Assembly (NCBI GenBank): GCA_002162755.1
Contig: MAAS01000005.1
Location: forward strand, 62,001-126,000
Direction: 5' to 3'
DNA: 64,000 bases
From: Gammaproteobacteria bacterium 50_400_T64
GTDB taxonomy: Bacteria > Pseudomonadota > Gammaproteobacteria > Pseudomonadales > Porticoccaceae
A program made the position numbers and the translations under genes. Of the stretch, positions 1 through 64,000 are shown piece after piece. Below the pieces are notes generated by a model. That model saw only the letters and a program-made list of their open reading frames with translations, was not told the DNA's origin and did not search any database. Each line of letters starts with the position of its first letter. The stretch's first letter is position 1.

Positions 1-124
1 AAATGAGGCGCTCCATCAACAACAGCCAGAGCAGTAAAATCAAGGCAATGATGAATAACAGCACGGGGCCACCCATATCAGCCAGTTGCTGCAGGTGGCT
101 GAGCATGTCGAGTACGGTATTCAT
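1..124 (-). CDS. MotA/TolQ/ExbB proton channel family protein (ExbB2), N-terminal part, cut by window edge
   Basis: Only the first 41 codons are in the window; the gene continues beyond base 1. The visible protein starts MNTVLDMLSHLQQLAD and then has a long hydrophobic stretch (about residues 19-36), as expected for the first membrane helix of ExbB/TolQ. The start lies 33 bp after the stop of the larger ExbB-like gene on the same strand. In gammaproteobacteria the order DUF3450, long ExbB, short ExbB, ExbD, TonB, TPR protein is a recurrent TonB energising operon (family knowledge). The last three genes would lie left of the window. The role, using proton motive force to energise TonB-dependent receptors, is inferred from the family. 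Confidence 0.75.
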   Translation of the reverse strand, partial: MNTVLDMLSHLQQLADMGGPVLLFIIALILLLWLLLMERLI

Positions 125-157
125 GGGTTTGTTGGCTCAGTCATTGTGTTGCTGAAC

Positions 158-1612
158 TCAAGCCGGAGCGCTATTTTTAGAGCTTGCCACTTCAGGCAAT
201 CGAGCCTCCGCCTTTAGCGCAACAATGCCGGCACTTTGCTCTTCAAGTACATGCAGAATACGGCGTGCATAACCGTTCACCCAGGTATGCAGCAGCAGCG
301 TCGGTATCGCGACCAGCAAACCCAGGACGGTGGTCACCAGTGCCTGGGAAATACCCCCGGCCATTAGCTTTGGGTCGCCTGCACCGAAAATAGTGATCTG
401 CTGAAATACCACAATCATGCCGGTAACGGTGCCGAGCAGGCCCATTAGCGGGGCGATCATGGCGATAATTTTTAGCAGGTTCAGCGCGACTTCAATGCTC
501 GGACGCTCTTTGAGTATCGCTTCGTGCAGCTTTAACTCCATCGACTCCGGGTCAAGCCCCGCATGGGCATCGGCCACGCTGAGCACGCGGCCTAAAGGGT
601 TGTCGAGGGAATACTCAGCACCTTGCTTAAGTTGTCGTCGCACACCGGCGAACACACCGCGCAAAACAACGGCGCGCCACAGAGCCAACACCAGCGCAAT
701 CGCGCCGAGACCGGTAATAACGTAGCCCACCAAGCCACCCTGCTGCCATTTTTCATCAAGCCCCGGCTTATCGGCCAGCGCCCGCAATAAACCACCGCCC
801 ACCGGCCCGCTGGGGTCAACCGCCACTGGCGTAAAACCGCTTGTGGCCGCCTGTAATGCACTCGCCCCTCTGCTCAAGCCCCGTGGCTGACGCGCCAGTT
901 CGGCCAATATGTCGTTGTCGGGGTTATAGCTGAGATAGCGCCCATTCGACATCAAGTTGAACGTACCGATGCGAATAATTTCCTGTTCACTTTGCGCACC
1001 ATCAGCACTGAGCACTGGCTTGCGAAAACGGCTGATACGGCCCGACTCGACCATTTCCCGGCTCATTTCATAGGCCAGGTTTTCGATGTCTTCGAGGGAG
1101 GGCAAACGACTATTGCTGCTCATTTTTTCGATCAGCTCATTGAGTGCGACCGTGCGACCGGGGTATTGAGCGCTGACCAGCGACTTATCCAGCCGCGTGA
1201 CCGTATCACCCGCCGTAGCGGTGATGTGTCCAAATAACTCTTTTAGCGTGCCGAGGCGACTTTCCATTTGCTCTTGCAGAGCTTCAAGCTCGCGCTCGTT
1301 ATCGGCGAAAGTGCTTTCAAGCCTTGTACTGCGGACCTCTTCCTCGTCCTTTTTCTGCTGCGCCTGTTGCAGTAATTGCGCCTGACGCTGCTTATCCGCT
1401 TTAAAGGCACGTTCGCGCTGACGGTGTTCTTTTGACTCCCGCACTTTGGCTGTTTTGATGAGCTGTAGTAGCTCGTCGAGTGACTTAACATCGCGGCTAG
1501 CCGACTGGTCAGGTTTAGCTTGCTCGTCGGCCGCGGCCGGTAACACGCTAAAGCCACTTATCAGCAATAAGGCTGTTAGACCTGCGCAGCACGCTCTGCT
1601 CAAGGCATTCAT
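158..1612 (-). CDS. MotA/TolQ/ExbB proton channel family protein with long periplasmic N-terminus (ExbB1)
   Basis: 484 residues. A signal peptide is visible (about 1-28, ending PAAADE), followed by a charged coiled-coil region rich in Arg, Gln and Glu (about 60-125) and a mixed periplasmic region. One membrane helix lies near 295-315. The MotA/TolQ/ExbB core sits at about 370-450, with the small-residue helix IAPLMGLLGTVTGMIVVF and a second helix after GGISQALVTTVLG. Classical ExbB is about half this length; the long periplasmic extension is typical of the variant paired with DUF3450 proteins. Its ATG overlaps the stop of the DUF3450 gene by 4 bp (ATGA), so the two are probably translationally coupled. 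Predicted inner-membrane proton channel driving TonB. Confidence 0.85.
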   Translation of the reverse strand: MNALSRACCAGLTALLLISGFSVLPAAADEQAKPDQSASRDVKSLDELLQLIKTAKVRESKEHRQRERAFKADKQRQAQLLQQAQQKKDEEEVRSTRLESTFADNERELEALQEQMESRLGTLKELFGHITATAGDTVTRLDKSLVSAQYPGRTVALNELIEKMSSNSRLPSLEDIENLAYEMSREMVESGRISRFRKPVLSADGAQSEQEIIRIGTFNLMSNGRYLSYNPDNDILAELARQPRGLSRGASALQAATSGFTPVAVDPSGPVGGGLLRALADKPGLDEKWQQGGLVGYVITGLGAIALVLALWRAVVLRGVFAGVRRQLKQGAEYSLDNPLGRVLSVADAHAGLDPESMELKLHEAILKERPSIEVALNLLKIIAMIAPLMGLLGTVTGMIVVFQQITIFGAGDPKLMAGGISQALVTTVLGLLVAIPTLLLHTWVNGYARRILHVLEEQSAGIVALKAEARLPEVASSKNSAPA

Positions 1613-2472
1613 GAGGCCGCTCCCGCTGTTGTCTCGCTGTCTGTCGAACGAGAACTCGACGTACTATCGACAGGTGCCCCAACAGGTGCAGCGATGGGCA
1701 GCTTGATCATATCCAGCGGTGCCTGCTTTTTGGCCATGCGAATGGCACCGGCTACTGCGCGGCGATAATCCCCAGCGGCTACGGTCTGCCACTGCCTCTC
1801 GGTTTTATTCCAGACCTCGGTCAAACTTTGGTCGGACGTTTGAAACAACAGGGCAATACGCCCAACACGCAAGAACGCACCCTGACGGGCTTGCCCATCA
1901 ATCGTCAGCACGCCGTCGAACTGCTCAAGTGTCGTGCTGTATTCACTTTCAATGGCGTACAGCTCCAGCACCTGACGGGACTTTTCTGCCGCGCTGAAGC
2001 GGGCGGAATCCATATTGTCACGCACCTGGTCGACGCTGGTTTGGCGATCTTCTATTTTGAAGGGCAAATCGAGGCGGATAAAGTGCTCAAGGGCATCGAG
2101 CATATTCAACGATAGCGGGATAATTTGCCGCTCAATCAACGCGGCATTTTCGACGGACTCCTGTATATCGGCCATCGTCTGGCGCTGGTCGTCGATTTGC
2201 CGGGTGAGCTGGGCGTTGTAAACCTGCAGGCCTTCTATTTGCTTGTTCACCAGCTGAAACTGGCGAAGCAGCTTGTCGCTTTGCGCGACGGTGCTATCAA
2301 TGCGCCGCTGCGATGCCTGGGCGGCAGCGGTTTTATCGGCACCGACTTTGATGACAGTATCGAGCTCGGCTCCATAAACGACCTTTGTTTGTAGGCCGGC
2401 TACCAATAGCAGAGCAAGCAGGGGGAATAGCCCCACTACTTTTTTACGCTGTTTTTTCACGGTGCTTTTCAT
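1609..2472 (-). CDS. DUF3450 family periplasmic protein of a TonB system
   Basis: 287 residues. The N-terminus is basic (KKQRKKVVG) followed by a hydrophobic stretch (about 13-32), a signal peptide or signal anchor. After it comes a coiled-coil region (about 45-110, rich in Gln, Leu and Asp), then a compact domain and a low-complexity Ser/Thr tail. This matches the DUF3450 family, found next to long ExbB proteins; its biochemical role is not established. It is the first gene of the three-gene TonB set here and overlaps ExbB1 by 4 bp. The folA stop lies 33 bp upstream, so this operon may be transcribed from folA. The family call is good; the function is inferred from context only. Confidence 0.8.
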   Translation of the reverse strand: MKSTVKKQRKKVVGLFPLLALLLVAGLQTKVVYGAELDTVIKVGADKTAAAQASQRRIDSTVAQSDKLLRQFQLVNKQIEGLQVYNAQLTRQIDDQRQTMADIQESVENAALIERQIIPLSLNMLDALEHFIRLDLPFKIEDRQTSVDQVRDNMDSARFSAAEKSRQVLELYAIESEYSTTLEQFDGVLTIDGQARQGAFLRVGRIALLFQTSDQSLTEVWNKTERQWQTVAAGDYRRAVAGAIRMAKKQAPLDMIKLPIAAPVGAPVDSTSSSRSTDSETTAGAAS

Positions 2473-2505
2473 ACTGGCTGTTCATCCTGCTGTGACAATC
2501 AATTT

Positions 2506-3009
2506 TTATTTTCTATCCAGACGCACAAAGCTACAGGCTGGCGTTTGCCCTTCTGCAGCTAATTGCTCTACGGGAGTTTCCAGCCACTCGCTCAAATCCA
2601 GCGCGGGGAAGAAGGCATCACCATCGACCTGAGTGTGTACACGGGTTAGGTAAAGTCTATCGGCTTGCGGCAGGGCCTCGCGATAAATCGTGGCACCGCC
2701 GATAATCATCACCTCTTCAAGCTCGGACTCGTCGGCGATATTTTTGGCAATAGCCAAAGCTTCGTTCAAGTCACTCGCCCTTGTAACGCCCTCGGCCTGC
2801 CAGGTGCTATCGCGAGTCATCACAATATTCGTGCGCCCCGGTAGCGGCTTGCCAATGGATTCGTAAGTGAGGCGACCCATAATAATGGGCTTACCCAGGG
2901 TGACCTTCTTAAAGTATTTCAGGTCGGCGGATATACGCCAGGGTAGTTGATTGTTACTGCCAATAACGCCGTTATCGGCCACCGCTACAATTAATGCAAT
3001 TTTTACCAC
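2506..3009 (-). CDS. folA: dihydrofolate reductase
   Basis: Reduces dihydrofolate to tetrahydrofolate with NADPH in the cytoplasm. Diagnostic segments are present in order: ADNGVIGSNNQLPWRI (substrate and Met20-loop region), PIIMGRLTYESIGKPLPGR (NADPH binding) and MIIGGATIYREALPQ (cofactor site). The open frame extends to a TTG at 3039, but a GTG at 3009 is preceded at 6 bp by GGAAG (complement of 3016-3020) and gives a normal N-terminus at the first beta strand, so it is chosen. The product is 167 residues, about the usual 160-170. It is followed on the same strand by the DUF3450/ExbB genes; thyA, its metabolic partner, is at 18.5 kb. Confidence 0.95.
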   Translation of the reverse strand: MVKIALIVAVADNGVIGSNNQLPWRISADLKYFKKVTLGKPIIMGRLTYESIGKPLPGRTNIVMTRDSTWQAEGVTRASDLNEALAIAKNIADESELEEVMIIGGATIYREALPQADRLYLTRVHTQVDGDAFFPALDLSEWLETPVEQLAAEGQTPACSFVRLDRK

Positions 3010-3082
3010 GCTATTCTTCCGCCCGATCGTAAATAACAATGAGTCTTATTTGGGTTTTACCCCACCATTATCTATGAAACTG

Positions 3083-3113
3083 CTTTTTACGGAAACACTC
3101 ACGGAGTAAAAAG
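3083..3113. repeat. short inverted repeat between PepSY gene and folA
   Basis: CTTTTTAC (3083-3090) and GTAAAAAG (3106-3113) form a perfect 8-bp stem with a 15-nt loop. It lies between the PepSY gene stop (3154) and the folA start (3009). It could be a weak terminator of the TonB receptor/PepSY transcript or an operator for folA. There is no GC-rich stem, so the terminator reading is uncertain. Confidence 0.35.
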
Positions 3114-3153
3114 ATTCAGACCAGCAATAATGGGGCAGGAAGAAGAATAAACC

Positions 3154-4677
3154 TTATGACCGAGGCTTAAACGAAATCCACGCCCCTAAAAGACAGAGCA
3201 AGGTGATGATCAGCGTGGAGACAATCAACAAAATATCGCGCAAGTCTTTACTGAAAGGGTCAAAAAAGTGCCACTTGTGCAGGTAACTAAACGACCAACC
3301 CTCCCATTTACTGGAAGGGCTCGAATGGCCCGCCAAAGCCCCCGTTGCGGTTTCGACAAACAGTGTCATTTGCGAATTGCCCTCTGCTGCCGGGTCTTCG
3401 TTAATACCAACCGCATAAACGGGCATGCGTTTGTTAATGAAACCGTAATCGCTGCTAAAGCGGGTAATTTTCTCTGCCTGCTTATTGATATGCCCAGCGC
3501 TCGGACTAAGGTTCAAAGACCCCGCATAATGCGCGGCAAGGTTCAGCGCATGTTGGCGCTCGCAATCACTACAGGGCCGGGAAGTTTGCGCATTGATATA
3601 AATAAGGCCGCCACCGTGAAATACAGGTTTGCTGGGGTGATGTTCCTGCACTTTTGATTTTTCAGTCATGCCTTTGTCAGCTGCTGCCAGTACCAGTCGT
3701 AAATAAGGCTGACCATCAACTTTAACCAAACTACCCCGTCGAAAATATTCAGCACCGCTAGCATTTGCCGCTGCCTGCCAGTCCAGCGTTAAACCTTGGG
3801 CATGAAAAGACGGTAGCGGTGCCAGTAGTGCAGGTGGCGCGATGACGGGTTTTTGCAAGAGGTGATAAAGGCCAGAGAAACTAAAGGTCAGCATCAGCAG
3901 ACCAAACCCGATACCCAGACGTCGGTGCCAAACACTAGCACTGCCTTGCCTACTAGAACCCGGCTTGCTGAAATCATTCCCAATCCTGATTTTTGACCGA
4001 CCACACCAGGCCATCCACAAGCCCGCCAGACTCAACGCCATGCCCGCGAGCAGCACCCCGCTCATGGCAATGGTTCTCAACCAGGGGTTGTCGATAAAGA
4101 CCCAGGAGTGCAGTTGGCGAAAAATCCAGCCAACCAACGCCTTGCGATCATCCACCAATGTCGCTAGTCGCCCGGTGCTAATTTCAACATAGGCACGCAT
4201 ATTATCGGCCCGCTCGAAGGTCACTTTATACACCGGCAAAAAGCGATTAATAAAAAGGTAGTCTTCATTAAACGCGGTAATTAACTCAACCGAGGCAATT
4301 TCATTTGTGTCATCACCCAGATAATGCCGCGCCAGTTTTTGCGCGTAAGCCTCATCATTTAACACGGCTCGCTGACCACTGCGGGCATTGATGTAAGTCG
4401 TATTGTCACCGTGCTCAATACGGTAATAGCTTGCGTCATCAATATTGAGCAGCTGTGCTTGCTGAAAGTCATTAATCCCCTGCGCCGACAAAGCCGTGGC
4501 GAGGGGTAACAAACTGGCAATAAAGGCCGTCGATGCCGGTGGATGCATGGCCACCGGACGCGGATTAAGTCGCGACATAATGGGATGACTCAAGCCACTC
4601 ACGGCCCAGGCAATAATGGCGACAAAGACCGCCAGACCAATTCGACGGTGCCAGCAATATAAAACAGACCGGGACAT
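3154..4677 (-). CDS. PepSY domain-containing inner-membrane protein (PiuB-like, iron-uptake associated)
   Basis: About 507 residues. Two similar halves each begin with a helix carrying a WHRR(I/L)G motif (near the N-terminus and about residue 250), and a last hydrophobic helix lies near the C-terminus (LLIVSTLIITLLCLLGAWIS), giving a four-helix membrane protein with two large periplasmic PepSY regions. This architecture fits PepSY-associated TM proteins encoded beside siderophore receptors, thought to act in ferric-siderophore reduction. The frame is open to 4728, but the ATG at 4677 has AGGAT 6 bp upstream and starts just before the first helix. It lies 81 bp downstream of a TonB receptor gene on the same strand, probably one operon. 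Substrate unknown. Confidence 0.85.
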   Translation of the reverse strand: MSRSVLYCWHRRIGLAVFVAIIAWAVSGLSHPIMSRLNPRPVAMHPPASTAFIASLLPLATALSAQGINDFQQAQLLNIDDASYYRIEHGDNTTYINARSGQRAVLNDEAYAQKLARHYLGDDTNEIASVELITAFNEDYLFINRFLPVYKVTFERADNMRAYVEISTGRLATLVDDRKALVGWIFRQLHSWVFIDNPWLRTIAMSGVLLAGMALSLAGLWMAWCGRSKIRIGNDFSKPGSSRQGSASVWHRRLGIGFGLLMLTFSFSGLYHLLQKPVIAPPALLAPLPSFHAQGLTLDWQAAANASGAEYFRRGSLVKVDGQPYLRLVLAAADKGMTEKSKVQEHHPSKPVFHGGGLIYINAQTSRPCSDCERQHALNLAAHYAGSLNLSPSAGHINKQAEKITRFSSDYGFINKRMPVYAVGINEDPAAEGNSQMTLFVETATGALAGHSSPSSKWEGWSFSYLHKWHFFDPFSKDLRDILLIVSTLIITLLCLLGAWISFKPRS

Positions 4678-4758
4678 GCTTATCCTTTTAAAACGGTTGA
4701 CAAATAACGGCTCATTGCCAGCAAACACGTCTGCCTGCCAGCGAGTACCCCACCCTGA

Positions 4759-6960
4759 TTAAAAGGTATATTTAGCGCCAATATATGCCGTACGTGGGCG
4801 GCCCGGCGTGTAGGTTGGCCCCCATTTGCCAGTGGTTTCAGCGTAAAGTTCGTCGGTCACATTCAAGACACGAAGGGAGACTTCAACTTTCGGGCTTAAT
4901 AGATAGTTAGCTCTCAAATTAAGGAGGTCGTACCCCTCGTAGGTATCCCGATCGGTGGGGCGGCCATCATCAGCATTTTTTTCGTCTATCCAGTGTTCAC
5001 CCTGATGTATCCATTCCAGCTCAATACGCCCACTGTTCAGCCATGTGGGGCCATAGCGCAGACGCACATTGGCAAAGTTTTCTGGGGCATTGGGCATATC
5101 ATTACCCGAGTAGTCACCACTGCGATCTTTCCAGTCTTTATATTTATGCTCAGATTGGGTGTAGGCAATATAAAGATCGACGGTCTCGGTAAGAATAATA
5201 TCGAAGCCCAGCTCAATGCCGTAATGCTCGGTCTCACCCGCATTAGTATTGCGCCGCGCACCCGTACTGCTGTCGAGCACACTGAGGATATCGTCTTCTT
5301 TCAGCATGTAATAAAAACTACTGTCGAAAGATATACGTTCGGTCAAATTACCGCGCAAGCCAATATCAAAACTATCAACTTTTACCGGATCAAGGTCGGT
5401 GGAATCAGCAGTGCTACCGGAGCGAAACAACTGCCCACTAGAAGGCACGCGAAAAGCGTGACGGTAGGAGGCGTAGCCATTAATGTCGTCACTAAACTGA
5501 TAAGTCAGCCCCAGCTTTGGACTGAGGTGGTTGAAATCCACCGACTGATCTTGCGGGCGTAAATGCAGTGGATCGACGGGAGTAGATCCCATATTGTCGG
5601 TGTAATCGTAGTGGGAATAGTCATAGCGCAGCCCGGCATTTAAACGCAGCGCCGAGGTCAGCTGGCTTTCATAATGCACAAAAGGCGATAGCGACAACAC
5701 ATCAACATCGTAGTCATAGAGCAAACCTGCCGGCGTAAAAGCCATCCAGTAATCGCCAGGGTCGGTATCGGTACGCTCAATATACGTTTGTTTTTGATAG
5801 CCTTCGCTATAGTCGATATCCAGCCCGGTCACCACAAAGCTGTCGGCGCTCAAGCTGTAATCCCACTTAATTAATGTGCCAATAGAGTCGTGGCCGCTTT
5901 CATTAATATGGGCGTCTTGTGAGTCCAGCGATGACGAGCAACTGGGACACCAGGGCGGTGGCGGGCTGACACGGCCCGTGTTCAACGTCCAGGTGGCGAC
6001 GTAATCCAGATCGTTATTACGCAAGAAAGGCGTGATCGTTAAAGTGCTGTTATCGAAATCCCGCTCAAAGGCTGACGAAAGACGAAAAGCCCGCACGTCT
6101 CTGTAGCCGATCAAATTACCAAACTGCTCCGGGTCGTGTTTATAGTCGTCATAGCTTAAGCCGCTACCACCGCTTTCATAATCAATAATGGTGCCGGTAA
6201 ATACCGTATTAACACGCCAGTCACGCCCGACGTCGGTATTCCATGAACCCGTAAAAGAGCTGCGTTTACTCTCGGTCTGCTCACGCCAACCATCGTTTTC
6301 GACAAGATCTAGCTTGCCCGTGAAGCCGTGATTAGCCGTGACCTTCGCGCCATTGATTTGCACACGACCAAAGCCATCTTCACCCCCCTCAACACCAACA
6401 CTCAGCTTGTCTTTTTTGGGTGGCCGCCCGCTGAGGACATTAACCACCGCGCCAATCGCATCGCTGCCATAAAGTGCCGAGCCCGGCCCCTTAATAATTT
6501 CGACACCATTCGCGGCACTCGTATTCACTTCATACAAGGCATTGTGATTAAAGAAGCCTGCCGCGCGCGTTGGCACACCATTTTCTAAATAGAGATACAC
6601 CGGGCTGGTCGATACGGGCTGACGAATAGCCGCCATCACTCCTTCGCCACTCGAGCCTATTTGCACAATATTGACACCGGGGATGCGGTTCATCAGCTCC
6701 CCGGCATGGGCGGGGTTTAGCTCTGTGATTTCCTGCTCGGTGATCACACCCATACTCGCGGCCGTGTCGGCCAGTGTATTCGCACTACCGCTGGCGGTAA
6801 CAACGATAGTTTCTAACAAGGTGGGTTCAACCAGCGGCGGCTCCGCAGAAGGCTCAGCAAAAGTAAGCGCAGGCAATATACCGCCTAACAAAATGGCAGC
6901 CATTGAGGCATGACGCTTATTTACACCACACGTTCTGCGAACATTTTTTATAGTAAACAC
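4759..6960 (-). CDS. TonB-dependent outer-membrane receptor (siderophore-type)
   Basis: About 733 residues from the GTG at 6960, which is preceded by GAGAGGGA about 9 bp upstream; the frame is open to a TTG at 6978. The N-terminus is basic and then hydrophobic, ending LPALTFA, a signal peptide. A TonB-box-like ETIVVTASG follows, then the plug domain with GELMNRIPGVNIVQ, ENGVPTRAAGF and IIKGPGSALYGSDAIGAVVNV. The remainder is a beta-barrel ending in aromatic YTF, the usual outer-membrane C-terminal signature. A PPPPWCPSC segment in the barrel is Cys-rich and may form a disulfide in a loop. The gene is followed by a PepSY protein, suggesting iron-chelate uptake. Two palindromic sites lie 60-105 bp upstream. 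The ligand cannot be told from sequence alone. Confidence 0.9.
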   Translation of the reverse strand: MFTIKNVRRTCGVNKRHASMAAILLGGILPALTFAEPSAEPPLVEPTLLETIVVTASGSANTLADTAASMGVITEQEITELNPAHAGELMNRIPGVNIVQIGSSGEGVMAAIRQPVSTSPVYLYLENGVPTRAAGFFNHNALYEVNTSAANGVEIIKGPGSALYGSDAIGAVVNVLSGRPPKKDKLSVGVEGGEDGFGRVQINGAKVTANHGFTGKLDLVENDGWREQTESKRSSFTGSWNTDVGRDWRVNTVFTGTIIDYESGGSGLSYDDYKHDPEQFGNLIGYRDVRAFRLSSAFERDFDNSTLTITPFLRNNDLDYVATWTLNTGRVSPPPPWCPSCSSSLDSQDAHINESGHDSIGTLIKWDYSLSADSFVVTGLDIDYSEGYQKQTYIERTDTDPGDYWMAFTPAGLLYDYDVDVLSLSPFVHYESQLTSALRLNAGLRYDYSHYDYTDNMGSTPVDPLHLRPQDQSVDFNHLSPKLGLTYQFSDDINGYASYRHAFRVPSSGQLFRSGSTADSTDLDPVKVDSFDIGLRGNLTERISFDSSFYYMLKEDDILSVLDSSTGARRNTNAGETEHYGIELGFDIILTETVDLYIAYTQSEHKYKDWKDRSGDYSGNDMPNAPENFANVRLRYGPTWLNSGRIELEWIHQGEHWIDEKNADDGRPTDRDTYEGYDLLNLRANYLLSPKVEVSLRVLNVTDELYAETTGKWGPTYTPGRPRTAYIGAKYTF

Positions 6961-7020
6961 GATGAATATCCCTCTCAATTTTCTAGCGGGAGATTCTAGA
7001 GGTACAAGCTCTCATTAAGG

Positions 7021-7042
7021 TGTGACGAATTGTCACAGTGAC
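7021..7042. promoter_or_regulatory. overlapping palindromes upstream of TonB receptor
   Basis: TGTGAC-GAATT-GTCACA (7021-7037) is a perfect 6-5-6 palindrome, and GTCACAGTGAC (7032-7042) is a perfect 5-1-5 palindrome overlapping it. Together they sit 61-82 bp upstream of the GTG at 6960 and directly abut the CTGTG-N9-CGCAG dyad. The spacing of the TGTGA/TCACA halves is 7, not the 6 of a standard CRP site, so CRP identity is doubtful. A regulator site is inferred from symmetry and position. Confidence 0.5.
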
Positions 7043-7061
7043 CTGTGGTTTATTGTCGCAG
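7043..7061. promoter_or_regulatory. dyad operator copy 1 (CTGTG-N9-CGCAG)
   Basis: The 23-bp stretch 7042-7064 is identical at 22 of 23 positions to 9489-9511. The core is CTGTG, then GTTTATTGT, then CGCAG. It lies 83 bp upstream of the TonB receptor start at 6960 and outside any coding region. A third, more diverged copy is at 17124-17142. Candidate operator for one unknown regulator. Confidence 0.6.
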
Positions 7062-7100
7062 TCTCGATACCGAAAAAAATGAAACGATCGCTAAAAACCC

Positions 7101-7952
7101 TTAATTCATAGAGTCTATTCGTCGTAATTCACGGCCATACCCTTCGCGGTACGAGGGGTATAAAAACGCATAACCAGCCTCGCGTATTTTGGCATTGCTG
7201 CAACGCTTATTCTGGCCTCGGGGCGACGGGCTTTCGTCCCCCTGTATCGGCTTATCGACATTCATTGCTGCCGCTAGCCAACTGGCCACTTCTGCACGTG
7301 CCACCGGGGCGCTATCGACACCGATATAAAGTCTTTCCGAGCGGGAAGAAATAATGAGGTGGCGCAGTAATCCGGCGCAGTCATCACTGTGAATCCGGTT
7401 GGTATAGCACGGCATAGAAGTGCAGGTCGCCACCTCTCCTTGTTTCACCTGATTAATAAAGTGGTCACGGCCGGGGCCATAAATGCCGGCAAAACGCACG
7501 ACGCTGTACGTAAAGCCACTATTGGCGAGCAAGCTTTCTGCCTCGAGCAAAATTCGCCCGGCAAAACCTGTAGGCTCTGTGGCTGAACTTTCATCAACCC
7601 ATTCACCGTCTGTTTGATGGTAAACAGCCGTACTTGAGGTGAAAATTATGCGCTTCACTTGCTGGTTTTGATGCCGCAGCTGATGCAATAGGTTTCGCAA
7701 ACCATCAACATAGGTCTGGCGATAAATAGCCTCCTGGCGACGACCCGCTGCGGGGCAGTAGACAATGTAATCGAGGTTCGCTGGCAGCTCGGGGATTCCT
7801 GCTACATTACTGAAGTCAGCAGCGATGCCACGAATAGCGGCATCAAGCCCCGACACATCCCGTCGCATACCCCACACTTCGTGGCCGTCATTAATCAGAC
7901 GTAGGGCCAGCCGCGTACCGACATCACCACAACCTGCTATTAATACTTTCAA
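7101..7952 (-). CDS. NAD(P)-dependent SDR/epimerase-like protein (YeeZ-like)
   Basis: 283 residues. The N-terminus MKVLIAGCGDVGTRLALRL is a Rossmann dinucleotide-binding motif. A strand ending IIFTSSTAVY and a later GIYGPGRDHF are typical of extended SDR/NAD-epimerase proteins. The usual catalytic YxxxK is not visible: the equivalent position reads TGFAGRILLEAE, as in the YeeZ-like branch whose substrate is unknown. The gene overlaps the upstream decarboxylase gene by 4 bp (ATGA at 7949-7952), so the two proteins are co-translated and probably act together. It may alternatively be a sugar- or polyamine-modifying oxidoreductase; no substrate can be assigned. Confidence 0.75.
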   Translation of the reverse strand: MKVLIAGCGDVGTRLALRLINDGHEVWGMRRDVSGLDAAIRGIAADFSNVAGIPELPANLDYIVYCPAAGRRQEAIYRQTYVDGLRNLLHQLRHQNQQVKRIIFTSSTAVYHQTDGEWVDESSATEPTGFAGRILLEAESLLANSGFTYSVVRFAGIYGPGRDHFINQVKQGEVATCTSMPCYTNRIHSDDCAGLLRHLIISSRSERLYIGVDSAPVARAEVASWLAAAMNVDKPIQGDESPSPRGQNKRCSNAKIREAGYAFLYPSYREGYGRELRRIDSMN

Positions 7953-9418
7953 GTGTGGGTGCTCCTTAACGCATCACCTGCGGCAATCACTTCCTCGACC
8001 ACCTTCTCAGCGTGCTCCCAGGTGGTGCGCGCACCGACAAAACAAGGGCGAATAGCCAATACACCATTGATCATTGCCGTACTGGGAATACTGCGCCCCT
8101 GGTGAACCAACCGCCGGTGGATTTCCCGATTCAGTTCATTCAAATCACCAGCGCTATCATCGAGATAGCGAAAGCAGCAGATAGACAGTGTCGGCTCCTG
8201 CACCACGTCCAAATTGGGATGGGCGCGAGCTAATTCTGCAACCCGTCGAGCCATGGCGTTGTGGCGACAAACCCGCTCGCGCATGCCTTCTTTGCCTATT
8301 TCACGAATTAATGCCCAAACCACGGCACCGCGAGAGGGCGCAGATAATTCAACCCCGAAATCGTAGTAGGGAATGCCGAGGCCATCCATTGAGTGCTGAA
8401 AATTGTCATCTCTAACAGAGCCCTCGAGATAGTCCGACTCTTCCTGAGTGAAAGCCCGGTACAACAAACTGCGATCGCGCACGTAAGTTGCACCCACACC
8501 GACCGGTGCGCCCAGCCATTTATGGGGGTCAACAATGACCGAGTCGGCCATAGATAATCCCTTATAAAGCGGGCGAACCTGGGGGTCGAGAATACCGGGC
8601 AAACCATAAGCACCGTCGACATGAAACCAGATATCAAATTCACGGGCGATCTCGCCAATGTCATGCAGTGGATCGATAACCCCGGCATTCGTCGTGCCCG
8701 CATTGCCCACAATCGCAACGGGTACACAGCCCCTGTCGATGAGTTGCTCGTCCTGTAAATCCGCTTGCAACTGCTGACGTAAAGCATCGACGCACATTCG
8801 CCCCTGCTCATCGACGGCAATAGTGATAACGGCGTTGCGCCCCATGCCCAACACCGCAGCTGAACGGTGCACGGTGTGGTGGCTCGCCGCCGTTGCGTAG
8901 ATGCGACAGGGTCGCTGCACGCCATCTCGACTCGGGTCAATACCGATGCGTTCAAAAGCCCATTGGCGCGCCGCACCCAGTGCAACAAGATTAGCGACTG
9001 AGCCACCACTGCTATAAAGCCCCTTCATTTCAGGGCGCAGCTCGAACATCTCGGCCATCCACTCCAGAGACAATTCTTCGAGATAATTAAAGGCGGTTAA
9101 ACCGAGGCGCTGTGGCGCGGCAACGGAGCCCGCCAAACTCGCCAAGACCCCAACGGATGTCGCACCCGTGGTAATAAAAGCCGTGCAGCCGGGGTTGGGG
9201 ATTTGCGAGCCATTGGGAATAATTTGCTGCCCTAATTCAGCGATCACCTGCTCGATACCTACGCCTTTTTCGGGCAGTGATTGTTGCAGAGCATCGTGCC
9301 ATTGGGAATAACGCGACATCGCGTCGGGGTGTTCGAAGCGTAAATATTCATCCAGACTATTGCCCAGCTCATGTAATCGCTGAGAAAGGGGGCCGCATTC
9401 AGCACGGTCATCATTCAT
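7949..9418 (-). CDS. PLP-dependent group II amino-acid decarboxylase
   Basis: 489 residues, usual length for aromatic-L-amino-acid, glutamate and diaminobutyrate decarboxylases of this fold. The PLP lysine is K300 in VIVDPHKWLGAPVG. Also present are SSGGSVANLVAL (phosphate binding), ASHHTVHRSAAVLG with the cofactor-stacking His, and WFHVDGAYG with the conserved Asp/Ala near the pyridine ring. It would release CO2 from an L-amino acid to give an amine. It overlaps the SDR gene by 4 bp, lies between two TonB receptor genes, and has the CTGCG-N9-CGCAG dyad 72 bp upstream. This context suggests metal or amine metabolism, for example siderophore-like chelator chemistry, but no NRPS or synthetase is present. 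The substrate is not predictable. Confidence 0.85.
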   Translation of the reverse strand: MNDDRAECGPLSQRLHELGNSLDEYLRFEHPDAMSRYSQWHDALQQSLPEKGVGIEQVIAELGQQIIPNGSQIPNPGCTAFITTGATSVGVLASLAGSVAAPQRLGLTAFNYLEELSLEWMAEMFELRPEMKGLYSSGGSVANLVALGAARQWAFERIGIDPSRDGVQRPCRIYATAASHHTVHRSAAVLGMGRNAVITIAVDEQGRMCVDALRQQLQADLQDEQLIDRGCVPVAIVGNAGTTNAGVIDPLHDIGEIAREFDIWFHVDGAYGLPGILDPQVRPLYKGLSMADSVIVDPHKWLGAPVGVGATYVRDRSLLYRAFTQEESDYLEGSVRDDNFQHSMDGLGIPYYDFGVELSAPSRGAVVWALIREIGKEGMRERVCRHNAMARRVAELARAHPNLDVVQEPTLSICCFRYLDDSAGDLNELNREIHRRLVHQGRSIPSTAMINGVLAIRPCFVGARTTWEHAEKVVEEVIAAGDALRSTHT

Positions 9419-9718
9419 GGGGACATCCTTAACATCTAACTTCGGGTAACAATAACGACAAAGCAGCCAGGTAAATATTCTCTCGTTGCCTGCGGTTTAT
9501 TGTCGCAGTCTAGCGGCATTATTAAGATGCCTCAAACAGCAACAAATCGTAACCAACCTTTATAAGCAGTGGTAAAACAATGCCGCTTAAACACCGCTCA
9601 AGCCAGACGCCTTCACTTGAGCTCTAAAAACAATTGATAATTGTCAACGACGTTTATAACCACAAAAAATTACAGTTATTGTAGACTTGCCTATAAAAGA
9701 CACCATGGGAATTACCTT
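9419..9718. promoter_or_regulatory. divergent promoter region between decarboxylase and TonB receptor 2
   Basis: 300 bp without a convincing gene. It holds the dyad at 9490-9508 and a palindrome ACAATT-GAT-AATTGT (9630-9644), overlapped by TTGA-N6-TCAA (9634-9647). The reading frame of the plus-strand receptor is open from a TTG at 9641, but the ATG at 9719 with GGGA upstream begins directly before the signal peptide, so 9641-9718 is treated as leader. Confidence 0.55.
9490..9508. promoter_or_regulatory. dyad operator copy 2 (CTGCG-N9-CGCAG)
   Basis: CTGCG, GTTTATTGT, CGCAG: a perfect 5-bp inverted repeat with a 9-nt centre. It shares 22 of 23 bases with copy 1 over 9489-9511. It is 72 bp from the decarboxylase start (9418, minus strand) and about 210 bp from the receptor ATG (9719), so it could control either or both. 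Confidence 0.6.
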
Positions 9719-11821
9719 ATGTTGCGGAATAAATTTTTACTCATTCCAGTTAGTTTTTACCTGGGATTTTCTACCACGGCTTTCTCAGAAGACGAGGCGA
9801 CGCCTGAAAATGAAGTGACCCTCACAGAAATTGTCGTAGTAGGAGAAATCATCAAACCCGGCGTCGTTGGCATAATGCCAACCCAGGGTGGTATTAATGA
9901 TGCGGCCGCACTGTTAAGGCAAGTGCCTGGTGCCAACATCAATTCTAATGGGCCATTATCAGGCATCGCGCAATATCGCGGTTTATTCGGTGACCGTATT
10001 AATGTCAGCTCAGATGGTGCCAATTATAAATCGGCCTGCGCCAATGCTATGGACGCACCGTTAAGCCATGTACCCACGTCATTAACGGAAGTACTGAAAA
10101 TTGAACGCGGCATTGCATCCGTCAGTAGCGGCATCGAAACACTCGGCGGCTCCATTGTTCAGGAAACCAGAAAGGGTGAATTTGCAGGCTCTGAAAAAAC
10201 ACTTATCGAAGGTAAGGCAAGCAGTGGCTACAACAGCGTTAATGATGGTCGCTATGCCAGTGTTTTTATTAATGCTGCGAATCAAAATCACAAATTGCGT
10301 GTTGGCGGCAGCCATGAGAAAGGCAATAGTTTTGAGTGGGCGGAAGGTACCAATATAGATACCCGGCACGAACGTAACGCGTCAACGTTTGGCTACGGCT
10401 TTCAAACTGACGATCACGAATTTGATGTTGGCTACAATTACAACGACACCCTGCTATCTGGCACACCGTCATTACCGATGGACATTATTTATTCTCGTGG
10501 CGGCGTACCCACGTTTAATTATATCGGCAATTTTGCAGACCAATACGAAGTAACCGCAAAACTTCAATACCAGGATATAAAACACCGGATGGATAATTTC
10601 ACCCTCCGAGGAATTGGCCTAAAAACGCGACAGTCAGACAACACAGCCCGCGGCTTTGGTTACAAATTCACGCTTGCAATCCCCTATCTGGATGGGGAAT
10701 TACTCATGGGGCTAGATGGCGATAATATTGAACATGATGCGCTGATCACCGATCCCTTTAATGGGCAATTCCGCATTAATAATTTTAACGATGTTAACCG
10801 CGATCGCTACGGTTTCTTTACCGAATGGGAAGGCGATGTGGCAGACAACTGGGGCCTGGAACTTGGCGGCCGAATTAACTGGGTGCGCATGCAGGCGGGC
10901 GACGTATTTGCGAGCACATCAAAATTCACATCTGGTGGCACACCCATTAATGCACCTGCCAAACTGCAAACGGCCTTCAACAATTCAGATCGCGACGAGG
11001 ACAATGTCAATGTCGACCTTGTGGCAATCGGACGTTATTTTCTTTCACCAACGCTTGATGTTGAAATCGGCTTTGCACGAAAAACACGTTCACCCACGTA
11101 TCAGGAACGTTATATCTGGGTTCCACTAACAGCAACCGGCGGCCTTGCTGATGGGCGTAATTATATCGGCACGACTAATCTTGACCCTGAAGTGTCTTAC
11201 CAAGCAGAGTTAGGTTTCGATTGGCAAGAAGATGCTTTCTATTTTGCACCGCGGGTTTTTTATCGCTACGTAGAAGACTATATTCAAGGTACACCAACAA
11301 CGAATAATGCCGCATTAGCCATCGACCCTAATACCTTACAGTTCACCAACGTTGACGCCTATTTATACGGCTTTGATGCCGAAGCTGAATACCAGCTTAA
11401 TGACACCTGGAAAGTGGGCGGCATTGTTAGCTACGTACGCGGCAAGCGCGATGATACAGACGACGATCTCTACCGCATTGCCCCCTTGAACACGACAATG
11501 AAACTCACTTACGAAACCGACATCTGGATGACCAGTGCCGAAGTCGTCGCCTATTCGCGACAAAATAAAGTCTCCAGCTTTAATAATGAAGTTCCCACAT
11601 CAGGCTATACAACGTTCAATTTTCGCGGCCAATATCGTCCTCAATTACAAAATATGGATGGACTGGAAATTGGCTTCGGCATTGAAAACATATTCGACAA
11701 AGGGTATCGCGTACACCTGAATGGTTTGAATCGAAACCCTCTTAACGAGGACACCGCAATAGGCGAACACCTCCCCGGCAATGGTCGTAATTATTATGTC
11801 ACGCTGAGTTATGACTGGTAA
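9719..11821 (+). CDS. TonB-dependent outer-membrane receptor (metal/copper-receptor-like)
   Basis: 700 residues from ATG 9719. The signal peptide runs to FSTTAFSEDE, with a TonB-box-like LTEIVVVGE after it. The plug has ALLRQVPGANINSNGPLS and a segment SACANAMDAPLSHVPTSL. That last segment resembles the Cys-Pro-Asn-Arg-Met-Asp-Pro-Pro motif of OprC/NosA copper receptors (family knowledge), though here it reads ACANAMDAP. It then has IERGIASVSSGIETLGGSI and a barrel ending SYDW. The gene is divergent from the decarboxylase/SDR pair and followed by a strong hairpin. Transport of a metal or metal complex is likely; copper is only a suggestion. Confidence 0.88.
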   Translation: MLRNKFLLIPVSFYLGFSTTAFSEDEATPENEVTLTEIVVVGEIIKPGVVGIMPTQGGINDAAALLRQVPGANINSNGPLSGIAQYRGLFGDRINVSSDGANYKSACANAMDAPLSHVPTSLTEVLKIERGIASVSSGIETLGGSIVQETRKGEFAGSEKTLIEGKASSGYNSVNDGRYASVFINAANQNHKLRVGGSHEKGNSFEWAEGTNIDTRHERNASTFGYGFQTDDHEFDVGYNYNDTLLSGTPSLPMDIIYSRGGVPTFNYIGNFADQYEVTAKLQYQDIKHRMDNFTLRGIGLKTRQSDNTARGFGYKFTLAIPYLDGELLMGLDGDNIEHDALITDPFNGQFRINNFNDVNRDRYGFFTEWEGDVADNWGLELGGRINWVRMQAGDVFASTSKFTSGGTPINAPAKLQTAFNNSDRDEDNVNVDLVAIGRYFLSPTLDVEIGFARKTRSPTYQERYIWVPLTATGGLADGRNYIGTTNLDPEVSYQAELGFDWQEDAFYFAPRVFYRYVEDYIQGTPTTNNAALAIDPNTLQFTNVDAYLYGFDAEAEYQLNDTWKVGGIVSYVRGKRDDTDDDLYRIAPLNTTMKLTYETDIWMTSAEVVAYSRQNKVSSFNNEVPTSGYTTFNFRGQYRPQLQNMDGLEIGFGIENIFDKGYRVHLNGLNRNPLNEDTAIGEHLPGNGRNYYVTLSYDW

Positions 11822-11835
11822 GCGTACGCAACTAG

Positions 11836-11877
11836 AATGGCCTGGGCGTGGCTCTAATCAGTCACGCCCAGGCCATT
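11836..11877. terminator. strong hairpin after TonB receptor 2
   Basis: AATGGCCTGGGCGTG (11836-11850) pairs perfectly with CACGCCCAGGCCATT (11863-11877), a 15-bp GC-rich stem with a 12-nt loop, 15 bp after the receptor stop codon. The T-run after it is weak (GTTCAGTATTTT), so it may be a terminator or an mRNA 3'-end stabiliser. Confidence 0.7.
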
Positions 11878-11903
11878 GTTCAGTATTTTCCTGACCCCGT
11901 TTA

Positions 11904-12020
11904 TTAATCAATAGCTCCTATAGCGTGAGCTGTAGTGTCATCTGCAGTTTCAAGGGTGTGACTCCGGCGCGCCGAATAAAGAGAAATAGACACGACACGG
12001 CGATTTGAAGCGCTAGTCAT
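11904..12020 (-). CDS. possible small protein of 38 residues
   Basis: A minus-strand ATG at 12020 has GGGGAGAG 3 nt upstream (complement of 12024-12031), an unusually good ribosome site for an otherwise empty gap. The frame runs 38 codons to TAA at 11904. The peptide starts MTSASNRRVVSISLYSARR and ends HAIGAID; the first half is basic, the second acidic. No family is recognised. It lies between the receptor hairpin and the old-yellow-enzyme gene. A chance ORF is quite possible. Confidence 0.3.
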   Translation of the reverse strand: MTSASNRRVVSISLYSARRSHTLETADDTTAHAIGAID

Positions 12021-12121
12021 TTTCTCTCCCCTGCAATGAGCCAAAGCATCATTGACCCCTCGCCAGCTAAAGCCTTACCATCCAGCCCACTATTCTAATT
12101 CCTTAATCGAGACTTATTCCT

Positions 12122-13231
12122 ATGCAGTCCTTATTTGAGCCTTTAACGTTTCTACACGGCCCTGCCATTAAAAACCGTTTCGCCCTGGCACCACTCACCA
12201 ACTTACAGAGCAATGTCGACGGCACCCTGTCAGACGACGAGTACAAGTGGCTGACTATGCGCGCCGAAGGTGGCTTTAGCTTAACCATGACCTGTGCCGC
12301 CCACGTGCAGGCCGTTGGCCAGGGCTTCCCCGGACAGCTCGGCATCTACTCCGACGACCACCTCGAGGGGCTAACACGCCTGGCGGCGGGCATTAACAAA
12401 AACGATAGTTTGTCGATTGTGCAGCTGCACCACGCGGGCCACCGTACACCGCCAGAACTGATTGACACCGACCCGGTTGCCCCCTCTGCCCATGAAGAGT
12501 CCGGTGCCCGCGCCTTATCAACATCTGAAGTCGAGCAGGTGATTGAAGATTTTATTGCCGCTGCTGAGCGCGCTGAGAAAGCGGGTTTTGACGGCGTGGA
12601 AATTCACGGTGCCCACGGTTACATCCTCTGCCAGTTCCTCAGTAGCGAAACCAATCGCCGCGATGACCAGTACGGTGGTTCTCTTGAAAATCGTGCCCGC
12701 CCTCTGTTTGATGTTATCGCCGGTATCCGTGAACGCTGTGGCAAAGACTTTAATTTGGGCGTGCGCTTAACCCCCGAGCGCTTCGGCATTGTTCTCGACG
12801 AAGCTATCCAAATCGCTCAACGCCTGTTCGATGAAGCACAAATTGATTATCTGGATATGTCTTTGTGGGATGTCTTTAAAGAGCCAACAGACGAAGCCTA
12901 CAAAGGCCGTTCTTTAATGGATTGTTTTACTGCGCTTAAGCGTGGCGATGTGCGCCTGGGTGTCGCCGGTAAAATCCGCACGCCAGAGGAAGCAAAGAAG
13001 TGTATGGAAAGTGGCGTCGACTTTGTTTTACTCGGCCGTGCCGCCATCATTCACCATGATTTCCCTAAACTACTGGCAAACGACAGTGGCTTTACCCCCA
13101 TGAGTAACCCCGTTTCGGCCGATCATTTACGCGCCGAAGGACTTAGCGATACTTTTGTTGAATACATGGGTGTCTGGAAGGGTTTTGTTGCGGATACAGA
13201 GGGTTTTATTACCCCAGAAATGCTGACCTGA
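12122..13231 (+). CDS. NADH:flavin oxidoreductase, old yellow enzyme family
   Basis: 369 residues, typical for single-domain OYE proteins. FMN-barrel motifs are visible: KNRFALAPLTNLQSN at the N-terminus, IVQLHHAGHR, then VEIHGAHGYILCQFLSS followed by NRRDDQYGGSLENR, and VAGKIRTPEEA with VDFVLLGRAAI for the phosphate site near the C-terminus. Expected to reduce activated C=C bonds of enones or related electrophiles using NAD(P)H. It has its own 5' gap and converges on the ybaN-like gene, with an inverted repeat between them. The physiological substrate is unknown; xenobiotic or oxylipin detoxification is common for the family. Confidence 0.88.
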   Translation: MQSLFEPLTFLHGPAIKNRFALAPLTNLQSNVDGTLSDDEYKWLTMRAEGGFSLTMTCAAHVQAVGQGFPGQLGIYSDDHLEGLTRLAAGINKNDSLSIVQLHHAGHRTPPELIDTDPVAPSAHEESGARALSTSEVEQVIEDFIAAAERAEKAGFDGVEIHGAHGYILCQFLSSETNRRDDQYGGSLENRARPLFDVIAGIRERCGKDFNLGVRLTPERFGIVLDEAIQIAQRLFDEAQIDYLDMSLWDVFKEPTDEAYKGRSLMDCFTALKRGDVRLGVAGKIRTPEEAKKCMESGVDFVLLGRAAIIHHDFPKLLANDSGFTPMSNPVSADHLRAEGLSDTFVEYMGVWKGFVADTEGFITPEMLT

Positions 13232-13242
13232 TTTTAGACAAC

Positions 13243-13279
13243 GCCAGAGCCAGCGCCATATTTCAGGTCTGGCTCTGGC
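13243..13279. terminator. shared hairpin between convergent OYE and ybaN-like genes
   Basis: GCCAGAGCCAG (13243-13253) and CTGGCTCTGGC (13269-13279) form a perfect 11-bp stem just after the OYE stop. A third partial copy, TTGGCTCTGGC (13291-13301), lies in the last codons of the ybaN-like gene. No T-run follows, so bidirectional termination is probable but not certain. Confidence 0.5.
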
Positions 13280-13282
13280 CGC

Positions 13283-13729
13283 TTACAGGCTTGGCTCTGG
13301 CAAGCGCCAAATATACGTCGAAACCATCAAGGCAATACAAAGCAATAAAAGCTGCACTTGCCACAGGGGTACGATGACGATAGAAATAGTCATCGTTACC
13401 CACATAGTGAGAAAAGTATAGTATTTGGCCTTGCGCGGAATACCTTCGCCATTTAAATACGCCAAAATATATTTACTCAGTACGGGATGGGCAACTAGCC
13501 AGCTATAAAATTTATCTGAACTTCTCACGTAACAGGCAGCAGCCAGCAACAAAAAAGGTGTTGTCGGTAATAAAGGCAAAAATATACCCACCACGCCAAG
13601 TGCTAATGAAATATTTCCTGCCGCAAATAATAGTGTACGAACAATACGATTTAACACTGACTGCTTATTAACTTTTATCGTATTAACACTATTTATTGTC
13701 GACACAATATTAATTTTTTTATTATTCAA
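13283..13729 (-). CDS. YbaN/DUF454 family inner-membrane protein
   Basis: About 148 residues. The core carries GNISLALGVVGIFLPLLPTT, the FLLLAAACYVRSS helix and FYSWLVAHPVLSKYILAYL, which are the signature of the YbaN/DUF454 family (small membrane proteins of unknown function). A further hydrophobic pair lies near the C-terminus. The frame is open to an ATG at 13756, but its AAGG would directly touch the ATG; a TTG at 13729 with GAGGAG 7 bp upstream is a better start. The N-terminal tail before the first helix is Asn/Lys/Ile-rich and longer than in most relatives. It follows the ferredoxin gene on the same strand and may be the last gene of the P450 operon. Confidence 0.8.
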   Translation of the reverse strand: MNNKKINIVSTINSVNTIKVNKQSVLNRIVRTLLFAAGNISLALGVVGIFLPLLPTTPFLLLAAACYVRSSDKFYSWLVAHPVLSKYILAYLNGEGIPRKAKYYTFLTMWVTMTISIVIVPLWQVQLLLLCIALMVSTYIWRLPEPSL

Positions 13730-13804
13730 AATAGTCTCCTCAATATTTAAACACATCCTTGTGTTCTCAATATCGACATTCTACCCCTGTCTAAGCAGAG
13801 CCAA

Positions 13805-14125
13805 TCAGTGCTGTCCGGCTGGCGTGTGGACAACTATTCCATCCAGCTCGGGCGAGGCTTTTATCTGACAGCAAAGGCGAGAGCTTTCATTGCGGTCATC
13901 GGTTAATTCCAGCATCGCATCTTCCGTTGCGTCCATTGGTGGGAGTTTATCAAGCCACTCTGAATCAACATGCACATGACAGGTCGCACAGGCGCAAACG
14001 CCGCCGCAGTCTCCATCAATTCCCGGCACTAAATTATCAAGAGCACCGTCCATTAAATTCTCACCGTCCTGAACATCAATATCACGGCGGGTTCCATCAT
14101 TTTCAACATAAGTTACTTTTGTCAT
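13805..14125 (-). CDS. [2Fe-2S] ferredoxin of P450 system (putidaredoxin-like)
   Basis: 106 residues. Cluster ligands are in the adrenodoxin/putidaredoxin pattern: C40, C46 and C49 (CGGVCACATC) with the fourth at C86 in RLCCQIK; C44 and C85 are extra. It transfers single electrons from the neighbouring FAD reductase to the P450. GAGGAA 6 bp before the ATG supports the start. It is third in the order P450, reductase, ferredoxin, 55 bp after the reductase stop. The ending with acidic surface residues and a hydrophobic tail is normal for the family. A paralogue lies at 44.8 kb beside a different type of reductase. Confidence 0.93.
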   Translation of the reverse strand: MTKVTYVENDGTRRDIDVQDGENLMDGALDNLVPGIDGDCGGVCACATCHVHVDSEWLDKLPPMDATEDAMLELTDDRNESSRLCCQIKASPELDGIVVHTPAGQH

Positions 14126-14180
14126 TTTATTTCCTCACTAATATATTTAGGTCTTACGTTTGTACGCGTGTTAACAAATA

Positions 14181-15476
14181 CTATGCGACACGTTCTTGAT
14201 TGTGCGCATCATCTTTAGTCGTATCTTCAGTCGAGCCTGAATTAACTGGCACGTCGGCTAACGCTTTTGCCGGAATACTTTCATCCTGCAAACGCTCAGC
14301 ACTCACCACTATGTTTTTACCAATAATATTGCGGGCAACAACAAATTCAGCCGGGCGATTAATGGCATCGACAGCCAACAGGCGACCTTCACGTAAATAA
14401 AACACCGCGAAGGAACGGCTATCGACATCGCCCCGAATAACCGTCTGATCATAACCGGCATTGATACCGGCAGTTTGTAATTTCAGGTCGTATTGATCTG
14501 ACCAAAACCACGGCACCTGAGCATAGGGTTTGTCTTTACCACAAATTGTCGCAGCAACCGTTTTACCCTGGTCAACGGCATTCTGTACAGATTCAAGGCG
14601 TAAACGCCGTTGATAAATAGGATTGGGATGATTGGCGCAGTCACCTGCCGCATAAATATTGTCGATATTTGTACGGCCATATTCATCAACTGTAATACCA
14701 TCATCGCAAGCTATACCTGCCGACTGCGCCAATTCAACATTGGGCAATAAGCCAATACCTACCACAACCAGATCGGCTAACACGCGATATCCACAGCTGG
14801 TCACTACCGCCGCAACCTGGCCGTCACCACCATCGTCTTCAATAGCAACGACTTCCGTGTCACAGCGTAGGGTAACGCCCGCCTCTCGGTGCACCGCCTC
14901 GAAAAACTTACCCACTTCAGGACTGGTGACTCGACCCAGTGGCGTCGGCCTTGCGACTAGCAACGTCACTTTTAAGCCGTGCTTAACCGCTACCGCTGCC
15001 GTCTCCAGGCCAATATAGCCACCGCCGATGACAACCAGGCGAGTACCCTCAGTGAACTTATCCTGCATGGCCTCAACATCTGCCAGCGTACGCAAATAAT
15101 TAACCTGTGGGTGATCTGCGCCTGAACAGGGCAAAGGCCGAACGCGACCGCCAGTGGCAAGAACGAGATGATCGTAATGCAAGGTTTGTCCGCTATCGAG
15201 ACAAACCACCTGTTCACTGGCATTAATGGCGCAAACCGCTTCACCCAGCTGATGCTCGATATTCACTTTTTCATAAAAAGCAGCAGGCTTAACGAACAGG
15301 CGCTCTCTTGCTAGCTCACCCGCGAGGTATGTTTTCGACAATGGTGGGCGCTGGTAAGGCAACACGGGTTCATCGCCAAGCAGTACGATTCGTCCGTCAA
15401 AGCCTCCCTGGCGAAGGCTAACGGCGACCTGCGCTCCAGCTTGCCCACCACCCACAATAACGACTGTTTCTGTCAT
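14181..15476 (-). CDS. FAD-dependent ferredoxin reductase of P450 system (putidaredoxin-reductase-like)
   Basis: 431 residues. It has FAD motif VVIVGGGQAGAQVAVSLRQ at the start, PYQRPPLSK, the NAD motif VVIGGGYIGLETAAVAVKHG (about 150-170) and the second FAD motif DNIYAAGDCA (about 270-280). This is the rubredoxin/putidaredoxin reductase class, passing electrons from NADH to the adjacent ferredoxin. AAGGAG about 10 bp before the ATG supports the start. The C-terminus has a 15-20 residue acidic extension beyond the usual end (DTTKDDAHNQERVA). It lies 51 bp downstream of the P450 gene and 55 bp upstream of the ferredoxin, one operon. The P450 tandem repeat runs into its leader. Confidence 0.93.
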   Translation of the reverse strand: MTETVVIVGGGQAGAQVAVSLRQGGFDGRIVLLGDEPVLPYQRPPLSKTYLAGELARERLFVKPAAFYEKVNIEHQLGEAVCAINASEQVVCLDSGQTLHYDHLVLATGGRVRPLPCSGADHPQVNYLRTLADVEAMQDKFTEGTRLVVIGGGYIGLETAAVAVKHGLKVTLLVARPTPLGRVTSPEVGKFFEAVHREAGVTLRCDTEVVAIEDDGGDGQVAAVVTSCGYRVLADLVVVGIGLLPNVELAQSAGIACDDGITVDEYGRTNIDNIYAAGDCANHPNPIYQRRLRLESVQNAVDQGKTVAATICGKDKPYAQVPWFWSDQYDLKLQTAGINAGYDQTVIRGDVDSRSFAVFYLREGRLLAVDAINRPAEFVVARNIIGKNIVVSAERLQDESIPAKALADVPVNSGSTEDTTKDDAHNQERVA

Positions 15477-15494
15477 CTCTAAAGACTCCTTTTA

Positions 15495-15542
15495 CGGATT
15501 AGTCTGAGGATTAATTTGCGGATTAATCTACGGGTTAATCTG
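15495..15542 (-). repeat. four 12-bp tandem repeats spanning the P450 stop codon
   Basis: Plus-strand units: CGGATTAGTCTG (15495-15506), AGGATTAATTTG (15507-15518), CGGATTAATCTA (15519-15530), CGGGTTAATCTG (15531-15542). On the minus strand they are in frame with the P450 and read QINP, amber-INP, QINP, QTNP, then TAA. The amber codon TAG at 15530-15528 stands where the repeat predicts CAG. Confidence 0.85.
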
Positions 15543-16805
15543 CACAAGCATTTCTTCATAACCCCGTAAAATACAGGAATAAACGCGCTTGGGCTCACCG
15601 ACTACACTAATGCAGGGCTCGGGCCAGAGTTTGAGAATTTCTTCCCACAGTACCTGTATCTGCATTTCAGCCAGACGGTTGCCCAGGCAGCGATGAATAC
15701 CAAAACCAAAGGCCAAATGTTGACGGGGCCGGCGACGATCAATGATAAATTCTTCAGGCGTTTCAATAGCCTCTTCATCTCTGTTGGCCGATACGTACCA
15801 CATCATCACTTTGTCACCTTTTTTAATCGTCTTACCGCCCAATTCATAATCGGCAAGAGCAGTGCGGCGCATGGAGGCTAACGGGGTCTGCCAGCGAATA
15901 ATTTCTGGCACCATTGACTCAACCAACTTGGGGTTAGCACAGAGCTTTTTATACTGATCAGGATTTTGACTCAGCGCTAAAATGCTGGCTGACATACTGT
16001 TTCGCGTAGTGTCATTACCACCCACGATAAGCAATATGAGATTGCCAAGAAACTGATCAGGTGTCATTTTATTGGTGGCGTCAGAATGAGCCATCATCGA
16101 AATAAAATCGGGTGCTGGTGGCAACTTAGCCCGTTCTTTCCAAAGGCGGGTAAAGTATTCGAGACACTTATCCAGCTCCTGCTTTTTGTATTCATCAGAA
16201 ATAAAGGCTTGCGAACCTGGCATCGCCGTGGCGACTTCTGACCAGTGGGTCAGTAACTTTCGATCTTCCAAAGGGAAATCAAACAGGGTCGCCAGCATTA
16301 AAGTGGTGAGCTCAATGGATACTCTTTCCACCCCGTTGAAAGTTTCACCGATGGGAAGCCCTCTGAGTACTTTGCGTGTCCGTTCACGAATCGTGCCTTC
16401 AAGGCGCGCAAGTGTCGCCGCTGAAAGCATGGGGTTTACCGCTTTTCGGTGCTTGTCATGCTCAGGGTTATCCATACCGATAAACATCTCGACACCCAAA
16501 CCCAAGTTGCCATCAATAATGGTAATACCACCATTTTCGGTCGCCGATGAAAACACCGCAGGGTTCATCTCAACTTCCATCACATCTTTATATTTCGTGA
16601 TTGACCAGAAAGGACCAAATTCACTCTCCTTACAATAGTGAACAGGGTCTTCATTGCGCAAACGTTCAAAGTAGGCCCAGATACTATTACTTTGGAACAG
16701 ACGCGGGTCGGATACATTGATTTCATCGAGCGGAATAGCAGCAACACTATTCTTTACGGAAGCACTGACGGCGGATTCGGTCACTTTATTTTCATTTGTG
16801 TTCAT
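15528..16805 (-). CDS. cytochrome P450, CYP153-like (alkane/fatty-acid terminal hydroxylase)
   Basis: 425 residues. The heme thiolate is C373 in FGFGIHRCLGNRLAE. The I-helix reads LILLIVGGNDTTRNSMSASI, the K-helix Glu/Arg pair is PEIIRWQTPL, and MWYVSANRDE plus VLWEEILKLWPEP are typical of the CYP153 family. CYP153 enzymes hydroxylate n-alkanes or fatty acyl chains at the terminal carbon; the substrate here is inferred. AGGGGA upstream of the ATG supports the start. The operon continues with reductase and ferredoxin. The last four codons (QINP) are the first unit of a tandem repeat that continues in frame after an amber stop. A long 5' gap (16806-17473) carries two palindromic sites. Confidence 0.93.
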   Translation of the reverse strand: MNTNENKVTESAVSASVKNSVAAIPLDEINVSDPRLFQSNSIWAYFERLRNEDPVHYCKESEFGPFWSITKYKDVMEVEMNPAVFSSATENGGITIIDGNLGLGVEMFIGMDNPEHDKHRKAVNPMLSAATLARLEGTIRERTRKVLRGLPIGETFNGVERVSIELTTLMLATLFDFPLEDRKLLTHWSEVATAMPGSQAFISDEYKKQELDKCLEYFTRLWKERAKLPPAPDFISMMAHSDATNKMTPDQFLGNLILLIVGGNDTTRNSMSASILALSQNPDQYKKLCANPKLVESMVPEIIRWQTPLASMRRTALADYELGGKTIKKGDKVMMWYVSANRDEEAIETPEEFIIDRRRPRQHLAFGFGIHRCLGNRLAEMQIQVLWEEILKLWPEPCISVVGEPKRVYSCILRGYEEMLVQINP

Positions 16806-17058
16806 TTCTATCCCCTGTTAATAAAATTATGAAGAACTGATCTGCATCAACTCTTGCTATTAAATCTAAGGGCCTGGCGATAAAACTTCAACATTCCGAA
16901 AATGACATTAACGATGCCAAAAGTGACAGGCGCCTTTTATTAACCATAAAAAAACAACTACAAACCAAACAAATATACAATATACCCCTATAAATACAGC
17001 CTTAAACGGATTTGTATTTACATAGCGAACCTTAACAAAACCCACAAAATATATTTCA

Positions 17059-17099
17059 TGACATTTATCATGCGTCAATATGCCACATGATAAATGTCA
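17059..17099. promoter_or_regulatory. 14-bp-arm inverted repeat upstream of P450 operon
   Basis: TGACATTTATCATG (17059-17072) and CATGATAAATGTCA (17086-17099) are exact reverse complements separated by 13 nt. Two 14-bp arms without a mismatch are well beyond chance. It is 254 bp upstream of the P450 start and 375 bp upstream of the cytochrome c start. It is AT-rich and has no T-run, so an operator is likelier than a terminator. Confidence 0.65.
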
Positions 17100-17123
17100 A
17101 CAACAACCCCAGAGTATCAGGCG

Positions 17124-17142
17124 CTGCGGCAGATTGTCGCAG
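17124..17142. promoter_or_regulatory. dyad operator copy 3 (CTGCG-N9-CGCAG)
   Basis: CTGCG, GCAGATTGT, CGCAG. It shares the two arms and the ATTGT part of the centre with copies 1 and 2, and sits 24 bp after the long inverted repeat. It is 319 bp from the P450 start. Confidence 0.5.
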
Positions 17143-17473
17143 TACTTTTTAACCTTCAACAACCTTATTCAATAATGAATCTCAAATAGAAAAAGCTATC
17201 AGGATACAGGCATGTATAAATCCCAAGCGGAATAATTATTAGTTTGCAAAAGACACCTACGTATTAACAGGCATTTTACTCTGCCACCTAATTGATTTAT
17301 TTCTACGCCTACCTGCCCATACCCGATAAAGGTTTTCTAACCAGAGTATGAGCCGATGGCCTCGATCAACATGTGAACTGGCCGTCGGATCGCAAAAATA
17401 TATGGCGTACAATGGCTGACTAGGGCACTGGCCCTGACTAACCGCAATTTTTCACAGCAGGAGAATCCAATCG

Positions 17474-17779
17474 ATGAAAACAGTTAATGCCATTATGCTC
17501 GCAGGAGCTTTAGCCTTGAGTGCCAACCCTTCATTTGCTGGCGATGCAGAAGCGGGAAAAACTGCATTTGCGAGTAAAGGCTGTAAAGGCTGTCACGGTG
17601 CAGGCGGTGCCGCACCAACGCCTGGCACGCCGAAATTGGCCGGTAAAGATGCCGCCACTATCAAACAAGCATTGAGTGACTTTAAGAGCGGCACTCGCTC
17701 TAGCCCAATAATGAATGGCATGGCGGCTCAACTCAGCGATGGAGATGTCGATAATATCGCCGCTTATATTGGTGGTTAG
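17474..17779 (+). CDS. small class I cytochrome c
   Basis: 101 residues. The signal peptide (1-22, ending NPSFA) directs it to the periplasm. The heme motif is C37-K-G-C40-H41. A Met in SPIMNGMAAQLSDGD is the likely sixth ligand, and the protein ends with the usual C-terminal helix DVDNIAAYIGG. It is a single-heme electron carrier of the cytochrome c553/c5-like type. AGGAG sits 10-14 bp upstream of the ATG (CAGGAGAATCCAATCG). It is transcribed away from the P450 operon. A weak hairpin (TGAGGGC 17792-17798 with GCCCTCA 17815-17821) follows the stop. Confidence 0.93.
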   Translation: MKTVNAIMLAGALALSANPSFAGDAEAGKTAFASKGCKGCHGAGGAAPTPGTPKLAGKDAATIKQALSDFKSGTRSSPIMNGMAAQLSDGDVDNIAAYIGG

Positions 17780-17791
17780 TCGATTCTGACC

Positions 17792-17821
17792 TGAGGGCTC
17801 TAGCATTATGCAGGGCCCTCA
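17792..17821 (+). terminator. weak hairpin after cytochrome c gene
   Basis: TGAGGGC (17792-17798) pairs with GCCCTCA (17815-17821), a 7-bp stem with a 16-nt loop, 12 bp after the stop. There is no T-run, so this is a tentative terminator. Confidence 0.4.
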
Positions 17822-17931
17822 AATTGGTAAAACTCTGTCGGCCCTATCTTTTAAAAGGCCACACAATTGGCCACTGCCATCGCTATAGAAAGCCAGAAAA
17901 AAACACTGAAGTTCAAGGATTGCTGAATAAA

Positions 17932-18384
17932 ATGGACGCCTCTCTAGAAAATAAAAACACCCATGTGATACTGAACCGCCAGCGCCTCTTTATAAAATAT
18001 GTGCTAGCGATCCTGGTAGACCTCACCGTACTCAACCTCTTTGATCAATACTGGGATCATGTCCATATTGAATCATTTAGCGTCTCGTTGCTCGCAGCCG
18101 CACTACTACAGTTTCTATTGCAGCTAACCATCGCCCTCGAACACAACGTTGCCGAGTACTTTAAAAAGAAAGATGGCTTAAAACATAGGATAGCCAGAGG
18201 CCTGTCAACTTGGGCAATACTCTTCATTTCAAAACTAGTGATACTTCAGGCTATTAACTTTTCTTTTGGCGATAGCGTGCTATTTACAGGACACGTTCAC
18301 GGCCTGATTGCTTTTATCATTGTTATCATCGCAATGGTTATTGCAGAACAAAGTGTTACAAAGGTCTATCGCACTTTAGCTTAA
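17932..18384 (+). CDS. hypothetical inner-membrane protein
   Basis: 150 residues from ATG 17932, which has AAGGAT about 11 bp upstream; the frame is open to a TTG at 17824 that would add an unlikely basic tail. Four hydrophobic segments are visible: FIKYVLAILVDLTVLNLF, SVSLLAAALLQFLLQLTIAL, TWAILFISKLVILQAINF and HGLIAFIIVIIAMVIAEQ, with short charged loops (KKKDGLKHRIAR). No domain is recognised. It could be a small membrane protein of the kind found in marine gammaproteobacteria beside respiratory genes. It stands alone between the cytochrome c gene and the convergent thyA. Confidence 0.65.
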   Translation: MDASLENKNTHVILNRQRLFIKYVLAILVDLTVLNLFDQYWDHVHIESFSVSLLAAALLQFLLQLTIALEHNVAEYFKKKDGLKHRIARGLSTWAILFISKLVILQAINFSFGDSVLFTGHVHGLIAFIIVIIAMVIAEQSVTKVYRTLA

Positions 18385-18482
18385 AAAACACCACAAAAAA
18401 ACTTGGATCTTACAAGCGTAAAACCAAAGCTCATTTTATTCAAACACCCAACTGTTTCGTTTTAATGCCATGAATACAGTGT

Positions 18483-19316
18483 TTAAATTGCAATCGGCGC
18501 AGCAATACCCGGGTGAGGCTCGTAAGCCTCCAGCGTAAAATCCTCGTAACAAAAACCAAACATATCCGTTACATTTTTATTCAGAGTCATCTGCGGCAAA
18601 GGCTTTAGTTCGCGCACAAGCTGCTTATCAGCCTGTTCTAAATGATTCAAATAAAGATGGGCGTCACCCAGGGTGTGGATAAACTCACCGGGCTGTAAAC
18701 CTGTCACCTGAGCCACCATTAAGGTCAACAGTGCATAAGAGGCGATATTGAAAGGCACACCAAGAAAGATATCGGCGCTGCGCTGATAGAGCTGGCAACT
18801 CAATTTGCCATCAGCAACATAGAACTGGAAAAAAGCGTGGCAGGGCGCGAGCGCCATGCGGCCCTGCTCAACATTAAGCTGAGGGGAAATACTTTCATCG
18901 GGCAATTGTGCCGGGTTCCAGGCGGAAACAATCAGGCGCCGTGAGTCAGGCCGGGTGCGCAGCTGCTCAATCACTTCAGCGATTTGATCAATAGCACCTC
19001 CGCTGGGTAGAGGCCACGTGCGCCACTGGTAGCCATACACCGGGCCGAGATCGCCGCTGTCGGTGGCCCACTCATCCCAAATCGATACACCGTTGTCACG
19101 CAGGTATTGGGTATTGGTATCGCCCTTCAAAAACCAGAGTAGTTCGTAAATAATGGATTTGAGGTGCACCTTCTTTGTGGTGACAAGAGGGAATCCCTCG
19201 GCAAGATCAAAGCGCATTTGATGGCCAAAAACACTACGCGTGCCGGTACCGGTACGGTCGCCTTTCTCAACACCCTTGTCGCGCACATGGCGCATCAAAT
19301 CCAGATACTGCTGCAT
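18483..19316 (-). CDS. thyA: thymidylate synthase
   Basis: 277 residues. It methylates dUMP to dTMP with 5,10-methylene-THF, producing dihydrofolate that FolA recycles. The catalytic Cys is C159 in [31 protein letters not shown] (phosphate and dUMP binding) and the N-terminal [19 protein letters not shown] are present. The E. coli enzyme is 264 residues with the active Cys at 146; the 13-residue difference is an insertion in the middle region, as in some other gammaproteobacteria. It lies 54 bp downstream of lgt, the conserved lgt-thyA pair. Confidence 0.97.
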
Positions 19317-19370
19317 AACTACCTCATTTAATAAACTGTATCGAGAACTTCATCCGACTGGGCAATTCAT

Positions 19371-20177
19371 TCACGTTCTTACGGTGGTGACCGCTCGCTT
19401 TCGCCAGTAGCTGTAAGTCAACAGCAGCAGACCGCCGACGACCATTGGTAGGCTAAGTAACTGCCCGCGGGTGACCCAGTCAAAAAGGTCGAAGCCGATG
19501 TGGCCATCTGGCTCGCGAGCAAATTCAGCGATAGAACGGAACAGGCCGTAGAATAATAAGAACAGGCCGCTAACCGCACCTTCAGGCCTCGGGCGACGAG
19601 AATACCAAAACAGGATGATGAAGAGCAGCAAACCTTCGAGTCCCGCCTGATAAAGCTGAGAGGGATGGCGGGCAATTTGCTCGGGGTCGCGGGGGAAGAT
19701 CATCGCAACCGGCCAGTCGCTGGCACGACCCCAAAGTTCCTGGCCAATAAAATTTCCAATGCGCCCCAAACCGAGACCGATAGGCACCAGAGGTGCAACA
19801 AAGTCTGCTACCGCTAACCAGGGTTGTTTGATTTTACGCGCATAAAGCAGCAAGGCCACAGCCACGCCCAGTAAGCCACCGTGGAAAGCCATGCCTCCTT
19901 CCCAAATGCGTAACAACCACAGTGGATCAGCCAGCCATTTATCGAAATTGTAGAACAGAACATAGCCACAACGACCACCGAGTATCACCCCAAAAGCGGC
20001 ATAGACGATTAAGTCTTCGATCTGATCGCGACGCAAAGGTGACCAGGCGCGCTGACTGCGCGACCTTGCCAATAGCCAGGCGAAACTAAAGCCTAGCAAA
20101 TACATAACACCGTACCAGTGCACTTGAAACGGCCCAAGGCTGACAAGTACGGGGTCAAGTTCTGGATAAGTCAGCAT
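19371..20177 (-). CDS. lgt: phosphatidylglycerol-prolipoprotein diacylglyceryl transferase
   Basis: 268 residues. It transfers diacylglycerol from phosphatidylglycerol to the lipobox Cys of prolipoproteins in the inner membrane. Signature parts are HWYGVMYLLGF, GGMAFHGGLLG (essential HGG) and GLGRIGNFIGQELWGRAS. Several hydrophobic helices cover the protein, ending in a helix followed by a basic tail (YWRKRAVTTVRT). Length is normal for the family (270-290). It lies between the HAD phosphatase (43 bp) and thyA (54 bp), same strand, a likely operon. Confidence 0.96.
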   Translation of the reverse strand: MLTYPELDPVLVSLGPFQVHWYGVMYLLGFSFAWLLARSRSQRAWSPLRRDQIEDLIVYAAFGVILGGRCGYVLFYNFDKWLADPLWLLRIWEGGMAFHGGLLGVAVALLLYARKIKQPWLAVADFVAPLVPIGLGLGRIGNFIGQELWGRASDWPVAMIFPRDPEQIARHPSQLYQAGLEGLLLFIILFWYSRRPRPEGAVSGLFLLFYGLFRSIAEFAREPDGHIGFDLFDWVTRGQLLSLPMVVGGLLLLTYSYWRKRAVTTVRT

Positions 20178-20220
20178 AAAGAAGCCTTTAACAAATTAAG
20201 TATCATTTTAACGTCTTTGG

Positions 20221-20880
20221 TTAGGCACCGCGTAAATCCAGCACCGGCCAATCACGTTGACGGGCCTCAGCCAACAGGAGTTTATCGGGGTTAACGGCAA
20301 CCGGCTTCTCAACCGCCTTCAACAACGGCAGGTCGTTAATCGAGTCACTATAGAAGCAACTACCCACCAGGGTTTCACCCTTTTCTTCAAGCCAGTTTTG
20401 TAAGCGCGTCACTTTACCCTGTTGGTAACTGGGCACACCCGCAACTTGCCCCGTATAACGACCCTCTATCTGCTCGGGCTCGGTGGCAATCACCTCGCTA
20501 ATGCCAAAACGGTGACAAATCGGCTCAACAATAAAACGGTTGGTCGCGGTGATGATCATCAACTGATCTCCCGCCGCACGATGTTTTTCGACCAGCGCCT
20601 CGGCTGCTGGCAGCCACATTTTGCTAATCACTTCGTCCATAAATTTGCGATGCAGCTCAACCAGCTCCTGCGGTTCAAGGGCCGCCAAAGGAGCGAGGGC
20701 AAAGCGTAAGTACTGATGAATATCGAGCTTGCCCTGCTGGTAATCCTCATAAAATCGTGTATTCATTTGCGCATAGTGGTCGGGGTCGACCTTATTTTCA
20801 TGCACCAGAAATTCGCCCCAAGCGTAGTCACTATCGCCAGCAAGCAGGGTATTGTCCAGATCAAACAGGGCCAATGGCAT
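20221..20880 (-). CDS. HAD-IB family phosphatase (SerB-like)
   Basis: 219 residues. HAD motif I is DLDNTLLAGDSDYAWG (nucleophile D7 and D9); motif II is the Thr in MIITATNRFIVEP; motif III/IV is the Lys region followed by GSCFYSDSINDLPLL. The arrangement is that of the HAD-IB subfamily of phosphoserine-phosphatase-like proteins. In pseudomonads the homologue lies beside rppH, as here, where rppH is divergent 143 bp away. The substrate is not established; a small phosphomonoester is expected. First gene of a probable HAD-lgt-thyA operon. Confidence 0.88.
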   Translation of the reverse strand: MPLALFDLDNTLLAGDSDYAWGEFLVHENKVDPDHYAQMNTRFYEDYQQGKLDIHQYLRFALAPLAALEPQELVELHRKFMDEVISKMWLPAAEALVEKHRAAGDQLMIITATNRFIVEPICHRFGISEVIATEPEQIEGRYTGQVAGVPSYQQGKVTRLQNWLEEKGETLVGSCFYSDSINDLPLLKAVEKPVAVNPDKLLLAEARQRDWPVLDLRGA

Positions 20881-21023
20881 GTTTACTCTTTATCTCGAAG
20901 TCATAAAAGCAGGCAGAATACCCACTATCTAGCATGCACTCAATGTCCGGTTTCAGAGGCATTTGCCGCACCTAGAGAAACTGTGGAACAATAGCCCACA
21001 ACTATAAGACGCTGGCGGCAATA

Positions 21024-21530
21024 ATGGACACAATCGATAAGGATGGATTTCGCCCCAACGTAGGCATTATTGTCGCCGATGGCAAAGGTCGACTACTGTG
21101 GACCAAGCGTGTTCGACAGAACGCCTGGCAATTTCCTCAGGGCGGTATCGATACCGGAGAAAGCCCCCGCGACGCCATGTATCGAGAGCTACATGAAGAG
21201 ATAGGCCTCGAACAACCCGATGTCAAAATCCTCGCCAACACCCGTGGCTGGCTACGTTACCGCCTGCCAAAACGCTATATTCGTAAGGGCGAAACAAACA
21301 CCTGCATTGGCCAAAAACAAAAGTGGTTTTTACTACAGCTTAATAGCACCACTGACCACATTCGTTTTGACTGCGGCAAAAAGCCCGAATTTGACGGCTG
21401 GCGTTGGGTTAACTACTGGTACCCCATCAGTCAGGTGGTCGATTTTAAACGTGATGTTTACCGCCGCGCATTAAAAGAACTGGCGCAAATCCACAGTGAT
21501 TTAGAAAAAAAGCTCAAGCCCCAACGGTGA
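21024..21530 (+). CDS. rppH: RNA pyrophosphohydrolase
   Basis: 168 residues, the usual length. It removes pyrophosphate from the 5' end of triphosphorylated transcripts, opening them to RNase E. The Nudix box is visible as [20 protein letters not shown] followed by IGL. The N-terminus [20 protein letters not shown] and KQKWFLLQL are typical RppH segments, and the C-terminus is Lys-rich. It is followed after 7 bp by ptsP on the same strand, the conserved rppH-ptsP pair. Confidence 0.96.
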
Positions 21531-21537
21531 GCCTGAA

Positions 21538-23835
21538 ATGCTGAATTCACTGCGCAGCATTCTTCAGGAGGTCAACTCAGCCAACGACTTTGGCGACTTG
21601 CTTGAGATTATTGTCGACCGCGTGAAAGCGGTAATGAACACTGATATTTGCTCGGTCTACTTGCTCGATGCCAAAACGGATACCTACATGCTCGCCGCCA
21701 CCGACGGCCTCCGGCAAGAAGCTGTTGGTAAAGTATCGATGTCTGCCGAGCAAGGTCTGGTCGGGCTGGTGGCCCGCAAAGCCGAGCCCCTCAATCTCGA
21801 GCATGCCGAAACCCACCCCCGCTTCGCCTATTTCCCCGAGACCGGCGAAGAAAAATTTAGCGCCTTCCTCGGCTCGCCGATTATCCATCACCGCACGGTG
21901 CTCGGTGTACTGGTAGTACAGCAACAACAGCGCCGCCGTTTCGACGAAAGCGAAGAAGCCTTCCTGATAACCATTGCCGCCCAACTGGCCGGCATTATTG
22001 CTCACGCCGAAGCGACCGGTGAGCTTGCCCGCGCTATTTCACCGGAGCTGGAGCAGGACAGCGCCTCGGGCGAAGCCCACTATTCAGGTCTCGCTAGCGC
22101 CCCCGGCATTGGCATTGGCACGGGCATCGTCGTTGCCCTCCCCGCCGACCTCAACGCTGTGCCGAAGCGTCGCACCGGTGATATTGACGGCGAATTGGCG
22201 AAACTTCGCGATGCTCTCGACAGTACGATTAAAGACTTAAAAACGGTTCATCAGGACTTGGCCGACAAGCTCAATCCTGAAGAAATCGCCCTGTTTGATG
22301 TTTACGTCAGTATGCTCGATGACAACTCACTGGGCGGCGAAGTCAGCGAGCGAATAAAGACCGGAGTATCCGCGCAATACGCCTGGAGCCGGGTCATTCT
22401 CGAGCATATCCGCACCTTCAGCGCCATGGAAAACCCTTATCTTCGCGAGCGTGCGACCGATGTTCGTGACCTCGGCCGCCGCGTGCTGGGCTATCTGCAA
22501 CAGCAGCAACACGAAGAAAAGCACTACCCAGAAAACACCATTTTGATCGGCGAAGAGCTAGCGGCACCCAATTTGGCCGACGTGCCCTTTGAAAACATTC
22601 GCGCCATGGTTTCCGCCAAGGGCTCGTACAACTCCCATATGGCGATTCTCGGCAGAGCCATGGGCATCCCCACCATTATGGGTGCCGTCGACCTGCCCTG
22701 GAGCGAGCTGGACGGCTGCGAGCTCATTGTCGACGCTCACCAAGGGCTAGTTATCAACTCGCCCACCGCTCAGCACCTTGAAGCTTACGAAAAGGTCTAC
22801 GAAGAAGAGCTCAGCTTCGCCGCCGATCTGGAAGCCACCAAAAACGAACCCAGTGTCACCCTCGATGGCCAGCATATTTCGTTATGGGTCAACACCGGAT
22901 TGCGTATCGATTCCATGCTATCTCTCGACCGAGGTGCCGAAGGTGTTGGTTTGTACCGCACAGAAATACCCTTCTTAATGCGCGAGCGTTTCCCATCGGA
23001 AGAGGAGCAACGTCAGCTTTACCGTGAGCAGCTGGAGATGTTCAGCCCCCACCCAGTAACCATGCGCACGCTTGATATTGGCGGCGACAAATCCCTGCCC
23101 TACTTCCCCATTGAAGAGGAAAACCCCTTCCTCGGCTGGCGCGGCATACGCGTCACTCTCGATCACCCGGAAATTTTTCTGGTGCAATTGCGCGCCATGA
23201 TGCGAGCCAGTATCGGCCTCAATAACCTGCGCATTTTGTTACCAATGATTTCCAATACCGAGGAGCTGGACAGCGCCCTGGTTTTAATCAAACGCGTGTA
23301 CCACGAGCTGACCATTGAAGAGGGCTACCGTTTTGACATGCCCGCCATTGGCGCCATGATTGAAGTGCCCGCCGCGATATTCCAAATTGGTGAAATCGCC
23401 AAACGGGTCAACTTTATTTCTGTGGGCACCAACGACCTCACTCAATACTTATTGGCCGTCGACCGTAACAACCCACAGGTTGCCGAGCTCTACCATAGTT
23501 TTCACCCCAGCCTGCTCAAGGCCCTACGCCTTATTCTCGATGATGCCAAAAAATACAACTGTCCCGTCAGCGTCTGTGGCGAGCTAGCAGGCGAACCTCT
23601 CGGTGCCATCTTATTGGTGGGAATGGGTTATGAATTTTTGTCGATGAGTTCTGCCAACTTACTGCGAGTCAAAGCCATATTGCGACAATTAAACATGAGC
23701 GATATGCGCGAACTTGCCGAGCAAGCCTGCCTGCTAACAGATACTTTTGCGATCGAAGACTACTTGAATAAAGCCCTCGATCAACCCGGCATTGCCCGCT
23801 TAATACGGCCCACGAGTAGTCCCAGCCTACTATAG
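21538..23835 (+). CDS. ptsP: phosphoenolpyruvate-protein phosphotransferase of nitrogen PTS (EI-Ntr)
   Basis: 765 residues. An N-terminal GAF domain (about 1-160, with IVDRVKAVMNTDICSVYLLD and VVQQQQRRRFDESEEAFL) is followed by the Enzyme I phosphotransferase parts. The phospho-His is H367 in GSYNSHMAILGRAMGIPT. The PEP-binding barrel has EGVGLYRTEIPFLMRE, TLDIGGDKSLPY, FISVGTNDLTQYLLAVDR and a conserved Cys in VSVCGELAG. It takes phosphate from PEP and passes it to NPr (PtsO), a regulatory rather than sugar-transport branch. It lies directly after rppH. The GAF domain may sense glutamine or 2-oxoglutarate, as in other PtsP proteins. Confidence 0.96.
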   Translation: MLNSLRSILQEVNSANDFGDLLEIIVDRVKAVMNTDICSVYLLDAKTDTYMLAATDGLRQEAVGKVSMSAEQGLVGLVARKAEPLNLEHAETHPRFAYFPETGEEKFSAFLGSPIIHHRTVLGVLVVQQQQRRRFDESEEAFLITIAAQLAGIIAHAEATGELARAISPELEQDSASGEAHYSGLASAPGIGIGTGIVVALPADLNAVPKRRTGDIDGELAKLRDALDSTIKDLKTVHQDLADKLNPEEIALFDVYVSMLDDNSLGGEVSERIKTGVSAQYAWSRVILEHIRTFSAMENPYLRERATDVRDLGRRVLGYLQQQQHEEKHYPENTILIGEELAAPNLADVPFENIRAMVSAKGSYNSHMAILGRAMGIPTIMGAVDLPWSELDGCELIVDAHQGLVINSPTAQHLEAYEKVYEEELSFAADLEATKNEPSVTLDGQHISLWVNTGLRIDSMLSLDRGAEGVGLYRTEIPFLMRERFPSEEEQRQLYREQLEMFSPHPVTMRTLDIGGDKSLPYFPIEEENPFLGWRGIRVTLDHPEIFLVQLRAMMRASIGLNNLRILLPMISNTEELDSALVLIKRVYHELTIEEGYRFDMPAIGAMIEVPAAIFQIGEIAKRVNFISVGTNDLTQYLLAVDRNNPQVAELYHSFHPSLLKALRLILDDAKKYNCPVSVCGELAGEPLGAILLVGMGYEFLSMSSANLLRVKAILRQLNMSDMRELAEQACLLTDTFAIEDYLNKALDQPGIARLIRPTSSPSLL

Positions 23836-23870
23836 ACATTTAAAAATGAAGATCAGGCGCTGTATTTAAT

Positions 23871-24629
23871 TCAGCTCACACTAAAGCGATATTGCCGCAA
23901 TTCACCCAGCGGCTTACCCTGCACAAAGCTTTGCTCGGCAAATTCAATATTGCCTTTATCATCAATCAGCAAAACGGTGGTACAGCGCGTGCCATAGCTG
24001 GGGCCGACAATAAAAGGGGATGACAGGCTGCGCTCCATTTCAATCCCTAACCCCGTATCGGGTAAAAGGTGATCAGGAAAGGTTTGCCGCGAACCCAGCA
24101 CGGTCAGTAAGGCCTCGCTATTCAACGCATCATCTTCAATCGCAAGATTGAGCCTGGCGCGCGCTAACTCAGACTTGGGCCAGGGCGTATCAAGTGCGTC
24201 ATTGCTCAGCGTATAAATACCCGGATTCAAACGCTGTGTTCGACCCCGAGCATTGGTGCAGTACAGTAATTCATGGGCCGAACCGGCAAGTAGATTGAAG
24301 CCACTGTAAAGCTCGCCCGCCGCCACAACTTCTTCAAAATAATCCTCGCTAGCCCCTTCGTTCAGTAAAAAACCCGTAGGCAAGCCACCCCGGGATTTAT
24401 CCGCGTAGTAACCACCACCCCGGGTATTTGTCACCGTCGCCCAGTTACCCTTGCGGTCGACGCCAAACCAGGTGCCACCGGCATCGAGATCACGACCGGC
24501 CAAAATACTCGGGCTATCGGCCCAAAATTCTGCGGGCTGAGTGGGACGGTCATAAAACTCATCCCGATTCGCCACCACAACCAGTGGGTAGCGAGAATGG
24601 GCTTGAAAAGCGAGGGTGACGAGGCACAT
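23871..24629 (-). CDS. NRDE/TANGO2 family protein
   Basis: 252 residues. The defining Asn-Arg-Asp-Glu motif is in VVVANRDEFYDRP near the N-terminus. The beginning MCLVTLAFQAHSRYPLVVVA and the segment GGTWFGVDRKGNWATVTN are typical of the TANGO2/NRDE family, which in bacteria has no settled function; roles in heme trafficking or an N-terminal-nucleophile hydrolase fold (C2) have been proposed. The length matches bacterial members. It converges on ptsP and precedes rlmI on the same strand. Confidence 0.9.
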   Translation of the reverse strand: MCLVTLAFQAHSRYPLVVVANRDEFYDRPTQPAEFWADSPSILAGRDLDAGGTWFGVDRKGNWATVTNTRGGGYYADKSRGGLPTGFLLNEGASEDYFEEVVAAGELYSGFNLLAGSAHELLYCTNARGRTQRLNPGIYTLSNDALDTPWPKSELARARLNLAIEDDALNSEALLTVLGSRQTFPDHLLPDTGLGIEMERSLSSPFIVGPSYGTRCTTVLLIDDKGNIEFAEQSFVQGKPLGELRQYRFSVS

Positions 24630-24673
24630 AGGGTGTGAGTGTTCGTTGCTGTATTTATTGAATCAAAGGCGGA

Positions 24674-25864
24674 TCAGCCGAGATCCCGGGCAAAAATCGC
24701 TTTCAAATAAGATGTTTCTGCAATGGAGGGATGAATGGGATGATCCGGCCCCTGACCCAGTGACGCCAATATTTGCAGACGACGACTGCGCGTACCACCG
24801 GCACTACGGACGATGTTCTGCAGTCTATCGACGGGCAAATGCATTGAGCAGGATGCCGATACCAGCAAACCACCCGGCTCGAGTAATTTCAGCGCCAGTT
24901 CATTAATTTGATGATAGGCCTTTTCGCCCTGTTTCTGATCTTTCTTACGCTTAATAAAGGCAGGGGGGTCAAGCACGATAATATCGAAACGTCGCTGTTC
25001 TTTGACCAGCGTTTTCATGACTTCTGCCGCCTTGCCCTGCAAACTGCCGACCCGATCACCTGCGCCGTTTAGCTCTGCATTGTGCTGCACCAGGTCGAGG
25101 GCTGCTTGCGAAGAGTCAACGCAGATAACAGACGAAGCGCCCGCTGCTGCGGCCTGCACACCCCAGCCTCCGGCATAACTGAACACATCGAGCACACTTT
25201 TATCGGCGCAGAAACGCTGCATAAAGGCGCGGTTTTCCCGGTGGTCATAAAACCAGCCGGTCTTTTGGCCACCGGCTAAAGGTGCTAAAAAGCGGCAGCC
25301 ATTTTCGACCAGTTCGACCTGCTCAGGCACCTCACCAAAGAGGATGCTTTGCTCTTCCGGCAATTGCTCAGCGACGCGAAAAGCACCTTTGTTTTTACTG
25401 ATAATGCCCTTCGGCTTGAGCACTTCCTGCAGAGCTTCAAGCACCATTGGCATGCGGCTATCCATACCTGCCGTGGTAGTTTGCAGGGCCAGATAGTCGC
25501 CGTAACGGTCGACAATAAGTCCCGGCAATAAGTCGGCTTCGCCATAAGCGAGGCGATAGCAGTGCTCGGGATAAAGTTGCTCACGCAGAGTTAAAGCAGT
25601 TTTAAGCCGGTCGACAAGCAGGCTGGCATCCAGCTCCCTATTGGCCTGACGACTGTAGAGTCGGGCGCAAATCAAACTGGCGGGGTTCACTGTTGCTGCA
25701 CCAAGGGGTTTGCCTCGGGCATCTTCAATCACCACCGTGCTACCGGGCACCATGCCTTTTAGCGGGGTCGCGGCAATATCGACCTCGTTGCTATAGATCC
25801 ACAAATGGCCGCCTCGCAGGCGGCGGTCGGTACCTTTTTTCAGGCGTAATACAGCATCAGGCAT
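24674..25864 (-). CDS. rlmI: 23S rRNA (cytosine-1962-C5)-methyltransferase RlmI-like
   Basis: 396 residues. An N-terminal PUA-like domain (about 1-75, LKKGTDRRLRGGHLWIYSNE) is followed by a RlmI-type domain with GWFYDHRENRAFM and a SAM-binding Rossmann part (VLDVFSYAGGWGVQAAAAG). The catalytic/base-binding motif is FDIIVLDPPAF, and a Cys lies in SASCSMH. The family methylates C1962 of 23S rRNA using SAM. The position between a NRDE protein and gcvH is common in pseudomonads. The family call is firm; the exact target base is inferred. Confidence 0.9.
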   Translation of the reverse strand: MPDAVLRLKKGTDRRLRGGHLWIYSNEVDIAATPLKGMVPGSTVVIEDARGKPLGAATVNPASLICARLYSRQANRELDASLLVDRLKTALTLREQLYPEHCYRLAYGEADLLPGLIVDRYGDYLALQTTTAGMDSRMPMVLEALQEVLKPKGIISKNKGAFRVAEQLPEEQSILFGEVPEQVELVENGCRFLAPLAGGQKTGWFYDHRENRAFMQRFCADKSVLDVFSYAGGWGVQAAAAGASSVICVDSSQAALDLVQHNAELNGAGDRVGSLQGKAAEVMKTLVKEQRRFDIIVLDPPAFIKRKKDQKQGEKAYHQINELALKLLEPGGLLVSASCSMHLPVDRLQNIVRSAGGTRSRRLQILASLGQGPDHPIHPSIAETSYLKAIFARDLG

Positions 25865-25946
25865 GGTAGTTTTAACTCGTTGGGTGTAAATCTGTTAAGA
25901 CAGCGCCCTCTTCAAAGGGCGCTCAATTTGTATCGACGGCGTGTAC

Positions 25947-26336
25947 TTACTCTTCTTCAGTGCTTTCAATATATTCATCAGCACTGAGCAGATGTTTTAG
26001 CTCAGAGGGATCGGACATTTTCAGTTTGAAAAACCAGCCGTCACCGTAGGGGGAATCATTAATAATTTCTGGCGAGTCTTCCAAATCTTCGTTAATAGCA
26101 ATCACCTCACCGGAGACCGGCGCGAAAATATCGGAGGCTGCTTTTACCGACTCAATAGCACCGGCTTCATCAGCAGCTGAGACTTTATCACCCACAGCTG
26201 GCAACTCTATGTAGACCACATCGCCAAGACTCTCCTGGGCAAAATCGGTAATACCCACACTGACAACACCCTCACCCTCATCGAGCGTCCACTCATGGGT
26301 AAGGGCGTATTTTAGTTCTTTGGGTGTGTCACTCAT
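25947..26336 (-). CDS. gcvH: glycine cleavage system H protein
   Basis: 129 residues. The lipoylated lysine is K65 in [20 protein letters not shown]. The start is supported by GGAG upstream of the ATG. The protein carries the aminomethyl group on lipoate between the P, T and L proteins in the cytoplasm. It lies 38 bp after gcvT on the same strand. gcvP, the decarboxylase partner often following gcvH, is not in the window: the next downstream gene is rlmI. Confidence 0.97.
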
Positions 26337-26374
26337 TTCCTATCTCCACTCAGGGCTATGCTGTTATTAATTCG

Positions 26375-27496
26375 TCATTCATTAGCCACAGCTGCAAATA
26401 CCTGCTCACCATGGCGGATAAAACCAGGCTTGAGCAGCCTCACGGTCTCGCGCTTTTTGCGCATCATCACTTCGGCCCACTCGCCAGCTTCTACCGGTAC
26501 TCGAGCCAGCGCGATAGAATACCCCAGTGTCGGAGAAAAGCTACCACTGGTAATGACACCCGGCTGCTCACAACCCGCGATATACACGGTCTGCCCATCA
26601 CGTAACACACCACGTCCTGTCAATAACAAGCCGACCAATTTATCTTGTGGGCCTTCATCACAGGCAGCGAGCAGAGCACTGCGACCGACAAAATCACGCT
26701 CAAAATCTTTCCACGCAATCGTCCACGCCATATTCGCCCGCAGCGGTGAAACACTTTCATCCATTTCATGGCCGTAAAGATTTAAACCTGCCTCCAGACG
26801 CAGGGTATCGCGAGCCGCCAGTCCCGCGGGTAAAACGCCCGCTTCATACAGTTGCCACCAAAACGTTTCGGCATCGCTACTGGGCAAGATAATCTCCAGG
26901 CCATCCTCGCCAGTGTAACCGGTGCGTGCCAGCTGCCAGTCCCTATCAATTTGTGATGAGGGTGTGAAAATACTGGTGAAGGGTTTTAGCGTATTAATTT
27001 TATCGCCGGTGGTTTGCCCGACAATAGAGCTGACCCGCGCTATCGCCTGTGGCCCCTGCACGGCGATAATGGCCAGGTCATCCCGCTCCTGAAGAGCGAC
27101 TTGAAAACCCTGAGCGTATTCATTCATCCAGGCCAAATCTTTGTCACCGGTGGCACAGTTAAGCACCAGCCGAAAACCGCGGGGCAAGGCATAAACAATC
27201 AAATCATCAACAGCTCCGCCCTGGTCATTGAGCATGGCGCTGTACAAACCTTGCCCCGGCTCAGTTATTTTTGCTACATCATTGGCGAGCAGATAGCGTA
27301 AATAGCTCCGTGCATCGCTGCCATCGATATCAACCACGGTCATGTGGCTAACATCAAACATAGCGCAGTCGCGGCGTACGCAGTGATGTTCTTTTATCTG
27401 CGAGCCGTAGTGCAAGGGCATATCCCAGCCACTAAACTCGACAATTTTGGCACCCATCTCCTGGTGTGCCGTGTATAAACAGGTACGAGCGCTCAT
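26375..27496 (-). CDS. gcvT: glycine cleavage system aminomethyltransferase (T protein)
   Basis: About 373 residues from the ATG at 27496; the frame is open to 27544, but the internal Met begins the normal family N-terminus (MSARTCLYTAHQEMGAKIVE). Signature parts are FSGWDMPLHYGSQIKEHH, FDVSHMTVVDI, GQGLYSAMLNDQGGAVDD and RTGYTGEDGLEI. It moves the one-carbon unit from the lipoyl arm of GcvH to tetrahydrofolate. No glycine riboswitch fits the 80-128 bp gap to the divergent channel gene. It forms an operon with gcvH only. Confidence 0.96.
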   Translation of the reverse strand: MSARTCLYTAHQEMGAKIVEFSGWDMPLHYGSQIKEHHCVRRDCAMFDVSHMTVVDIDGSDARSYLRYLLANDVAKITEPGQGLYSAMLNDQGGAVDDLIVYALPRGFRLVLNCATGDKDLAWMNEYAQGFQVALQERDDLAIIAVQGPQAIARVSSIVGQTTGDKINTLKPFTSIFTPSSQIDRDWQLARTGYTGEDGLEIILPSSDAETFWWQLYEAGVLPAGLAARDTLRLEAGLNLYGHEMDESVSPLRANMAWTIAWKDFERDFVGRSALLAACDEGPQDKLVGLLLTGRGVLRDGQTVYIAGCEQPGVITSGSFSPTLGYSIALARVPVEAGEWAEVMMRKKRETVRLLKPGFIRHGEQVFAAVANE

Positions 27497-27624
27497 CCGT
27501 TGTTGCTCACGTTTATGGCCTGAATACGGCCGGGGAATTTGCATCGAAAGTTTCCGTCACTCTCGCTGAAGGTTTCGATTATCATTAAATCAGGCGTATA
27601 AATATAACGTAACAAGGCCCGCTA

Positions 27625-28545
27625 ATGACAACACCATCCGACAAAGTGACTCCATCCATCAACCCTCAACGCACCCCTATACCGCCGCCCGCCGTCAAAA
27701 ACAATCGGACCTTTCACGTTCACACCAAAGGTCTGAGCGGCTCCCTCCTCAATGACTTTTATTATCGAGTGATGCTAGCCAGCTGGCCGCAATTTTTTAT
27801 CGGCGCGATTTTGGTCTACCTCTGCATTAATGCCGGCTTTGCTTTGGTCTATTTTCTGGGCGGCGACATGATTCTCAATGCCCGACCAAACTCCTTTATC
27901 GACGCCTATATTTTTAGCTTTCAAACCAGCACCACTATTGGCTACGGTTATTTATTGCCCAAAAACGGCATCACCCACGCTATTGTCATGGTCGACGTAT
28001 TCTCTGGTTTATTATTTGTTGCAGTGCTAACCGGGCTGGTCTTTGCACGCTTCGCTAAACCCCGAGCCAGCGTACTGTTTAGCAAGCAGGTATTAATCAC
28101 CCAGCACTGCGGACAAACTACTTTGCTAGTACGACTCGCTAATGGCCGTAAACGTTCGACCATCGTTAACTGTAAAGTAAGTGCCGTATTGATGATGGAA
28201 GACCGTAACCCCGACAGTATTTTTGAGCGTCGTTTTATTGATCTAAAACTGGAAAGAGACAACATCCCCATCTTTTCACTAACCTGGACATTAGCGCACA
28301 CCATTGATGAACAAAGCCCGCTTTACGGACTCGACAAAACGGCGATCGAAAGCTACGGCACAATTTTAATTATCACCCTGGACGGCATTGAAGATATTTT
28401 TGCCCAAACCGTGCACACCAATTACATTTACGAAGCGCAGCATTTTCTTTTCAATAAACGCTTTGCCAGTATTCTTAACCAGCATAAAGATGGCAGTCGC
28501 ATGATTGACTACGCGCGGTTTCATGAAGTGGAAGAGAGTAACTGA
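27625..28545 (+). CDS. inward-rectifier potassium channel, KirBac family
   Basis: 306 residues. Two membrane helices flank a pore loop with the selectivity filter TTIGYGYLLP. The first helix is FFIGAILVYLCINAGFALVYF; the second is VDVFSGLLFVAVLTGLVFARFAKP. The rest is the Ig-like cytoplasmic domain of Kir channels (residues about 150-300, including MEDRNPDSIFERRFIDL). This is a bacterial Kir channel, expected to pass potassium inward and be gated by its cytoplasmic domain and lipid. The Pro-rich N-terminus (TPIPPPAVKN) precedes the amphipathic slide helix. It is divergent from gcvT. Not a voltage-gated channel: there is no S1-S4 domain. Confidence 0.93.
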   Translation: MTTPSDKVTPSINPQRTPIPPPAVKNNRTFHVHTKGLSGSLLNDFYYRVMLASWPQFFIGAILVYLCINAGFALVYFLGGDMILNARPNSFIDAYIFSFQTSTTIGYGYLLPKNGITHAIVMVDVFSGLLFVAVLTGLVFARFAKPRASVLFSKQVLITQHCGQTTLLVRLANGRKRSTIVNCKVSAVLMMEDRNPDSIFERRFIDLKLERDNIPIFSLTWTLAHTIDEQSPLYGLDKTAIESYGTILIITLDGIEDIFAQTVHTNYIYEAQHFLFNKRFASILNQHKDGSRMIDYARFHEVEESN

Positions 28546-28589
28546 GGAGTTATTTTTCCCGGCATTACAGTTAACAGTCCCGCTCAAGG

Positions 28590-28934
28590 CTAATCCAACA
28601 ACCCTTCTGTTGCAGACTCATCAGGATTGATACCTAGCTCCAAATCTCTGATAGTTCGCGACAATTCTTCGGGTGATTCATTTCGAATTCGTGCCGCTTC
28701 GGCCATAATCTCATCCATGGATTCACTATCCATGCTGGGGCCATTGATCTCCTGGTCATAGGTTTCACCATTAAAATCACGACAAGCCGAAAGTCCACCT
28801 CCCCTGCCGCAAGTGTGAATTATCCCGCTTTCATTGATGACGCGTTCTTCTACTACGCTAGATTGTGAGAACGCCTGAGAAAAAGGTATACAAGCCAATA
28901 GTGCAATAATGTAGCTTACAACAATAGATTTCAT
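28590..28934 (-). CDS. hypothetical secreted protein
   Basis: 114 residues. A clear signal peptide (1-24, MKSIVVSYIIALLACIPFSQ then AFSQ) is followed by a mature part with two Cys in HTCGRGGGLSACRDF, a possible disulfide, and then an acidic helical region (SESMDEIMAEAARIRNESPE). No domain is recognised. An ATG with GGAGAAAACTCAGC upstream supports translation. It lies between the KirBac gene and ubiI and may be a monocistron. Periplasmic location is inferred from the signal peptide; no function is suggested. Confidence 0.7.
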   Translation of the reverse strand: MKSIVVSYIIALLACIPFSQAFSQSSVVEERVINESGIIHTCGRGGGLSACRDFNGETYDQEINGPSMDSESMDEIMAEAARIRNESPEELSRTIRDLELGINPDESATEGLLD

Positions 28935-29015
28935 GCTGAGTTTTCTCCGTTCAACTCTTAACTTCTTTAACTATATTGCACACCCGCAGCATATCCCAAA
29001 TGGCTCAATCTCAAG

Positions 29016-30272
29016 CTAATCCAAACCCATCGCCTGACGAATAAGGCTGTTTTTCAGAGGTGCCAGACGATTTAGTCCACTCATGCCGATATTACGCAGC
29101 AGTCGTACAGGTAGCTCATCACGTTCAAACAAACGCTTAAAGCCTTCCATGGTTGCCATCATTGCCAGGTTGTCTGGCTTGCGGCGGCGCTGGTAACGCT
29201 TGAGGACTTGCAGGCCACCGAGCTCTCCACTCTGCTCAAGTGTTCGCGCCAATTCCTCAGCCAGTACTCGCGCATCACCAAAACCGAGGTTAACGCCCTG
29301 TCCGGCCAGCGGGTGAATCGTGTGTGCCGCATCGCCGATCAAAGCAATGCCGGACTGAACATAGTCCACACCGTGGCGCTGGGTAAGCGGGAACTGCACG
29401 CGCTCTGATGCCGACTCAATAGTACCCAGTGCGCCTTCGCTAGTGATTGTCAGCTCACGGCAAAACTCTACTTCATCGAGAGCCATTAGCTCTTTTGCAC
29501 GCTCCGGTGTTTGCGACCAAACGATGGACACGTAATGAGCGTCAGCCGGGCTTTCCTGTGCCGAGGAGCGCAGTGGTAAAAAGGCTAGCGGGCCACTGGG
29601 TGTAAACCACTGTTGAGCGGTAAAGCCGTGGCTTTTTTCCGTTTTTATAGTGGCGGTGATCGCCGTATGCTCGTAACCCCAGGTGCGCAGCTCAAAGCCC
29701 ATTTGCTCTCTTATCGGGGAATTAGCACCATCGGCCGCCACCACTAATGAGCTACTCAGTTGCTGTCCATCAGGCAAGTTAACGGTGATGGTTTCACCGT
29801 CCCGCCGCAGTGATTCGACCGCCATAGGGTTGTACAAATCGATGTTGTCCTGCTCCGCAACGGCGCTCAGCAAGCTGGCACGCAGCACACTGTTTTCAAC
29901 AATATGGCCGAGATTTGCCCGTTGAACTTCGGCGGCGTCAAACTCAATGCAACCAGTGCCTTCAGCATCGCGCACAATCATTCGCTTATAGGGGCAAACC
30001 CGTGGCTCACAGGATTGCCACACATTTAATGTATCGAGCCATTGCCGAGAAGCCTCGGTAACAGCAACCACCTGAGAGTCGAAGGTATCAGGCGACAGGT
30101 TTGTTGGCGCAGCAATAGTACGCGCTTCGAGCAGGGCAATTTTACTGGGCTTGCTGGCTTCACTATTTCCGGCACTGTGCTTATCGGTAAAGATTCGCGC
30201 CATGCACAGAGCAAAGGCAGCGCCCACCAGACCGGCACCGACGACGATAATGTCGTAGTGATGCGGGCTCAT
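29016..30272 (-). CDS. ubiI: FAD-dependent ubiquinone-biosynthesis hydroxylase UbiI/VisC-like
   Basis: About 418 residues. FAD motif IIVVGAGLVGAAFALCMA is at the start and GIALIGDAAHTIHPLAGQG is the second FAD/ribose motif; this GD form fits UbiI/VisC better than UbiH. It hydroxylates the aromatic ring of polyprenyl phenol in ubiquinone synthesis. A GTG at 30296 is in frame, but the ATG at 30272 follows AGGAT and begins just before the FAD strand. It lies 16 bp after ubiH on the same strand, the conserved pepP-ubiH-ubiI order, here interrupted before ubiH by a chemotaxis gene. Distinguishing UbiI from UbiF depends on order and motif. Confidence 0.88.
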   Translation of the reverse strand: MSPHHYDIIVVGAGLVGAAFALCMARIFTDKHSAGNSEASKPSKIALLEARTIAAPTNLSPDTFDSQVVAVTEASRQWLDTLNVWQSCEPRVCPYKRMIVRDAEGTGCIEFDAAEVQRANLGHIVENSVLRASLLSAVAEQDNIDLYNPMAVESLRRDGETITVNLPDGQQLSSSLVVAADGANSPIREQMGFELRTWGYEHTAITATIKTEKSHGFTAQQWFTPSGPLAFLPLRSSAQESPADAHYVSIVWSQTPERAKELMALDEVEFCRELTITSEGALGTIESASERVQFPLTQRHGVDYVQSGIALIGDAAHTIHPLAGQGVNLGFGDARVLAEELARTLEQSGELGGLQVLKRYQRRRKPDNLAMMATMEGFKRLFERDELPVRLLRNIGMSGLNRLAPLKNSLIRQAMGLD

Positions 30273-30288
30273 ATCATCCTCATTGATT

Positions 30289-31506
30289 TTATTCACGTAA
30301 CTGCGCCCTCCGCGCCATTAAACCGGCACCAAAACGGGCGAAGCCCTGCCGCAGGGGGGGTAGTAAATCGAGAGTCACCAAACCGATATTGCGTGCGGCC
30401 ATCGCCAGGGGCTCATCCATACCGAATAGTTTAGGCAGCTTGTCGCTCAAAGCGACGGTGCGACCCTGGTCATCTTTGCGCAGCTTCGCATAGCCTTGCA
30501 GCACACTCAGGTCTCCCGGCTGAATACCTTCGCTATAAGATTTGGAAAGCAACTCTGTGAGTGTCGCTATATCGCGAACACTCAAATTAAAGCCCTGCCC
30601 AGCAACGGGATGCATACTGTGCGCAGCATTGCCCAGCAGAAGTAAATGACTGCGCACCTGTTCTTCAGCGATGATTTTTTTCACGGGGAAACACTGGCAA
30701 AAATCCGCCTCAAGTGCCGTACCTGCCCGGCTGCCCAGTTGCTGATTGAGGCTGACAATGAAGTCTTCGGCGGAGGCACCTTGCATTTCTTCGGCCTGCT
30801 CTGGCGACAAAGTCCAAACCAGTGAAACCCGCTTTTCGCCCTCGCCCGGTAGTGGCAGCAGTGCGATAGCGCCATTACCAGTAAATCGCTCGTGAGCCAG
30901 GCCATCGTGAGCCTCGGCCATAGTTAAGTTGGCAACCAGAGCTACGCGCTGATAGTCGTAAGTGCGGTAGCCAATACCCAACTTTTCTGCTAACGGCCTG
31001 TGCTCACCACCCGCCAAAACCACCAGATCAGCGAGACAATCGCCCTGCTCCAAAGTCAGGCCCATGCCTGCCTGCCTCGGCTTAATGGCCGTCGGGGCGG
31101 GTGATTTGACGCAGGTAATATTGGGAAATTCAGTAAGAGCTTGCTCGAACACGCTAGCGAGTTGCGCATTCTCAACCACGTGGCCATAAGCACCGAGGTT
31201 TTGCTCAGCTGCATTAAGACTGGCTGAACCCGCATGCCCCCGATCAGAGACATCGATAGCCGTAATGGCTGCTGTTTTCGCTTCCAGAGTCGACCACAGA
31301 CCCATTGTTTGCAGAACATCGACAGTACTTGCCGACAACGCCGAGGAACGATGATCGGGCTCTGTTGGTGAATCTGGATTTTGTGTGTCGATTAAGAGGA
31401 TGTTCCACTGGCTCCGCTCGCGGGCCAATAGCAAGGCAAGACAGGCACCGCTTAAACCAGCGCCGACAATGGCAAAGTGCCAATGTTGGTTGAAAGCTCC
31501 ACTCAT
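30289..31506 (-). CDS. ubiH: 2-octaprenyl-6-methoxyphenol hydroxylase UbiH
   Basis: 405 residues. FAD motif HFAIVGAGLSGACLALLLA is at the start. The second motif reads LLLGNAAHSMHPVAGQGFNL with Asn in place of Asp, the form typical of UbiH, and is followed by SVRDIATL. It catalyses a flavin monooxygenase step of ubiquinone synthesis on the inner face of the membrane. It is followed after 16 bp by ubiI. Upstream, 352 bp of non-coding sequence separates it from an MCP gene, where pepP would normally be adjacent. Confidence 0.92.
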   Translation of the reverse strand: MSGAFNQHWHFAIVGAGLSGACLALLLARERSQWNILLIDTQNPDSPTEPDHRSSALSASTVDVLQTMGLWSTLEAKTAAITAIDVSDRGHAGSASLNAAEQNLGAYGHVVENAQLASVFEQALTEFPNITCVKSPAPTAIKPRQAGMGLTLEQGDCLADLVVLAGGEHRPLAEKLGIGYRTYDYQRVALVANLTMAEAHDGLAHERFTGNGAIALLPLPGEGEKRVSLVWTLSPEQAEEMQGASAEDFIVSLNQQLGSRAGTALEADFCQCFPVKKIIAEEQVRSHLLLLGNAAHSMHPVAGQGFNLSVRDIATLTELLSKSYSEGIQPGDLSVLQGYAKLRKDDQGRTVALSDKLPKLFGMDEPLAMAARNIGLVTLDLLPPLRQGFARFGAGLMARRAQLRE

Positions 31507-31858
31507 GGAAGTAGCTCGAAGGATTGATAAATATAGGATTAGATGACAGTCGAAACTATACCCGGCGAGCGTCCTCCCGTCGCCTAAATCCGCTATTTTT
31601 CAACTTGAACCTAGAAACGGCAGTTGGGCGCGAAAAAGATGTGCAAGATACTGGAGTGCATAGGGAATTGTAAAAAATCGTGGTCACCTTATTGGTGATG
31701 AGAATTTTTAAACGTCTCTAGGCACCCCAAGAACTCGACTAAAAGCGCCCACTGTTGGTGTGCAGACTTTCTCAATTCGACGGCTTCTTTTAGGTTGTAG
31801 CTGGTGCTCTCTGCGGCTGCCCATTTGAGTTGACCGCATGAATAAATTAACTTATTTA
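31507..31858. other. 352-bp gap with a coding-like remnant
   Basis: No standard gene. On the minus strand an open frame from inside the MCP gene's last codons to TAA at 31689-31691 reads as plausible protein (for example LKEAVELRKSAHQQWALLV) but has no good start. It could be decayed coding DNA or chance. The part 31507-31688 shows nothing that I can support and must hold the ubiH promoter. Confidence 0.4.
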
Positions 31859-33016
31859 CTAAGCGATACTCTCTGCACCAGCTTGTACCTGCTTCAGACG
31901 GGAAAGACTATCTGCAGCTAAACTACCACCCGTCTCGATTAAACTATTCAAGCCATCAACCGCTGTATTCAACTGGGCCGAGGCTTCAGAGGCTGTGCCG
32001 TTCATTTCTTCAATCGCCACTGCTGTGTCACCCACCTTACGAACAACGCCAACGATTCCCTCGCTCGCCTCATTCATTCTTTGCGAGATATCACCCGTGC
32101 TCATCGACTGTTGTTGGGCAGCCTCGGCAATACCACTGACGATTTCATTCACCTGGGTAATGACCGCACTGACCTCATCCATCGAGACCACACTGCTTTG
32201 TATGGCTTCATGGATAATGTCGATCTTCTTTTTGATATCAGTATTGGCCACATTAGTTTGGGCCGCTAGCTCTTTCACTTCACTGGCGACGACAGCAAAA
32301 CCCTGACCCGCATCTCCCGCTCGCGCCGCCTCAATAGTGGCATTGAGTGCCAGCAGCTTAGTTTGATCAGATACCTCAGTAATCGTGTTAGTGACCTTCA
32401 TGATTTCCGCTGCTGCCGACTCTAGGCCAGCAAAGAGCCCTGAGGCTTTTTCAACGTTAGTAACAGCACGAGTCGTAATATCACAAGCCAACTGCGTTTT
32501 AGAGGCAATTTCACTCGCGGCAACAGAAAGGTCACTGGCCGTTTGCGACACCGCATGTACATTGTCCTGTGAACTATCAGCCTGCTGGGTAATATCAATC
32601 ACTTTAGAAGAAAGCTCTTCCATCGCATTCGCCATGTCACTCAGCTTTTTGTTCAAAGCCTGAGCATTCTTTAATTCGGTCTTACCTTCATTCTTAAAGG
32701 CGTCAACTAACTGCTTACCCTGGGTCATAGCCGTGCCCAGGTCACCCTGCAAGGTTTCAACCAAAGCCGACGTTTGCCCGGCCGATTCACTAAACTTCAG
32801 TCGAACTTTTTCTACCAGCTCCCCCAACTCAGAGTCAGAACCCGTAGCAGACGCACTTAAATCACCCGCCGCTAACTTACGTAGCACGGCCATAGCAGCC
32901 GGGTCTGGCTCACTACTAACGGTTACGGGTGTACTTGGAATAGATTGATTCGCATCCGGTGCTGGCTTGCTATCGGCTTCGTTAACAGGTTCACCCTTTT
33001 TATTGAACAGTGCCAT
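31859..33016 (-). CDS. cytoplasmic methyl-accepting chemotaxis protein
   Basis: 385 residues with no membrane helix and no recognised N-terminal sensor: the first about 70 residues are low complexity (Pro, Ser, Asp). The MCP signalling domain follows as a long heptad-rich coiled coil, with the hairpin tip at about 215-255 ([20 protein letters not shown] then [14 protein letters not shown]). It would bind CheW/CheA in the cytoplasm. It sits between pepP and ubiH, which are normally adjacent, and a 145-bp hairpin element lies just upstream, suggesting insertion. No cheA, cheW, cheR or cheB is in the window. It is a paralogue of the MCP-PilZ protein at 35-36.6 kb. Confidence 0.88.
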
Positions 33017-33343
33017 GGTCGTCTAATTCTCCGCAGGTAGTCACTATAATTATTTTCCAACCTGACAATATCACTGGTCTTTTTTACCCATGACCTGAGG
33101 CGGGAAACGCTCTAGCAGGCTGTTGAAATTCTACTGACCCGGTCATCTACGGCGTTACAACCAAGCTAAAAGTGCTCATTTACACGAGTAAACTCCGCTT
33201 TTTCGCTTGGTTTTACCTTGTATCTGGCTCGGCTCAGCGAATTTCAACAACCCGCTAAACCAAGACATTACTCCTTCCCAGCTCGTTCCTCTAACCGAGA
33301 ACAAGCAATTGTGAATTGACGCACACGAAATAGTTCTAAAAGT
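33017..33343. other. 327-bp gap between MCP gene and pepP containing a hairpin element
   Basis: About 145 bp of this gap is the inverted-repeat element annotated at 33113-33257. The rest (33017-33112, 33258-33343) shows no gene. Confidence 0.5.
33113..33257. mobile_element. MITE-like hairpin element of about 145 bp
   Basis: Terminal inverted repeats: TAGCAGGCTGTTGAAATTC (33113-33131) and GAATTTCAACAACCCGCTA (33239-33257), pairing with two mismatches. An inner pair AACCAAGC (33159-33166) and GCTTGGTT (33205-33212) makes a second stem. No ORF lies inside. The GGCTGTTGAAA-type end resembles ends of known insertion sequences, so a non-autonomous element is likely. No second copy was noticed in the window. 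Confidence 0.6.
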
Positions 33344-34657
33344 TTAACCCGCCATCAATGCTTCAATCTCATCCACTGTTTTAGGCACGCCAGCCGTCAA
33401 AACTTCGGTACCCTTGCGGGTAATCGCCACATCGTCTTCGATACGAACACCGATGCCTCGCCATTTTTTGGCGACCTTTTTATGGTCGGGCGCAATATAA
33501 ATACCAGGCTCAATCGTCATCACCATACCCGGCTCCAGCAAGCGCCATTCACCATCGACCTTATAGTCGCCAACATCGTGTACATCGATTCCCAGCCAAT
33601 GCCCGGCACGGTGCATATAAAACTCGCTATAAGCGCCAGCGGCGATGAGCTTTTTAACACTGCCCTTAAGCAAACCCAATTTAACGAGACCTGCGGTAAT
33701 TACCGCCACGGTCGCCTGATGGGGAGCATCCCAATGATTGCCCGCCCGCGCCGCATCGATTCCCGCCAACTGCGCCTTTAACACTAGCTCATAAATTGCC
33801 TTTTGCTCGGGACTAAAGCGGCCGTTAACAGGGAAGGTACGAGTAATATCCGCCGCATAGTGCTGGTATTCACAACCAGCATCAATCAACACCAGGTCAC
33901 CATCATTGAGGGGCTGATTGTTTTCCACATAGTGCAGAATACAGGCGTTGTCGCCACCCCCCACTATTGAGGTGTAGGCAGGGAAACTAGCACCTTCCAT
34001 CGCGAAGGTATGTTCAATTTCTGCCTGCAACTGATATTCGTTAAGGCCGGGCTTTGAAGCACGCATGGCGCGACAATGGGCCTCAGCGGATATTTTCGCC
34101 GCCTTGCGCATAAGCTTCAGCTCAGCAGGTTTTTTAAACAGGCGGTTTTCATGCAACAGATGGTCTAGATCAACAAACTCACCGGGGGGGACGGCACCAG
34201 TGCGCGCCTTGGCGCGGATGCTATTCACCCACTCCATTAAATGCTGATCAAATTCTTTGTCTTTACCAATAGCAGAATAAACTTTTGTTTTACCCTCCAA
34301 CAAACCGGGCAAAATATCGTCCATATCAGTAATGGGGAAGGCATCATCAGCCCCGTATTGCTCACAGGCACCCTCCGGCCCAGCCCTATAACCATCCCAG
34401 GTTTCCCGCTCTCTATCGCGCTCGCGACAAAATAAAATAAACTGCCCCTGTGCCCGACCGGGGATTAATGCCAGCACGGCTTCCGGCTCGGGAAAACCAC
34501 ATAAGTAGTGGAAGTCACTGTCCTGACGGTAGGGGTATAGCGTGTCTCGACTGCGAATACGTTCCGGCGCTGCAGGAACGATGGCAATAGCATCTTTGCC
34601 AATCATTGCCATTAACTCTTTTCGCCGCCGGGAAAATTCATTACTGCTAATCATCAC
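33344..34657 (-). CDS. pepP: Xaa-Pro aminopeptidase P
   Basis: 437 residues, normal length. It removes N-terminal residues before proline using two metal ions. The creatinase-fold ligands are visible: first Asp in VLIDAGCEYQHYAADITRTF (two Asp), His in MHRAGHWLGIDVHDVG, Glu in PGMVMTIEPGIYI, and Glu in GIGVRIEDDVAITRKG. The N-terminal domain (about 1-170) carries PYRQDSDFHYLCGFPEPEAV. It is usually followed by ubiH and preceded by a UPF0149 gene; here an MCP gene and a hairpin separate it from ubiH, and two chemotaxis-type genes plus a small gene separate it from UPF0149. A 15-bp palindrome lies 44 bp upstream. Confidence 0.96.
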   Translation of the reverse strand: MMISSNEFSRRRKELMAMIGKDAIAIVPAAPERIRSRDTLYPYRQDSDFHYLCGFPEPEAVLALIPGRAQGQFILFCRERDRERETWDGYRAGPEGACEQYGADDAFPITDMDDILPGLLEGKTKVYSAIGKDKEFDQHLMEWVNSIRAKARTGAVPPGEFVDLDHLLHENRLFKKPAELKLMRKAAKISAEAHCRAMRASKPGLNEYQLQAEIEHTFAMEGASFPAYTSIVGGGDNACILHYVENNQPLNDGDLVLIDAGCEYQHYAADITRTFPVNGRFSPEQKAIYELVLKAQLAGIDAARAGNHWDAPHQATVAVITAGLVKLGLLKGSVKKLIAAGAYSEFYMHRAGHWLGIDVHDVGDYKVDGEWRLLEPGMVMTIEPGIYIAPDHKKVAKKWRGIGVRIEDDVAITRKGTEVLTAGVPKTVDEIEALMAG

Positions 34658-34700
34658 TTCCTCTTAAACTGGATTTCAGGCTAAACACGCACGTATGAAA

Positions 34701-34715
34701 TTGACGTCACGTCAA
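34701..34715. promoter_or_regulatory. perfect palindrome TTGACGTCACGTCAA
   Basis: The 15 bases 34701-34715 are a perfect 7-1-7 palindrome in the gap between pepP (start 34657) and the small plus-strand gene (start 34830). It may be an operator for either. No known box was matched with confidence. Confidence 0.45.
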
Positions 34716-34829
34716 AATACAAGGACTGGATCTTCTCATGGAAAAGCTCTCTGCCCAAGTGGCAGGCAAGCCCATCCCTATTGAGTTTCGATCTGTTACC
34801 CTGACGGTATAAAAATTGATGAGGACTAA

Positions 34830-35036
34830 ATGATGTCGACGGCTGACCTTCGCGAAGAATTCGAACAAATGGTACGCGGGGAAATAATAATCATATCTCG
34901 GGAAGAATTTCGTCAACGTTGCGATGACGACGACAAAATCATCTATTTACATATTGCACGGAAAATTGCCAAAAGAAATCGTTGCGAGCTTATTATTCAT
35001 GAGGAAACACTTGAATTTATCTGCCCTCCACCGTGA
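34830..35036 (+). CDS. small charged hypothetical protein
   Basis: 68 residues from ATG 34830 (or the next codon, also ATG). GAGGAC about 6 bp upstream and a TATAAA at 34808-34813 suggest it is expressed. The sequence is highly charged (DDDDK block, REEFEQ, KIAKRNR) with one Cys near the middle and one near the end (EFICPPP). No family is recognised; no membrane segment. It is the only plus-strand gene in the block between pepP and UPF0149 and is convergent with the MCP-PilZ gene. A small regulatory or adaptor protein is possible, but this is a guess. Confidence 0.6.
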   Translation: MMSTADLREEFEQMVRGEIIIISREEFRQRCDDDDKIIYLHIARKIAKRNRCELIIHEETLEFICPPP

Positions 35037-35089
35037 CAAGGCGGGACACTGAAACCAATCGGCACCCATTGAAAAGAAAAGTCATCGCT

Positions 35090-36622
35090 TTAAGGTCCCT
35101 GAAACTTATCACGTAGCAACTCGCTAATTGTTGCATTTTGCTGATCATCAAACTTTAAACGCACAATCCCATTTTCGTTAGCAACAACACGAGCCTGAAT
35201 CACCTGATAACCTTCTACCATTAAGCCTAAGGCATCGCCCACACATACCGGCGAGTTAACGATTATTGCGGCACCCGTACGACTAATATCCTGCACACTA
35301 CCCAAAGATGTTTCACCCATGCTATCGATTTTACAGCCCTTCGGCGGCGATGTTTCATAGCGGGTGTCTTCTCGACGGTTAAAGGCTTCATAGCTCCTCA
35401 GGTTAGCCAAGATAGTAGCGACTTTATCCGACAGAGATTGGGTAGCCTCAGCAACACCATTAGACTCACCCGTCACCTGTTCGACTAATAAGCGGCAATC
35501 GCTTGTTTTCGTCGCCACTTCAATAATATTACTTGATGATTTTTTCGTTGCCTGAGCCGCCTCCTGAATATTGTGACGAATTTCCTGAGTTGATGTGAGC
35601 TGTTTTTCAACCGCAGTGGCCACCGTTTTTGAAATTTCACTCGACTCGCGAATAGACAAACCAATTTTTTCAATTGCCGCAGCTGTGTCGATTGCCATCT
35701 GCTGAATACTGGTTATTTGTGTATCAACACGCCCTGTTGCATGAGCCGTCTGGCTGGCAAGGTCTTTCACTTCAGAAGCAACAACTGCAAAGCCTTTACC
35801 GGCCTCCCCTGCTCTCGCCGCCTCAATGGTGGCATTAAGTGCTAGCAAATTCGTTTGTGCAGCAATTTCTTTAATAACATTGGCAATACCACTAATTTCT
35901 TCCACGCCATTAGCCAGCTCATTAACGATCACTGTCGTTTTTTCAACTTCCCTTTCTGCGTCAACTGCTGCCTTCAATGAAGACTCAGATTGCCGGGAAA
36001 TTTCCTGTGCAGAAGTCGACATACCCTCTACCGCTACAGCGCAGGATTCAACATTACGGCTAGTCTCATCCGACAACTCAACAACGGTATCTGTCTGGTT
36101 TCCAGCATCTTGAAGGTTTGTCGACATATCTTCTGTTTTGGCCAACATCGTTTTACTACTTTTCTGAACATGATCAACCGCTGTTTTAACCTCGGATTCA
36201 AGGTTATCGGCGAGCTGAGACATCTCGTCTTTACGCTCAGTTTCAAGCTCAGCCATATGCCGCTGAGTGGACTTCAGGTTTGCTGCGGCTCTACTATAGT
36301 CGCCCAATACACCGCGCTGAATATAACTTCGGTAAAACAGCCCTTTTGCGGCATGGGCCAGAGTGGCATCAGACTCTCGAACAAAAGAATCAGCCAGGTC
36401 GAGCATTTTATTGACATGAGACATAGTTGGTGACAGGTCACCAAAACCATCCCAGCCGACAACCCGCGCACTCAAATCTCCCAGGCTCGCTCTCGCGGTC
36501 ACTTCGTCAATCTGAGCAAAGGCTATTTTATAGCGCAACACTTCTTTACGAAGTTGATCTACTTCGTCGGATGAGCCATTTGTTTCAGAAGATACTGCTT
36601 TTGATTTTTTAAATAGCTTCAT
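35090..36622 (-). CDS. methyl-accepting chemotaxis protein with C-terminal PilZ domain
   Basis: 510 residues from ATG 36622 (GGAGG 7 bp upstream); the frame is open 24 bp further. No membrane helix. The N-terminal part has a HAMP-like region ([20 protein letters not shown]). The MCP hairpin lies at about 250-285 ([20 protein letters not shown] then [12 protein letters not shown]). The C-terminal PilZ domain begins at R416-R417 (RREDTRYE) with the second c-di-GMP motif [11 protein letters not shown]. It should signal to CheA and respond to c-di-GMP. Its ATG overlaps the stop of a PAS-protein gene (TGATG), so the two are translated together, like a split Aer receptor. Confidence 0.88.
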
Positions 36623-37158
36623 CACAAGCCCTCCATCGTTGTCCAAATAAATTCGGGGTAGGACTGGCCCTTTTCATCCAAAATTTTAGCGAGCAAGCTA
36701 GCACTGGCACTTATTCCCTGATCTGGGTTTTCGTGTTTACTCTCTTCGTCGAGCAAGGCCTGGTACAAATTTTCTATCTCTCGCACCCAATAGCTATCAG
36801 GGCATCGCCGATTAGAGTGGTAACCGTTGAGCTTGTGGTCTTGATCATAGCTCGGCGTCACGTGAGCCAGCACCCAATAATACTTACCCGTCTTCGAACG
36901 GTTTTTCACATAGGCAAAAATTTCTTCTTCCTGTTGCAGGGTATCCCACAACAACTTAAAAATAATTCGAGGCATGTCCGGATGGCGAATCAAATTGTGT
37001 GGCTTACCAATAACGTCACTCGTTGGTCTTTCAGCCAGACGACAAAAAACATCATTAGCGTAAGTTATCCTGCCAGACAGGTCAGTCTTAGAGACGATAA
37101 CCTCATCGGCTTCAAACGTTAACTCTTCATCAACAAGAGCGGGAGAAGATTCTGTCAT
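36622..37158 (-). CDS. PAS domain protein (Aer-like sensor module)
   Basis: 178 residues. A PAS domain covers about 20-130: [20 protein letters not shown], then [21 protein letters not shown], then [20 protein letters not shown]. This is the pattern of the Aer-type PAS domain, which binds FAD and senses redox/oxygen; FAD binding is inferred. There is no membrane helix, HAMP or MCP part in this protein. Its TGA overlaps the ATG of the MCP-PilZ gene by one base (TGATG), arguing for a joint complex. The C-terminus (residues about 135-178) is helical and may dock on the MCP. Confidence 0.82.
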
Positions 37159-37347
37159 GTCCTACGTTCCTTGTTTGTTCGCGCCTGTTTGTAGGTAGGT
37201 TAGTACCGCGCTTTTTTGTAGGTCTTTATTATTGATTCTTTTTATTAATTAAACATGATTTAAATCTATAACGACTTATCCTTCCTGGCAGCAAGGTTCA
37301 ATAACGTGAACCAGCCCCTGTTTTTTTGGCGGGCATGAAAGAAAAAC

Positions 37348-37926
37348 TCAATGTATTGTTTTGTCCTTCGGATTATTCAGCAATTTAAGCTCCGCATAAA
37401 TCAAAGTAACTGCGACCCGAACATACTCAACCAGCTCAAAAAAACTGACTTCGTCCTGCTCATCAATAGAGCTGGCATAAGGATCGAGCTCATCATCGCT
37501 ATTCCCGCTATCAGCCATCGCTATCGCGGCAAGGTCCCGCATGGCTTCCGAGACATCATCAGCCAGGGTCGCATCACCAGAAAGACCTGATTGCCCCAGA
37601 CCGGAGAGATAGTTTTGACACCAACGACTCAGTGTTTCAATCCGCTCGTGTAAAGAGTCATCGTCATCAGGTAAGAGCAGTTCAAACACCCCTTCGCCAT
37701 CTTCAAGTTGTTCGACGGTGTCTTTATAGAGCTGACGAACATCACTTTCTATGGCCGTCAAACTGCTCGCGCTTGCATCGAGAAGATCTGCAGTAACCTC
37801 CAGTAATTTTTTATCACTCAGGTGTTGCCCGCCACTCAACCGGCCGCATAATACGGCCTGTAATTCAGCAGGATTCGTGGTCAAGCCAACGACGGTAAAA
37901 ACACGGCAATAGTGCTCAAAGTCCAT
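37348..37926 (-). CDS. UPF0149 family protein (YgfB-like)
   Basis: 192 residues. Segments such as LCGRLSGGQH, LPDDDDSLHERIETLSRWCQ and NYLSGLGQSG, plus ELDPYASSIDEQDEVSFFEL, and VEYVRVAVTLIYAEL match the UPF0149/YgfB family, normally encoded just upstream of pepP. The protein is acidic and soluble. YgfB-type proteins have been linked to regulation of antibiotic resistance in Pseudomonas (family knowledge), but the general role is unclear. In this genome about 2.7 kb of extra genes separates it from pepP. Transcribed away from the TIGR02449-zapA-6S block. Confidence 0.9.
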   Translation of the reverse strand: MDFEHYCRVFTVVGLTTNPAELQAVLCGRLSGGQHLSDKKLLEVTADLLDASASSLTAIESDVRQLYKDTVEQLEDGEGVFELLLPDDDDSLHERIETLSRWCQNYLSGLGQSGLSGDATLADDVSEAMRDLAAIAMADSGNSDDELDPYASSIDEQDEVSFFELVEYVRVAVTLIYAELKLLNNPKDKTIH

Positions 37927-38147
37927 CAGTTAAGGTTTCCTAAAAACTGTCATTCTAGCATTATCCACCGTCCAAACTGTCAGCCGTTCCTGCCATTATG
38001 GTAATGGCAGGCAGAGAGAAAGTGTGATGTATTGATGAAGTAAGCGATTAATTCCCGAATCTACATTAAGATTATTGACCCGTGCGCGTAATCGCAATTA
38101 TAGTTAGCTGATCTTTCCTGATCATGAGCTTAATCGAAGATACATCT

Positions 38148-38357
38148 ATGAGTAGTGACGTTCTATCTGACCTTGAAAACAAGATTGATCAGCTTGTAGA
38201 GCTGAGCGAGCGCCTGCAAAAAGAAAATGCGGGACTGCGACAACGCGAGTCGGGTTTACTGAAGGAAAAAGGTCAGTTAATGGAAAAAACCGAGCAGGCT
38301 CGCTCACGGGTAGAAAGCATGATTACCCGCCTCAAAGCTCTCAACCACGAAGGTTAG
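38148..38357 (+). CDS. TIGR02449 family protein (ZapB-like small coiled coil)
   Basis: 69 residues from ATG 38148 (an in-frame ATG at 38124 would add 8 residues, MSLIEDTS; neither has a strong ribosome site). The whole sequence is an amphipathic coiled coil (LENKIDQLVELSERLQKENA). The position directly before zapA (5 bp) is the standard site of TIGR02449 proteins, which resemble ZapB and probably take part in cell division. Function is inferred from gene order and shape only. Confidence 0.85.
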   Translation: MSSDVLSDLENKIDQLVELSERLQKENAGLRQRESGLLKEKGQLMEKTEQARSRVESMITRLKALNHEG

Positions 38358-38362
38358 CGCCA

Positions 38363-38668
38363 GTGAGTACAAGTGATAACGTAACAATTTTGGTGCTCGA
38401 CAAAGAGTATCAGGTGCACTGCCCCCCCGATCAACGCGATGCTCTGCTACGCGCTGCTCTTGAGCTCGACCAACGCATGCGCACCATTCGCCAGAGTGGC
38501 AACGTGATTGGTCTGGAGCGTATCGCCATTATGGCCGCTCTCAATTTGTCTTACGATTTACTCGACTCACAGCATCGAGCCACTGAAAGTGAGGCCAATA
38601 ACGAAGATCTAGAACGCCTCGATAATAAAGTCTTTCAAGCACTGCAAGCTCTCTCGCCTGAGAACTGA
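38363..38668 (+). CDS. zapA: cell division protein ZapA
   Basis: 101 residues from a GTG at 38363 (GTGAGTACA). ZapA binds and bundles FtsZ at mid-cell. The N-terminal sheet NVTILVLDKEYQVHCPPDQR and the helix LERIAIMAALNLSYDLLDSQ match the family. The length is usual (about 100-109). It follows the TIGR02449 gene and is followed by 6S RNA and the 5-FCL gene, the conserved zapA-ssrS-ygfA order. Confidence 0.95.
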   Translation: MSTSDNVTILVLDKEYQVHCPPDQRDALLRAALELDQRMRTIRQSGNVIGLERIAIMAALNLSYDLLDSQHRATESEANNEDLERLDNKVFQALQALSPEN

Positions 38669-38745
38669 TCAAGTATCACGACTACTTTGCTAACCGTGAC
38701 ACAAGCCTAGTGAAGTTAAGGCATCCCCATCGTGCAACTCTGAGC

Positions 38746-38751
38746 TATAAT
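38746..38751 (+). promoter_or_regulatory. -10 box of 6S RNA promoter
   Basis: TATAAT at 38746-38751, 7 bp before the inferred 6S RNA 5' end at about 38758. No clear -35 box 17 bp upstream was seen. Confidence 0.6.
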
Positions 38752-38757
38752 GCAGCA

Positions 38758-38926
38758 ACCTGGGGTGTTTGCCAGTCAAGAAGTTCTTGAGCCGATTTTT
38801 ACACCTAGGAGGATTACCCGTGCTACTGGTGTGCATATCCGCTTGACGGAGAGCCTAATGTTGTACGGCGTCCCCCACCTTGAACCGTCGGGTTCAGGGC
38901 CACATTGACAGCGGCACTCCCGGGCC
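38758..38926 (+). ncRNA. ssrS: 6S RNA
   Basis: About 170-nt RNA between zapA and the 5-FCL gene, the canonical site. It binds sigma-70 RNA polymerase by mimicking an open promoter and represses it in stationary phase. Conserved parts are visible: GCCAGTCAAGAAGTTCTTGAG with GCCGAT near the 5' side, a central unpaired region, and CACCTTGAACC...GGGTTCAGGG near the 3' side, as in E. coli 6S. The end pairs ACCTGGGG with CACTCCCGGG-type sequence and is followed by a T-run (38927-38933). The exact ends are estimated. Confidence 0.85.
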
Positions 38927-38933
38927 TTTTTTT
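38920..38933 (+). terminator. T-run after 6S RNA
   Basis: CCGGGCC followed by a run of T (38926-38933) closes the 6S RNA. The transcript may still read through into the 5-FCL gene, as in the ssrS-ygfA pair of E. coli. Confidence 0.5.
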
Positions 38934-38982
38934 ATTGCTATCCTAATGACTATTCATACAGTTCCTGTACGAGGTAGGAAGC

Positions 38983-39594
38983 ATCTCTAGTAAAAACCTC
39001 ATAAACCGCAGCACCCTCCGTCAACGACGACGCGCACTATCTGCTCGACAACAGCAGATAGCTGCCACCGACATTAGTCAATGTCTAAACCAGCTCAAAA
39101 GATTTCAGCACGCCCAGCGTATCGCTTATTACCTCGCCAACGATGGGGAAATATCACCTCAGCTCGCCATTAATCAGGCGGAAAAACACGGTCAACAAAC
39201 CTACCTACCCGTGCTTCACCCGCTGAAATACAATCGCCTTTATTTCACCAGCCCTCGTAACCAGCCAAAGCTGCGGCTGAATCGCTTTGGGATTCTTGAG
39301 CCTCAACTGGGTATCAATACAGTGGCGCCGGTCTGGACGCTGGATATCATTTTACTGCCGCTGGTGGGGTTTGATCGCGGTGGTAACCGCATGGGCATGG
39401 GTGGCGGCTTTTATGATCGCACTCTCGCCCAGTTCAATGTAAACCAGGGCAACAAAGGCCTTAAACGACCCCTGTTAATTGGCCTCGCCCACCACTGCCA
39501 GGAAGTGGAGCAGCTGCAAGTACAAAGCTGGGACATTCCCCTTGATATTATCGCTACCGATAAAGAACTCATTCGTATCAGCAAGAAACGTTGA
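38983..39594 (+). CDS. 5-formyltetrahydrofolate cyclo-ligase, start codon unusual
   Basis: About 203 residues. It converts 5-formyl-THF to 5,10-methenyl-THF with ATP. Recognised by STLRQRRRALSAREQQQ at the N-terminus, TYLPVLHPL, and GNRMGMGGGFYDRTLAQFN near the C-terminus. The family N-terminus lies well before the first GTG (39211), but the upstream frame, open to 38950, has no ATG, GTG or TTG before 39211. The best start is ATC at 38983, preceded by GAGGTAGGAAGC. A 14-codon ORF (ATG 38946, stop 38990) overlaps it in another frame and ends GGT AGG AAG CAT CTC TAG. Rare AUC initiation, a +1 frameshift from this leader or a base error are the options; the first is preferred. Confidence 0.85.
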   Translation: MSSKNLINRSTLRQRRRALSARQQQIAATDISQCLNQLKRFQHAQRIAYYLANDGEISPQLAINQAEKHGQQTYLPVLHPLKYNRLYFTSPRNQPKLRLNRFGILEPQLGINTVAPVWTLDIILLPLVGFDRGGNRMGMGGGFYDRTLAQFNVNQGNKGLKRPLLIGLAHHCQEVEQLQVQSWDIPLDIIATDKELIRISKKR

Positions 39595-39610
39595 ACTGAA
39601 GTAAAGCCCC

Positions 39611-41125
39611 TTACTGACCAAGGAAAAATCGATAGGCATCGTTCTTCGTTTCTTCCTGATAGGGGTAATCGAGGGCACCGAGAAAAGCACCAACATCACG
39701 GCGCTCACCAGCGGGCACCTGCAGGCCAACTAATACCCGGCCGTAAGCTGAACCATGGTTACGGTAGTGAAACATGGAAATATTCCAGCGCCCCCCCAAC
39801 TTACCGAGAAAGTTTGACAATGCTCCCGGCCGCTCGGGGAATTCAAAGCGATACACCACTTCGTCAGCAATTTCTGGGGCGCGCCCGCCGACCATATAGC
39901 GAATATGCAGCTTGGCAATTTCATTATCGGTCATATCGACAACGGCATAATCTTTGGCGAGCAGGTCATCGACCAAAGCCTGGCGGTCCGCATCGGAGGT
40001 CACCTGAATGCCAACAAAAATGTGGGCATCTCCCGCATCGGCATAGCGGTAGTTAAATTCACTGACCATCCGCTGGCTCAGGGCCTGGCAAAAACGCTTA
40101 AAACTACCCGGCTTTTCGGGAATGGTCACCGCCAGCACGGCCTCGCGTTTTTCACCAATCTCAGTGCGTTCGGAAATATAGCGCAGGCGATCAAAGTTCA
40201 TATTGGCACCACTATCGATAGCCAATAAGGTTTCGCCACTACAGCCGCTTTGCTGCACATACTTTTTCAACCCGGCTAAACCCAGCGCGCCCGCAGGTTC
40301 GCAAATAGAACGAGTGTCATCAAAAATATCTTTAATGGCCGCGCAGATTTCATCGGTCGAGACGGTAATCACGCCATCAATCGTGTCGCGCAACACCCGA
40401 AATGTTTCCTTACCAATTTGTGCCACCGCTGTGCCATCGGCAAAAAGACCGACTTCTTTGAGGGTCACCCGTCGACCTTTTTCCATCGCCGCTGCCAAAC
40501 AGGCCGCGTCCTCAGATTCCACGGCAATCACTTTAATATCGGGCCGCACATATTTCACATAGGCAACGATGCCCGCACACAGCCCACCGCCACCCACTGG
40601 CACAAAAATAGCGTTCAGTGGGCCGGTGTGCTGGCGCAGAATTTCAACCGCAACCGTACCCTGCCCAGCAATCACATCGGGATCGTCAAAGGGATGAATG
40701 TAGACCAGGCCTTTTTCGGCAACCAGCTTCTGTGCATGCTCGGCCGCGCCTTCATAGGTATCGCCCTGCAAAACGACCTTTGCACCCCGGGCACGCACCG
40801 CGTCGACTTTAATTTGTGGCGTGGTGCGGGGCATAACGATGGTTGCTTTAACGCCCATTTTTTTTGCCGCCATCGCCAGGCCCTGGGCGTGATTGCCAGC
40901 GGAGGCCGCAATTACCCCCGCCGCACGCTCACTGTCACTAAGCTTACGCATTTTGTTGTAAGCACCGCGCAGCTTGAAAGAAAACACCGGCTGTAAATCT
41001 TCACGCTTTAACAGCACCCGGTTATCGAGACGTGCCGATATTATTGGCGCTTCATCAATCGGCGTTTCTACCGCCAGATCATAGATGCGTGCATCGAGGA
41101 TTCTTTTTACATAGCTTTTTGGCAT
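39611..41125 (-). CDS. ilvA: threonine ammonia-lyase, biosynthetic
   Basis: 504 residues from ATG 41125; the frame is open to 41296 but the extra 57 residues overlap the divergent rpiA leader and do not look like family sequence. It deaminates threonine to 2-oxobutanoate, the first step of isoleucine synthesis. The PLP lysine is K51 in [24 protein letters not shown] and the glycine loop [11 protein letters not shown] bind the cofactor. Two ACT-like domains (about 325-500, with [13 protein letters not shown] and [14 protein letters not shown]) give isoleucine feedback control. It is convergent with the 5-FCL gene and divergent from rpiA, as in pseudomonads. Confidence 0.96.
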
Positions 41126-41264
41126 GCTGAAACGGTCCGATATTTTTTTGAGAAGGGGGCACAGTCTTGTGCTCAGGCGCAATCGTAGTTTCTCAACAAC
41201 ACTAACACCAGCCTTGTTGAGAAAATCTCCATCATTGTATCGCCAACAACTTTCCCTGCTCAGA

Positions 41265-41270
41265 TATAAT
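41265..41270 (+). promoter_or_regulatory. candidate -10 box for rpiA
   Basis: TATAAT at 41265-41270, 24 bp before the rpiA ATG. No -35 box at proper spacing is clear. Confidence 0.4.
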
Positions 41271-41294
41271 GCCGCTCTATTGCCGGAGCCCATC

Positions 41295-41990
41295 ATGTCT
41301 AAAAACCAAGTATCACAAGATCAGCTCAAACAAGCCGCCGCCCAGGCCGCCCTCGACTATGTGCTAAAACACCTCGAGGACGATAGTTATCTCGGCATTG
41401 GTACTGGTTCAACGGCGAATTGCTTTATCGATTTACTGGCCCAGCACAAGGGCTATATCAAAGGTACTGTCGCCAGTTCCGAGGCCAGTGCTCAGCGCTT
41501 GCGTGATCACGGTATCAATGTGCTCGAACTTAATAATACCGGCGGCGTGCAAATTTATGTCGACGGTGCCGACGAAGTGAACCCGGCACTGGAGCTGATT
41601 AAAGGCGGGGGTGGCGCACTAACCCGCGAGAAAATTATTGCCGCAGCCGCCGACGACTTTGTCTGTATTGCCGACCAAAGTAAGTGGGTTGATCACCTCG
41701 GTGAATTTGCCGTGCCGGTAGAAGTGATTCCCATGGCACGCAGCTATGTGGCGCGGGAGATTTTCAAGTTGGGCGGTGAAGCGGTTTATCGCCAGGGTGT
41801 GGTCACCGACAATGGCAATGTAATACTCGATGTGCAGCGCCTGCACCCCATCGCCGCACCGAAGGCACTGGAAGAAAAACTCAACAATATTACCGGCGTG
41901 GTAACCAATGGTTTGTTTGCCCTGCGCCCGGCAGACCTCATGTTACTCAGCACGCCCGAGGGTGTAAAAACACTCAAGCCATCGCACTAG
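41295..41990 (+). CDS. rpiA: ribose-5-phosphate isomerase A
   Basis: 231 residues from ATG 41295; the longer open frame (from 41124) overlaps ilvA on the other strand and lacks family features. It interconverts ribose 5-phosphate and ribulose 5-phosphate in the pentose phosphate pathway. Key parts are [17 protein letters not shown] (phosphate loop), VDGADEVNP with the catalytic acidic residues, and [15 protein letters not shown]. The C-terminus matches the usual end ([16 protein letters not shown]). Divergent from ilvA. Confidence 0.97.
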
Positions 41991-42040
41991 ACAGGTTGTT
42001 AACAGCCCCAACAAATTCGTGACGAGAGAACACTAAAATA

Positions 42041-42721
42041 ATGCAGCTCACCGACGCCATACACAGCCGTATTTCAGCCCGGGGCTTTCTCGACAAGCCC
42101 GTGCCCGAAGCCACCGTTCGACAGCTTATCGACCTCGCCCGCCATGCACCCTCGGGTAGTAACATGCAGCCCTGGCAGGTACACGCCGTTAGCGGCAAGC
42201 TGCTTGAGCGCGTGATTAAAGAGTCCCTCGCCTTTGCCGAGAAGCACCCCATCGGCAGTCGCGAAAAAGAGTTTCAAACACCCACCGAAAACTTTATTCA
42301 GCCCTATAAATCCCGACGCTATGCCGTCGGCATGGGGCTCTATGACGCCCTGGGTATCGACCGCAAAGACAAGGTCAGACGCAACGAACAATTACTGCAG
42401 AACTTTTATTTTTTCGGCGCACCGGTGGGGCTGTTTTTCTCCATCCCTCGCTGCTTGATGCCCGGCCAACTCGGCGACCTCGGCATTTTTATGGGCAATG
42501 TCATGCTCGCCGCTCGGGAGTTTGACCTACACACCTGCGCTCAGGGTTTCTGGCAGGATGTGCAGCCGGTGCTGCACGATGTACTCGATATTTCCGAAGA
42601 CTATTTTATTTTTAACGGCATGGCCCTCGGTCATATTGACCCCGACCACGCAGCCAATAGTCTGGTCAGCGGCCGTGAAGATGTCGATACGTTTTGCCAG
42701 TTCGCCGGTTTCGAGCAATAG
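42041..42721 (+). CDS. nitroreductase family protein
   Basis: 226 residues. The FMN-binding N-terminus ISARGFLDKPVPEATVRQLI then LARHAPSGSNMQPWQVHAV and the C-terminal EDYFIFNGMALGHIDP are typical. Members reduce nitro groups, quinones or flavins with NAD(P)H; several are dimers. The length is normal. It is flanked by rpiA and purU on the same strand with gaps of 50 and 64 bp, so it may share transcripts, but no functional link is evident. The substrate is unknown. Confidence 0.9.
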   Translation: MQLTDAIHSRISARGFLDKPVPEATVRQLIDLARHAPSGSNMQPWQVHAVSGKLLERVIKESLAFAEKHPIGSREKEFQTPTENFIQPYKSRRYAVGMGLYDALGIDRKDKVRRNEQLLQNFYFFGAPVGLFFSIPRCLMPGQLGDLGIFMGNVMLAAREFDLHTCAQGFWQDVQPVLHDVLDISEDYFIFNGMALGHIDPDHAANSLVSGREDVDTFCQFAGFEQ

Positions 42722-42785
42722 CATCGAGCGGCTACTTCGCTACAATAGCCACATTATTTACGAGTACTTCTTTTAAGAGCAAACC

Positions 42786-43643
42786 ATGCCCCAAGATAGT
42801 TATCGCCTGATCATTGCCTGCCCCGACAAAATCGGCATCGTTGCTGCCGTCAGTTCATTTCTCGCCGAGGAGGGCGGGCTGATTACCGAGGCCAATCACT
42901 ACCTCGACCCGGACTCCAGCTGGTTTTTTACCCGCCAGGTTATCGCCGCTCAGTCCCTGCCCTACGGCGTTGAAGAATTGCGCGCACGTTTTGCGCCGCT
43001 GGCCGAAAAATTCGCTATGGAGTGGCGCATTACCGAAACAGCCCAACCCAAGCGGGTCGCTCTACTCGCCAGCAAACAGGCCCACTGCCTGTCGGATTTG
43101 CTCTATCGCTGGCGCAGTAAAGAACTGTCCTACGACATCACCGGGGTGATTTCCAACCACAACGACCTGCGCAGCTATGTGGGATGGCACAGCCTGCCCT
43201 ACCACCACGAGCCAGTAACGCCTGATACTAAGACCGAGCACTTCGCCCGCATTATGGCCCTGCTCGACGACATGAAGCCCGATGTCATTGTCCTCGCCCG
43301 CTACATGCAGATACTGCCTCCCGAAATATGCTCCCTGTATGCCGGGCGCATTATCAATATTCACCACAGTTTTTTACCCGCATTTGCCGGTGCCAGGCCC
43401 TACCATCAGGCCGCCGAAAGAGGCGTTAAGCTGATTGGTGCCACCTGCCACTATGTCACCGATGAACTTGATGCCGGGCCAATTATCGACCAGGATGTGG
43501 CCCGCATTAGCCATCACGACAGTATTGATGACATGGTCAGGATCGGCAAAGATGTAGAGAAAATGGTGCTGGCCAGAGGTTTGCGCTACCACCTCGAAGA
43601 TCGCGTATTAGTCCACGGCAATAAAACAATCGTTTTTGAATAA
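42786..43643 (+). CDS. purU: formyltetrahydrofolate deformylase
   Basis: 285 residues. An N-terminal ACT domain (about 1-80, YRLIIACPDKIGIVAAVSSF) precedes the formyltransferase fold with INIHHSFLPAFAGARPYHQA and GATCHYVTDELDAGPIIDQD, holding the catalytic Asn/His/Asp set. It hydrolyses 10-formyl-THF to formate and THF, balancing one-carbon units with glycine and methionine supply. The length is normal. It is followed by an FNR-like reductase after 51 bp. The formate could feed the glutathione-formaldehyde branch indirectly, but no direct link is shown. Confidence 0.95.
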   Translation: MPQDSYRLIIACPDKIGIVAAVSSFLAEEGGLITEANHYLDPDSSWFFTRQVIAAQSLPYGVEELRARFAPLAEKFAMEWRITETAQPKRVALLASKQAHCLSDLLYRWRSKELSYDITGVISNHNDLRSYVGWHSLPYHHEPVTPDTKTEHFARIMALLDDMKPDVIVLARYMQILPPEICSLYAGRIINIHHSFLPAFAGARPYHQAAERGVKLIGATCHYVTDELDAGPIIDQDVARISHHDSIDDMVRIGKDVEKMVLARGLRYHLEDRVLVHGNKTIVFE

Positions 43644-43694
43644 AAGATGCCCGCAGCACGATAAATAGAAAGGCCTTATAAAAAGGAAGTCGTT

Positions 43695-44708
43695 TTGAGC
43701 GAAGTACACACCACCGACGTTGCCATTATTGGCGCTGGCCCCATCGGGCTGTTTAGTGTTTTTCAATGCGGCATGTTGAAAATGTCCTGCCATGTTATTG
43801 ACGCGCTGCCAGCCACTGGCGGGCAATGTACGGCTCTATATCCAGAAAAACCACTGTTCGATATTCCCGCCGCACCCGGTATTAATGCGGTGGATCTGAT
43901 TGAGCGACTCGAGAAACAGATCGAGCCCTTTAAGCCCGTCATCCACCTCAACCAGCAAGTCACGGAGCTGGAGAAGATCGACGAGCACTGGTATTTGAGC
44001 ACATCCAGCGGTCTTAAAATTCAGGCCAAAGCCGTCATCATTGCCGCCGGTACCGGTGCCTTCGGCCCCAACAAACCACCGCTGGATAGCATTGAACAGT
44101 TCGAAGGCAACTCGGTGCACTACATGGTGCAAAAGCGCGAAGACTTTCGCGGCCAGCGTATTGTTATCGCCGGGGGTGGTGATTCAGCCGTCGACTGGGC
44201 GCTTTCATTGGCCGACGTTGCCGCCGAGGTTTACGTCATCCATCGCCGCGATCGCTTCCGCGCCATTCCCGAATCCGTTGCGCAAATGAAAGCCTTAGCG
44301 GATGAGGGAAAAATCGAACTGGTGATTCCCTATCAACTGGCCTCGCTGGAAGGCGAAGGCGACAAACTCAAAACCGTCGTCGTCAAAACCCTGGATGGCG
44401 ATGAGCGACGTATTGAAGCCGACCATCTACTTTCGTTTTTTGGTCTCGCCACTAAGTTGGGGCCGATCAATGACTGGGGGCTGGATATTCTCAATGGCGT
44501 CATTAAGGTTGAGCCGAGCACTTGCGCGACGAATATCGAGGGAATTTTCGCAGTCGGCGATATTGCCGACTACCCCCACAAACTGAAGCTTATTCTTAGT
44601 GGTTTTTCGGAAGCGGCCCAGGCAGCCCACGCTGCTTATTTGATCGTTAATCCGGGACAAGCACTGAACTTTGAGCATTCAACAACATCCGGCGTGCCCA
44701 CTTTATAG
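43695..44708 (+). CDS. ferredoxin--NADP+ reductase, thioredoxin-reductase-like type
   Basis: 337 residues from a TTG at 43695, with AAGGAAG upstream. The FAD motif DVAIIGAGPIGLFSVFQCG is at the start and GGQCTALYPEKPLFDIPA is the hallmark of the YumC/TrxR-like FNR class. The NAD(P) motif is IVIAGGGDSAVDWALSLAD (about 155-175), and the C-terminal FAD motif is IEGIFAVGDIADYP. The CxxC of true thioredoxin reductases is absent. It reduces or oxidises ferredoxin with NADPH. The following gene is a [2Fe-2S] ferredoxin, probably its partner. This is a different structural type from the P450 reductase at 14-15 kb. Confidence 0.92.
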   Translation: MSEVHTTDVAIIGAGPIGLFSVFQCGMLKMSCHVIDALPATGGQCTALYPEKPLFDIPAAPGINAVDLIERLEKQIEPFKPVIHLNQQVTELEKIDEHWYLSTSSGLKIQAKAVIIAAGTGAFGPNKPPLDSIEQFEGNSVHYMVQKREDFRGQRIVIAGGGDSAVDWALSLADVAAEVYVIHRRDRFRAIPESVAQMKALADEGKIELVIPYQLASLEGEGDKLKTVVVKTLDGDERRIEADHLLSFFGLATKLGPINDWGLDILNGVIKVEPSTCATNIEGIFAVGDIADYPHKLKLILSGFSEAAQAAHAAYLIVNPGQALNFEHSTTSGVPTL

Positions 44709-44766
44709 CCGGTCGATTTATCTAAGCACAACTCATTTGCACAATAACCCTGAGGAGATGAACCCA

Positions 44767-45081
44767 ATGACTACACTGACTTTTATTAAGCCCGATGGTG
44801 AAAAAACCACCGTTGAAGCCACTAACGGCGCTACCGTCATGGAAGTTGCGAAAGAAAATGACATGCCCATGCTCGCTGCCTGCGGCGGTTCTTTAGCCTG
44901 CGCCACTTGCCACGTTATCGTCGACGAAGCCTGGTACGAAAAATCCGGTGAAGTTTGTGAAGCCGAAGAAGACCTGCTCGATACCGCTCACGGCCTGACC
45001 AATACCTCACGCCTGTGCTGCCAGATGAAAGTCAGTGATGATGTTGATGGCATGGTGATGACTTTGCCGCCTATGGGCTAA
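44767..45081 (+). CDS. [2Fe-2S] ferredoxin
   Basis: 104 residues from ATG 44767, 9 bp after TGAGGAG; ATG 44758 is too close to that site. Ligands are C39, C45, C48 (CGGSLACATC) and C85 in RLCCQMK; C64 and C84 are extra. It is of the adrenodoxin type, like the P450 ferredoxin at 13.8 kb, but more acidic (VCEAEEDLLD). It follows the FNR gene and precedes a strong terminator, so the pair is a self-contained electron chain. The electron acceptor is unknown: P450, FeS assembly (Fdx) or other oxygenases are possible. Confidence 0.92.
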   Translation: MTTLTFIKPDGEKTTVEATNGATVMEVAKENDMPMLAACGGSLACATCHVIVDEAWYEKSGEVCEAEEDLLDTAHGLTNTSRLCCQMKVSDDVDGMVMTLPPMG

Positions 45082-45094
45082 GTCGTTATTCGCT

Positions 45095-45141
45095 AAATAC
45101 CCGGTTTGCGGCGTAATTCACGTCCTCCCGGGTATTTTTTT
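45095..45141 (+). terminator. intrinsic terminator after ferredoxin gene
   Basis: AAATACCCGG (45095-45104) pairs with CCGGGTATTT (45128-45137), followed by further T to 45141. It lies 13 bp after the stop codon, a classical Rho-independent terminator. Confidence 0.9.
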
Positions 45142-45247
45142 GCCTCCCTGTTTTCCACTGCATTTGCACAGTGCTTACACAGTTTCTTCAGTACTTATCC
45201 ACAGCCTGCATCGGCTTTTTTACTGGGCAACCACTAGAATCAATCCG

Positions 45248-46273
45248 TTAAAATAGCGCCAACGGCGGCTCTTGCAGCGCAGCATATTGCTCCCGTAATT
45301 CGAGAATATGCTCACCCCAATAGCGCTCAGTATTAAACCAGGGAAAGGCGCGGGGGAATGCCGGATCTGTCCAGCGGCGCGCCAGCCAGGCAGCGTAGTG
45401 AAGCATACGCAAAGTGCGTAGAGGCTCAATCAGGCGCAGCTCTTTGGGATGAAAGGTAAAGAATTCGTTATAGCCTTCGACCACTTCCGACAACTGCGCG
45501 GTCTGCCGTGGCCGATCACCGCAAAGCAACATCCATAAATCCTGAACTGCTGGTGCCATGCGCGCATCGTCGAAGTCGACAAAGTTGGCCGTGTCGTCGC
45601 GCCAGAGGATATTGCCGCCGTGGCAGTCACCGTGACTACGAATTAAGGTCAGATCACTGACCTGGGCAAATTGCGCCTCTATGGTCTGCAGTAGATCAGT
45701 CGTCAAGGAAAGGTAAGAATCCTTTAGAGAGGCGGGAATAAACCGCTCGCCAACCAGAGCAACACTGGCATGGCCGTAATCCTCGATAGTAATCGCCGGT
45801 CGATGCTGAAAGGCTTTAACCGCACCCACAGCGTGAATGCGACCCATCAAACGACCCAGCGTAAACAGGTTGTCGAGATCATCCAACTCCGGGGCGTGGC
45901 CGCCACGCCGTTCAAACAAAGCAAAGAAAAAATCGCCAAACACGAACAGGCTTTCACCTGCCTCGTTGCGCCAGGGCGGTACCACCGGCAGCTCTTGTTC
46001 GACCAGCTCGAAGCAGAATTCATGCTCTTCACGAATTTGCGCTTCACTCCAGCGCTGGGGGCGATAGAACTTGGCGATCATCGGCGTGGCATCTTCAATG
46101 CCCACCTGATAAACCCGGTTTTCATAGCTGTTGAGAGGGAATAAGCGCCCATCACAATAGAAACCAAGGCTCTCAACGGCGTCGATTAAAAAGCTCGGGG
46201 TCAGGGTGTCAAAGGGGTGGGATACCTCTTCGTCATCACCGCCTGAAGGTGTTTCATCTTCCCACTTATTCAA
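45248..46273 (-). CDS. srkA: stress response serine/threonine kinase SrkA/YihE-like
   Basis: 341 residues from a TTG at 46273 with GGAGAG upstream. The kinase-like core has ENRVYQVGIEDATPMIAKFY (Lys of ATP site), IRSHGDCHGGNILWRDD (catalytic loop) and FVDFDDARMAPAVQDLW (metal-binding Asp), as in SrkA/RdoA. SrkA is a cytoplasmic kinase linked to envelope and oxidative stress and lethal stress signalling in E. coli (family knowledge). The N-terminal 20 residues are acidic. It follows cysK on the same strand, 23 bp away. No DsbA gene, the usual neighbour in enterics, is nearby. Confidence 0.9.
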   Translation of the reverse strand: MNKWEDETPSGGDDEEVSHPFDTLTPSFLIDAVESLGFYCDGRLFPLNSYENRVYQVGIEDATPMIAKFYRPQRWSEAQIREEHEFCFELVEQELPVVPPWRNEAGESLFVFGDFFFALFERRGGHAPELDDLDNLFTLGRLMGRIHAVGAVKAFQHRPAITIEDYGHASVALVGERFIPASLKDSYLSLTTDLLQTIEAQFAQVSDLTLIRSHGDCHGGNILWRDDTANFVDFDDARMAPAVQDLWMLLCGDRPRQTAQLSEVVEGYNEFFTFHPKELRLIEPLRTLRMLHYAAWLARRWTDPAFPRAFPWFNTERYWGEHILELREQYAALQEPPLALF

Positions 46274-46296
46274 TAGCTTATGCTCTCCACAAAAAA

Positions 46297-47367
46297 CTAG
46301 ACATCCAGTTGCGCAGCGGGTGTCGAAGCCGACAGACTCTTTTCTTCATCATCCATCTCCGCGCCAATGTCATCAAACAATGGCGTCGACAAATAACGCT
46401 CACCGGTATCGGGCAACATGCAGACGATATTGCTACCGGGTGCTGCCGACTCGGCAACTTTTAGTGCGCCGGCCAAGGTCGCCCCGGCGGAGATACCGAC
46501 GAAGATACCTTCTTTAGTGGCCAGCTCCCGCGAGAGTCGCAGAGCCTCTGGCCCGGGAATAGTCAGCACCTCGTCAACCAGCTCGCTAGCAACAGCATCT
46601 TGCGTTAACTGGGAGATAAAATCCGGTGTCCAGCCCTGCATGGGATGGGGGCTAAAACTGCCGTGGCTTTTGTAGGTTGATTCACTCTCGCCCGCTTCCT
46701 GGGGCACATCGCTGCTCAGTAAAGCCGCGCCCTCAGGCTCGCAAACCATAATTTTTGTCTGTGGGCTTTTTTCCCGCAAGGCACGGGCGACGCCTTTCAA
46801 AGTGCCGCCTGTGCCGTAACCCGAAACCCAGTAATCGAGTTTTTCACCTTCAAAACAGGCGAGAATTTCCGGCGCGGTGGTGCGCGAGTGCATATCCGCG
46901 TTGGCTTCATTTTCAAATTGACGACACAGAAACCAGTCGTGAGCCTCGGCCAGCTCCACCGCTTTTTTCAGCATGCCGCTGCCCTTCTCCGCAGCGGGAG
47001 TGAGCACTACTTTGGCGCCGAGAAAACGCATCATTTTGCGTCGCTCAACACTAAAACTCTCGGCCATTGTCACCACCAGGGGATAGCCTTTTTGCGCACA
47101 CACCATCGCCAGGCCAATGCCGGTATTACCACTGGTGGCTTCGACCACCGTTTGCCCTGGTTTTAAGGCGCCCGTTTGCTCGGCGTTTTCGATTACTGCT
47201 AGCGCCAGCCGGTCTTTTACGGAACCCATAGGGTTGAAGGCTTCAATTTTAGCGTAGATATTAACGCCTGCGGGGCCTAGCTTATTGATTTTTACTAGAG
47301 GCGTGTTGCCAATGGTTTCGAGGATGTTCTGGTATTTTTTACCACTTATCGCTACCTTATCGCTCAT
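46297..47367 (-). CDS. cysK: cysteine synthase A
   Basis: 356 residues from ATG 47367 (AGGGGTG upstream; GTG 47376 is in frame). It makes cysteine from O-acetylserine and sulfide with PLP. Signature parts are ILETIGNTPLVKINKLGPAG, GSVKDRLAL with the PLP lysine, VEATSGNTGIGLAM and GYGTGGTLKGVARALR (phosphate loop). The C-terminus has an extra acidic stretch (DDEEKSLSASTPAAQLDV) beyond the usual end of about 320 residues, so the protein is somewhat long. It is flanked by frmA (58 bp) and srkA. Confidence 0.94.
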   Translation of the reverse strand: MSDKVAISGKKYQNILETIGNTPLVKINKLGPAGVNIYAKIEAFNPMGSVKDRLALAVIENAEQTGALKPGQTVVEATSGNTGIGLAMVCAQKGYPLVVTMAESFSVERRKMMRFLGAKVVLTPAAEKGSGMLKKAVELAEAHDWFLCRQFENEANADMHSRTTAPEILACFEGEKLDYWVSGYGTGGTLKGVARALREKSPQTKIMVCEPEGAALLSSDVPQEAGESESTYKSHGSFSPHPMQGWTPDFISQLTQDAVASELVDEVLTIPGPEALRLSRELATKEGIFVGISAGATLAGALKVAESAAPGSNIVCMLPDTGERYLSTPLFDDIGAEMDDEEKSLSASTPAAQLDV

Positions 47368-47425
47368 TTTAATCACCCCTTTATCAGCTTTATTCTCATG
47401 AATTTTTACAACCGTAAAATTCTAT

Positions 47426-48532
47426 TTAATACAAAACCACCGAACGAATGCTTTCACCCCGATGCATTAAATCAAAGGCCTGATTAATGTCACTCAAGGG
47501 CATGGTGTGGGTGATTAAATCATCAATATTGATTTTACCCTCCATATACCAGTCGACGATGGTGGGCACGTCAGTTCGACCCCGCGCACCACCAAAGGCA
47601 ACGCCGTGCCAGGATCGACCGGTAACCAGCTGAAAAGGTCGGGTGGCAATTTCCTGCCCAGCACCCGCAACGCCGATAATGTAAGACTCGCCCCAGCCCT
47701 TGTGGCAACACTCCAGTGCCTGGCGCATCACCTCTACATTGCCGATACATTCAAAGCTGTAGTCGGCACCCCCGCCCGTGAGGTCGAGAATGGCCTCCAC
47801 CACCTGTGGCGTTTCATTGGCGTTAATAAAGTCAGTCATGCCAAATTTTTTCGCCAGGGCAACCTTCGCCGGATTGGTGTCGACACCGATAATTTTCCCA
47901 GCACCGACCATACGTGCGCCCTGCACCACATTCAGGCCAATGCCACCAAGACCAAAGACCACCACCGTCGAGCCCGGTTTGACCTGCGCCTTAAACACCA
48001 CGGCACCAACCCCGGTAGTCACGCCACAACCGATGTAGCAAACCTTGTCAAAAGGCGCATCTTCGCGGATTTTCGCCAGGGCGATTTCCGGCAGCACGGT
48101 GTAATTGGAAAAGGACGAGCAGCCCATGTAATGCAGAATTGGCTCACCGTCGAGGGAGAAACGGCTGTTGCCATCGGGCATCACCCCCTGGCCCTGGGTT
48201 TCGCGAATCGCCTGACAGAGGTTGGTCTTGGGGTGCAGGCAGAAATTGCACTCGCGACATTCCGGTGTGTACAGCGGAATCACGTGATCCCCCGGTTTGA
48301 CCGACGTCACTCCAGCGCCGACTTCACGCACAATGCCCGCACCCTCGTGACCGAGAATGGCCGGGAACGCACCCTCGGGATCATCCCCCGACAGGGTAAA
48401 AGCATCGGTGTGGCACACCCCCGTCGCCTTAATTTCGACCAGCACTTCACCCGCACGCGGGCCTTGCAAATCCACATCGTGAATTTCGAGAGCCTGACCC
48501 GCTTTAAATGCAACCGCTGCTTTGGTCTTCAT
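47426..48532 (-). CDS. frmA: S-(hydroxymethyl)glutathione dehydrogenase / class III alcohol dehydrogenase
   Basis: 368 residues. Zinc ligands are in [20 protein letters not shown] and [15 protein letters not shown] (structural zinc Cys set). NAD binding is [19 protein letters not shown]. It oxidises the formaldehyde-glutathione adduct and can reduce S-nitrosoglutathione. The usual partner, S-formylglutathione hydrolase, is not in the window. It is directly downstream of an omega-amino-acid aminotransferase gene (15 bp), likely an operon with cysK behind (58 bp). Confidence 0.95.
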
Positions 48533-48547
48533 TGCCTGTTTTTCCTC

Positions 48548-49873
48548 TTAGCCCAGCACATCGCTAATCGATTGACGCAGACGCTCGATAAACAAATCGA
48601 TCTCCGCTTCGCTAATCGTCAGCGGCGGCGACATCACCATATTGTCGGCCACGGCACGACACAGCAGGCCATTTTCAAAGCACTTATTGTGGACAGGCAC
48701 GCCAACACCGGTGGGGTATTTTTCGGCATTCGGGGCGAAGGTAATAGCACCCAACAAACCGTAGTTGCGAATATCAATAATGTGGGGGATGTCGCGCAGG
48801 CTGTGCAAGGCGTCTTCCCAGTACTGACCGATGGGGCCGGAGGCACGGGTTAACAAACCCTCACGCTCATAAATTTCAAAGGCCGCAAGTCCTGCAGCCG
48901 CACCCACTGGCGCACCGGCGTAGGTGTTGCCATGAAAAATCTCCGGCATACCGCCCGGCGCGGCATCAAAAATAGTCTGCTGAATTTCTTCTTTAATAAA
49001 TACACCACCCATGGGTACGGTGCCGCCATTAATGGCTTTAGCGGTGGTCATCAGATCGGGAGTGACATCAAATTCAACGGCGGCAAAGGCCGAGCCGGTG
49101 CGACCATAACCCGTCACCACTTCGTCGAAAATCAGCAGAATGTCATTGTCATCACAAATCTGGCGGGCGCGCTCAAGATAGCCTTTGGGCGGTGGCACCA
49201 TGCCGCCAGCACCGACGATGGGTTCGATAATCAGAGCGCAGATGTTTTCCGCACCGCGCGTGGCGATGATTTTTTCCAATGCATCGAGCTTCTCAACGCC
49301 CTTTTCAGGCAGGCCACGGCTGAAAGCATTGTTGGGAATATCGAGCAGATCGGGTAGAAAATCGACATTTTCCAGCGTCGGGAAGCCCTTGCGGTTATTG
49401 GGAATGCCCTGCAGTGATGTACTGCCGACATTGACCCCGTGATAGCCCCGCTCGCGGGATATAAAGCGGGTTTTGCTCGCCTTGCCCCGGGCCAGTTGGT
49501 AGCGGTGGGCAATTTTCATCGCGGTCTCGACAGACTCAGAACCCGAGTTGGTAAAAAACACACGGTTCAACGCATCAGGGGCATGCTCGACTAACTTCTC
49601 GGCAAAGCGAAACGTTACCGGTGAACCGAACTGGAAAGGTGGGCAAAAGTCCATATCCATCAATTGCTTATGCACTGCATCCGCCACTTCTTTACGGCTG
49701 TGGCCGAGGTTGGCACACCACAGGCCGGCGGTGATATCGAGGACATCGCGGCCATCGGCGGTGTAGAGAAAACAGCCTTCGGCGCGCTCTATCAAACGGG
49801 GGTTGGCCCGAAAGCCCCTAACGTTGGTAAACGGCTGCCACCAGTTTTCCAGGTTCATATCGAGATCTGTCAT
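48548..49873 (-). CDS. aspartate aminotransferase family protein (omega-amino acid:pyruvate type)
   Basis: 441 residues from ATG 49873, with GGAAG upstream; the frame is open to 49897. A class III PLP aminotransferase: LDITAGLWCANLGHSRKEVA, FFTNSGSESVETAMKIAHRY, LIFDEVVTGYGRTG and the PLP lysine in MTTAKAINGGTVPMG. This set fits omega-amino acid/beta-alanine:pyruvate aminotransferases, which move an amino group from a primary amine or beta-alanine to pyruvate. The substrate could be any omega-amine. It precedes frmA by 15 bp, which hints at a shared aldehyde or C1 detoxification context, but this is inference. Confidence 0.9.
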   Translation of the reverse strand: MTDLDMNLENWWQPFTNVRGFRANPRLIERAEGCFLYTADGRDVLDITAGLWCANLGHSRKEVADAVHKQLMDMDFCPPFQFGSPVTFRFAEKLVEHAPDALNRVFFTNSGSESVETAMKIAHRYQLARGKASKTRFISRERGYHGVNVGSTSLQGIPNNRKGFPTLENVDFLPDLLDIPNNAFSRGLPEKGVEKLDALEKIIATRGAENICALIIEPIVGAGGMVPPPKGYLERARQICDDNDILLIFDEVVTGYGRTGSAFAAVEFDVTPDLMTTAKAINGGTVPMGGVFIKEEIQQTIFDAAPGGMPEIFHGNTYAGAPVGAAAGLAAFEIYEREGLLTRASGPIGQYWEDALHSLRDIPHIIDIRNYGLLGAITFAPNAEKYPTGVGVPVHNKCFENGLLCRAVADNMVMSPPLTISEAEIDLFIERLRQSISDVLG

Positions 49874-50081
49874 ATTTTCTTCCTGTACATCATCCAATTC
49901 CTTACTTTACAGTCACACAGCAACAAAATCTCATGCCTATACGCTGCAAGCAGGCCGAAAAATGTCATTCTACCGAATACGTCACATTATTGATCTTGCT
50001 ATTTATCATCAACTGCCGATACCATGCAAATAACACGAATAAAGCCCTTTAACATGCTGATATTAATTGAGATTATTAGCC

Positions 50082-51890
50082 ATGACTGTTTGTAAAGAGA
50101 CACAACAAAATCAAGCAGAAGGAGCTGCCACTCCCGAGTACGGAGACCTGCTTCTCGGCTATCTTGAGCAACTTGGCATTGAGTATGTTTTTGGTATTCC
50201 AGGGGGGGCGATAGAGCCCCTATATAACGCACTTGCCCGCAGTGAACGCCGCGGTGGGCCCCGCGCAATCACCGCCCGACACGAAACCGGCTCTGCCTTT
50301 ATGGCCGATGGTTACTGGCGCAACTCTGGCAAACTCGGCGTATGCTGCTCAACCACGGGGCCCGGCGCAACCAACTTGCTCACGGGGGTCGCATCAGCCT
50401 ACGAAAACAACATCCCCATGCTGGTTATTACTGCCCAAACAGCACTTGCTAGCTTCGGCAGCGGCACTCTTCAGGAATCATCGTGTACAGGTGTCAATAC
50501 GGTTGGACTGTTTAATCACTGCTGCCGTTACAGCACGCTGGTCTCCCACCCTGAGCAGTTCGAGCGCAAACTGATTAAAGCTATTATGACCGCCTTCGCT
50601 GAACCTATGGGGCCAGTACACCTGAGTATCCCCATTGACCTAATGCGCACTACATCAGCCAGCGCCACGCCTTCTGTCGATCTCCCCAATCTACTGCGCA
50701 AGCCGGGTCTGTTTGACAGTGACGCAGTCGGCCGCCTTTACAGTGAGCTGAAACAAGCCAAAAAACCGCTATTTGTTATTGGCGATGACGCCAGCGAGGC
50801 CATTGGTTTAATCCTCAGTCTCGCCGTCGGTCTCAACGCCCAGCTTGTTGTAACCCCTCATGGCAAAGGACTTATAAGCCCCTATCACCCACTTTTCAGA
50901 GGTGTTATCGGGTTTTCCGGGCACCAAAGTGCCCAGTCATTACTCACCGATCCCTCTATCGACAGCGTCTTTATTATTGGCGCTCAACTCAATGAGTGGG
51001 CAAGCCAGGGCTGGGAGCCACAAAATCACAAACAGCGCATCATCGACATTGAAGCCAGTGAGTCAAACTTGACCAAATTGCCAATGGCCGCGCTACATGT
51101 CAGGGGACGCCTTGAAACTATTTTTGAGTCTCTTCTCAAGCGCTTTGATAAAAACGGCTTTAATCAGCCCTTAAAGCTCATCACAACTAACGGAATAGCC
51201 GTCGACACCACGGCAGAAAAACTTGAAAAGCTAAAGCAGTTCACTCTGGATGATGAAGATAAATATCGCTCTGATGCTATTCCCATCAAACCCCAGCGCC
51301 TGATGCGCGAGCTCCCCAATGTTTTCCCCCCCAACACGCACTATTTAGCCGATGCCGGGGCCAGCTTTTCGTGGGCAACACACTATTTACACCCCCATGA
51401 TCGCCGGATCCGTGGTCGTAGAGACGCAAAAGGTGGACTGTTTCGCGCCTCACTCAATTTTGCCTCCATGGGCTGGGCAATTGGCAGCGCAATTGGCACA
51501 GCCCTCGCCCGTCCTGACAAACCCGTAGTTTGTATTACTGGCGATGGCAGTTTGCTAATGAGCGGGCAGGAGATTACCGTCGCCATTGAAGAGCAGCTAC
51601 CCGTCGTCTTTGTGATACTCAACGACAGTGCTTATGGCATGGTCAAGCACGGCCAGCGAATGACGGGGGGTGAAGCCATCGCGGCTAACCTGCCACCAAT
51701 CAACTTCGCCGCATTCGCCGAATCCATGGACGTAGAAGGCCACATTATTTATTCTGCCGACGATTTACTAAACCTTGATTGTTATGCTTTTTTCAACAAG
51801 CAAGGCCCTACACTTCTTGATGTGCGCATTGATAAGGAAGAGGCTGCGCCCTTCGGCATGAGAATCAAAACACTGACAAATGATCTATGA
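50082..51890 (+). CDS. ThDP-dependent enzyme, acetolactate-synthase-like
   Basis: 602 residues from ATG 50082; a TTG at 50067 is in frame, with no strong ribosome site for either. It has the three domains of the acetolactate synthase family. The N-terminal PYR domain carries FGIPGGAIEPLYNAL and the activating E68 in ARHETGSAFMADGYWR. The C-terminal PP domain binds ThDP through GDGSLLMSGQE (GDG at 487-489) and NDSAYGMVK. It could decarboxylate a 2-oxo acid and transfer the acyl group, or cleave a 2-hydroxyacyl-CoA; the real reaction is unknown. Its stop overlaps the next gene (ATGA). First gene of a six-gene operon. Confidence 0.88.
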   Translation: MTVCKETQQNQAEGAATPEYGDLLLGYLEQLGIEYVFGIPGGAIEPLYNALARSERRGGPRAITARHETGSAFMADGYWRNSGKLGVCCSTTGPGATNLLTGVASAYENNIPMLVITAQTALASFGSGTLQESSCTGVNTVGLFNHCCRYSTLVSHPEQFERKLIKAIMTAFAEPMGPVHLSIPIDLMRTTSASATPSVDLPNLLRKPGLFDSDAVGRLYSELKQAKKPLFVIGDDASEAIGLILSLAVGLNAQLVVTPHGKGLISPYHPLFRGVIGFSGHQSAQSLLTDPSIDSVFIIGAQLNEWASQGWEPQNHKQRIIDIEASESNLTKLPMAALHVRGRLETIFESLLKRFDKNGFNQPLKLITTNGIAVDTTAEKLEKLKQFTLDDEDKYRSDAIPIKPQRLMRELPNVFPPNTHYLADAGASFSWATHYLHPHDRRIRGRRDAKGGLFRASLNFASMGWAIGSAIGTALARPDKPVVCITGDGSLLMSGQEITVAIEEQLPVVFVILNDSAYGMVKHGQRMTGGEAIAANLPPINFAAFAESMDVEGHIIYSADDLLNLDCYAFFNKQGPTLLDVRIDKEEAAPFGMRIKTLTNDL

Positions 51891-52711
51891 GTAGCCAGGA
51901 CAAAAAAGACCGCGAGCAAATCACCACTAAAATTTGGCGAGAAGAAGCGGAACCGGACAACCCCTTCGCCGCCACGGCAAGCTATTGTGCAGGCTATGAT
52001 GTTTACGGAGACCTGCTCGGCAAAGTCAGTTTTATTGAGTACCTCTGGCTTCTCTTCAAACTGGACCCGCCCAGTAAAGCACAGGTGCGTACACTCGAGG
52101 GGCTTGCCGTCGCCCTCGCCAACCCTGGCCCCCGCGACACGTCCGTGCGTGGCGCAATGAATGCGGGCGTTGGCGGCTCGACTCATGCCGCCGCATTGAT
52201 TGCCTCCATCTCTATCGGTGCCGGCAACCTTGGCGGGGCCCGCGAAGTCTTTACGGCTATGCAATATTGGCAACAATGCGGTACAGATATCGATAGCTGG
52301 ATCAATATTATTAAGAACCCGCCCCTCTATGACACCGGCGATGTCTGGCCAGAAATGGAACACACGCCGGGCTTTGATCCTAATGGCGCTAGCTGCCCAA
52401 AACCGGTACGACAGCTACTGAACCACCTCGCCAATATTGAACACAACGACGAGCTTATTTGGCTACAATCCAATCGCCTGCTACTAGAACAGCAGGCGCA
52501 ATCGCCACTGTCCTTTTCAGGTATTGCTGCAGCGACTTTTTTCACCCTTGACTTTAAGCCTGAAGAGGCTGAAATGCTCTTTCTACTGCTGCGGCTACCC
52601 GGTGCAGCGGCTCACGCTCTCGAGCAGGAAAGAATGGGATGGAATCGCTATCCATTCTTTGGTGCTGGCCTTACTCTAACGGATGATCCCGGCCCGTCGA
52701 CAAAGAAGTAA
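51887..52711 (+). CDS. citrate-synthase-fold protein A (citryl-CoA lyase-like)
   Basis: 274 residues, overlapping the ThDP gene by 4 bp. The segment AGYDVYGDLLGKVSFIEYLW then LLFKLDPPSKAQ and VALANPGPRDTSVRGAM resembles citrate synthase and citryl-CoA lyase proteins of about 260-280 residues. SIGAGNLGGAREVF aligns with the GPLHGGAN motif of citrate synthase, but the His is replaced by L115 before G116-G117. H159 in EMEHTPGFDPNG stands where the second catalytic His is expected. No Asp is evident in the PLSFSGIAAATFF segment that corresponds to the catalytic Asp motif. Activity on acyl-CoA/2-oxo acid is uncertain. It is paired with the next gene and could form a hetero-oligomer. Confidence 0.75.
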   Translation: MSSQDKKDREQITTKIWREEAEPDNPFAATASYCAGYDVYGDLLGKVSFIEYLWLLFKLDPPSKAQVRTLEGLAVALANPGPRDTSVRGAMNAGVGGSTHAAALIASISIGAGNLGGAREVFTAMQYWQQCGTDIDSWINIIKNPPLYDTGDVWPEMEHTPGFDPNGASCPKPVRQLLNHLANIEHNDELIWLQSNRLLLEQQAQSPLSFSGIAAATFFTLDFKPEEAEMLFLLLRLPGAAAHALEQERMGWNRYPFFGAGLTLTDDPGPSTKK

Positions 52712-52721
52712 GTAATAAGCA

Positions 52722-53549
52722 ATGAATACACAAAACAACACATCATTAACAGGCCCAGAACTGCTAAGCCATTATGAAGATAATTGGCAGACAGCGATGG
52801 GCGCCTGGTTTCCTGCAGAACGCGTGGTACTGCGGGGGAAAGATCTCTTTACAGAGCTGAATGATTATAGCTGGATGGAATATATCCTTTTTGCGGTCAC
52901 TGGCAAACACAACCCCAGGCTGGCAAAGATCATCGAAGGCTTATCCCTGCTAACGACTAGCTATCCTGACCCGAGGCTGTGGAACAATCGAATAGCGGCC
53001 CTTGCGGGAACGACTCGGTCGACGGGAGCCCTCGCCGTATCCGCAGGCGTCGCCGCATCTGAAGCCACGATTTACGGACTAAAGCCCATTAAAGGAGCGC
53101 TTAATTTCCTCTATCAAGCGGCGGAAAAGAAGAAACAAGGTATTTCTATTGAAGCAATTGTTAAAGAAGAACTCAAAGCCAAACGCTGCATCAGTGGTTA
53201 TGGTCGCCCCTTAACGGATGAAGATGAACGCATAGCCCCTGGGTTGCGCTTCCTGGCAAAAATGGACGCTGACAAGGGAGAATATTTAAAACTCGCCTTT
53301 GAAATAGAAGACTATCTAAAAGGTACGCGCTATAAATTCAAAATGAATATTGCGGCGTTTAATGCCGCAACCGCTGCAGATGCCGGCATGACAGCCGATG
53401 AGTACTACCACACGAGCACGATTGCATTTATTGGAGGAATACTCCCCAGCCACTTAAGTACACTCAGTAAACCCGAAGGTACTTTTTACCCCCTGAGTGT
53501 TGATCGTATTAACTCAACATCCGTAACCAAACGCAGTTGGGTTAATTAA
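52722..53549 (+). CDS. citrate-synthase-fold protein B, strongly diverged
   Basis: 275 residues, 10 bp after protein A. It has the same overall outline as A: ELNDYSWMEYILFAVTGKH, PDPRLWNNRIAALAGTTRST, SEATIYGLKPIKGALNFLYQ and GYGRPLTDEDERIAPGL. The GPLHGGAN-equivalent is GLKPIKGA (119-126) with no His, and the second His position is Y160 in SGYGRPL. The Asp-motif segment reads KMNIAAFNAA, also without Asp. So B lacks all three classical catalytic residues and may be a structural or substrate-binding partner of A. The last base of its TAA is the first of the next ATG. Confidence 0.7.
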   Translation: MNTQNNTSLTGPELLSHYEDNWQTAMGAWFPAERVVLRGKDLFTELNDYSWMEYILFAVTGKHNPRLAKIIEGLSLLTTSYPDPRLWNNRIAALAGTTRSTGALAVSAGVAASEATIYGLKPIKGALNFLYQAAEKKKQGISIEAIVKEELKAKRCISGYGRPLTDEDERIAPGLRFLAKMDADKGEYLKLAFEIEDYLKGTRYKFKMNIAAFNAATAADAGMTADEYYHTSTIAFIGGILPSHLSTLSKPEGTFYPLSVDRINSTSVTKRSWVN

Positions 53550-55657
53550 TGATGTTTTTTAAACGCTACTTACCACTTGTCATCACAATATTTCTGCTGC
53601 CGGCCCTCACGGCAATAGCGCAAGATGAAGATGAGCTGGCCAGTTTTTTTGGCGACGAAGAATTTATTAGTATTGCAACGGGAACATCCCAGCCCATCTC
53701 GAAAGCCCCTGCTGTCGCATCCGTTATTACAGCAAAGAATATTCTTCAAATAGGGGCAACAGATATCGATGAAATTTTAGAAACCGTCCCGGGTTTACAT
53801 GTTTCAAGAAATGCAGGCTACACCCCTATTTACAGCTTTAGAGGTATTCATACCACCACCAATCCACAAGTACTTATGCTGATTAATGGCATCCCTCTGA
53901 CCAACCTTTTCTACGGCGATCGAAATTTAGCCTGGGGCGGGATGCCTGTTGAGGCGATATCTCGTATTGAAATTATTCGAGGCCCAGGGTCCGCAGTTTA
54001 TGGTGCGGATGCCTTTGCGGGTGTTATTAACATAATTACCCGGACGCCAGCAGAAGTTTCTGGCACCTCTGGCGGCATTCGCTACGGCACATCGAACAGC
54101 AAGAATTTTTGGCTACAAACCGGCGGAGAGGCTAACGGGCTCGGTTATATGGCAATAATTGAAGGCCGTAAAACCGATGGTAGTAGTGAAAGAATCGGCA
54201 ACGATGCCCAATCAATATTGGATGCTCTCACCGGTACCAACGCATCTCTGGCACCCGGAAGCATCAACCGGGAAGGCAAGAGTATCGATACCAGGCTAGA
54301 ACTCACTTATGGGAAATTCACTTTTCATGCCGGTAGCCAAATAAGAAAACAGCTTGGCCTTGGTACCGGTGTTGCTCAAGCTCTAGACCCAAAAGGGCAA
54401 GCCGCCAGCGAACGTTATAATGCTGACCTTAGCTACGATAATATCAACTTCACTCAGAATATCGGTATTAAGGCGACTGTTAGCTATCTTCAGACCAGCC
54501 AGGAGGTCGATGAAAACTTAATCCTATTACCGCCAGGCACGACAGTCTCCCCATCAAATTCATTCCCCTACCCCAGCGGACTCATAGGCAACCCTGAAGT
54601 TTACGAACGCCATTACCGCACAAACCTGAATGCAACCTATCGCGGTATTGCCCGTCATGAGTTCATGGGTGGCATTGGTTATTATTTTGGTGACATCTAT
54701 AAAACCAGGGAAGAAAAGAACTTCGGTCTTAACCCTGCCACAGGCCTTCCCATTTTACCCGGCAGCCCTCTCGTCGATGTTTCTGATACCCCCCTTGTTT
54801 TCCTTGATGAAAACGAACGTGAAAATAGCCATGTATTTATACAGGATGTGTGGCATTTAGCCGATGATTGGGAGCTAACAACTGGCATACGCTTTGATCA
54901 CTATTCAGATTTCGGTGACACCACGAACCCTCGCATCGCACTCGTCTGGTCAGCACGACACAACCTAACCGTAAAAGCATTATACGGTGAAGCATTTAGG
55001 GCACCGTCGTTTGGAGAAGCAGGCGAACAAACTAACCCGCTATTTCTTGGTAATCCTGACCTGGAACCGGAAACACTAAAAAGTTACGAATTGGCTTTTA
55101 ACTATAAACCCACCTACGACTTAAGTGTTGACCTCAACCTCTTCCAGTATTACTGGAAAGATATTATTCAGTTTGTCCCCAATGCCAACCAAACTCGTAC
55201 TGCACAGAATACTGGAGAACAGGAAGGCCATGGCATTGAGCTCGAAGCATCGTGGCAGGTGAATGACCATCTATCCGTGCTGAGTAATTACTCATGGCAA
55301 AAATCAGAAGATGAACTTAATAACGCCGACACTGCAAATGCACCAGAACAGCAGTTCTATATACGCACCAACATCGCCTTAGCGAATGAATGGGACATTA
55401 GTCTTCAGGCCAATCGCGTAATGGATAGGAATCGAGTATTTAACGACAACAGAAAAGATATCAAGGATTATACGACTATCGACTTCACGCTTCGCAAGTC
55501 ATTTACTGATAAGTTAGAACTAGGACTGATTGGCAAAAATATTTTTAATGATGATGCCCGAGAGCCTAGCATCAACGGACAACCCCTACCTGCTATTAGC
55601 AATGACCTCCCCCTAGAACGTCGTCGTATTTATGGCGATATTCGCTATAAATTTTAA
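53549..55657 (+). CDS. TonB-dependent receptor in a sensory operon
   Basis: 702 residues. The signal peptide ends TAIAQDEDE, and the start of the mature part is acidic (DEDELASFFGDEEFISIATG), a form seen in CirA/BtuB-like receptors without a typical TonB box. The plug has VASVITAKNILQIGATDIDE, ILETVPGLHVSRNAGY, RGIHTTTNPQVLMLINGI and IEIIRGPGSAVYGADAFAG then VINIITR. The barrel ends GDIRYKF. It overlaps protein B by one base and is followed by a PF04392-like binding protein (23 bp) and a hybrid kinase. The order receptor, periplasmic binding protein, sensor kinase suggests a signalling or sensing system for the ligand rather than uptake alone. Confidence 0.88.
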   Translation: MMFFKRYLPLVITIFLLPALTAIAQDEDELASFFGDEEFISIATGTSQPISKAPAVASVITAKNILQIGATDIDEILETVPGLHVSRNAGYTPIYSFRGIHTTTNPQVLMLINGIPLTNLFYGDRNLAWGGMPVEAISRIEIIRGPGSAVYGADAFAGVINIITRTPAEVSGTSGGIRYGTSNSKNFWLQTGGEANGLGYMAIIEGRKTDGSSERIGNDAQSILDALTGTNASLAPGSINREGKSIDTRLELTYGKFTFHAGSQIRKQLGLGTGVAQALDPKGQAASERYNADLSYDNINFTQNIGIKATVSYLQTSQEVDENLILLPPGTTVSPSNSFPYPSGLIGNPEVYERHYRTNLNATYRGIARHEFMGGIGYYFGDIYKTREEKNFGLNPATGLPILPGSPLVDVSDTPLVFLDENERENSHVFIQDVWHLADDWELTTGIRFDHYSDFGDTTNPRIALVWSARHNLTVKALYGEAFRAPSFGEAGEQTNPLFLGNPDLEPETLKSYELAFNYKPTYDLSVDLNLFQYYWKDIIQFVPNANQTRTAQNTGEQEGHGIELEASWQVNDHLSVLSNYSWQKSEDELNNADTANAPEQQFYIRTNIALANEWDISLQANRVMDRNRVFNDNRKDIKDYTTIDFTLRKSFTDKLELGLIGKNIFNDDAREPSINGQPLPAISNDLPLERRRIYGDIRYKF

Positions 55658-55680
55658 AAAATAATCTAAATATTTCGCTA

Positions 55681-56631
55681 ATGATTTTACGTTTTATAAA
55701 AAAAGACAACTCATTCACTTCCCAATGGATGCGCTCATCATTGCTCGCCCTGATTTTACTCGGGCAGATATTCCTGCCCTGCAATGCTTTATCGTCAGGC
55801 CTACTTGTTGTCTACCCCTCGGTAAAGGCGCCTTACAACAAAATATACCAAGCTATTATTAAAGGGATACGCGAAAGCTACCCCGGCACAACTCAAAAAA
55901 TTGAACTTACAGCCAATGATAAAAATGAGGTACTGAGTAAAGGCGTTGAAAAATATCAGCCCGATATATTGATAACCCTCGGAAAGGAATCACTTAATAC
56001 AGTAAGCCAATTAAAGCTACCTGTTCCCATCGTTGCGGGGGCCATAACAAAAACAGAGCAGCCTGTTTCAGGTATTTCAATGACCCCTGACCCCGAAGTT
56101 CTTTTATCGAACTTATTAACAATGGCACCCTTTGTCGATAATATTTATGTTGTTGCTGACATTAACCGACGCGATCAGCTAGAACGCGCTGAAATCTACT
56201 TAAAAAAACAAGGAAAAACACTGCACAGTGAAGAGGCGGAATCTCTACAACAAGCTGCAGAAAAATACCTTAAAATAATAAACAAGGCCACAAGTAACGA
56301 TGCTATTTGGCTCATGCGCGGCGCCAACCTCAATGAGCCTAGTATATTGATGCTAATTCTAGAAGCCGCCTGGAAGAAAAAAATAGCCGTTTTTTCATCC
56401 AACCCTAGTCATGTCAAACGCGGGGCGCTATTCTCTGTTTATCCTGACAACGAGAAAATGGGCGTAGCTCTAGCCGAAATTGCACAGCAACACGAGAAGA
56501 CGACTAACGCACAAAATATGGGTTTAGTGCCTCTTAGAAATGTACATCTTATTATCAATAAACGCACCAGCAAGCACCTGGGCATCATACCCAACAGTAT
56601 CCGTGGACTAAATATCCACCGGATGTTATAG
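55681..56631 (+). CDS. periplasmic substrate-binding protein, PF04392-like (ABC_sub_bind)
   Basis: 316 residues. A signal sequence covers about 16-40 (WMRSSLLALILLGQIFLPCN); a Cys in it (LPCNALSS) is possible as a lipobox but weak. The mature part has a periplasmic-binding fold with LLVVYPSVKAPYNKIYQAII, DILITLGKESLNTVSQLKLP, PIVAGAITKTEQPVSGISMT and PSILMLILEAAWKKKIAVFS, resembling the PF04392 family. No ABC permease or ATPase is nearby, so a role as ligand-presenting co-sensor for the kinase 12 bp downstream is more likely than transport. The ribosome site is poor, hinting at translational coupling. Confidence 0.8.
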   Translation: MILRFIKKDNSFTSQWMRSSLLALILLGQIFLPCNALSSGLLVVYPSVKAPYNKIYQAIIKGIRESYPGTTQKIELTANDKNEVLSKGVEKYQPDILITLGKESLNTVSQLKLPVPIVAGAITKTEQPVSGISMTPDPEVLLSNLLTMAPFVDNIYVVADINRRDQLERAEIYLKKQGKTLHSEEAESLQQAAEKYLKIINKATSNDAIWLMRGANLNEPSILMLILEAAWKKKIAVFSSNPSHVKRGALFSVYPDNEKMGVALAEIAQQHEKTTNAQNMGLVPLRNVHLIINKRTSKHLGIIPNSIRGLNIHRML

Positions 56632-56643
56632 GGGTTTTGACTA

Positions 56644-59600
56644 ATGTTTAGGCAAACAGGAAAGAAACTACTAAACCTTCAATTCAGTCAACAGCTGATC
56701 ATTATTTTCATCATTGCTGTCATCCTGATGTCAACACTCGTCTCCTTTGCCGTAGGCCGTAAGACTAACGACATCCTTAAAAAACAAATGCATGCCCAGG
56801 GCATTCAAATAACCCAAACATTTGCCTCTCAAAGTAAACTCGCTCTACTTTACCAAAGTGAATACGCCGCACAAAGCGCTGTAAAGTCGATCGCAGGCTT
56901 CCCCGATATTGAAGTTTTACAACTAAAAGCTATAGACGGGACCGTCTTATACCATGCTCGTAACATTGACATCACGACGACCAAAACCGTCGTCAGCAAA
57001 GACTCAGCTATTCATGTTTTTGAAGATGAAGGTGAATGGATTTTTTCTGCTCCTGTTTTTTCCGAAGCTGGTTTTGATGAGGAATTAACAGATATTTATC
57101 AGGAAACTGAAGAAGAAAATACCTTGCTAGGCCACGTTACACTTTCAATGAGCAAAGCCCCTCTTCTATTAATGCAACGGAAAACCTATCAGACCAGCTT
57201 TATTGTAGCCTTTGCAATTGCAATTTTAATCATTTTAACTCTTTATCGAATATCAAGACGAATCACTAAACCTGTAGAACAACTTGCCCTGGTAATGGGC
57301 CAGGCTGAACAGGGTAACACTGCCATCCGAGCCACTATTGGAGGCCAGCCTGATGTTGCTAAAATGCAACATGCCTTCAATACAATGATGGATGGCATCG
57401 AAAATAGAGAAGAAGAACTTAAAACAGCACATGATAAAGCCCTCGAAACTGCGAGAGTTAAGGGCGAATTCGTGGCGAATGTTACCCATGAATTACGCAC
57501 ACCACTTAATGCTGTTCTCGGCATGATGGATTTATTGAATGAAACTCGGCTCAATGCTCGGCAGGCCGAATATATCGATATTGCAAAAAACTCAGGAGAG
57601 AATTTACTCGACTTAATTGAAGATATCCTTGATTTCTCAAAAATGGAAACGGGGAATATGGATATTCATTTACAAGAAACGAATATTCGTGATCTTGCCG
57701 AGGAGGTTATCCAGCTTCTTTCCACCCAGGCCCTGAGTAAAAAATTAAACTTCGGCTATGATATAGAAGATAATTCAACATCATACCTTGTACACATTGA
57801 TGCTGCCAAAACACGGCAAGTCCTTATTAATTTGTTAGGCAATGCTATAAAGTTCACTGATACCGGTGAAGTCTTTTTACGTATCCGATATAAACGTGGC
57901 CCCCTTCCTCAAATTGAATTTGAAATACGTGATACAGGGATCGGCATTAAAGAAGAAAGTCAATTGAGTATTTTTGACGCATTCACACAGGCCGACTCTT
58001 CAACTACCAAAGCTTATACCGGCACCGGCCTTGGACTAACAATTTGCAAACAAATCATCGAGCTGATGGGTGGCGAAATAGCACTCAACAGCGTACCAAC
58101 GAAAGGATCGACATTCACATTCACCATACCGATTGAACGCCTAACCACGGAACCCGGCAGCCACATCGGGCTATCGCTTGATGAGCAAAGACATGCATTA
58201 TTGATCACCTCTAGCGTGATCGTTAGGCTATTCACCACCTCCGCCATACAAACCAATGATTTTCTCTGTATCACCACAGGGAGTTTACGTGCCGCCCAAT
58301 TGGAAATATCTCGTCTTGAAAAGGCTGAGATTGATTTTGAGTTTATTATAATTGACGAAGAACTTTATTATCTCAATGAACAAGAGTTCCTACCCTTATT
58401 ATCGCGACTGATCTCTAAACACAATGTAACAGTTGCTATTCTTGTCAATCCATTTAGATCACTCAAGCTCGAATCGCATCGTTTTTTAACCATTGAAAAA
58501 CCTTTGTTGCGATCTTCTTTTGACCAACTTTTTAATATTAAAGCTAGTGCACTCACCAGCAATCCCGGACAACAGGTGATACGAGCAAAAACCCAAGCTA
58601 CTGCCAACCATGCTGATGAAAACGTACTCATTGTGGACGACAACAGGGTGAACCAACAAGTTGCCCGAGAAATGCTGAACAAACTTGGTTATCGATCAGA
58701 CATAGCGATTAATGGCCAAGATGCAGTTACAAAAGTACAAAGGCATAGTTACAGTCTAATTCTAATGGATTGCAATATGCCTGTGATGGATGGTTTTGAG
58801 GCAACTCAGGAAATTCGCAAATTAGAAACGAATACACATATACCCATCATTGCCATGAGTGCAAACACCTCCACTGAAGATAAGAATAAATACCTTGTTT
58901 CAGGAATGGATGGATCAATCGGAAAACCCCTAAGGCTTAACAAACTCCGCGACGAACTCATACACTGGATATCTAATCCGCACGTAGAAATTTTAGAAAA
59001 TAACGTTAGTAACGTCGAATCTACGCAGCAAGAAGAAACCGAAGTATTAGCTTACAACCCAAAAATAATGGAAGACCTCTTCGAAGGCATCGGCGATGTC
59101 GTCATAAAAATGCTTGAAGCCTTTCTTGAAGACTCACCTATATATATCGACTCACTTAAACAGGCACTGCAGCGAGGCAGCTCAAAAAATGTACGAGAAC
59201 TTGCCCACACATTAAAAGGTAGCGCAAGTAACTTTGGAGCAAACAACTTTCTTGAAACAGCAAAAATTATTGAACACCTTGCTAAAAACCAACAACTACA
59301 CCAGTGCGATATTTACATTGAAGCATTAGTTGATGACTTTCAAATTTTAAAACGCGATATTGAAAACAATATTCTCAATCCTCTATCAAATGCAGAGGAT
59401 ATTAACCAACAGAAGCACAAACTTCTTATTGTCGATGACGATCGCACAATACGCCTTGCCTTAAAAAACATGTTTACCGATAAAAAATTTCTTATTTTTG
59501 AAGCAAGAAATGGCCAACAGGCAATAAGCTTTTGTAAACAGGACACACCCGATCTCATACTGATGGATGCCATCATGCCTGAAATTGATGGCTTCGAAGC

Positions 59601-61161
59601 ATGCAAAACCATCCGTACTCTTCCCAATTTTAATGAAACACCCATCTTGATGATCACCTCCCTTGAAGATGACGAGGCCATTAACAAAGCATTTACTTCT
59701 GGCGCTACTGACTACATTACCAAGCCCCTAAACTTCACAGTCCTCAAAGAAAGAGTTTCTCGGCTGTTACAGGCTAACCGTGTTGAAAAACGCGTTAAAG
59801 AACTTGCTTACCATGACTCCCTTACAGGCCTGCCCAATCGTAGTAAATTAATGCAGGACCTGCGCTTAATTCTTAATCGCGCAAAGCTTGATAATTCAAG
59901 CTTTGCTGTACTATTCATGGATCTGGATCACTTTAAAAACATTAATGATTCTCTTGGGCATAATATTGGCGACTTACTACTTAAGGCGGTTGCCGACCGA
60001 TTACAAAGTGCCGTTCGTGAAAGCGACTTTGTAGCCCGCCTTGGTGGTGACGAATTCACTATTGTTCTTGAAAATATTGACGGCCCTGAAGCGATCAGTA
60101 CCATCGCACAAAATATTTGCAGTTCAATCAGCAGCCCTTTCGTCTTTATCCAGCAAAAAATGTTCGTTACCGCTAGTCTGGGGATTTCTGTGTACCCAGA
60201 CGATGGCGACGATGTTAACGCCTTACTCAAACATGCTGACCTCGCGATGTTTAGTGCAAAAAAGAGTAGGAATAATTACAGCTTTTACCAACAGGGGATG
60301 GAGGATAAGGTTGCACGACGCTTAGAGCTTGAACATCAGTTACGTTATGCAATTAAGCACGATCAATTAGTTCTTCACTATCAGCCACAACTCGAACTCA
60401 AATCAAACAGAATTATCGCTGCCGAAACACTCATCCGCTGGGAACACCCTACGCACGGCTTCCTAAGCCCAGCTGAGTTTATACCCCTTGCTGAAGAAAC
60501 GGGGTTAATCAAAGATTTAACCTTTTGGGTAATTAGCCAAACATTTGCACAAATAAGCGAATGGCAGAAACAAAAATTTGACGTCAAACTCTCTATTAAT
60601 CTATCTGCAAAAGACCTTGAGACCCCTGGCGCACTATCTGACTTTCTAAAACATCAACTGGAGAAAACAGGGGTCTCCCCAGCCCTTGTCGAACTTGAGC
60701 TCACTGAAAGTATGCTCATGGACGATCCCGAAAAAAGCAAGAAGGAATTACTTGCTCTAAAAGACATGGGCTTTGTTTTAGCTATTGATGATTTTGGCAC
60801 TGGTTATTCATCGCTTAACTATTTGAAAAACCTTCCCGTCGATATATTAAAAATTGACCGTTCTTTTATTAAAGAGATTGAAATCAATTCCGATGACAAG
60901 CCCATCGTTAAAGGTATTATTGCTCTAGCCGATAGTTTAAGTCTCACCACTATTGCAGAAGGGGTGGAAAACGAACAACAGATGGCCATCGTAAAAGAAC
61001 TTGGCTGTAATACTGTACAGGGCTATCTAATTAGCCGCCCCTTGCCAAGGGAAGAGTTCGAGCGAATCTACCTGAGTGAATTCAAAGTCAGAGGGGAATC
61101 TCACCGTAAGAAACAACGTGACAAACCTAAGGAAGGCAGTTCAGATAATTCACGCCGCTAG
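56644..61161 (+). CDS. hybrid sensor kinase / phosphorelay protein with GGDEF and EAL domains
   Basis: 1505 residues. In order: TM helix about 16-37; periplasmic sensor about 38-180; TM helix about 182-202; HAMP about 203-255; HisKA with H282 (NVTHELRTPLN); HATPase with DTGIGIKEES and GTGLGLTICKQII; first receiver with D709 (LILMDCNMPVMDG); Hpt with H855 (AHTLKGSASNFG); second receiver with D975 (LILMDAIMPEIDG); GGDEF at 1134-1138 (LGGDEFTIVL), with DLDHFKNIND upstream; EAL domain with E1261 (ETLIRW), INLSA, LELTES and DDFGTGYSS. The catalytic residues of both c-di-GMP domains look intact. It should turn a periplasmic signal into phosphorelay and c-di-GMP changes. It lies 12 bp after the binding protein. 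Confidence 0.92.
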   Translation: MFRQTGKKLLNLQFSQQLIIIFIIAVILMSTLVSFAVGRKTNDILKKQMHAQGIQITQTFASQSKLALLYQSEYAAQSAVKSIAGFPDIEVLQLKAIDGTVLYHARNIDITTTKTVVSKDSAIHVFEDEGEWIFSAPVFSEAGFDEELTDIYQETEEENTLLGHVTLSMSKAPLLLMQRKTYQTSFIVAFAIAILIILTLYRISRRITKPVEQLALVMGQAEQGNTAIRATIGGQPDVAKMQHAFNTMMDGIENREEELKTAHDKALETARVKGEFVANVTHELRTPLNAVLGMMDLLNETRLNARQAEYIDIAKNSGENLLDLIEDILDFSKMETGNMDIHLQETNIRDLAEEVIQLLSTQALSKKLNFGYDIEDNSTSYLVHIDAAKTRQVLINLLGNAIKFTDTGEVFLRIRYKRGPLPQIEFEIRDTGIGIKEESQLSIFDAFTQADSSTTKAYTGTGLGLTICKQIIELMGGEIALNSVPTKGSTFTFTIPIERLTTEPGSHIGLSLDEQRHALLITSSVIVRLFTTSAIQTNDFLCITTGSLRAAQLEISRLEKAEIDFEFIIIDEELYYLNEQEFLPLLSRLISKHNVTVAILVNPFRSLKLESHRFLTIEKPLLRSSFDQLFNIKASALTSNPGQQVIRAKTQATANHADENVLIVDDNRVNQQVAREMLNKLGYRSDIAINGQDAVTKVQRHSYSLILMDCNMPVMDGFEATQEIRKLETNTHIPIIAMSANTSTEDKNKYLVSGMDGSIGKPLRLNKLRDELIHWISNPHVEILENNVSNVESTQQEETEVLAYNPKIMEDLFEGIGDVVIKMLEAFLEDSPIYIDSLKQALQRGSSKNVRELAHTLKGSASNFGANNFLETAKIIEHLAKNQQLHQCDIYIEALVDDFQILKRDIENNILNPLSNAEDINQQKHKLLIVDDDRTIRLALKNMFTDKKFLIFEARNGQQAISFCKQDTPDLILMDAIMPEIDGFEACKTIRTLPNFNETPILMITSLEDDEAINKAFTSGATDYITKPLNFTVLKERVSRLLQANRVEKRVKELAYHDSLTGLPNRSKLMQDLRLILNRAKLDNSSFAVLFMDLDHFKNINDSLGHNIGDLLLKAVADRLQSAVRESDFVARLGGDEFTIVLENIDGPEAISTIAQNICSSISSPFVFIQQKMFVTASLGISVYPDDGDDVNALLKHADLAMFSAKKSRNNYSFYQQGMEDKVARRLELEHQLRYAIKHDQLVLHYQPQLELKSNRIIAAETLIRWEHPTHGFLSPAEFIPLAEETGLIKDLTFWVISQTFAQISEWQKQKFDVKLSINLSAKDLETPGALSDFLKHQLEKTGVSPALVELELTESMLMDDPEKSKKELLALKDMGFVLAIDDFGTGYSSLNYLKNLPVDILKIDRSFIKEIEINSDDKPIVKGIIALADSLSLTTIAEGVENEQQMAIVKELGCNTVQGYLISRPLPREEFERIYLSEFKVRGESHRKKQRDKPKEGSSDNSRR

Positions 61162-61184
61162 CAAGGGATAGCTTCGCTAGCGGC
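61154..61184 (+). terminator. hairpin at the end of the sensory operon
   Basis: GCCGCTAGC (61154-61162) and GCTAGCGGC (61176-61184) form a perfect 9-bp stem over the TAG stop of the hybrid kinase gene. No T-run follows. Possible terminator or mRNA end. Confidence 0.45.
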
Positions 61185-61218
61185 TCACTGCATATATCAA
61201 GCAGAACCTTTTAGTTAT

Positions 61219-63021
61219 TTAAAACCACTCATCTTGCATTTCAAAGGTCACGCTATTGCCGGCCTGTAATAACTCGGCATACTGCTCTACCGCCGGCAAT
61301 TCCCATTCAATATAATAATTAGCAGCCTGTAATTTTCCCTGGTAAAAATGCTCGTCACTTTCATGCAGTTTTGATTGCAATGCCTCTTCCGCAATCAAGC
61401 CCTGCTTCAACCAAATCCAGGCACCAACAATTCGACCGAACATATCAAGATAAACCGTTGCGTTTGCCAGGCCACGATCGATATCTTCTGCCATTTGCTG
61501 CTGCAGTGATTCCGTCGTTTTATCCAGTAATACCACGGCATTTTCGAGCTGTACTGCCAAGCTTTTAACTGACTCTAAAGTTTTAGCACGAGTAATGTCT
61601 TGCGCGATATCTTCTTTAAAAAACTGGTAGCCAGCGCCATCGTATAAATTCAGCTTGCGGCCCAATAAATCGAGACCATGAACGGCCTCCGCCCCTTCGT
61701 GAATAGGGTTAAGGCGTTGATCTCGGTAGAGTTGCTCTACTGGGTATTCACGCGTGTACCCAGCCCCGCCCAATATCTGAATCGCCATATCATTCGATAT
61801 ACAACCGTATTTTGATGGCCATGACTTAATGATAGGTGTTAATAAATCCAGGAGTTGTGCATTGCGTGTTCGCAACTCTTCCGTTGGTGCGCTGTTCTGG
61901 TTTTCAAACAAACTACTACCAAACATGCACATTGCCATAGAGCCTTCAGAATAGGCTTTTTGCGCGAGTAACAAACGGCGTACGTCGGCATGCTCTACTA
62001 ACATGACCTGTGGTGACGATTGATCTTTACACGACGCCAAGCGTCCCTGAGGCCGTTGCCGGGCATAATCTAATGAATGATTAAAACCCTGGTAGGCAAT
62101 CGCAGCAGCACCCAAGGCAACACCAATACGCGCCTCATTCATCATTTGAAACATATAGCCGAGGCCTTTATTCGCCTCACCAACGAGATAGCCAATAGCG
62201 CCATCTTTTTCACCAAAGTTCAATGCAGCATTAGTCGTGTTCCGATAACCCATTTTATGGTTGAGTCCGGCAACGACAACATCATTGCGCTCACCGGGTG
62301 TACCATCATCATTGACTAAAAACTTCGGCACAATAAAAAGGGAAATACCTTTGACCCCCGGAGGGGCACCTTTGATTTTTGCCAGCACCATGTGAATCAC
62401 ATTACCGGCGATGTCATGATCGGCACAGGAAATAAACATTTTCTGGCCAAAGATGCGGTAGGTGCCGTCATCTGCCTGCTCGGCCATGGTAGTGATATCG
62501 CCGAGTGCTGAGCCCTGACCCGGCTCTGTAAGGCACATCGTGCCATTACTTCGGCCGTCCATAATCAAGGTTAGAAACTTAGCTTTTTGTTCATCCGACC
62601 CGAAGGCTCGTATTAAATTTGCAGAACCTGTTGCAACAAATGGATACGCCGCCGTACCGATATTAGCGGCATTGACATAGGCCATCACCATACGAAAGAC
62701 AACTTCGGGCATTTGCATGCCACCTTCATCGTAATCCTGATGAGCCGCTAAAAAACCGGCATTAGCAAATTCATCCCATGCTACTTTCGTTTCGGGAATC
62801 ATTTTAACGACGCCATCTACTAGTGTCGGCTCGTTTGCATCACCTTCTACCAGGTGATTGGCGAAGTATTTTTCGGCAATTGTTTTTGCGGTTCGTAGTG
62901 AGGCGTCAAAAATTTCTCGGGAGTGTTCGCTATAGCGAGGGCGCTCTAAAAGTTTTTCCGTATCAAGAAATTCATAAAGCAAAAACTCGACATCACGGTC
63001 ATTTAATAGTGGAACTGACAT
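61219..63021 (-). CDS. acyl-CoA dehydrogenase (FadE-like, about 600 residues)
   Basis: 600 residues. The N-terminal extension (NDRDVEFLLYEFLDTEKLLE) and C-terminal part after 430 match the long acyl-CoA dehydrogenases with extra terminal domains. The FAD/substrate core has MCLTEPGQGSALGDITTMAE, KMFISCADHDIAGNVIHMVL and GYTREYPVEQLYRDQRLNPI. A Glu that may be the catalytic base lies in HEGAEAVHGLDLLGRKL. It oxidises acyl-CoA to the 2-enoyl-CoA in beta-oxidation. The operon continues from an AMP-binding acyl-CoA ligase 78 bp upstream on the same strand. This fits growth on fatty acids or alkanes with the P450 at 15-17 kb. Confidence 0.93.
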   Translation of the reverse strand: MSVPLLNDRDVEFLLYEFLDTEKLLERPRYSEHSREIFDASLRTAKTIAEKYFANHLVEGDANEPTLVDGVVKMIPETKVAWDEFANAGFLAAHQDYDEGGMQMPEVVFRMVMAYVNAANIGTAAYPFVATGSANLIRAFGSDEQKAKFLTLIMDGRSNGTMCLTEPGQGSALGDITTMAEQADDGTYRIFGQKMFISCADHDIAGNVIHMVLAKIKGAPPGVKGISLFIVPKFLVNDDGTPGERNDVVVAGLNHKMGYRNTTNAALNFGEKDGAIGYLVGEANKGLGYMFQMMNEARIGVALGAAAIAYQGFNHSLDYARQRPQGRLASCKDQSSPQVMLVEHADVRRLLLAQKAYSEGSMAMCMFGSSLFENQNSAPTEELRTRNAQLLDLLTPIIKSWPSKYGCISNDMAIQILGGAGYTREYPVEQLYRDQRLNPIHEGAEAVHGLDLLGRKLNLYDGAGYQFFKEDIAQDITRAKTLESVKSLAVQLENAVVLLDKTTESLQQQMAEDIDRGLANATVYLDMFGRIVGAWIWLKQGLIAEEALQSKLHESDEHFYQGKLQAANYYIEWELPAVEQYAELLQAGNSVTFEMQDEWF

Positions 63022-63099
63022 AGTTAACCTGTTGGTGAAATTGTTAATTTACTGAATTAAAAATTGATTGAAAAAATCGAATTCGTATTCACAGCGTAC

Positions 63100-64000
63100 T
63101 TATTTATAACTGTAATCACTGAATACTTTGCGCAAATCTTTTTTACTCACTTTCCCCGTTGCAGTGTGGGGGATTTCATCAACAAAAACGCAGTCTTCTG
63201 GAATCCACCATTTTGCGATTTTTCCGTCGAGGTAAGCTAGCAAGTCTTCTTTTTTAGGATCACTATCGGGGCGCTTGACTACAATTAACAGAGGACGCTC
63301 TGTCCACTTCGGGTGTGGTACGCCGATAACAGCAGCCTCAGCAACATCCTCATGACCCATCGCGGCGTTTTCGACATCAATGGAGCTGATCCATTCACCG
63401 CCGGATTTAATCACATCTTTAGTACGGTCAGTTATCTGCATAAAACCATACTTGTCGATGCTTGCCACATCGCCCGTATCAAACCAGCCATCGGGCAGGT
63501 GAGCATCGGAATCTTCCAGTTTGTAATAGCTTTTGCAGATCCAGGGACCGCGCACTTGCAAACGGCCCGAGGCTTCGCCATCCCAGGCTAATTCGTTGGC
63601 GGCCTCATCGACAATGCGCATTTCAACACCGTAAATTAAGCGACCGGCTTTCAGGCGATAGGCCATTTTTTCGTCGTCGGGCAAATCATGCATCCACGGC
63701 AAGAGGGTGTTATATGTACCCAGCGGGCTCATTTCAGTCATACCCCAGCCAACATGCATGGCCACGCCGTAGACATCCATCGCCTCCATTAGTGACCGTG
63801 GGCATGCTGCACCACCCACTACCAGTCGCTGTAAGGTTTCAACTTTACTACCTGTTTCCTGTAAATAAGTAACCAACGCCAGCCACACTGTCGGCACACC
63901 CAACGCAAAGGTCACGCCTTCTTCATTGATTAACGAGGCAAGAGTTTCACCATCGCCCATTTTCGGCCCCGGGAAAACCAGCTTGGTGCCTGCCGCAGCC
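63100..64000 (-). CDS. AMP-dependent acyl-CoA ligase, C-terminal part, cut by window edge
   Basis: The frame is open through the right edge (at least 300 residues visible); its first ATG in the window (63960) is internal. Motifs are [32 protein letters not shown], the hinge/ATP part [40 protein letters not shown] and the catalytic Lys in [15 protein letters not shown]. This is the fatty-acid/medium-chain acyl-CoA ligase class (FadD/AlkK-like). It makes acyl-CoA from a carboxylic acid, ATP and CoA. It is upstream of an acyl-CoA dehydrogenase on the same strand (78 bp), likely a beta-oxidation operon. Confidence 0.9.

Follow-up and report, generated by a model that had tools for sequence, protein, structure and literature searches.

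A conserved gammaproteobacterial cassette of a ThDP enzyme, two citryl-CoA-lyase-fold proteins, a TonB-dependent receptor, a binding protein and a c-di-GMP hybrid kinase: a candidate make-and-sense system

Gene organization

The window, that is the whole 64 kb stretch of DNA that was analysed, carries six adjacent plus-strand open reading frames that together span positions 50082–61161. The features are as follows.

49898–50081, no strand: intergenic stretch that separates the ThDP gene from a divergent aminotransferase gene, putative home of the promoter
50082–51890, plus strand: ThDP enzyme (TPP_enzyme_N/M/C, Pfam), with an alternative TTG start at 50067
51887–52711, plus strand: CSa, a citryl-CoA-lyase-fold protein (profile search and fold)
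52722–53549, plus strand: CSb, a second citryl-CoA-lyase-fold protein and homologue of CSa (profile search and fold)
53549–55657, plus strand: TonB-dependent receptor, TBDR (Plug and beta-barrel, Pfam)
55681–56631, plus strand: PF04392 periplasmic binding protein, SBP (Pfam)
56644–61161, plus strand: hybrid kinase with GGDEF and EAL (Pfam and signature motifs)

The junctions along the cassette are exactly −4, +10, −1, +23 and +12 bp, and the coordinates agree in full with the six plus-strand genes and five junction values given in the first-pass annotation. Judged from the sequence, a single transcript for the six genes is plausible. We infer that the cassette promoter is likely to lie in 49898–50081, where two plus-strand promoter-like matches (9 of 12 each) occur at a level not above chance. 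Promoter-like matches numbered 21, against 18.6 expected in shuffles (sd 5.0); the scan for promoters and terminators stayed at the level of the shuffles and is uninformative on internal promoters. Short plus-strand gaps can also arise by chance, and a promoter-like match is found at 52746 (9 of 12, though equally frequent in shuffles). Both points would suit a locus at which unrelated metabolic and sensory units abut by accident, a reading on which the comparison of genomes bears directly.

Conservation across genomes

The class sample comprised 369 evenly drawn genomes, of which 40 besides the window's own hold a high-scoring CSa. Linkage was counted only at loci with at least 6.5 kb fetched on both sides, which gave 30 CSa loci in the class sample and 27 in the order sample. 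In the same stretch as the class-sample CSa gene we found CSb in 28 cases, the ThDP enzyme and the TBDR in 26 each, the SBP and the matching kinase sensor in 22 each and GGDEF/EAL in 20; the order sample has CSb in 26, the ThDP enzyme in 27, the TBDR in 25, the SBP and the sensor kinase in 21 each and GGDEF/EAL in 22. The exact six-gene order is kept in 19 of the 27 fetched relative loci, and elsewhere the six families stay linked despite shuffled gene order and strands. The sensor kinase directly follows the SBP in 88 of 91 other loci (repeats removed), and short forms of the kinase often have a separate GGDEF-EAL gene close by. Over 368 genomes, CSa and the ThDP enzyme occur together in 38, CSa alone in two, the ThDP enzyme alone in nine and neither in 319; for CSa and the TBDR the numbers are 37, three, 19 and 309.

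This co-occurrence, together with linkage (all six families at 17 of 30 class loci and 19 of 27 order loci), leads us to reject an accidental neighbourhood, which we hold to be extremely improbable. The families are co-located across both samples in many arrangements, and the SBP, the only PF04392-type match in the window's genome at E 0.001, still sits in the cassette. For the grouping to be judged accidental, the first-pass annotation required among other things that the ThDP/CS genes and the TBDR, SBP and kinase genes lie apart in relatives; mostly they lie together.

The putative synthase and the dedicated sensor are co-inherited, with exceptions. The stretch lacks the SBP or the matching sensor kinase at eight of the 30 class loci, the receptor at four and GGDEF/EAL at ten, and CSa is missing from 19 of the 56 other genomes that carry the receptor. 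We count these incomplete loci and CSa-less genomes against the explanation that we favour below. One genome (G576) encodes the hybrid kinase in full along with receptors of this subfamily, and gives no match to the ThDP enzyme or CSa at the thresholds applied; such a gene content would be expected of a genome that listens.

In 80 complete non-repeated cassettes the TBDR distances correlate best with those of CSb (r 0.85) and CSa (r 0.82) and the SBP distances with those of the kinase sensor (r 0.78), correlations that carry shared descent and are not independent evidence. Record titles of CSa relatives include Porticoccaceae, SAR92 clade, Cycloclasticus, Methylococcaceae, Thiogranum, Collimonas, Hahella and Marinobacter. 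Gene clustering around 80 named loci gave mainly lineage-specific housekeeping neighbours, along with clusters of SDR, methyltransferase and YfiR-like genes.

The ThDP enzyme and the CS-fold pair

The ThDP enzyme contains RHE and GDG-(24)-ND motifs. Its best PDB matches by phmmer are BbmA (281.8 bits) and CsmA (236.3 bits), followed by acetolactate synthase isozyme 1 (6LPI; 199.5 bits), and profile searches also place BbmA and CsmA as the nearest solved relatives. These two are alpha-hydroxy-beta-keto acid (acyloin-forming) synthases and have been described as homologues of CybE (PMC12395478). We propose that the ThDP enzyme may be the scaffold-forming enzyme of the cassette. NCBIfam ranks acetolactate-synthase models (285 and 272 bits) above those of ScyA (240 and 221 bits), which we take to be a relative of the CybE, CsmA and BbmA synthases; all these scores are far under the cut-off. 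The preference for acetolactate synthase is counted against an explanation based on an acyloin synthase.

For CSa and CSb, profile searches and AlphaFold models concur with the CS fold assigned earlier. Neither protein has a Pfam match at E 0.001, and the NCBIfam citryl-CoA lyase matches (E 4.8e-13 for CSa and 5.7e-11 for CSb) are far under the cut-off. The citryl-CoA lyase 6HXP is the top match in profile searches (E 4.3e-19 and 1.8e-15, respectively) and the top fold match of both models, with a TM score of 0.65 for CSa (pLDDT 86.6) and 0.58 for the weak model of CSb (pLDDT 73.5).

The positions of the catalytic His/His/Asp triad hold Leu115, Pro165 and Ser211 in CSa. None of the 18 CSa and 16 CSb rows aligned has Asp at its position; the first His occurs in a single CSa row (locus L052) and in no CSb row; the second is replaced by Pro or Thr in CSa and, according to the profile alignment, deleted in CSb. 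Arg85, Trp87, Asn89, Arg162, Asp168, Arg170 and Asn209 are invariant in the 16 CSb rows. An ordinary citrate synthase or citryl-CoA lyase is rejected since the triad is absent from both proteins, and for the same reason their chemistry is a guess. A plasmid search with CSa returned five weak citryl-CoA lyase matches (26–28% identity over 77–79% of CSa) and no copy of the cassette. The label `metabolic', given to these genes in the first-pass annotation, is its weak point: the CS catalytic residues are absent, and among ThDP enzymes of known structure it is acyloin synthases of natural-product pathways that come closest.

The genes might form a catabolic module, in which the TBDR, SBP and kinase sense and import an environmental compound for the ThDP enzyme and CSa/CSb to cleave as lyases. 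Lyases occur among ThDP enzymes and citryl-CoA-lyase folds, and nutrient import is common for TonB receptors. The missing lyase triad speaks against such a role, as does the lack of an inner-membrane importer among the six genes.

Receptor, binding protein and kinase

Pfam bears out the TonB receptor (Plug and beta-barrel) and the PF04392-like protein that had been recognized from the letters; the SBP scores 47.1 bits against a gathering cut-off of 25.9. When the TBDR is compared with its own genome the next-best match is 57.6 bits (self, 1606.5 bits), and by this and by its co-occurrence with the other cassette genes it belongs to a distinct subfamily tied to the cassette. Among solved structures its closest matches in sequence are the colicin I receptor, BtuB and ferric enterobactin receptors.

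Such relatives would suit a metallophore cassette, in which the ThDP/CS product acts as a metal chelator, the TBDR retrieves the complex and the SBP and kinase report its arrival. The tailoring genes described below fit a chelator and a signal equally well. We nevertheless think a metallophore unlikely: none of the six genes encodes an inner-membrane transporter or reductase, c-di-GMP is the built-in output, and a Fur-box consensus has no match with three or fewer mismatches in the 64 kb window, other regulators being possible. An ABC import system is rejected, the permease and ATPase being missing; a Pfam scan of the six genes and of three genes beside them found neither.

The kinase has the same domain series as first claimed (HK-REC-Hpt-REC-GGDEF-EAL). 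The full order is a periplasmic sCache_4-like sensor, HAMP, HisKA, HATPase, REC, Hpt, REC, GGDEF and EAL, with the motifs HELRTPL, HTLKG, the two REC Asp residues, a RESD I-site, GGDEF, ETLIRW, DDFG and AEGVE. A YfiR-like protein (PF13689) is encoded near the cassette at two loci (L135 and L164) and near the receptor at CSa-less loci L214, L216 and L228.

Tailoring genes in other lineages

In the window itself the cassette comes without a tailoring gene. In other lineages the cassette span includes an SDR (ten loci, eight of them Pfam-checked), an O-methyltransferase (three loci), a sulfotransferase (two loci), a carbamoyltransferase (one locus) or a haloperoxidase-like (VCPO_2nd) gene (one locus). 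An Asn-synthase-like gene is present in one cassette, and another genome of the same genus has one next to its ThDP gene. At L227 and L213 a KAS III or methyltransferase gene lies between the ThDP and TBDR genes, and the CS genes are absent.

We take the tailoring enzymes, and the replacement of the CS pair by KAS III or a methyltransferase, to favour biosynthesis. In support of catabolism, an SDR-family open reading frame with a class II aldolase domain, catabolic-looking, lies near one cassette (L164, 4031–6022), and this we count against the biosynthetic reading. Against catabolism, the methyl-, sulfo- and carbamoyltransferases, the Asn-synthase-like protein and KAS III are building enzymes, and the 29 of 71 accessory open reading frames scanned with Pfam include neither a CoA ligase nor a hydratase or thiolase. 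A catabolic module seems to us as improbable as a metallophore.

A proposed circuit

We give an even chance to the six genes working as one unit that makes, recaptures and senses a small molecule, with c-di-GMP as the output. The ThDP enzyme would couple two 2-oxo acids to an acyloin (an alpha-hydroxy-beta-keto acid), which a heteromer of CSa and CSb would elaborate, probably with an acyl-CoA, in the manner of the furanolide synthase that acts after CybE. The product would leave the cell, and the dedicated TonB receptor would carry it, or the version made by a related cell, into the periplasm. There the PF04392 protein would bind it and dock on the periplasmic domain of the kinase, and a phosphorelay would set the GGDEF/EAL balance and with it the level of c-di-GMP. 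The overall logic would be that of an autoinducer-like circuit with a c-di-GMP output.

The earlier suggestion that a molecule made or consumed by the enzymes is also sensed fits these observations. The tailoring genes elsewhere tilt the choice to `made', and on our model the receptor line would sense the very molecule that the enzymes make. Two further features count against the proposed circuit. Firstly, small diffusible signals do not usually call for a TonB receptor, its typical cargoes being metal complexes, cobalamin and large nutrients. Secondly, there is no exporter among the six genes.

More tentatively, and with rather less than even confidence, we suggest a new class of signalling across many Gammaproteobacteria. 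The signals would be acyloin-derived, possibly furanone- or butenolide-like, and would be built by a ThDP enzyme and a re-purposed CS-fold heteromer with lineage-specific tailoring; a matching TBDR would receive them, c-di-GMP would respond through the SBP and hybrid kinase, and some genomes would only listen. If this is right, a single cassette covers every step for one molecule, from its synthesis through capture at the outer membrane and binding in the periplasm to the c-di-GMP output, and links c-di-GMP control to a private chemical language. Triad-less CS-fold proteins would gain a new job, many gene clusters would become sources for product discovery and what GGDEF-EAL hybrid kinases sense would become testable.

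Comparison with known systems

No paper on this gene set was found, judged by titles and the beginnings of abstracts, in a search that lay mostly outside the subscription literature. The cassette shares a ThDP enzyme with the furanolide-type pathways of the CybE, CsmA and BbmA alpha-hydroxy-beta-keto acid synthases. In cyanobacterin biosynthesis the acyloin step is followed by an acyl-CoA-condensing enzyme, the furanolide synthase CybF, where the cassette has the CS-fold pair instead; the terms `TonB' and `citrate synthase' are absent from the main text of that paper (PMC12395478). With the citryl-CoA lyase/ATP-citrate lyase core (6HXP and 6HXN) CSa and CSb have the fold and the best profile match in common, but here there are two dissimilar subunits encoded in tandem and the triad is lost in both.

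On the sensory side, LuxP–LuxQ and NspS–MbaA each pair a periplasmic binding protein with a membrane sensor, MbaA being a GGDEF-EAL protein. This pairing is common to the cassette, whereas their binding proteins are of another family and their operons are not known to include a synthase or a TonB receptor. YfiBNR combines a YfiR-type periplasmic regulator with a GGDEF protein; it is not known to include a synthase module, and the window has a PF04392 protein in place of YfiR.

CqsA and LqsA are PLP enzymes, unlike the synthase candidates of the cassette, a ThDP enzyme and two CS-fold proteins. In the Lqs and Cqs systems neither a TonB receptor nor a PF04392 protein is known to us, nor a kinase with GGDEF/EAL built in. 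They provide the closest working analogy: LqsA/LqsS of Legionella and CqsA/CqsS of Vibrio use a self-made alpha-hydroxyketone that is read by a sensor kinase (PMC3376566).

Domains of the six genes

The first-pass annotation had delimited six plus-strand genes at window positions 50082-61161, encoding a ThDP enzyme, two citrate-synthase-fold proteins (CSa and CSb), a TonB-dependent receptor, a periplasmic binding protein and a hybrid sensor kinase, and a re-check of the open reading frames reproduced its coordinates and intergenic gaps exactly. Pfam assigns TPP N, M and C domains to the first product, Plug and TonB barrel domains to the fourth, PF04392 to the fifth and HAMP, HisKA, HATPase, REC, Hpt, REC, GGDEF and EAL domains to the sixth, the periplasmic part of which resembles sCache_4. 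In the Pfam scan the CSa and CSb proteins of the window (genes 2 and 3) gave no match of their own; PF00285 is matched by relatives in seven of the 18 aligned CSa rows and three of the 16 CSb rows. Both proteins have weak citryl-CoA lyase matches in NCBIfam and share citryl-CoA lyase 6HXP as top PDB match in profile searches. AlphaFold models of the two indicate the citryl-CoA-lyase fold, the CSb model being only fair. The fold first assigned to them from sequence is thus upheld by the PDB searches and the models. An hhalign comparison of CSa with CSb shows that the two are homologous (probability 98.8).

Two genes flank the cassette in the window.
48548-49897, minus strand: omega-aminotransferase, AptA-type (NCBIfam)
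61219-63021, minus strand: acyl-CoA dehydrogenase (NCBIfam)

Within the genus, and in some genera outside it, relatives of both also flank the cassette; in many others they are absent there. Elsewhere in the window, the sole Rfam match at gathering score is a 6S RNA (RF00013, 83.6 bits; 38754-38930, plus strand), a threonine dehydratase with two regulatory domains lies at 39611-41296 (minus strand), and a PepSY_TM protein, a TonB receptor, a PLP-dependent decarboxylase and a second TonB receptor cluster at 3154-11821, perhaps as a separate siderophore or iron-uptake island.

Linkage of the cassette genes

The exact order ThDP-CSa-CSb-receptor-binding protein-kinase recurs in 19 of 27 fetched neighbourhoods of relatives; the other eight are cut by contig ends, lack at least one gene in the stretch or are rearranged. 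CSb was found in 28 of 58 whole genomes of relatives, the window's own included. Scanning named genomes yielded 500 candidate stretches; a CSa relative is encoded in 391 of them (tblastn, E 1e-3). Among the best 80 of these 391, which were kept, record titles name mostly gammaproteobacterial groups; three name Collimonas, one Planctomycetota record has ThDP-CSa-CSb without the rest of the cassette, and a 3.7 kb contig assigned to Flavobacteriales may be a binning error. Of the 50 named loci that have at least 6.5 kb on either side, 39 contain all six families within the stretch.

Since the relative and named sets had been picked for similarity, even samples of the class and the order were added. 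The class sample comprised 369 genomes, 42 of which match CSa at E 1e-20; apart from the window's genome and a single weak match, 40 score well, and 30 of these have full flanks. In the order sample (341 genomes, 76 matching) we examined the best 47 besides the window's own, leaving out 28 weaker matches (E >1e-14); CSa is strong in 43, of which 27 have full flanks.

Full-flank CSa loci with each family anywhere within the fetched stretch (at most 20 kb)
Family: class sample (30 loci); order sample (27 loci)
ThDP enzyme: 26; 27
CSb: 28; 26
Receptor: 26; 25
Binding protein: 22; 21
Sensor kinase: 22; 21
GGDEF/EAL: 20; 22

The gene-neighbourhood search that the first-pass annotation had proposed as a check on the grouping finds all six families together in 17 of the 30 class loci and 19 of the 27 order loci.

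Of the 368 class-sample genomes besides the window's, 38 have both CSa and the ThDP enzyme, two only CSa, nine only the ThDP enzyme and 319 neither one. The corresponding counts for CSa with the receptor subfamily are 37, three, 19 and 309. Fisher values for such co-occurrence were not read as probabilities because genomes of one class share descent. The ThDP gene is present, though distant from CSa, in three genomes (G435, G564 and G669). At two loci, L237 and L243 (genomes G567 and G669), it is distant from any CS gene, and its neighbours' translations resemble a 2-oxoglutarate dehydrogenase cluster.

The gene set stays together despite rearrangement. With repeated contigs removed, 153 loci (L056-L208) reduce to 142, which show 45 arrangement strings, contig-cut strings counted. 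The window's order occurs with the fused kinase in 43 of them and with a kinase lacking GGDEF/EAL in ten; in eight, ThDP-receptor-CSa-CSb has binding protein-kinase and GGDEF-EAL on the opposite strand at either side, and in four GGDEF-EAL comes first with binding protein-kinase on the opposite strand. A separate GGDEF-EAL gene is often, not always, close to a short kinase; none lies in the stretch at L136, L137, L138, L140 or L148. The sensor kinase directly follows the binding protein in 88 of 91 cases (96 of 99 counting repeats). Some cassettes (L141, L162, L165 and L131) carry two subfamily receptors side by side, and L165 has two ThDP genes as well.

Incomplete and divergent loci

Some counts speak against the module. 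Of the 30 class loci, eight lack the binding protein and sensor kinase in the stretch, ten GGDEF/EAL and four the receptor; some of these loci have a YfiR-like protein (PF13689) instead (the cluster of L135, L163 and L164). CSa is absent from 19 of the 56 other genomes bearing the receptor. Across 20 stretches, some receptor loci without CSa have the receptor beside only a kinase or YfiR-like protein, or alone; at one locus (L229 7643-11061) a subfamily receptor has a cytochrome P450 gene immediately next to it. Some ThDP genes without CSa have other surroundings (L233-L239). Two loci keep the ThDP gene, receptor, binding protein and kinase with a different enzyme between the first two.
L227 4691-7865: KAS III between ThDP gene and receptor (Pfam)
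L213 11505-14293: SAM methyltransferase between ThDP gene and receptor (Pfam)

In both, CS-fold genes are absent from the stretch, and a CSa match at the class-sample threshold is absent genome-wide.

The enzymes

The nearest solved structures to the ThDP enzyme are BbmA (281.8 bits) and CsmA (236.3 bits) when the single sequence is searched against the PDB, followed by acetolactate synthase isozyme 1 (6LPI, 199.5 bits); by profile the values are 436.7, 368.3 and, for the next match, 305.8. CsmA and a second enzyme are given as homologues of CybE, which in cyanobacterin biosynthesis joins two 2-oxo acids to an acyloin that a furanolide synthase then condenses with an acyl-CoA (PMC12395478). 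Assignment of the window's enzyme to the BbmA/CsmA kind is a lead, since in NCBIfam acetolactate-synthase models rank above ScyA models, all well under cut-off.

We compared CSa and CSb at the positions that we take to be catalytic in the citrate-synthase fold; PDB titles for this fold name an Asp mutant, D1026A. In CSa the first is Leu in 14 of 18 rows and His in one, the second is Pro or Thr and the third is never Asp. In the 16 CSb rows the first is never His, the second is deleted in the alignment and the third is never Asp; Arg, Trp, Asn and Asp residues are invariant. CSa and CSb were rejected as catalysts of the known kind, the catalytic residues of the fold being lost, and from these alignments the pair would either have acquired a different active site or lack citrate-synthase chemistry.

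Accessory ORFs within the cassette span (genes linked by gaps of at most 4.5 kb) number 71 in 41 loci, and 29 were scanned with Pfam. Short-chain dehydrogenases make up the largest cluster, present in ten loci (eight checked by Pfam, two ORFs partial). Others are an O-methyltransferase (PF00891, three loci), a sulfotransferase (two loci), a carbamoyltransferase (L119) and an Asn-synthase-like protein (L172), which in L242 of the same genus adjoins the ThDP gene. One locus suggests a possible halogenation step.
L139 4723-6225, minus strand: protein with DUF6851 and vanadium-haloperoxidase-like domains, between sensor kinase and receptor (Pfam)

The remaining scanned ORFs are regulators, a periplasmic binding protein, a nucleotidyl transferase and several without family. 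An eleventh member of the dehydrogenase cluster (L164 4031-6022), an aldolase-SDR fusion, looks catabolic. The accessory enzymes, with the KAS III and methyltransferase of L227 and L213, are tailoring or condensing types typical of biosynthetic clusters, and mainly for this reason we prefer to read the cassette as probably making its molecule rather than breaking it down.

A model for production and sensing

In the proposed synthesis, the ThDP enzyme and the CSa/CSb pair would make a small molecule, which would be exported; the receptor would import it to the periplasm, the binding protein would pass the signal to the kinase and a phosphorelay would set c-di-GMP. We infer that the molecule made is also the one sensed. 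The receptor forms a distinct subfamily (best other match in the genome, 57.6 bits), and the binding protein is the genome's only match, with no ABC partners. Signature motifs are present in the kinase, Hpt, receiver, GGDEF (with RxxD site) and EAL domains; with both GGDEF and EAL motifs present, synthesis and breakdown of c-di-GMP are both possible. Across 80 complete cassettes (88 with repeats), receptor distances track the CS pair most closely, and binding-protein distances track the kinase sensor.

Genome G576 encodes the receptor together with a complete hybrid kinase, and at the thresholds applied it yields no match to ThDP or CSa.
L222 (G576) 8978-16656: subfamily receptor beside a hybrid kinase of 1839 aa, extended by about 300 residues ahead of HAMP

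Judged from its gene content, this is a possible receiver-only case, the kinase of which perhaps carries a fused sensor domain.

Comparison with known systems

A description of this gene set was not found in the open-licence papers searched. The related known systems are chemical signalling or metallophore-like make-and-retrieve. The nearest working analogy is alpha-hydroxyketone signalling in Vibrio and Legionella, and the binding-protein/sensor pair is closest to LuxPQ and NspS-MbaA. The cassette differs from these analogues in synthase type, receptor and output, and there is a real chance that it represents a new class.
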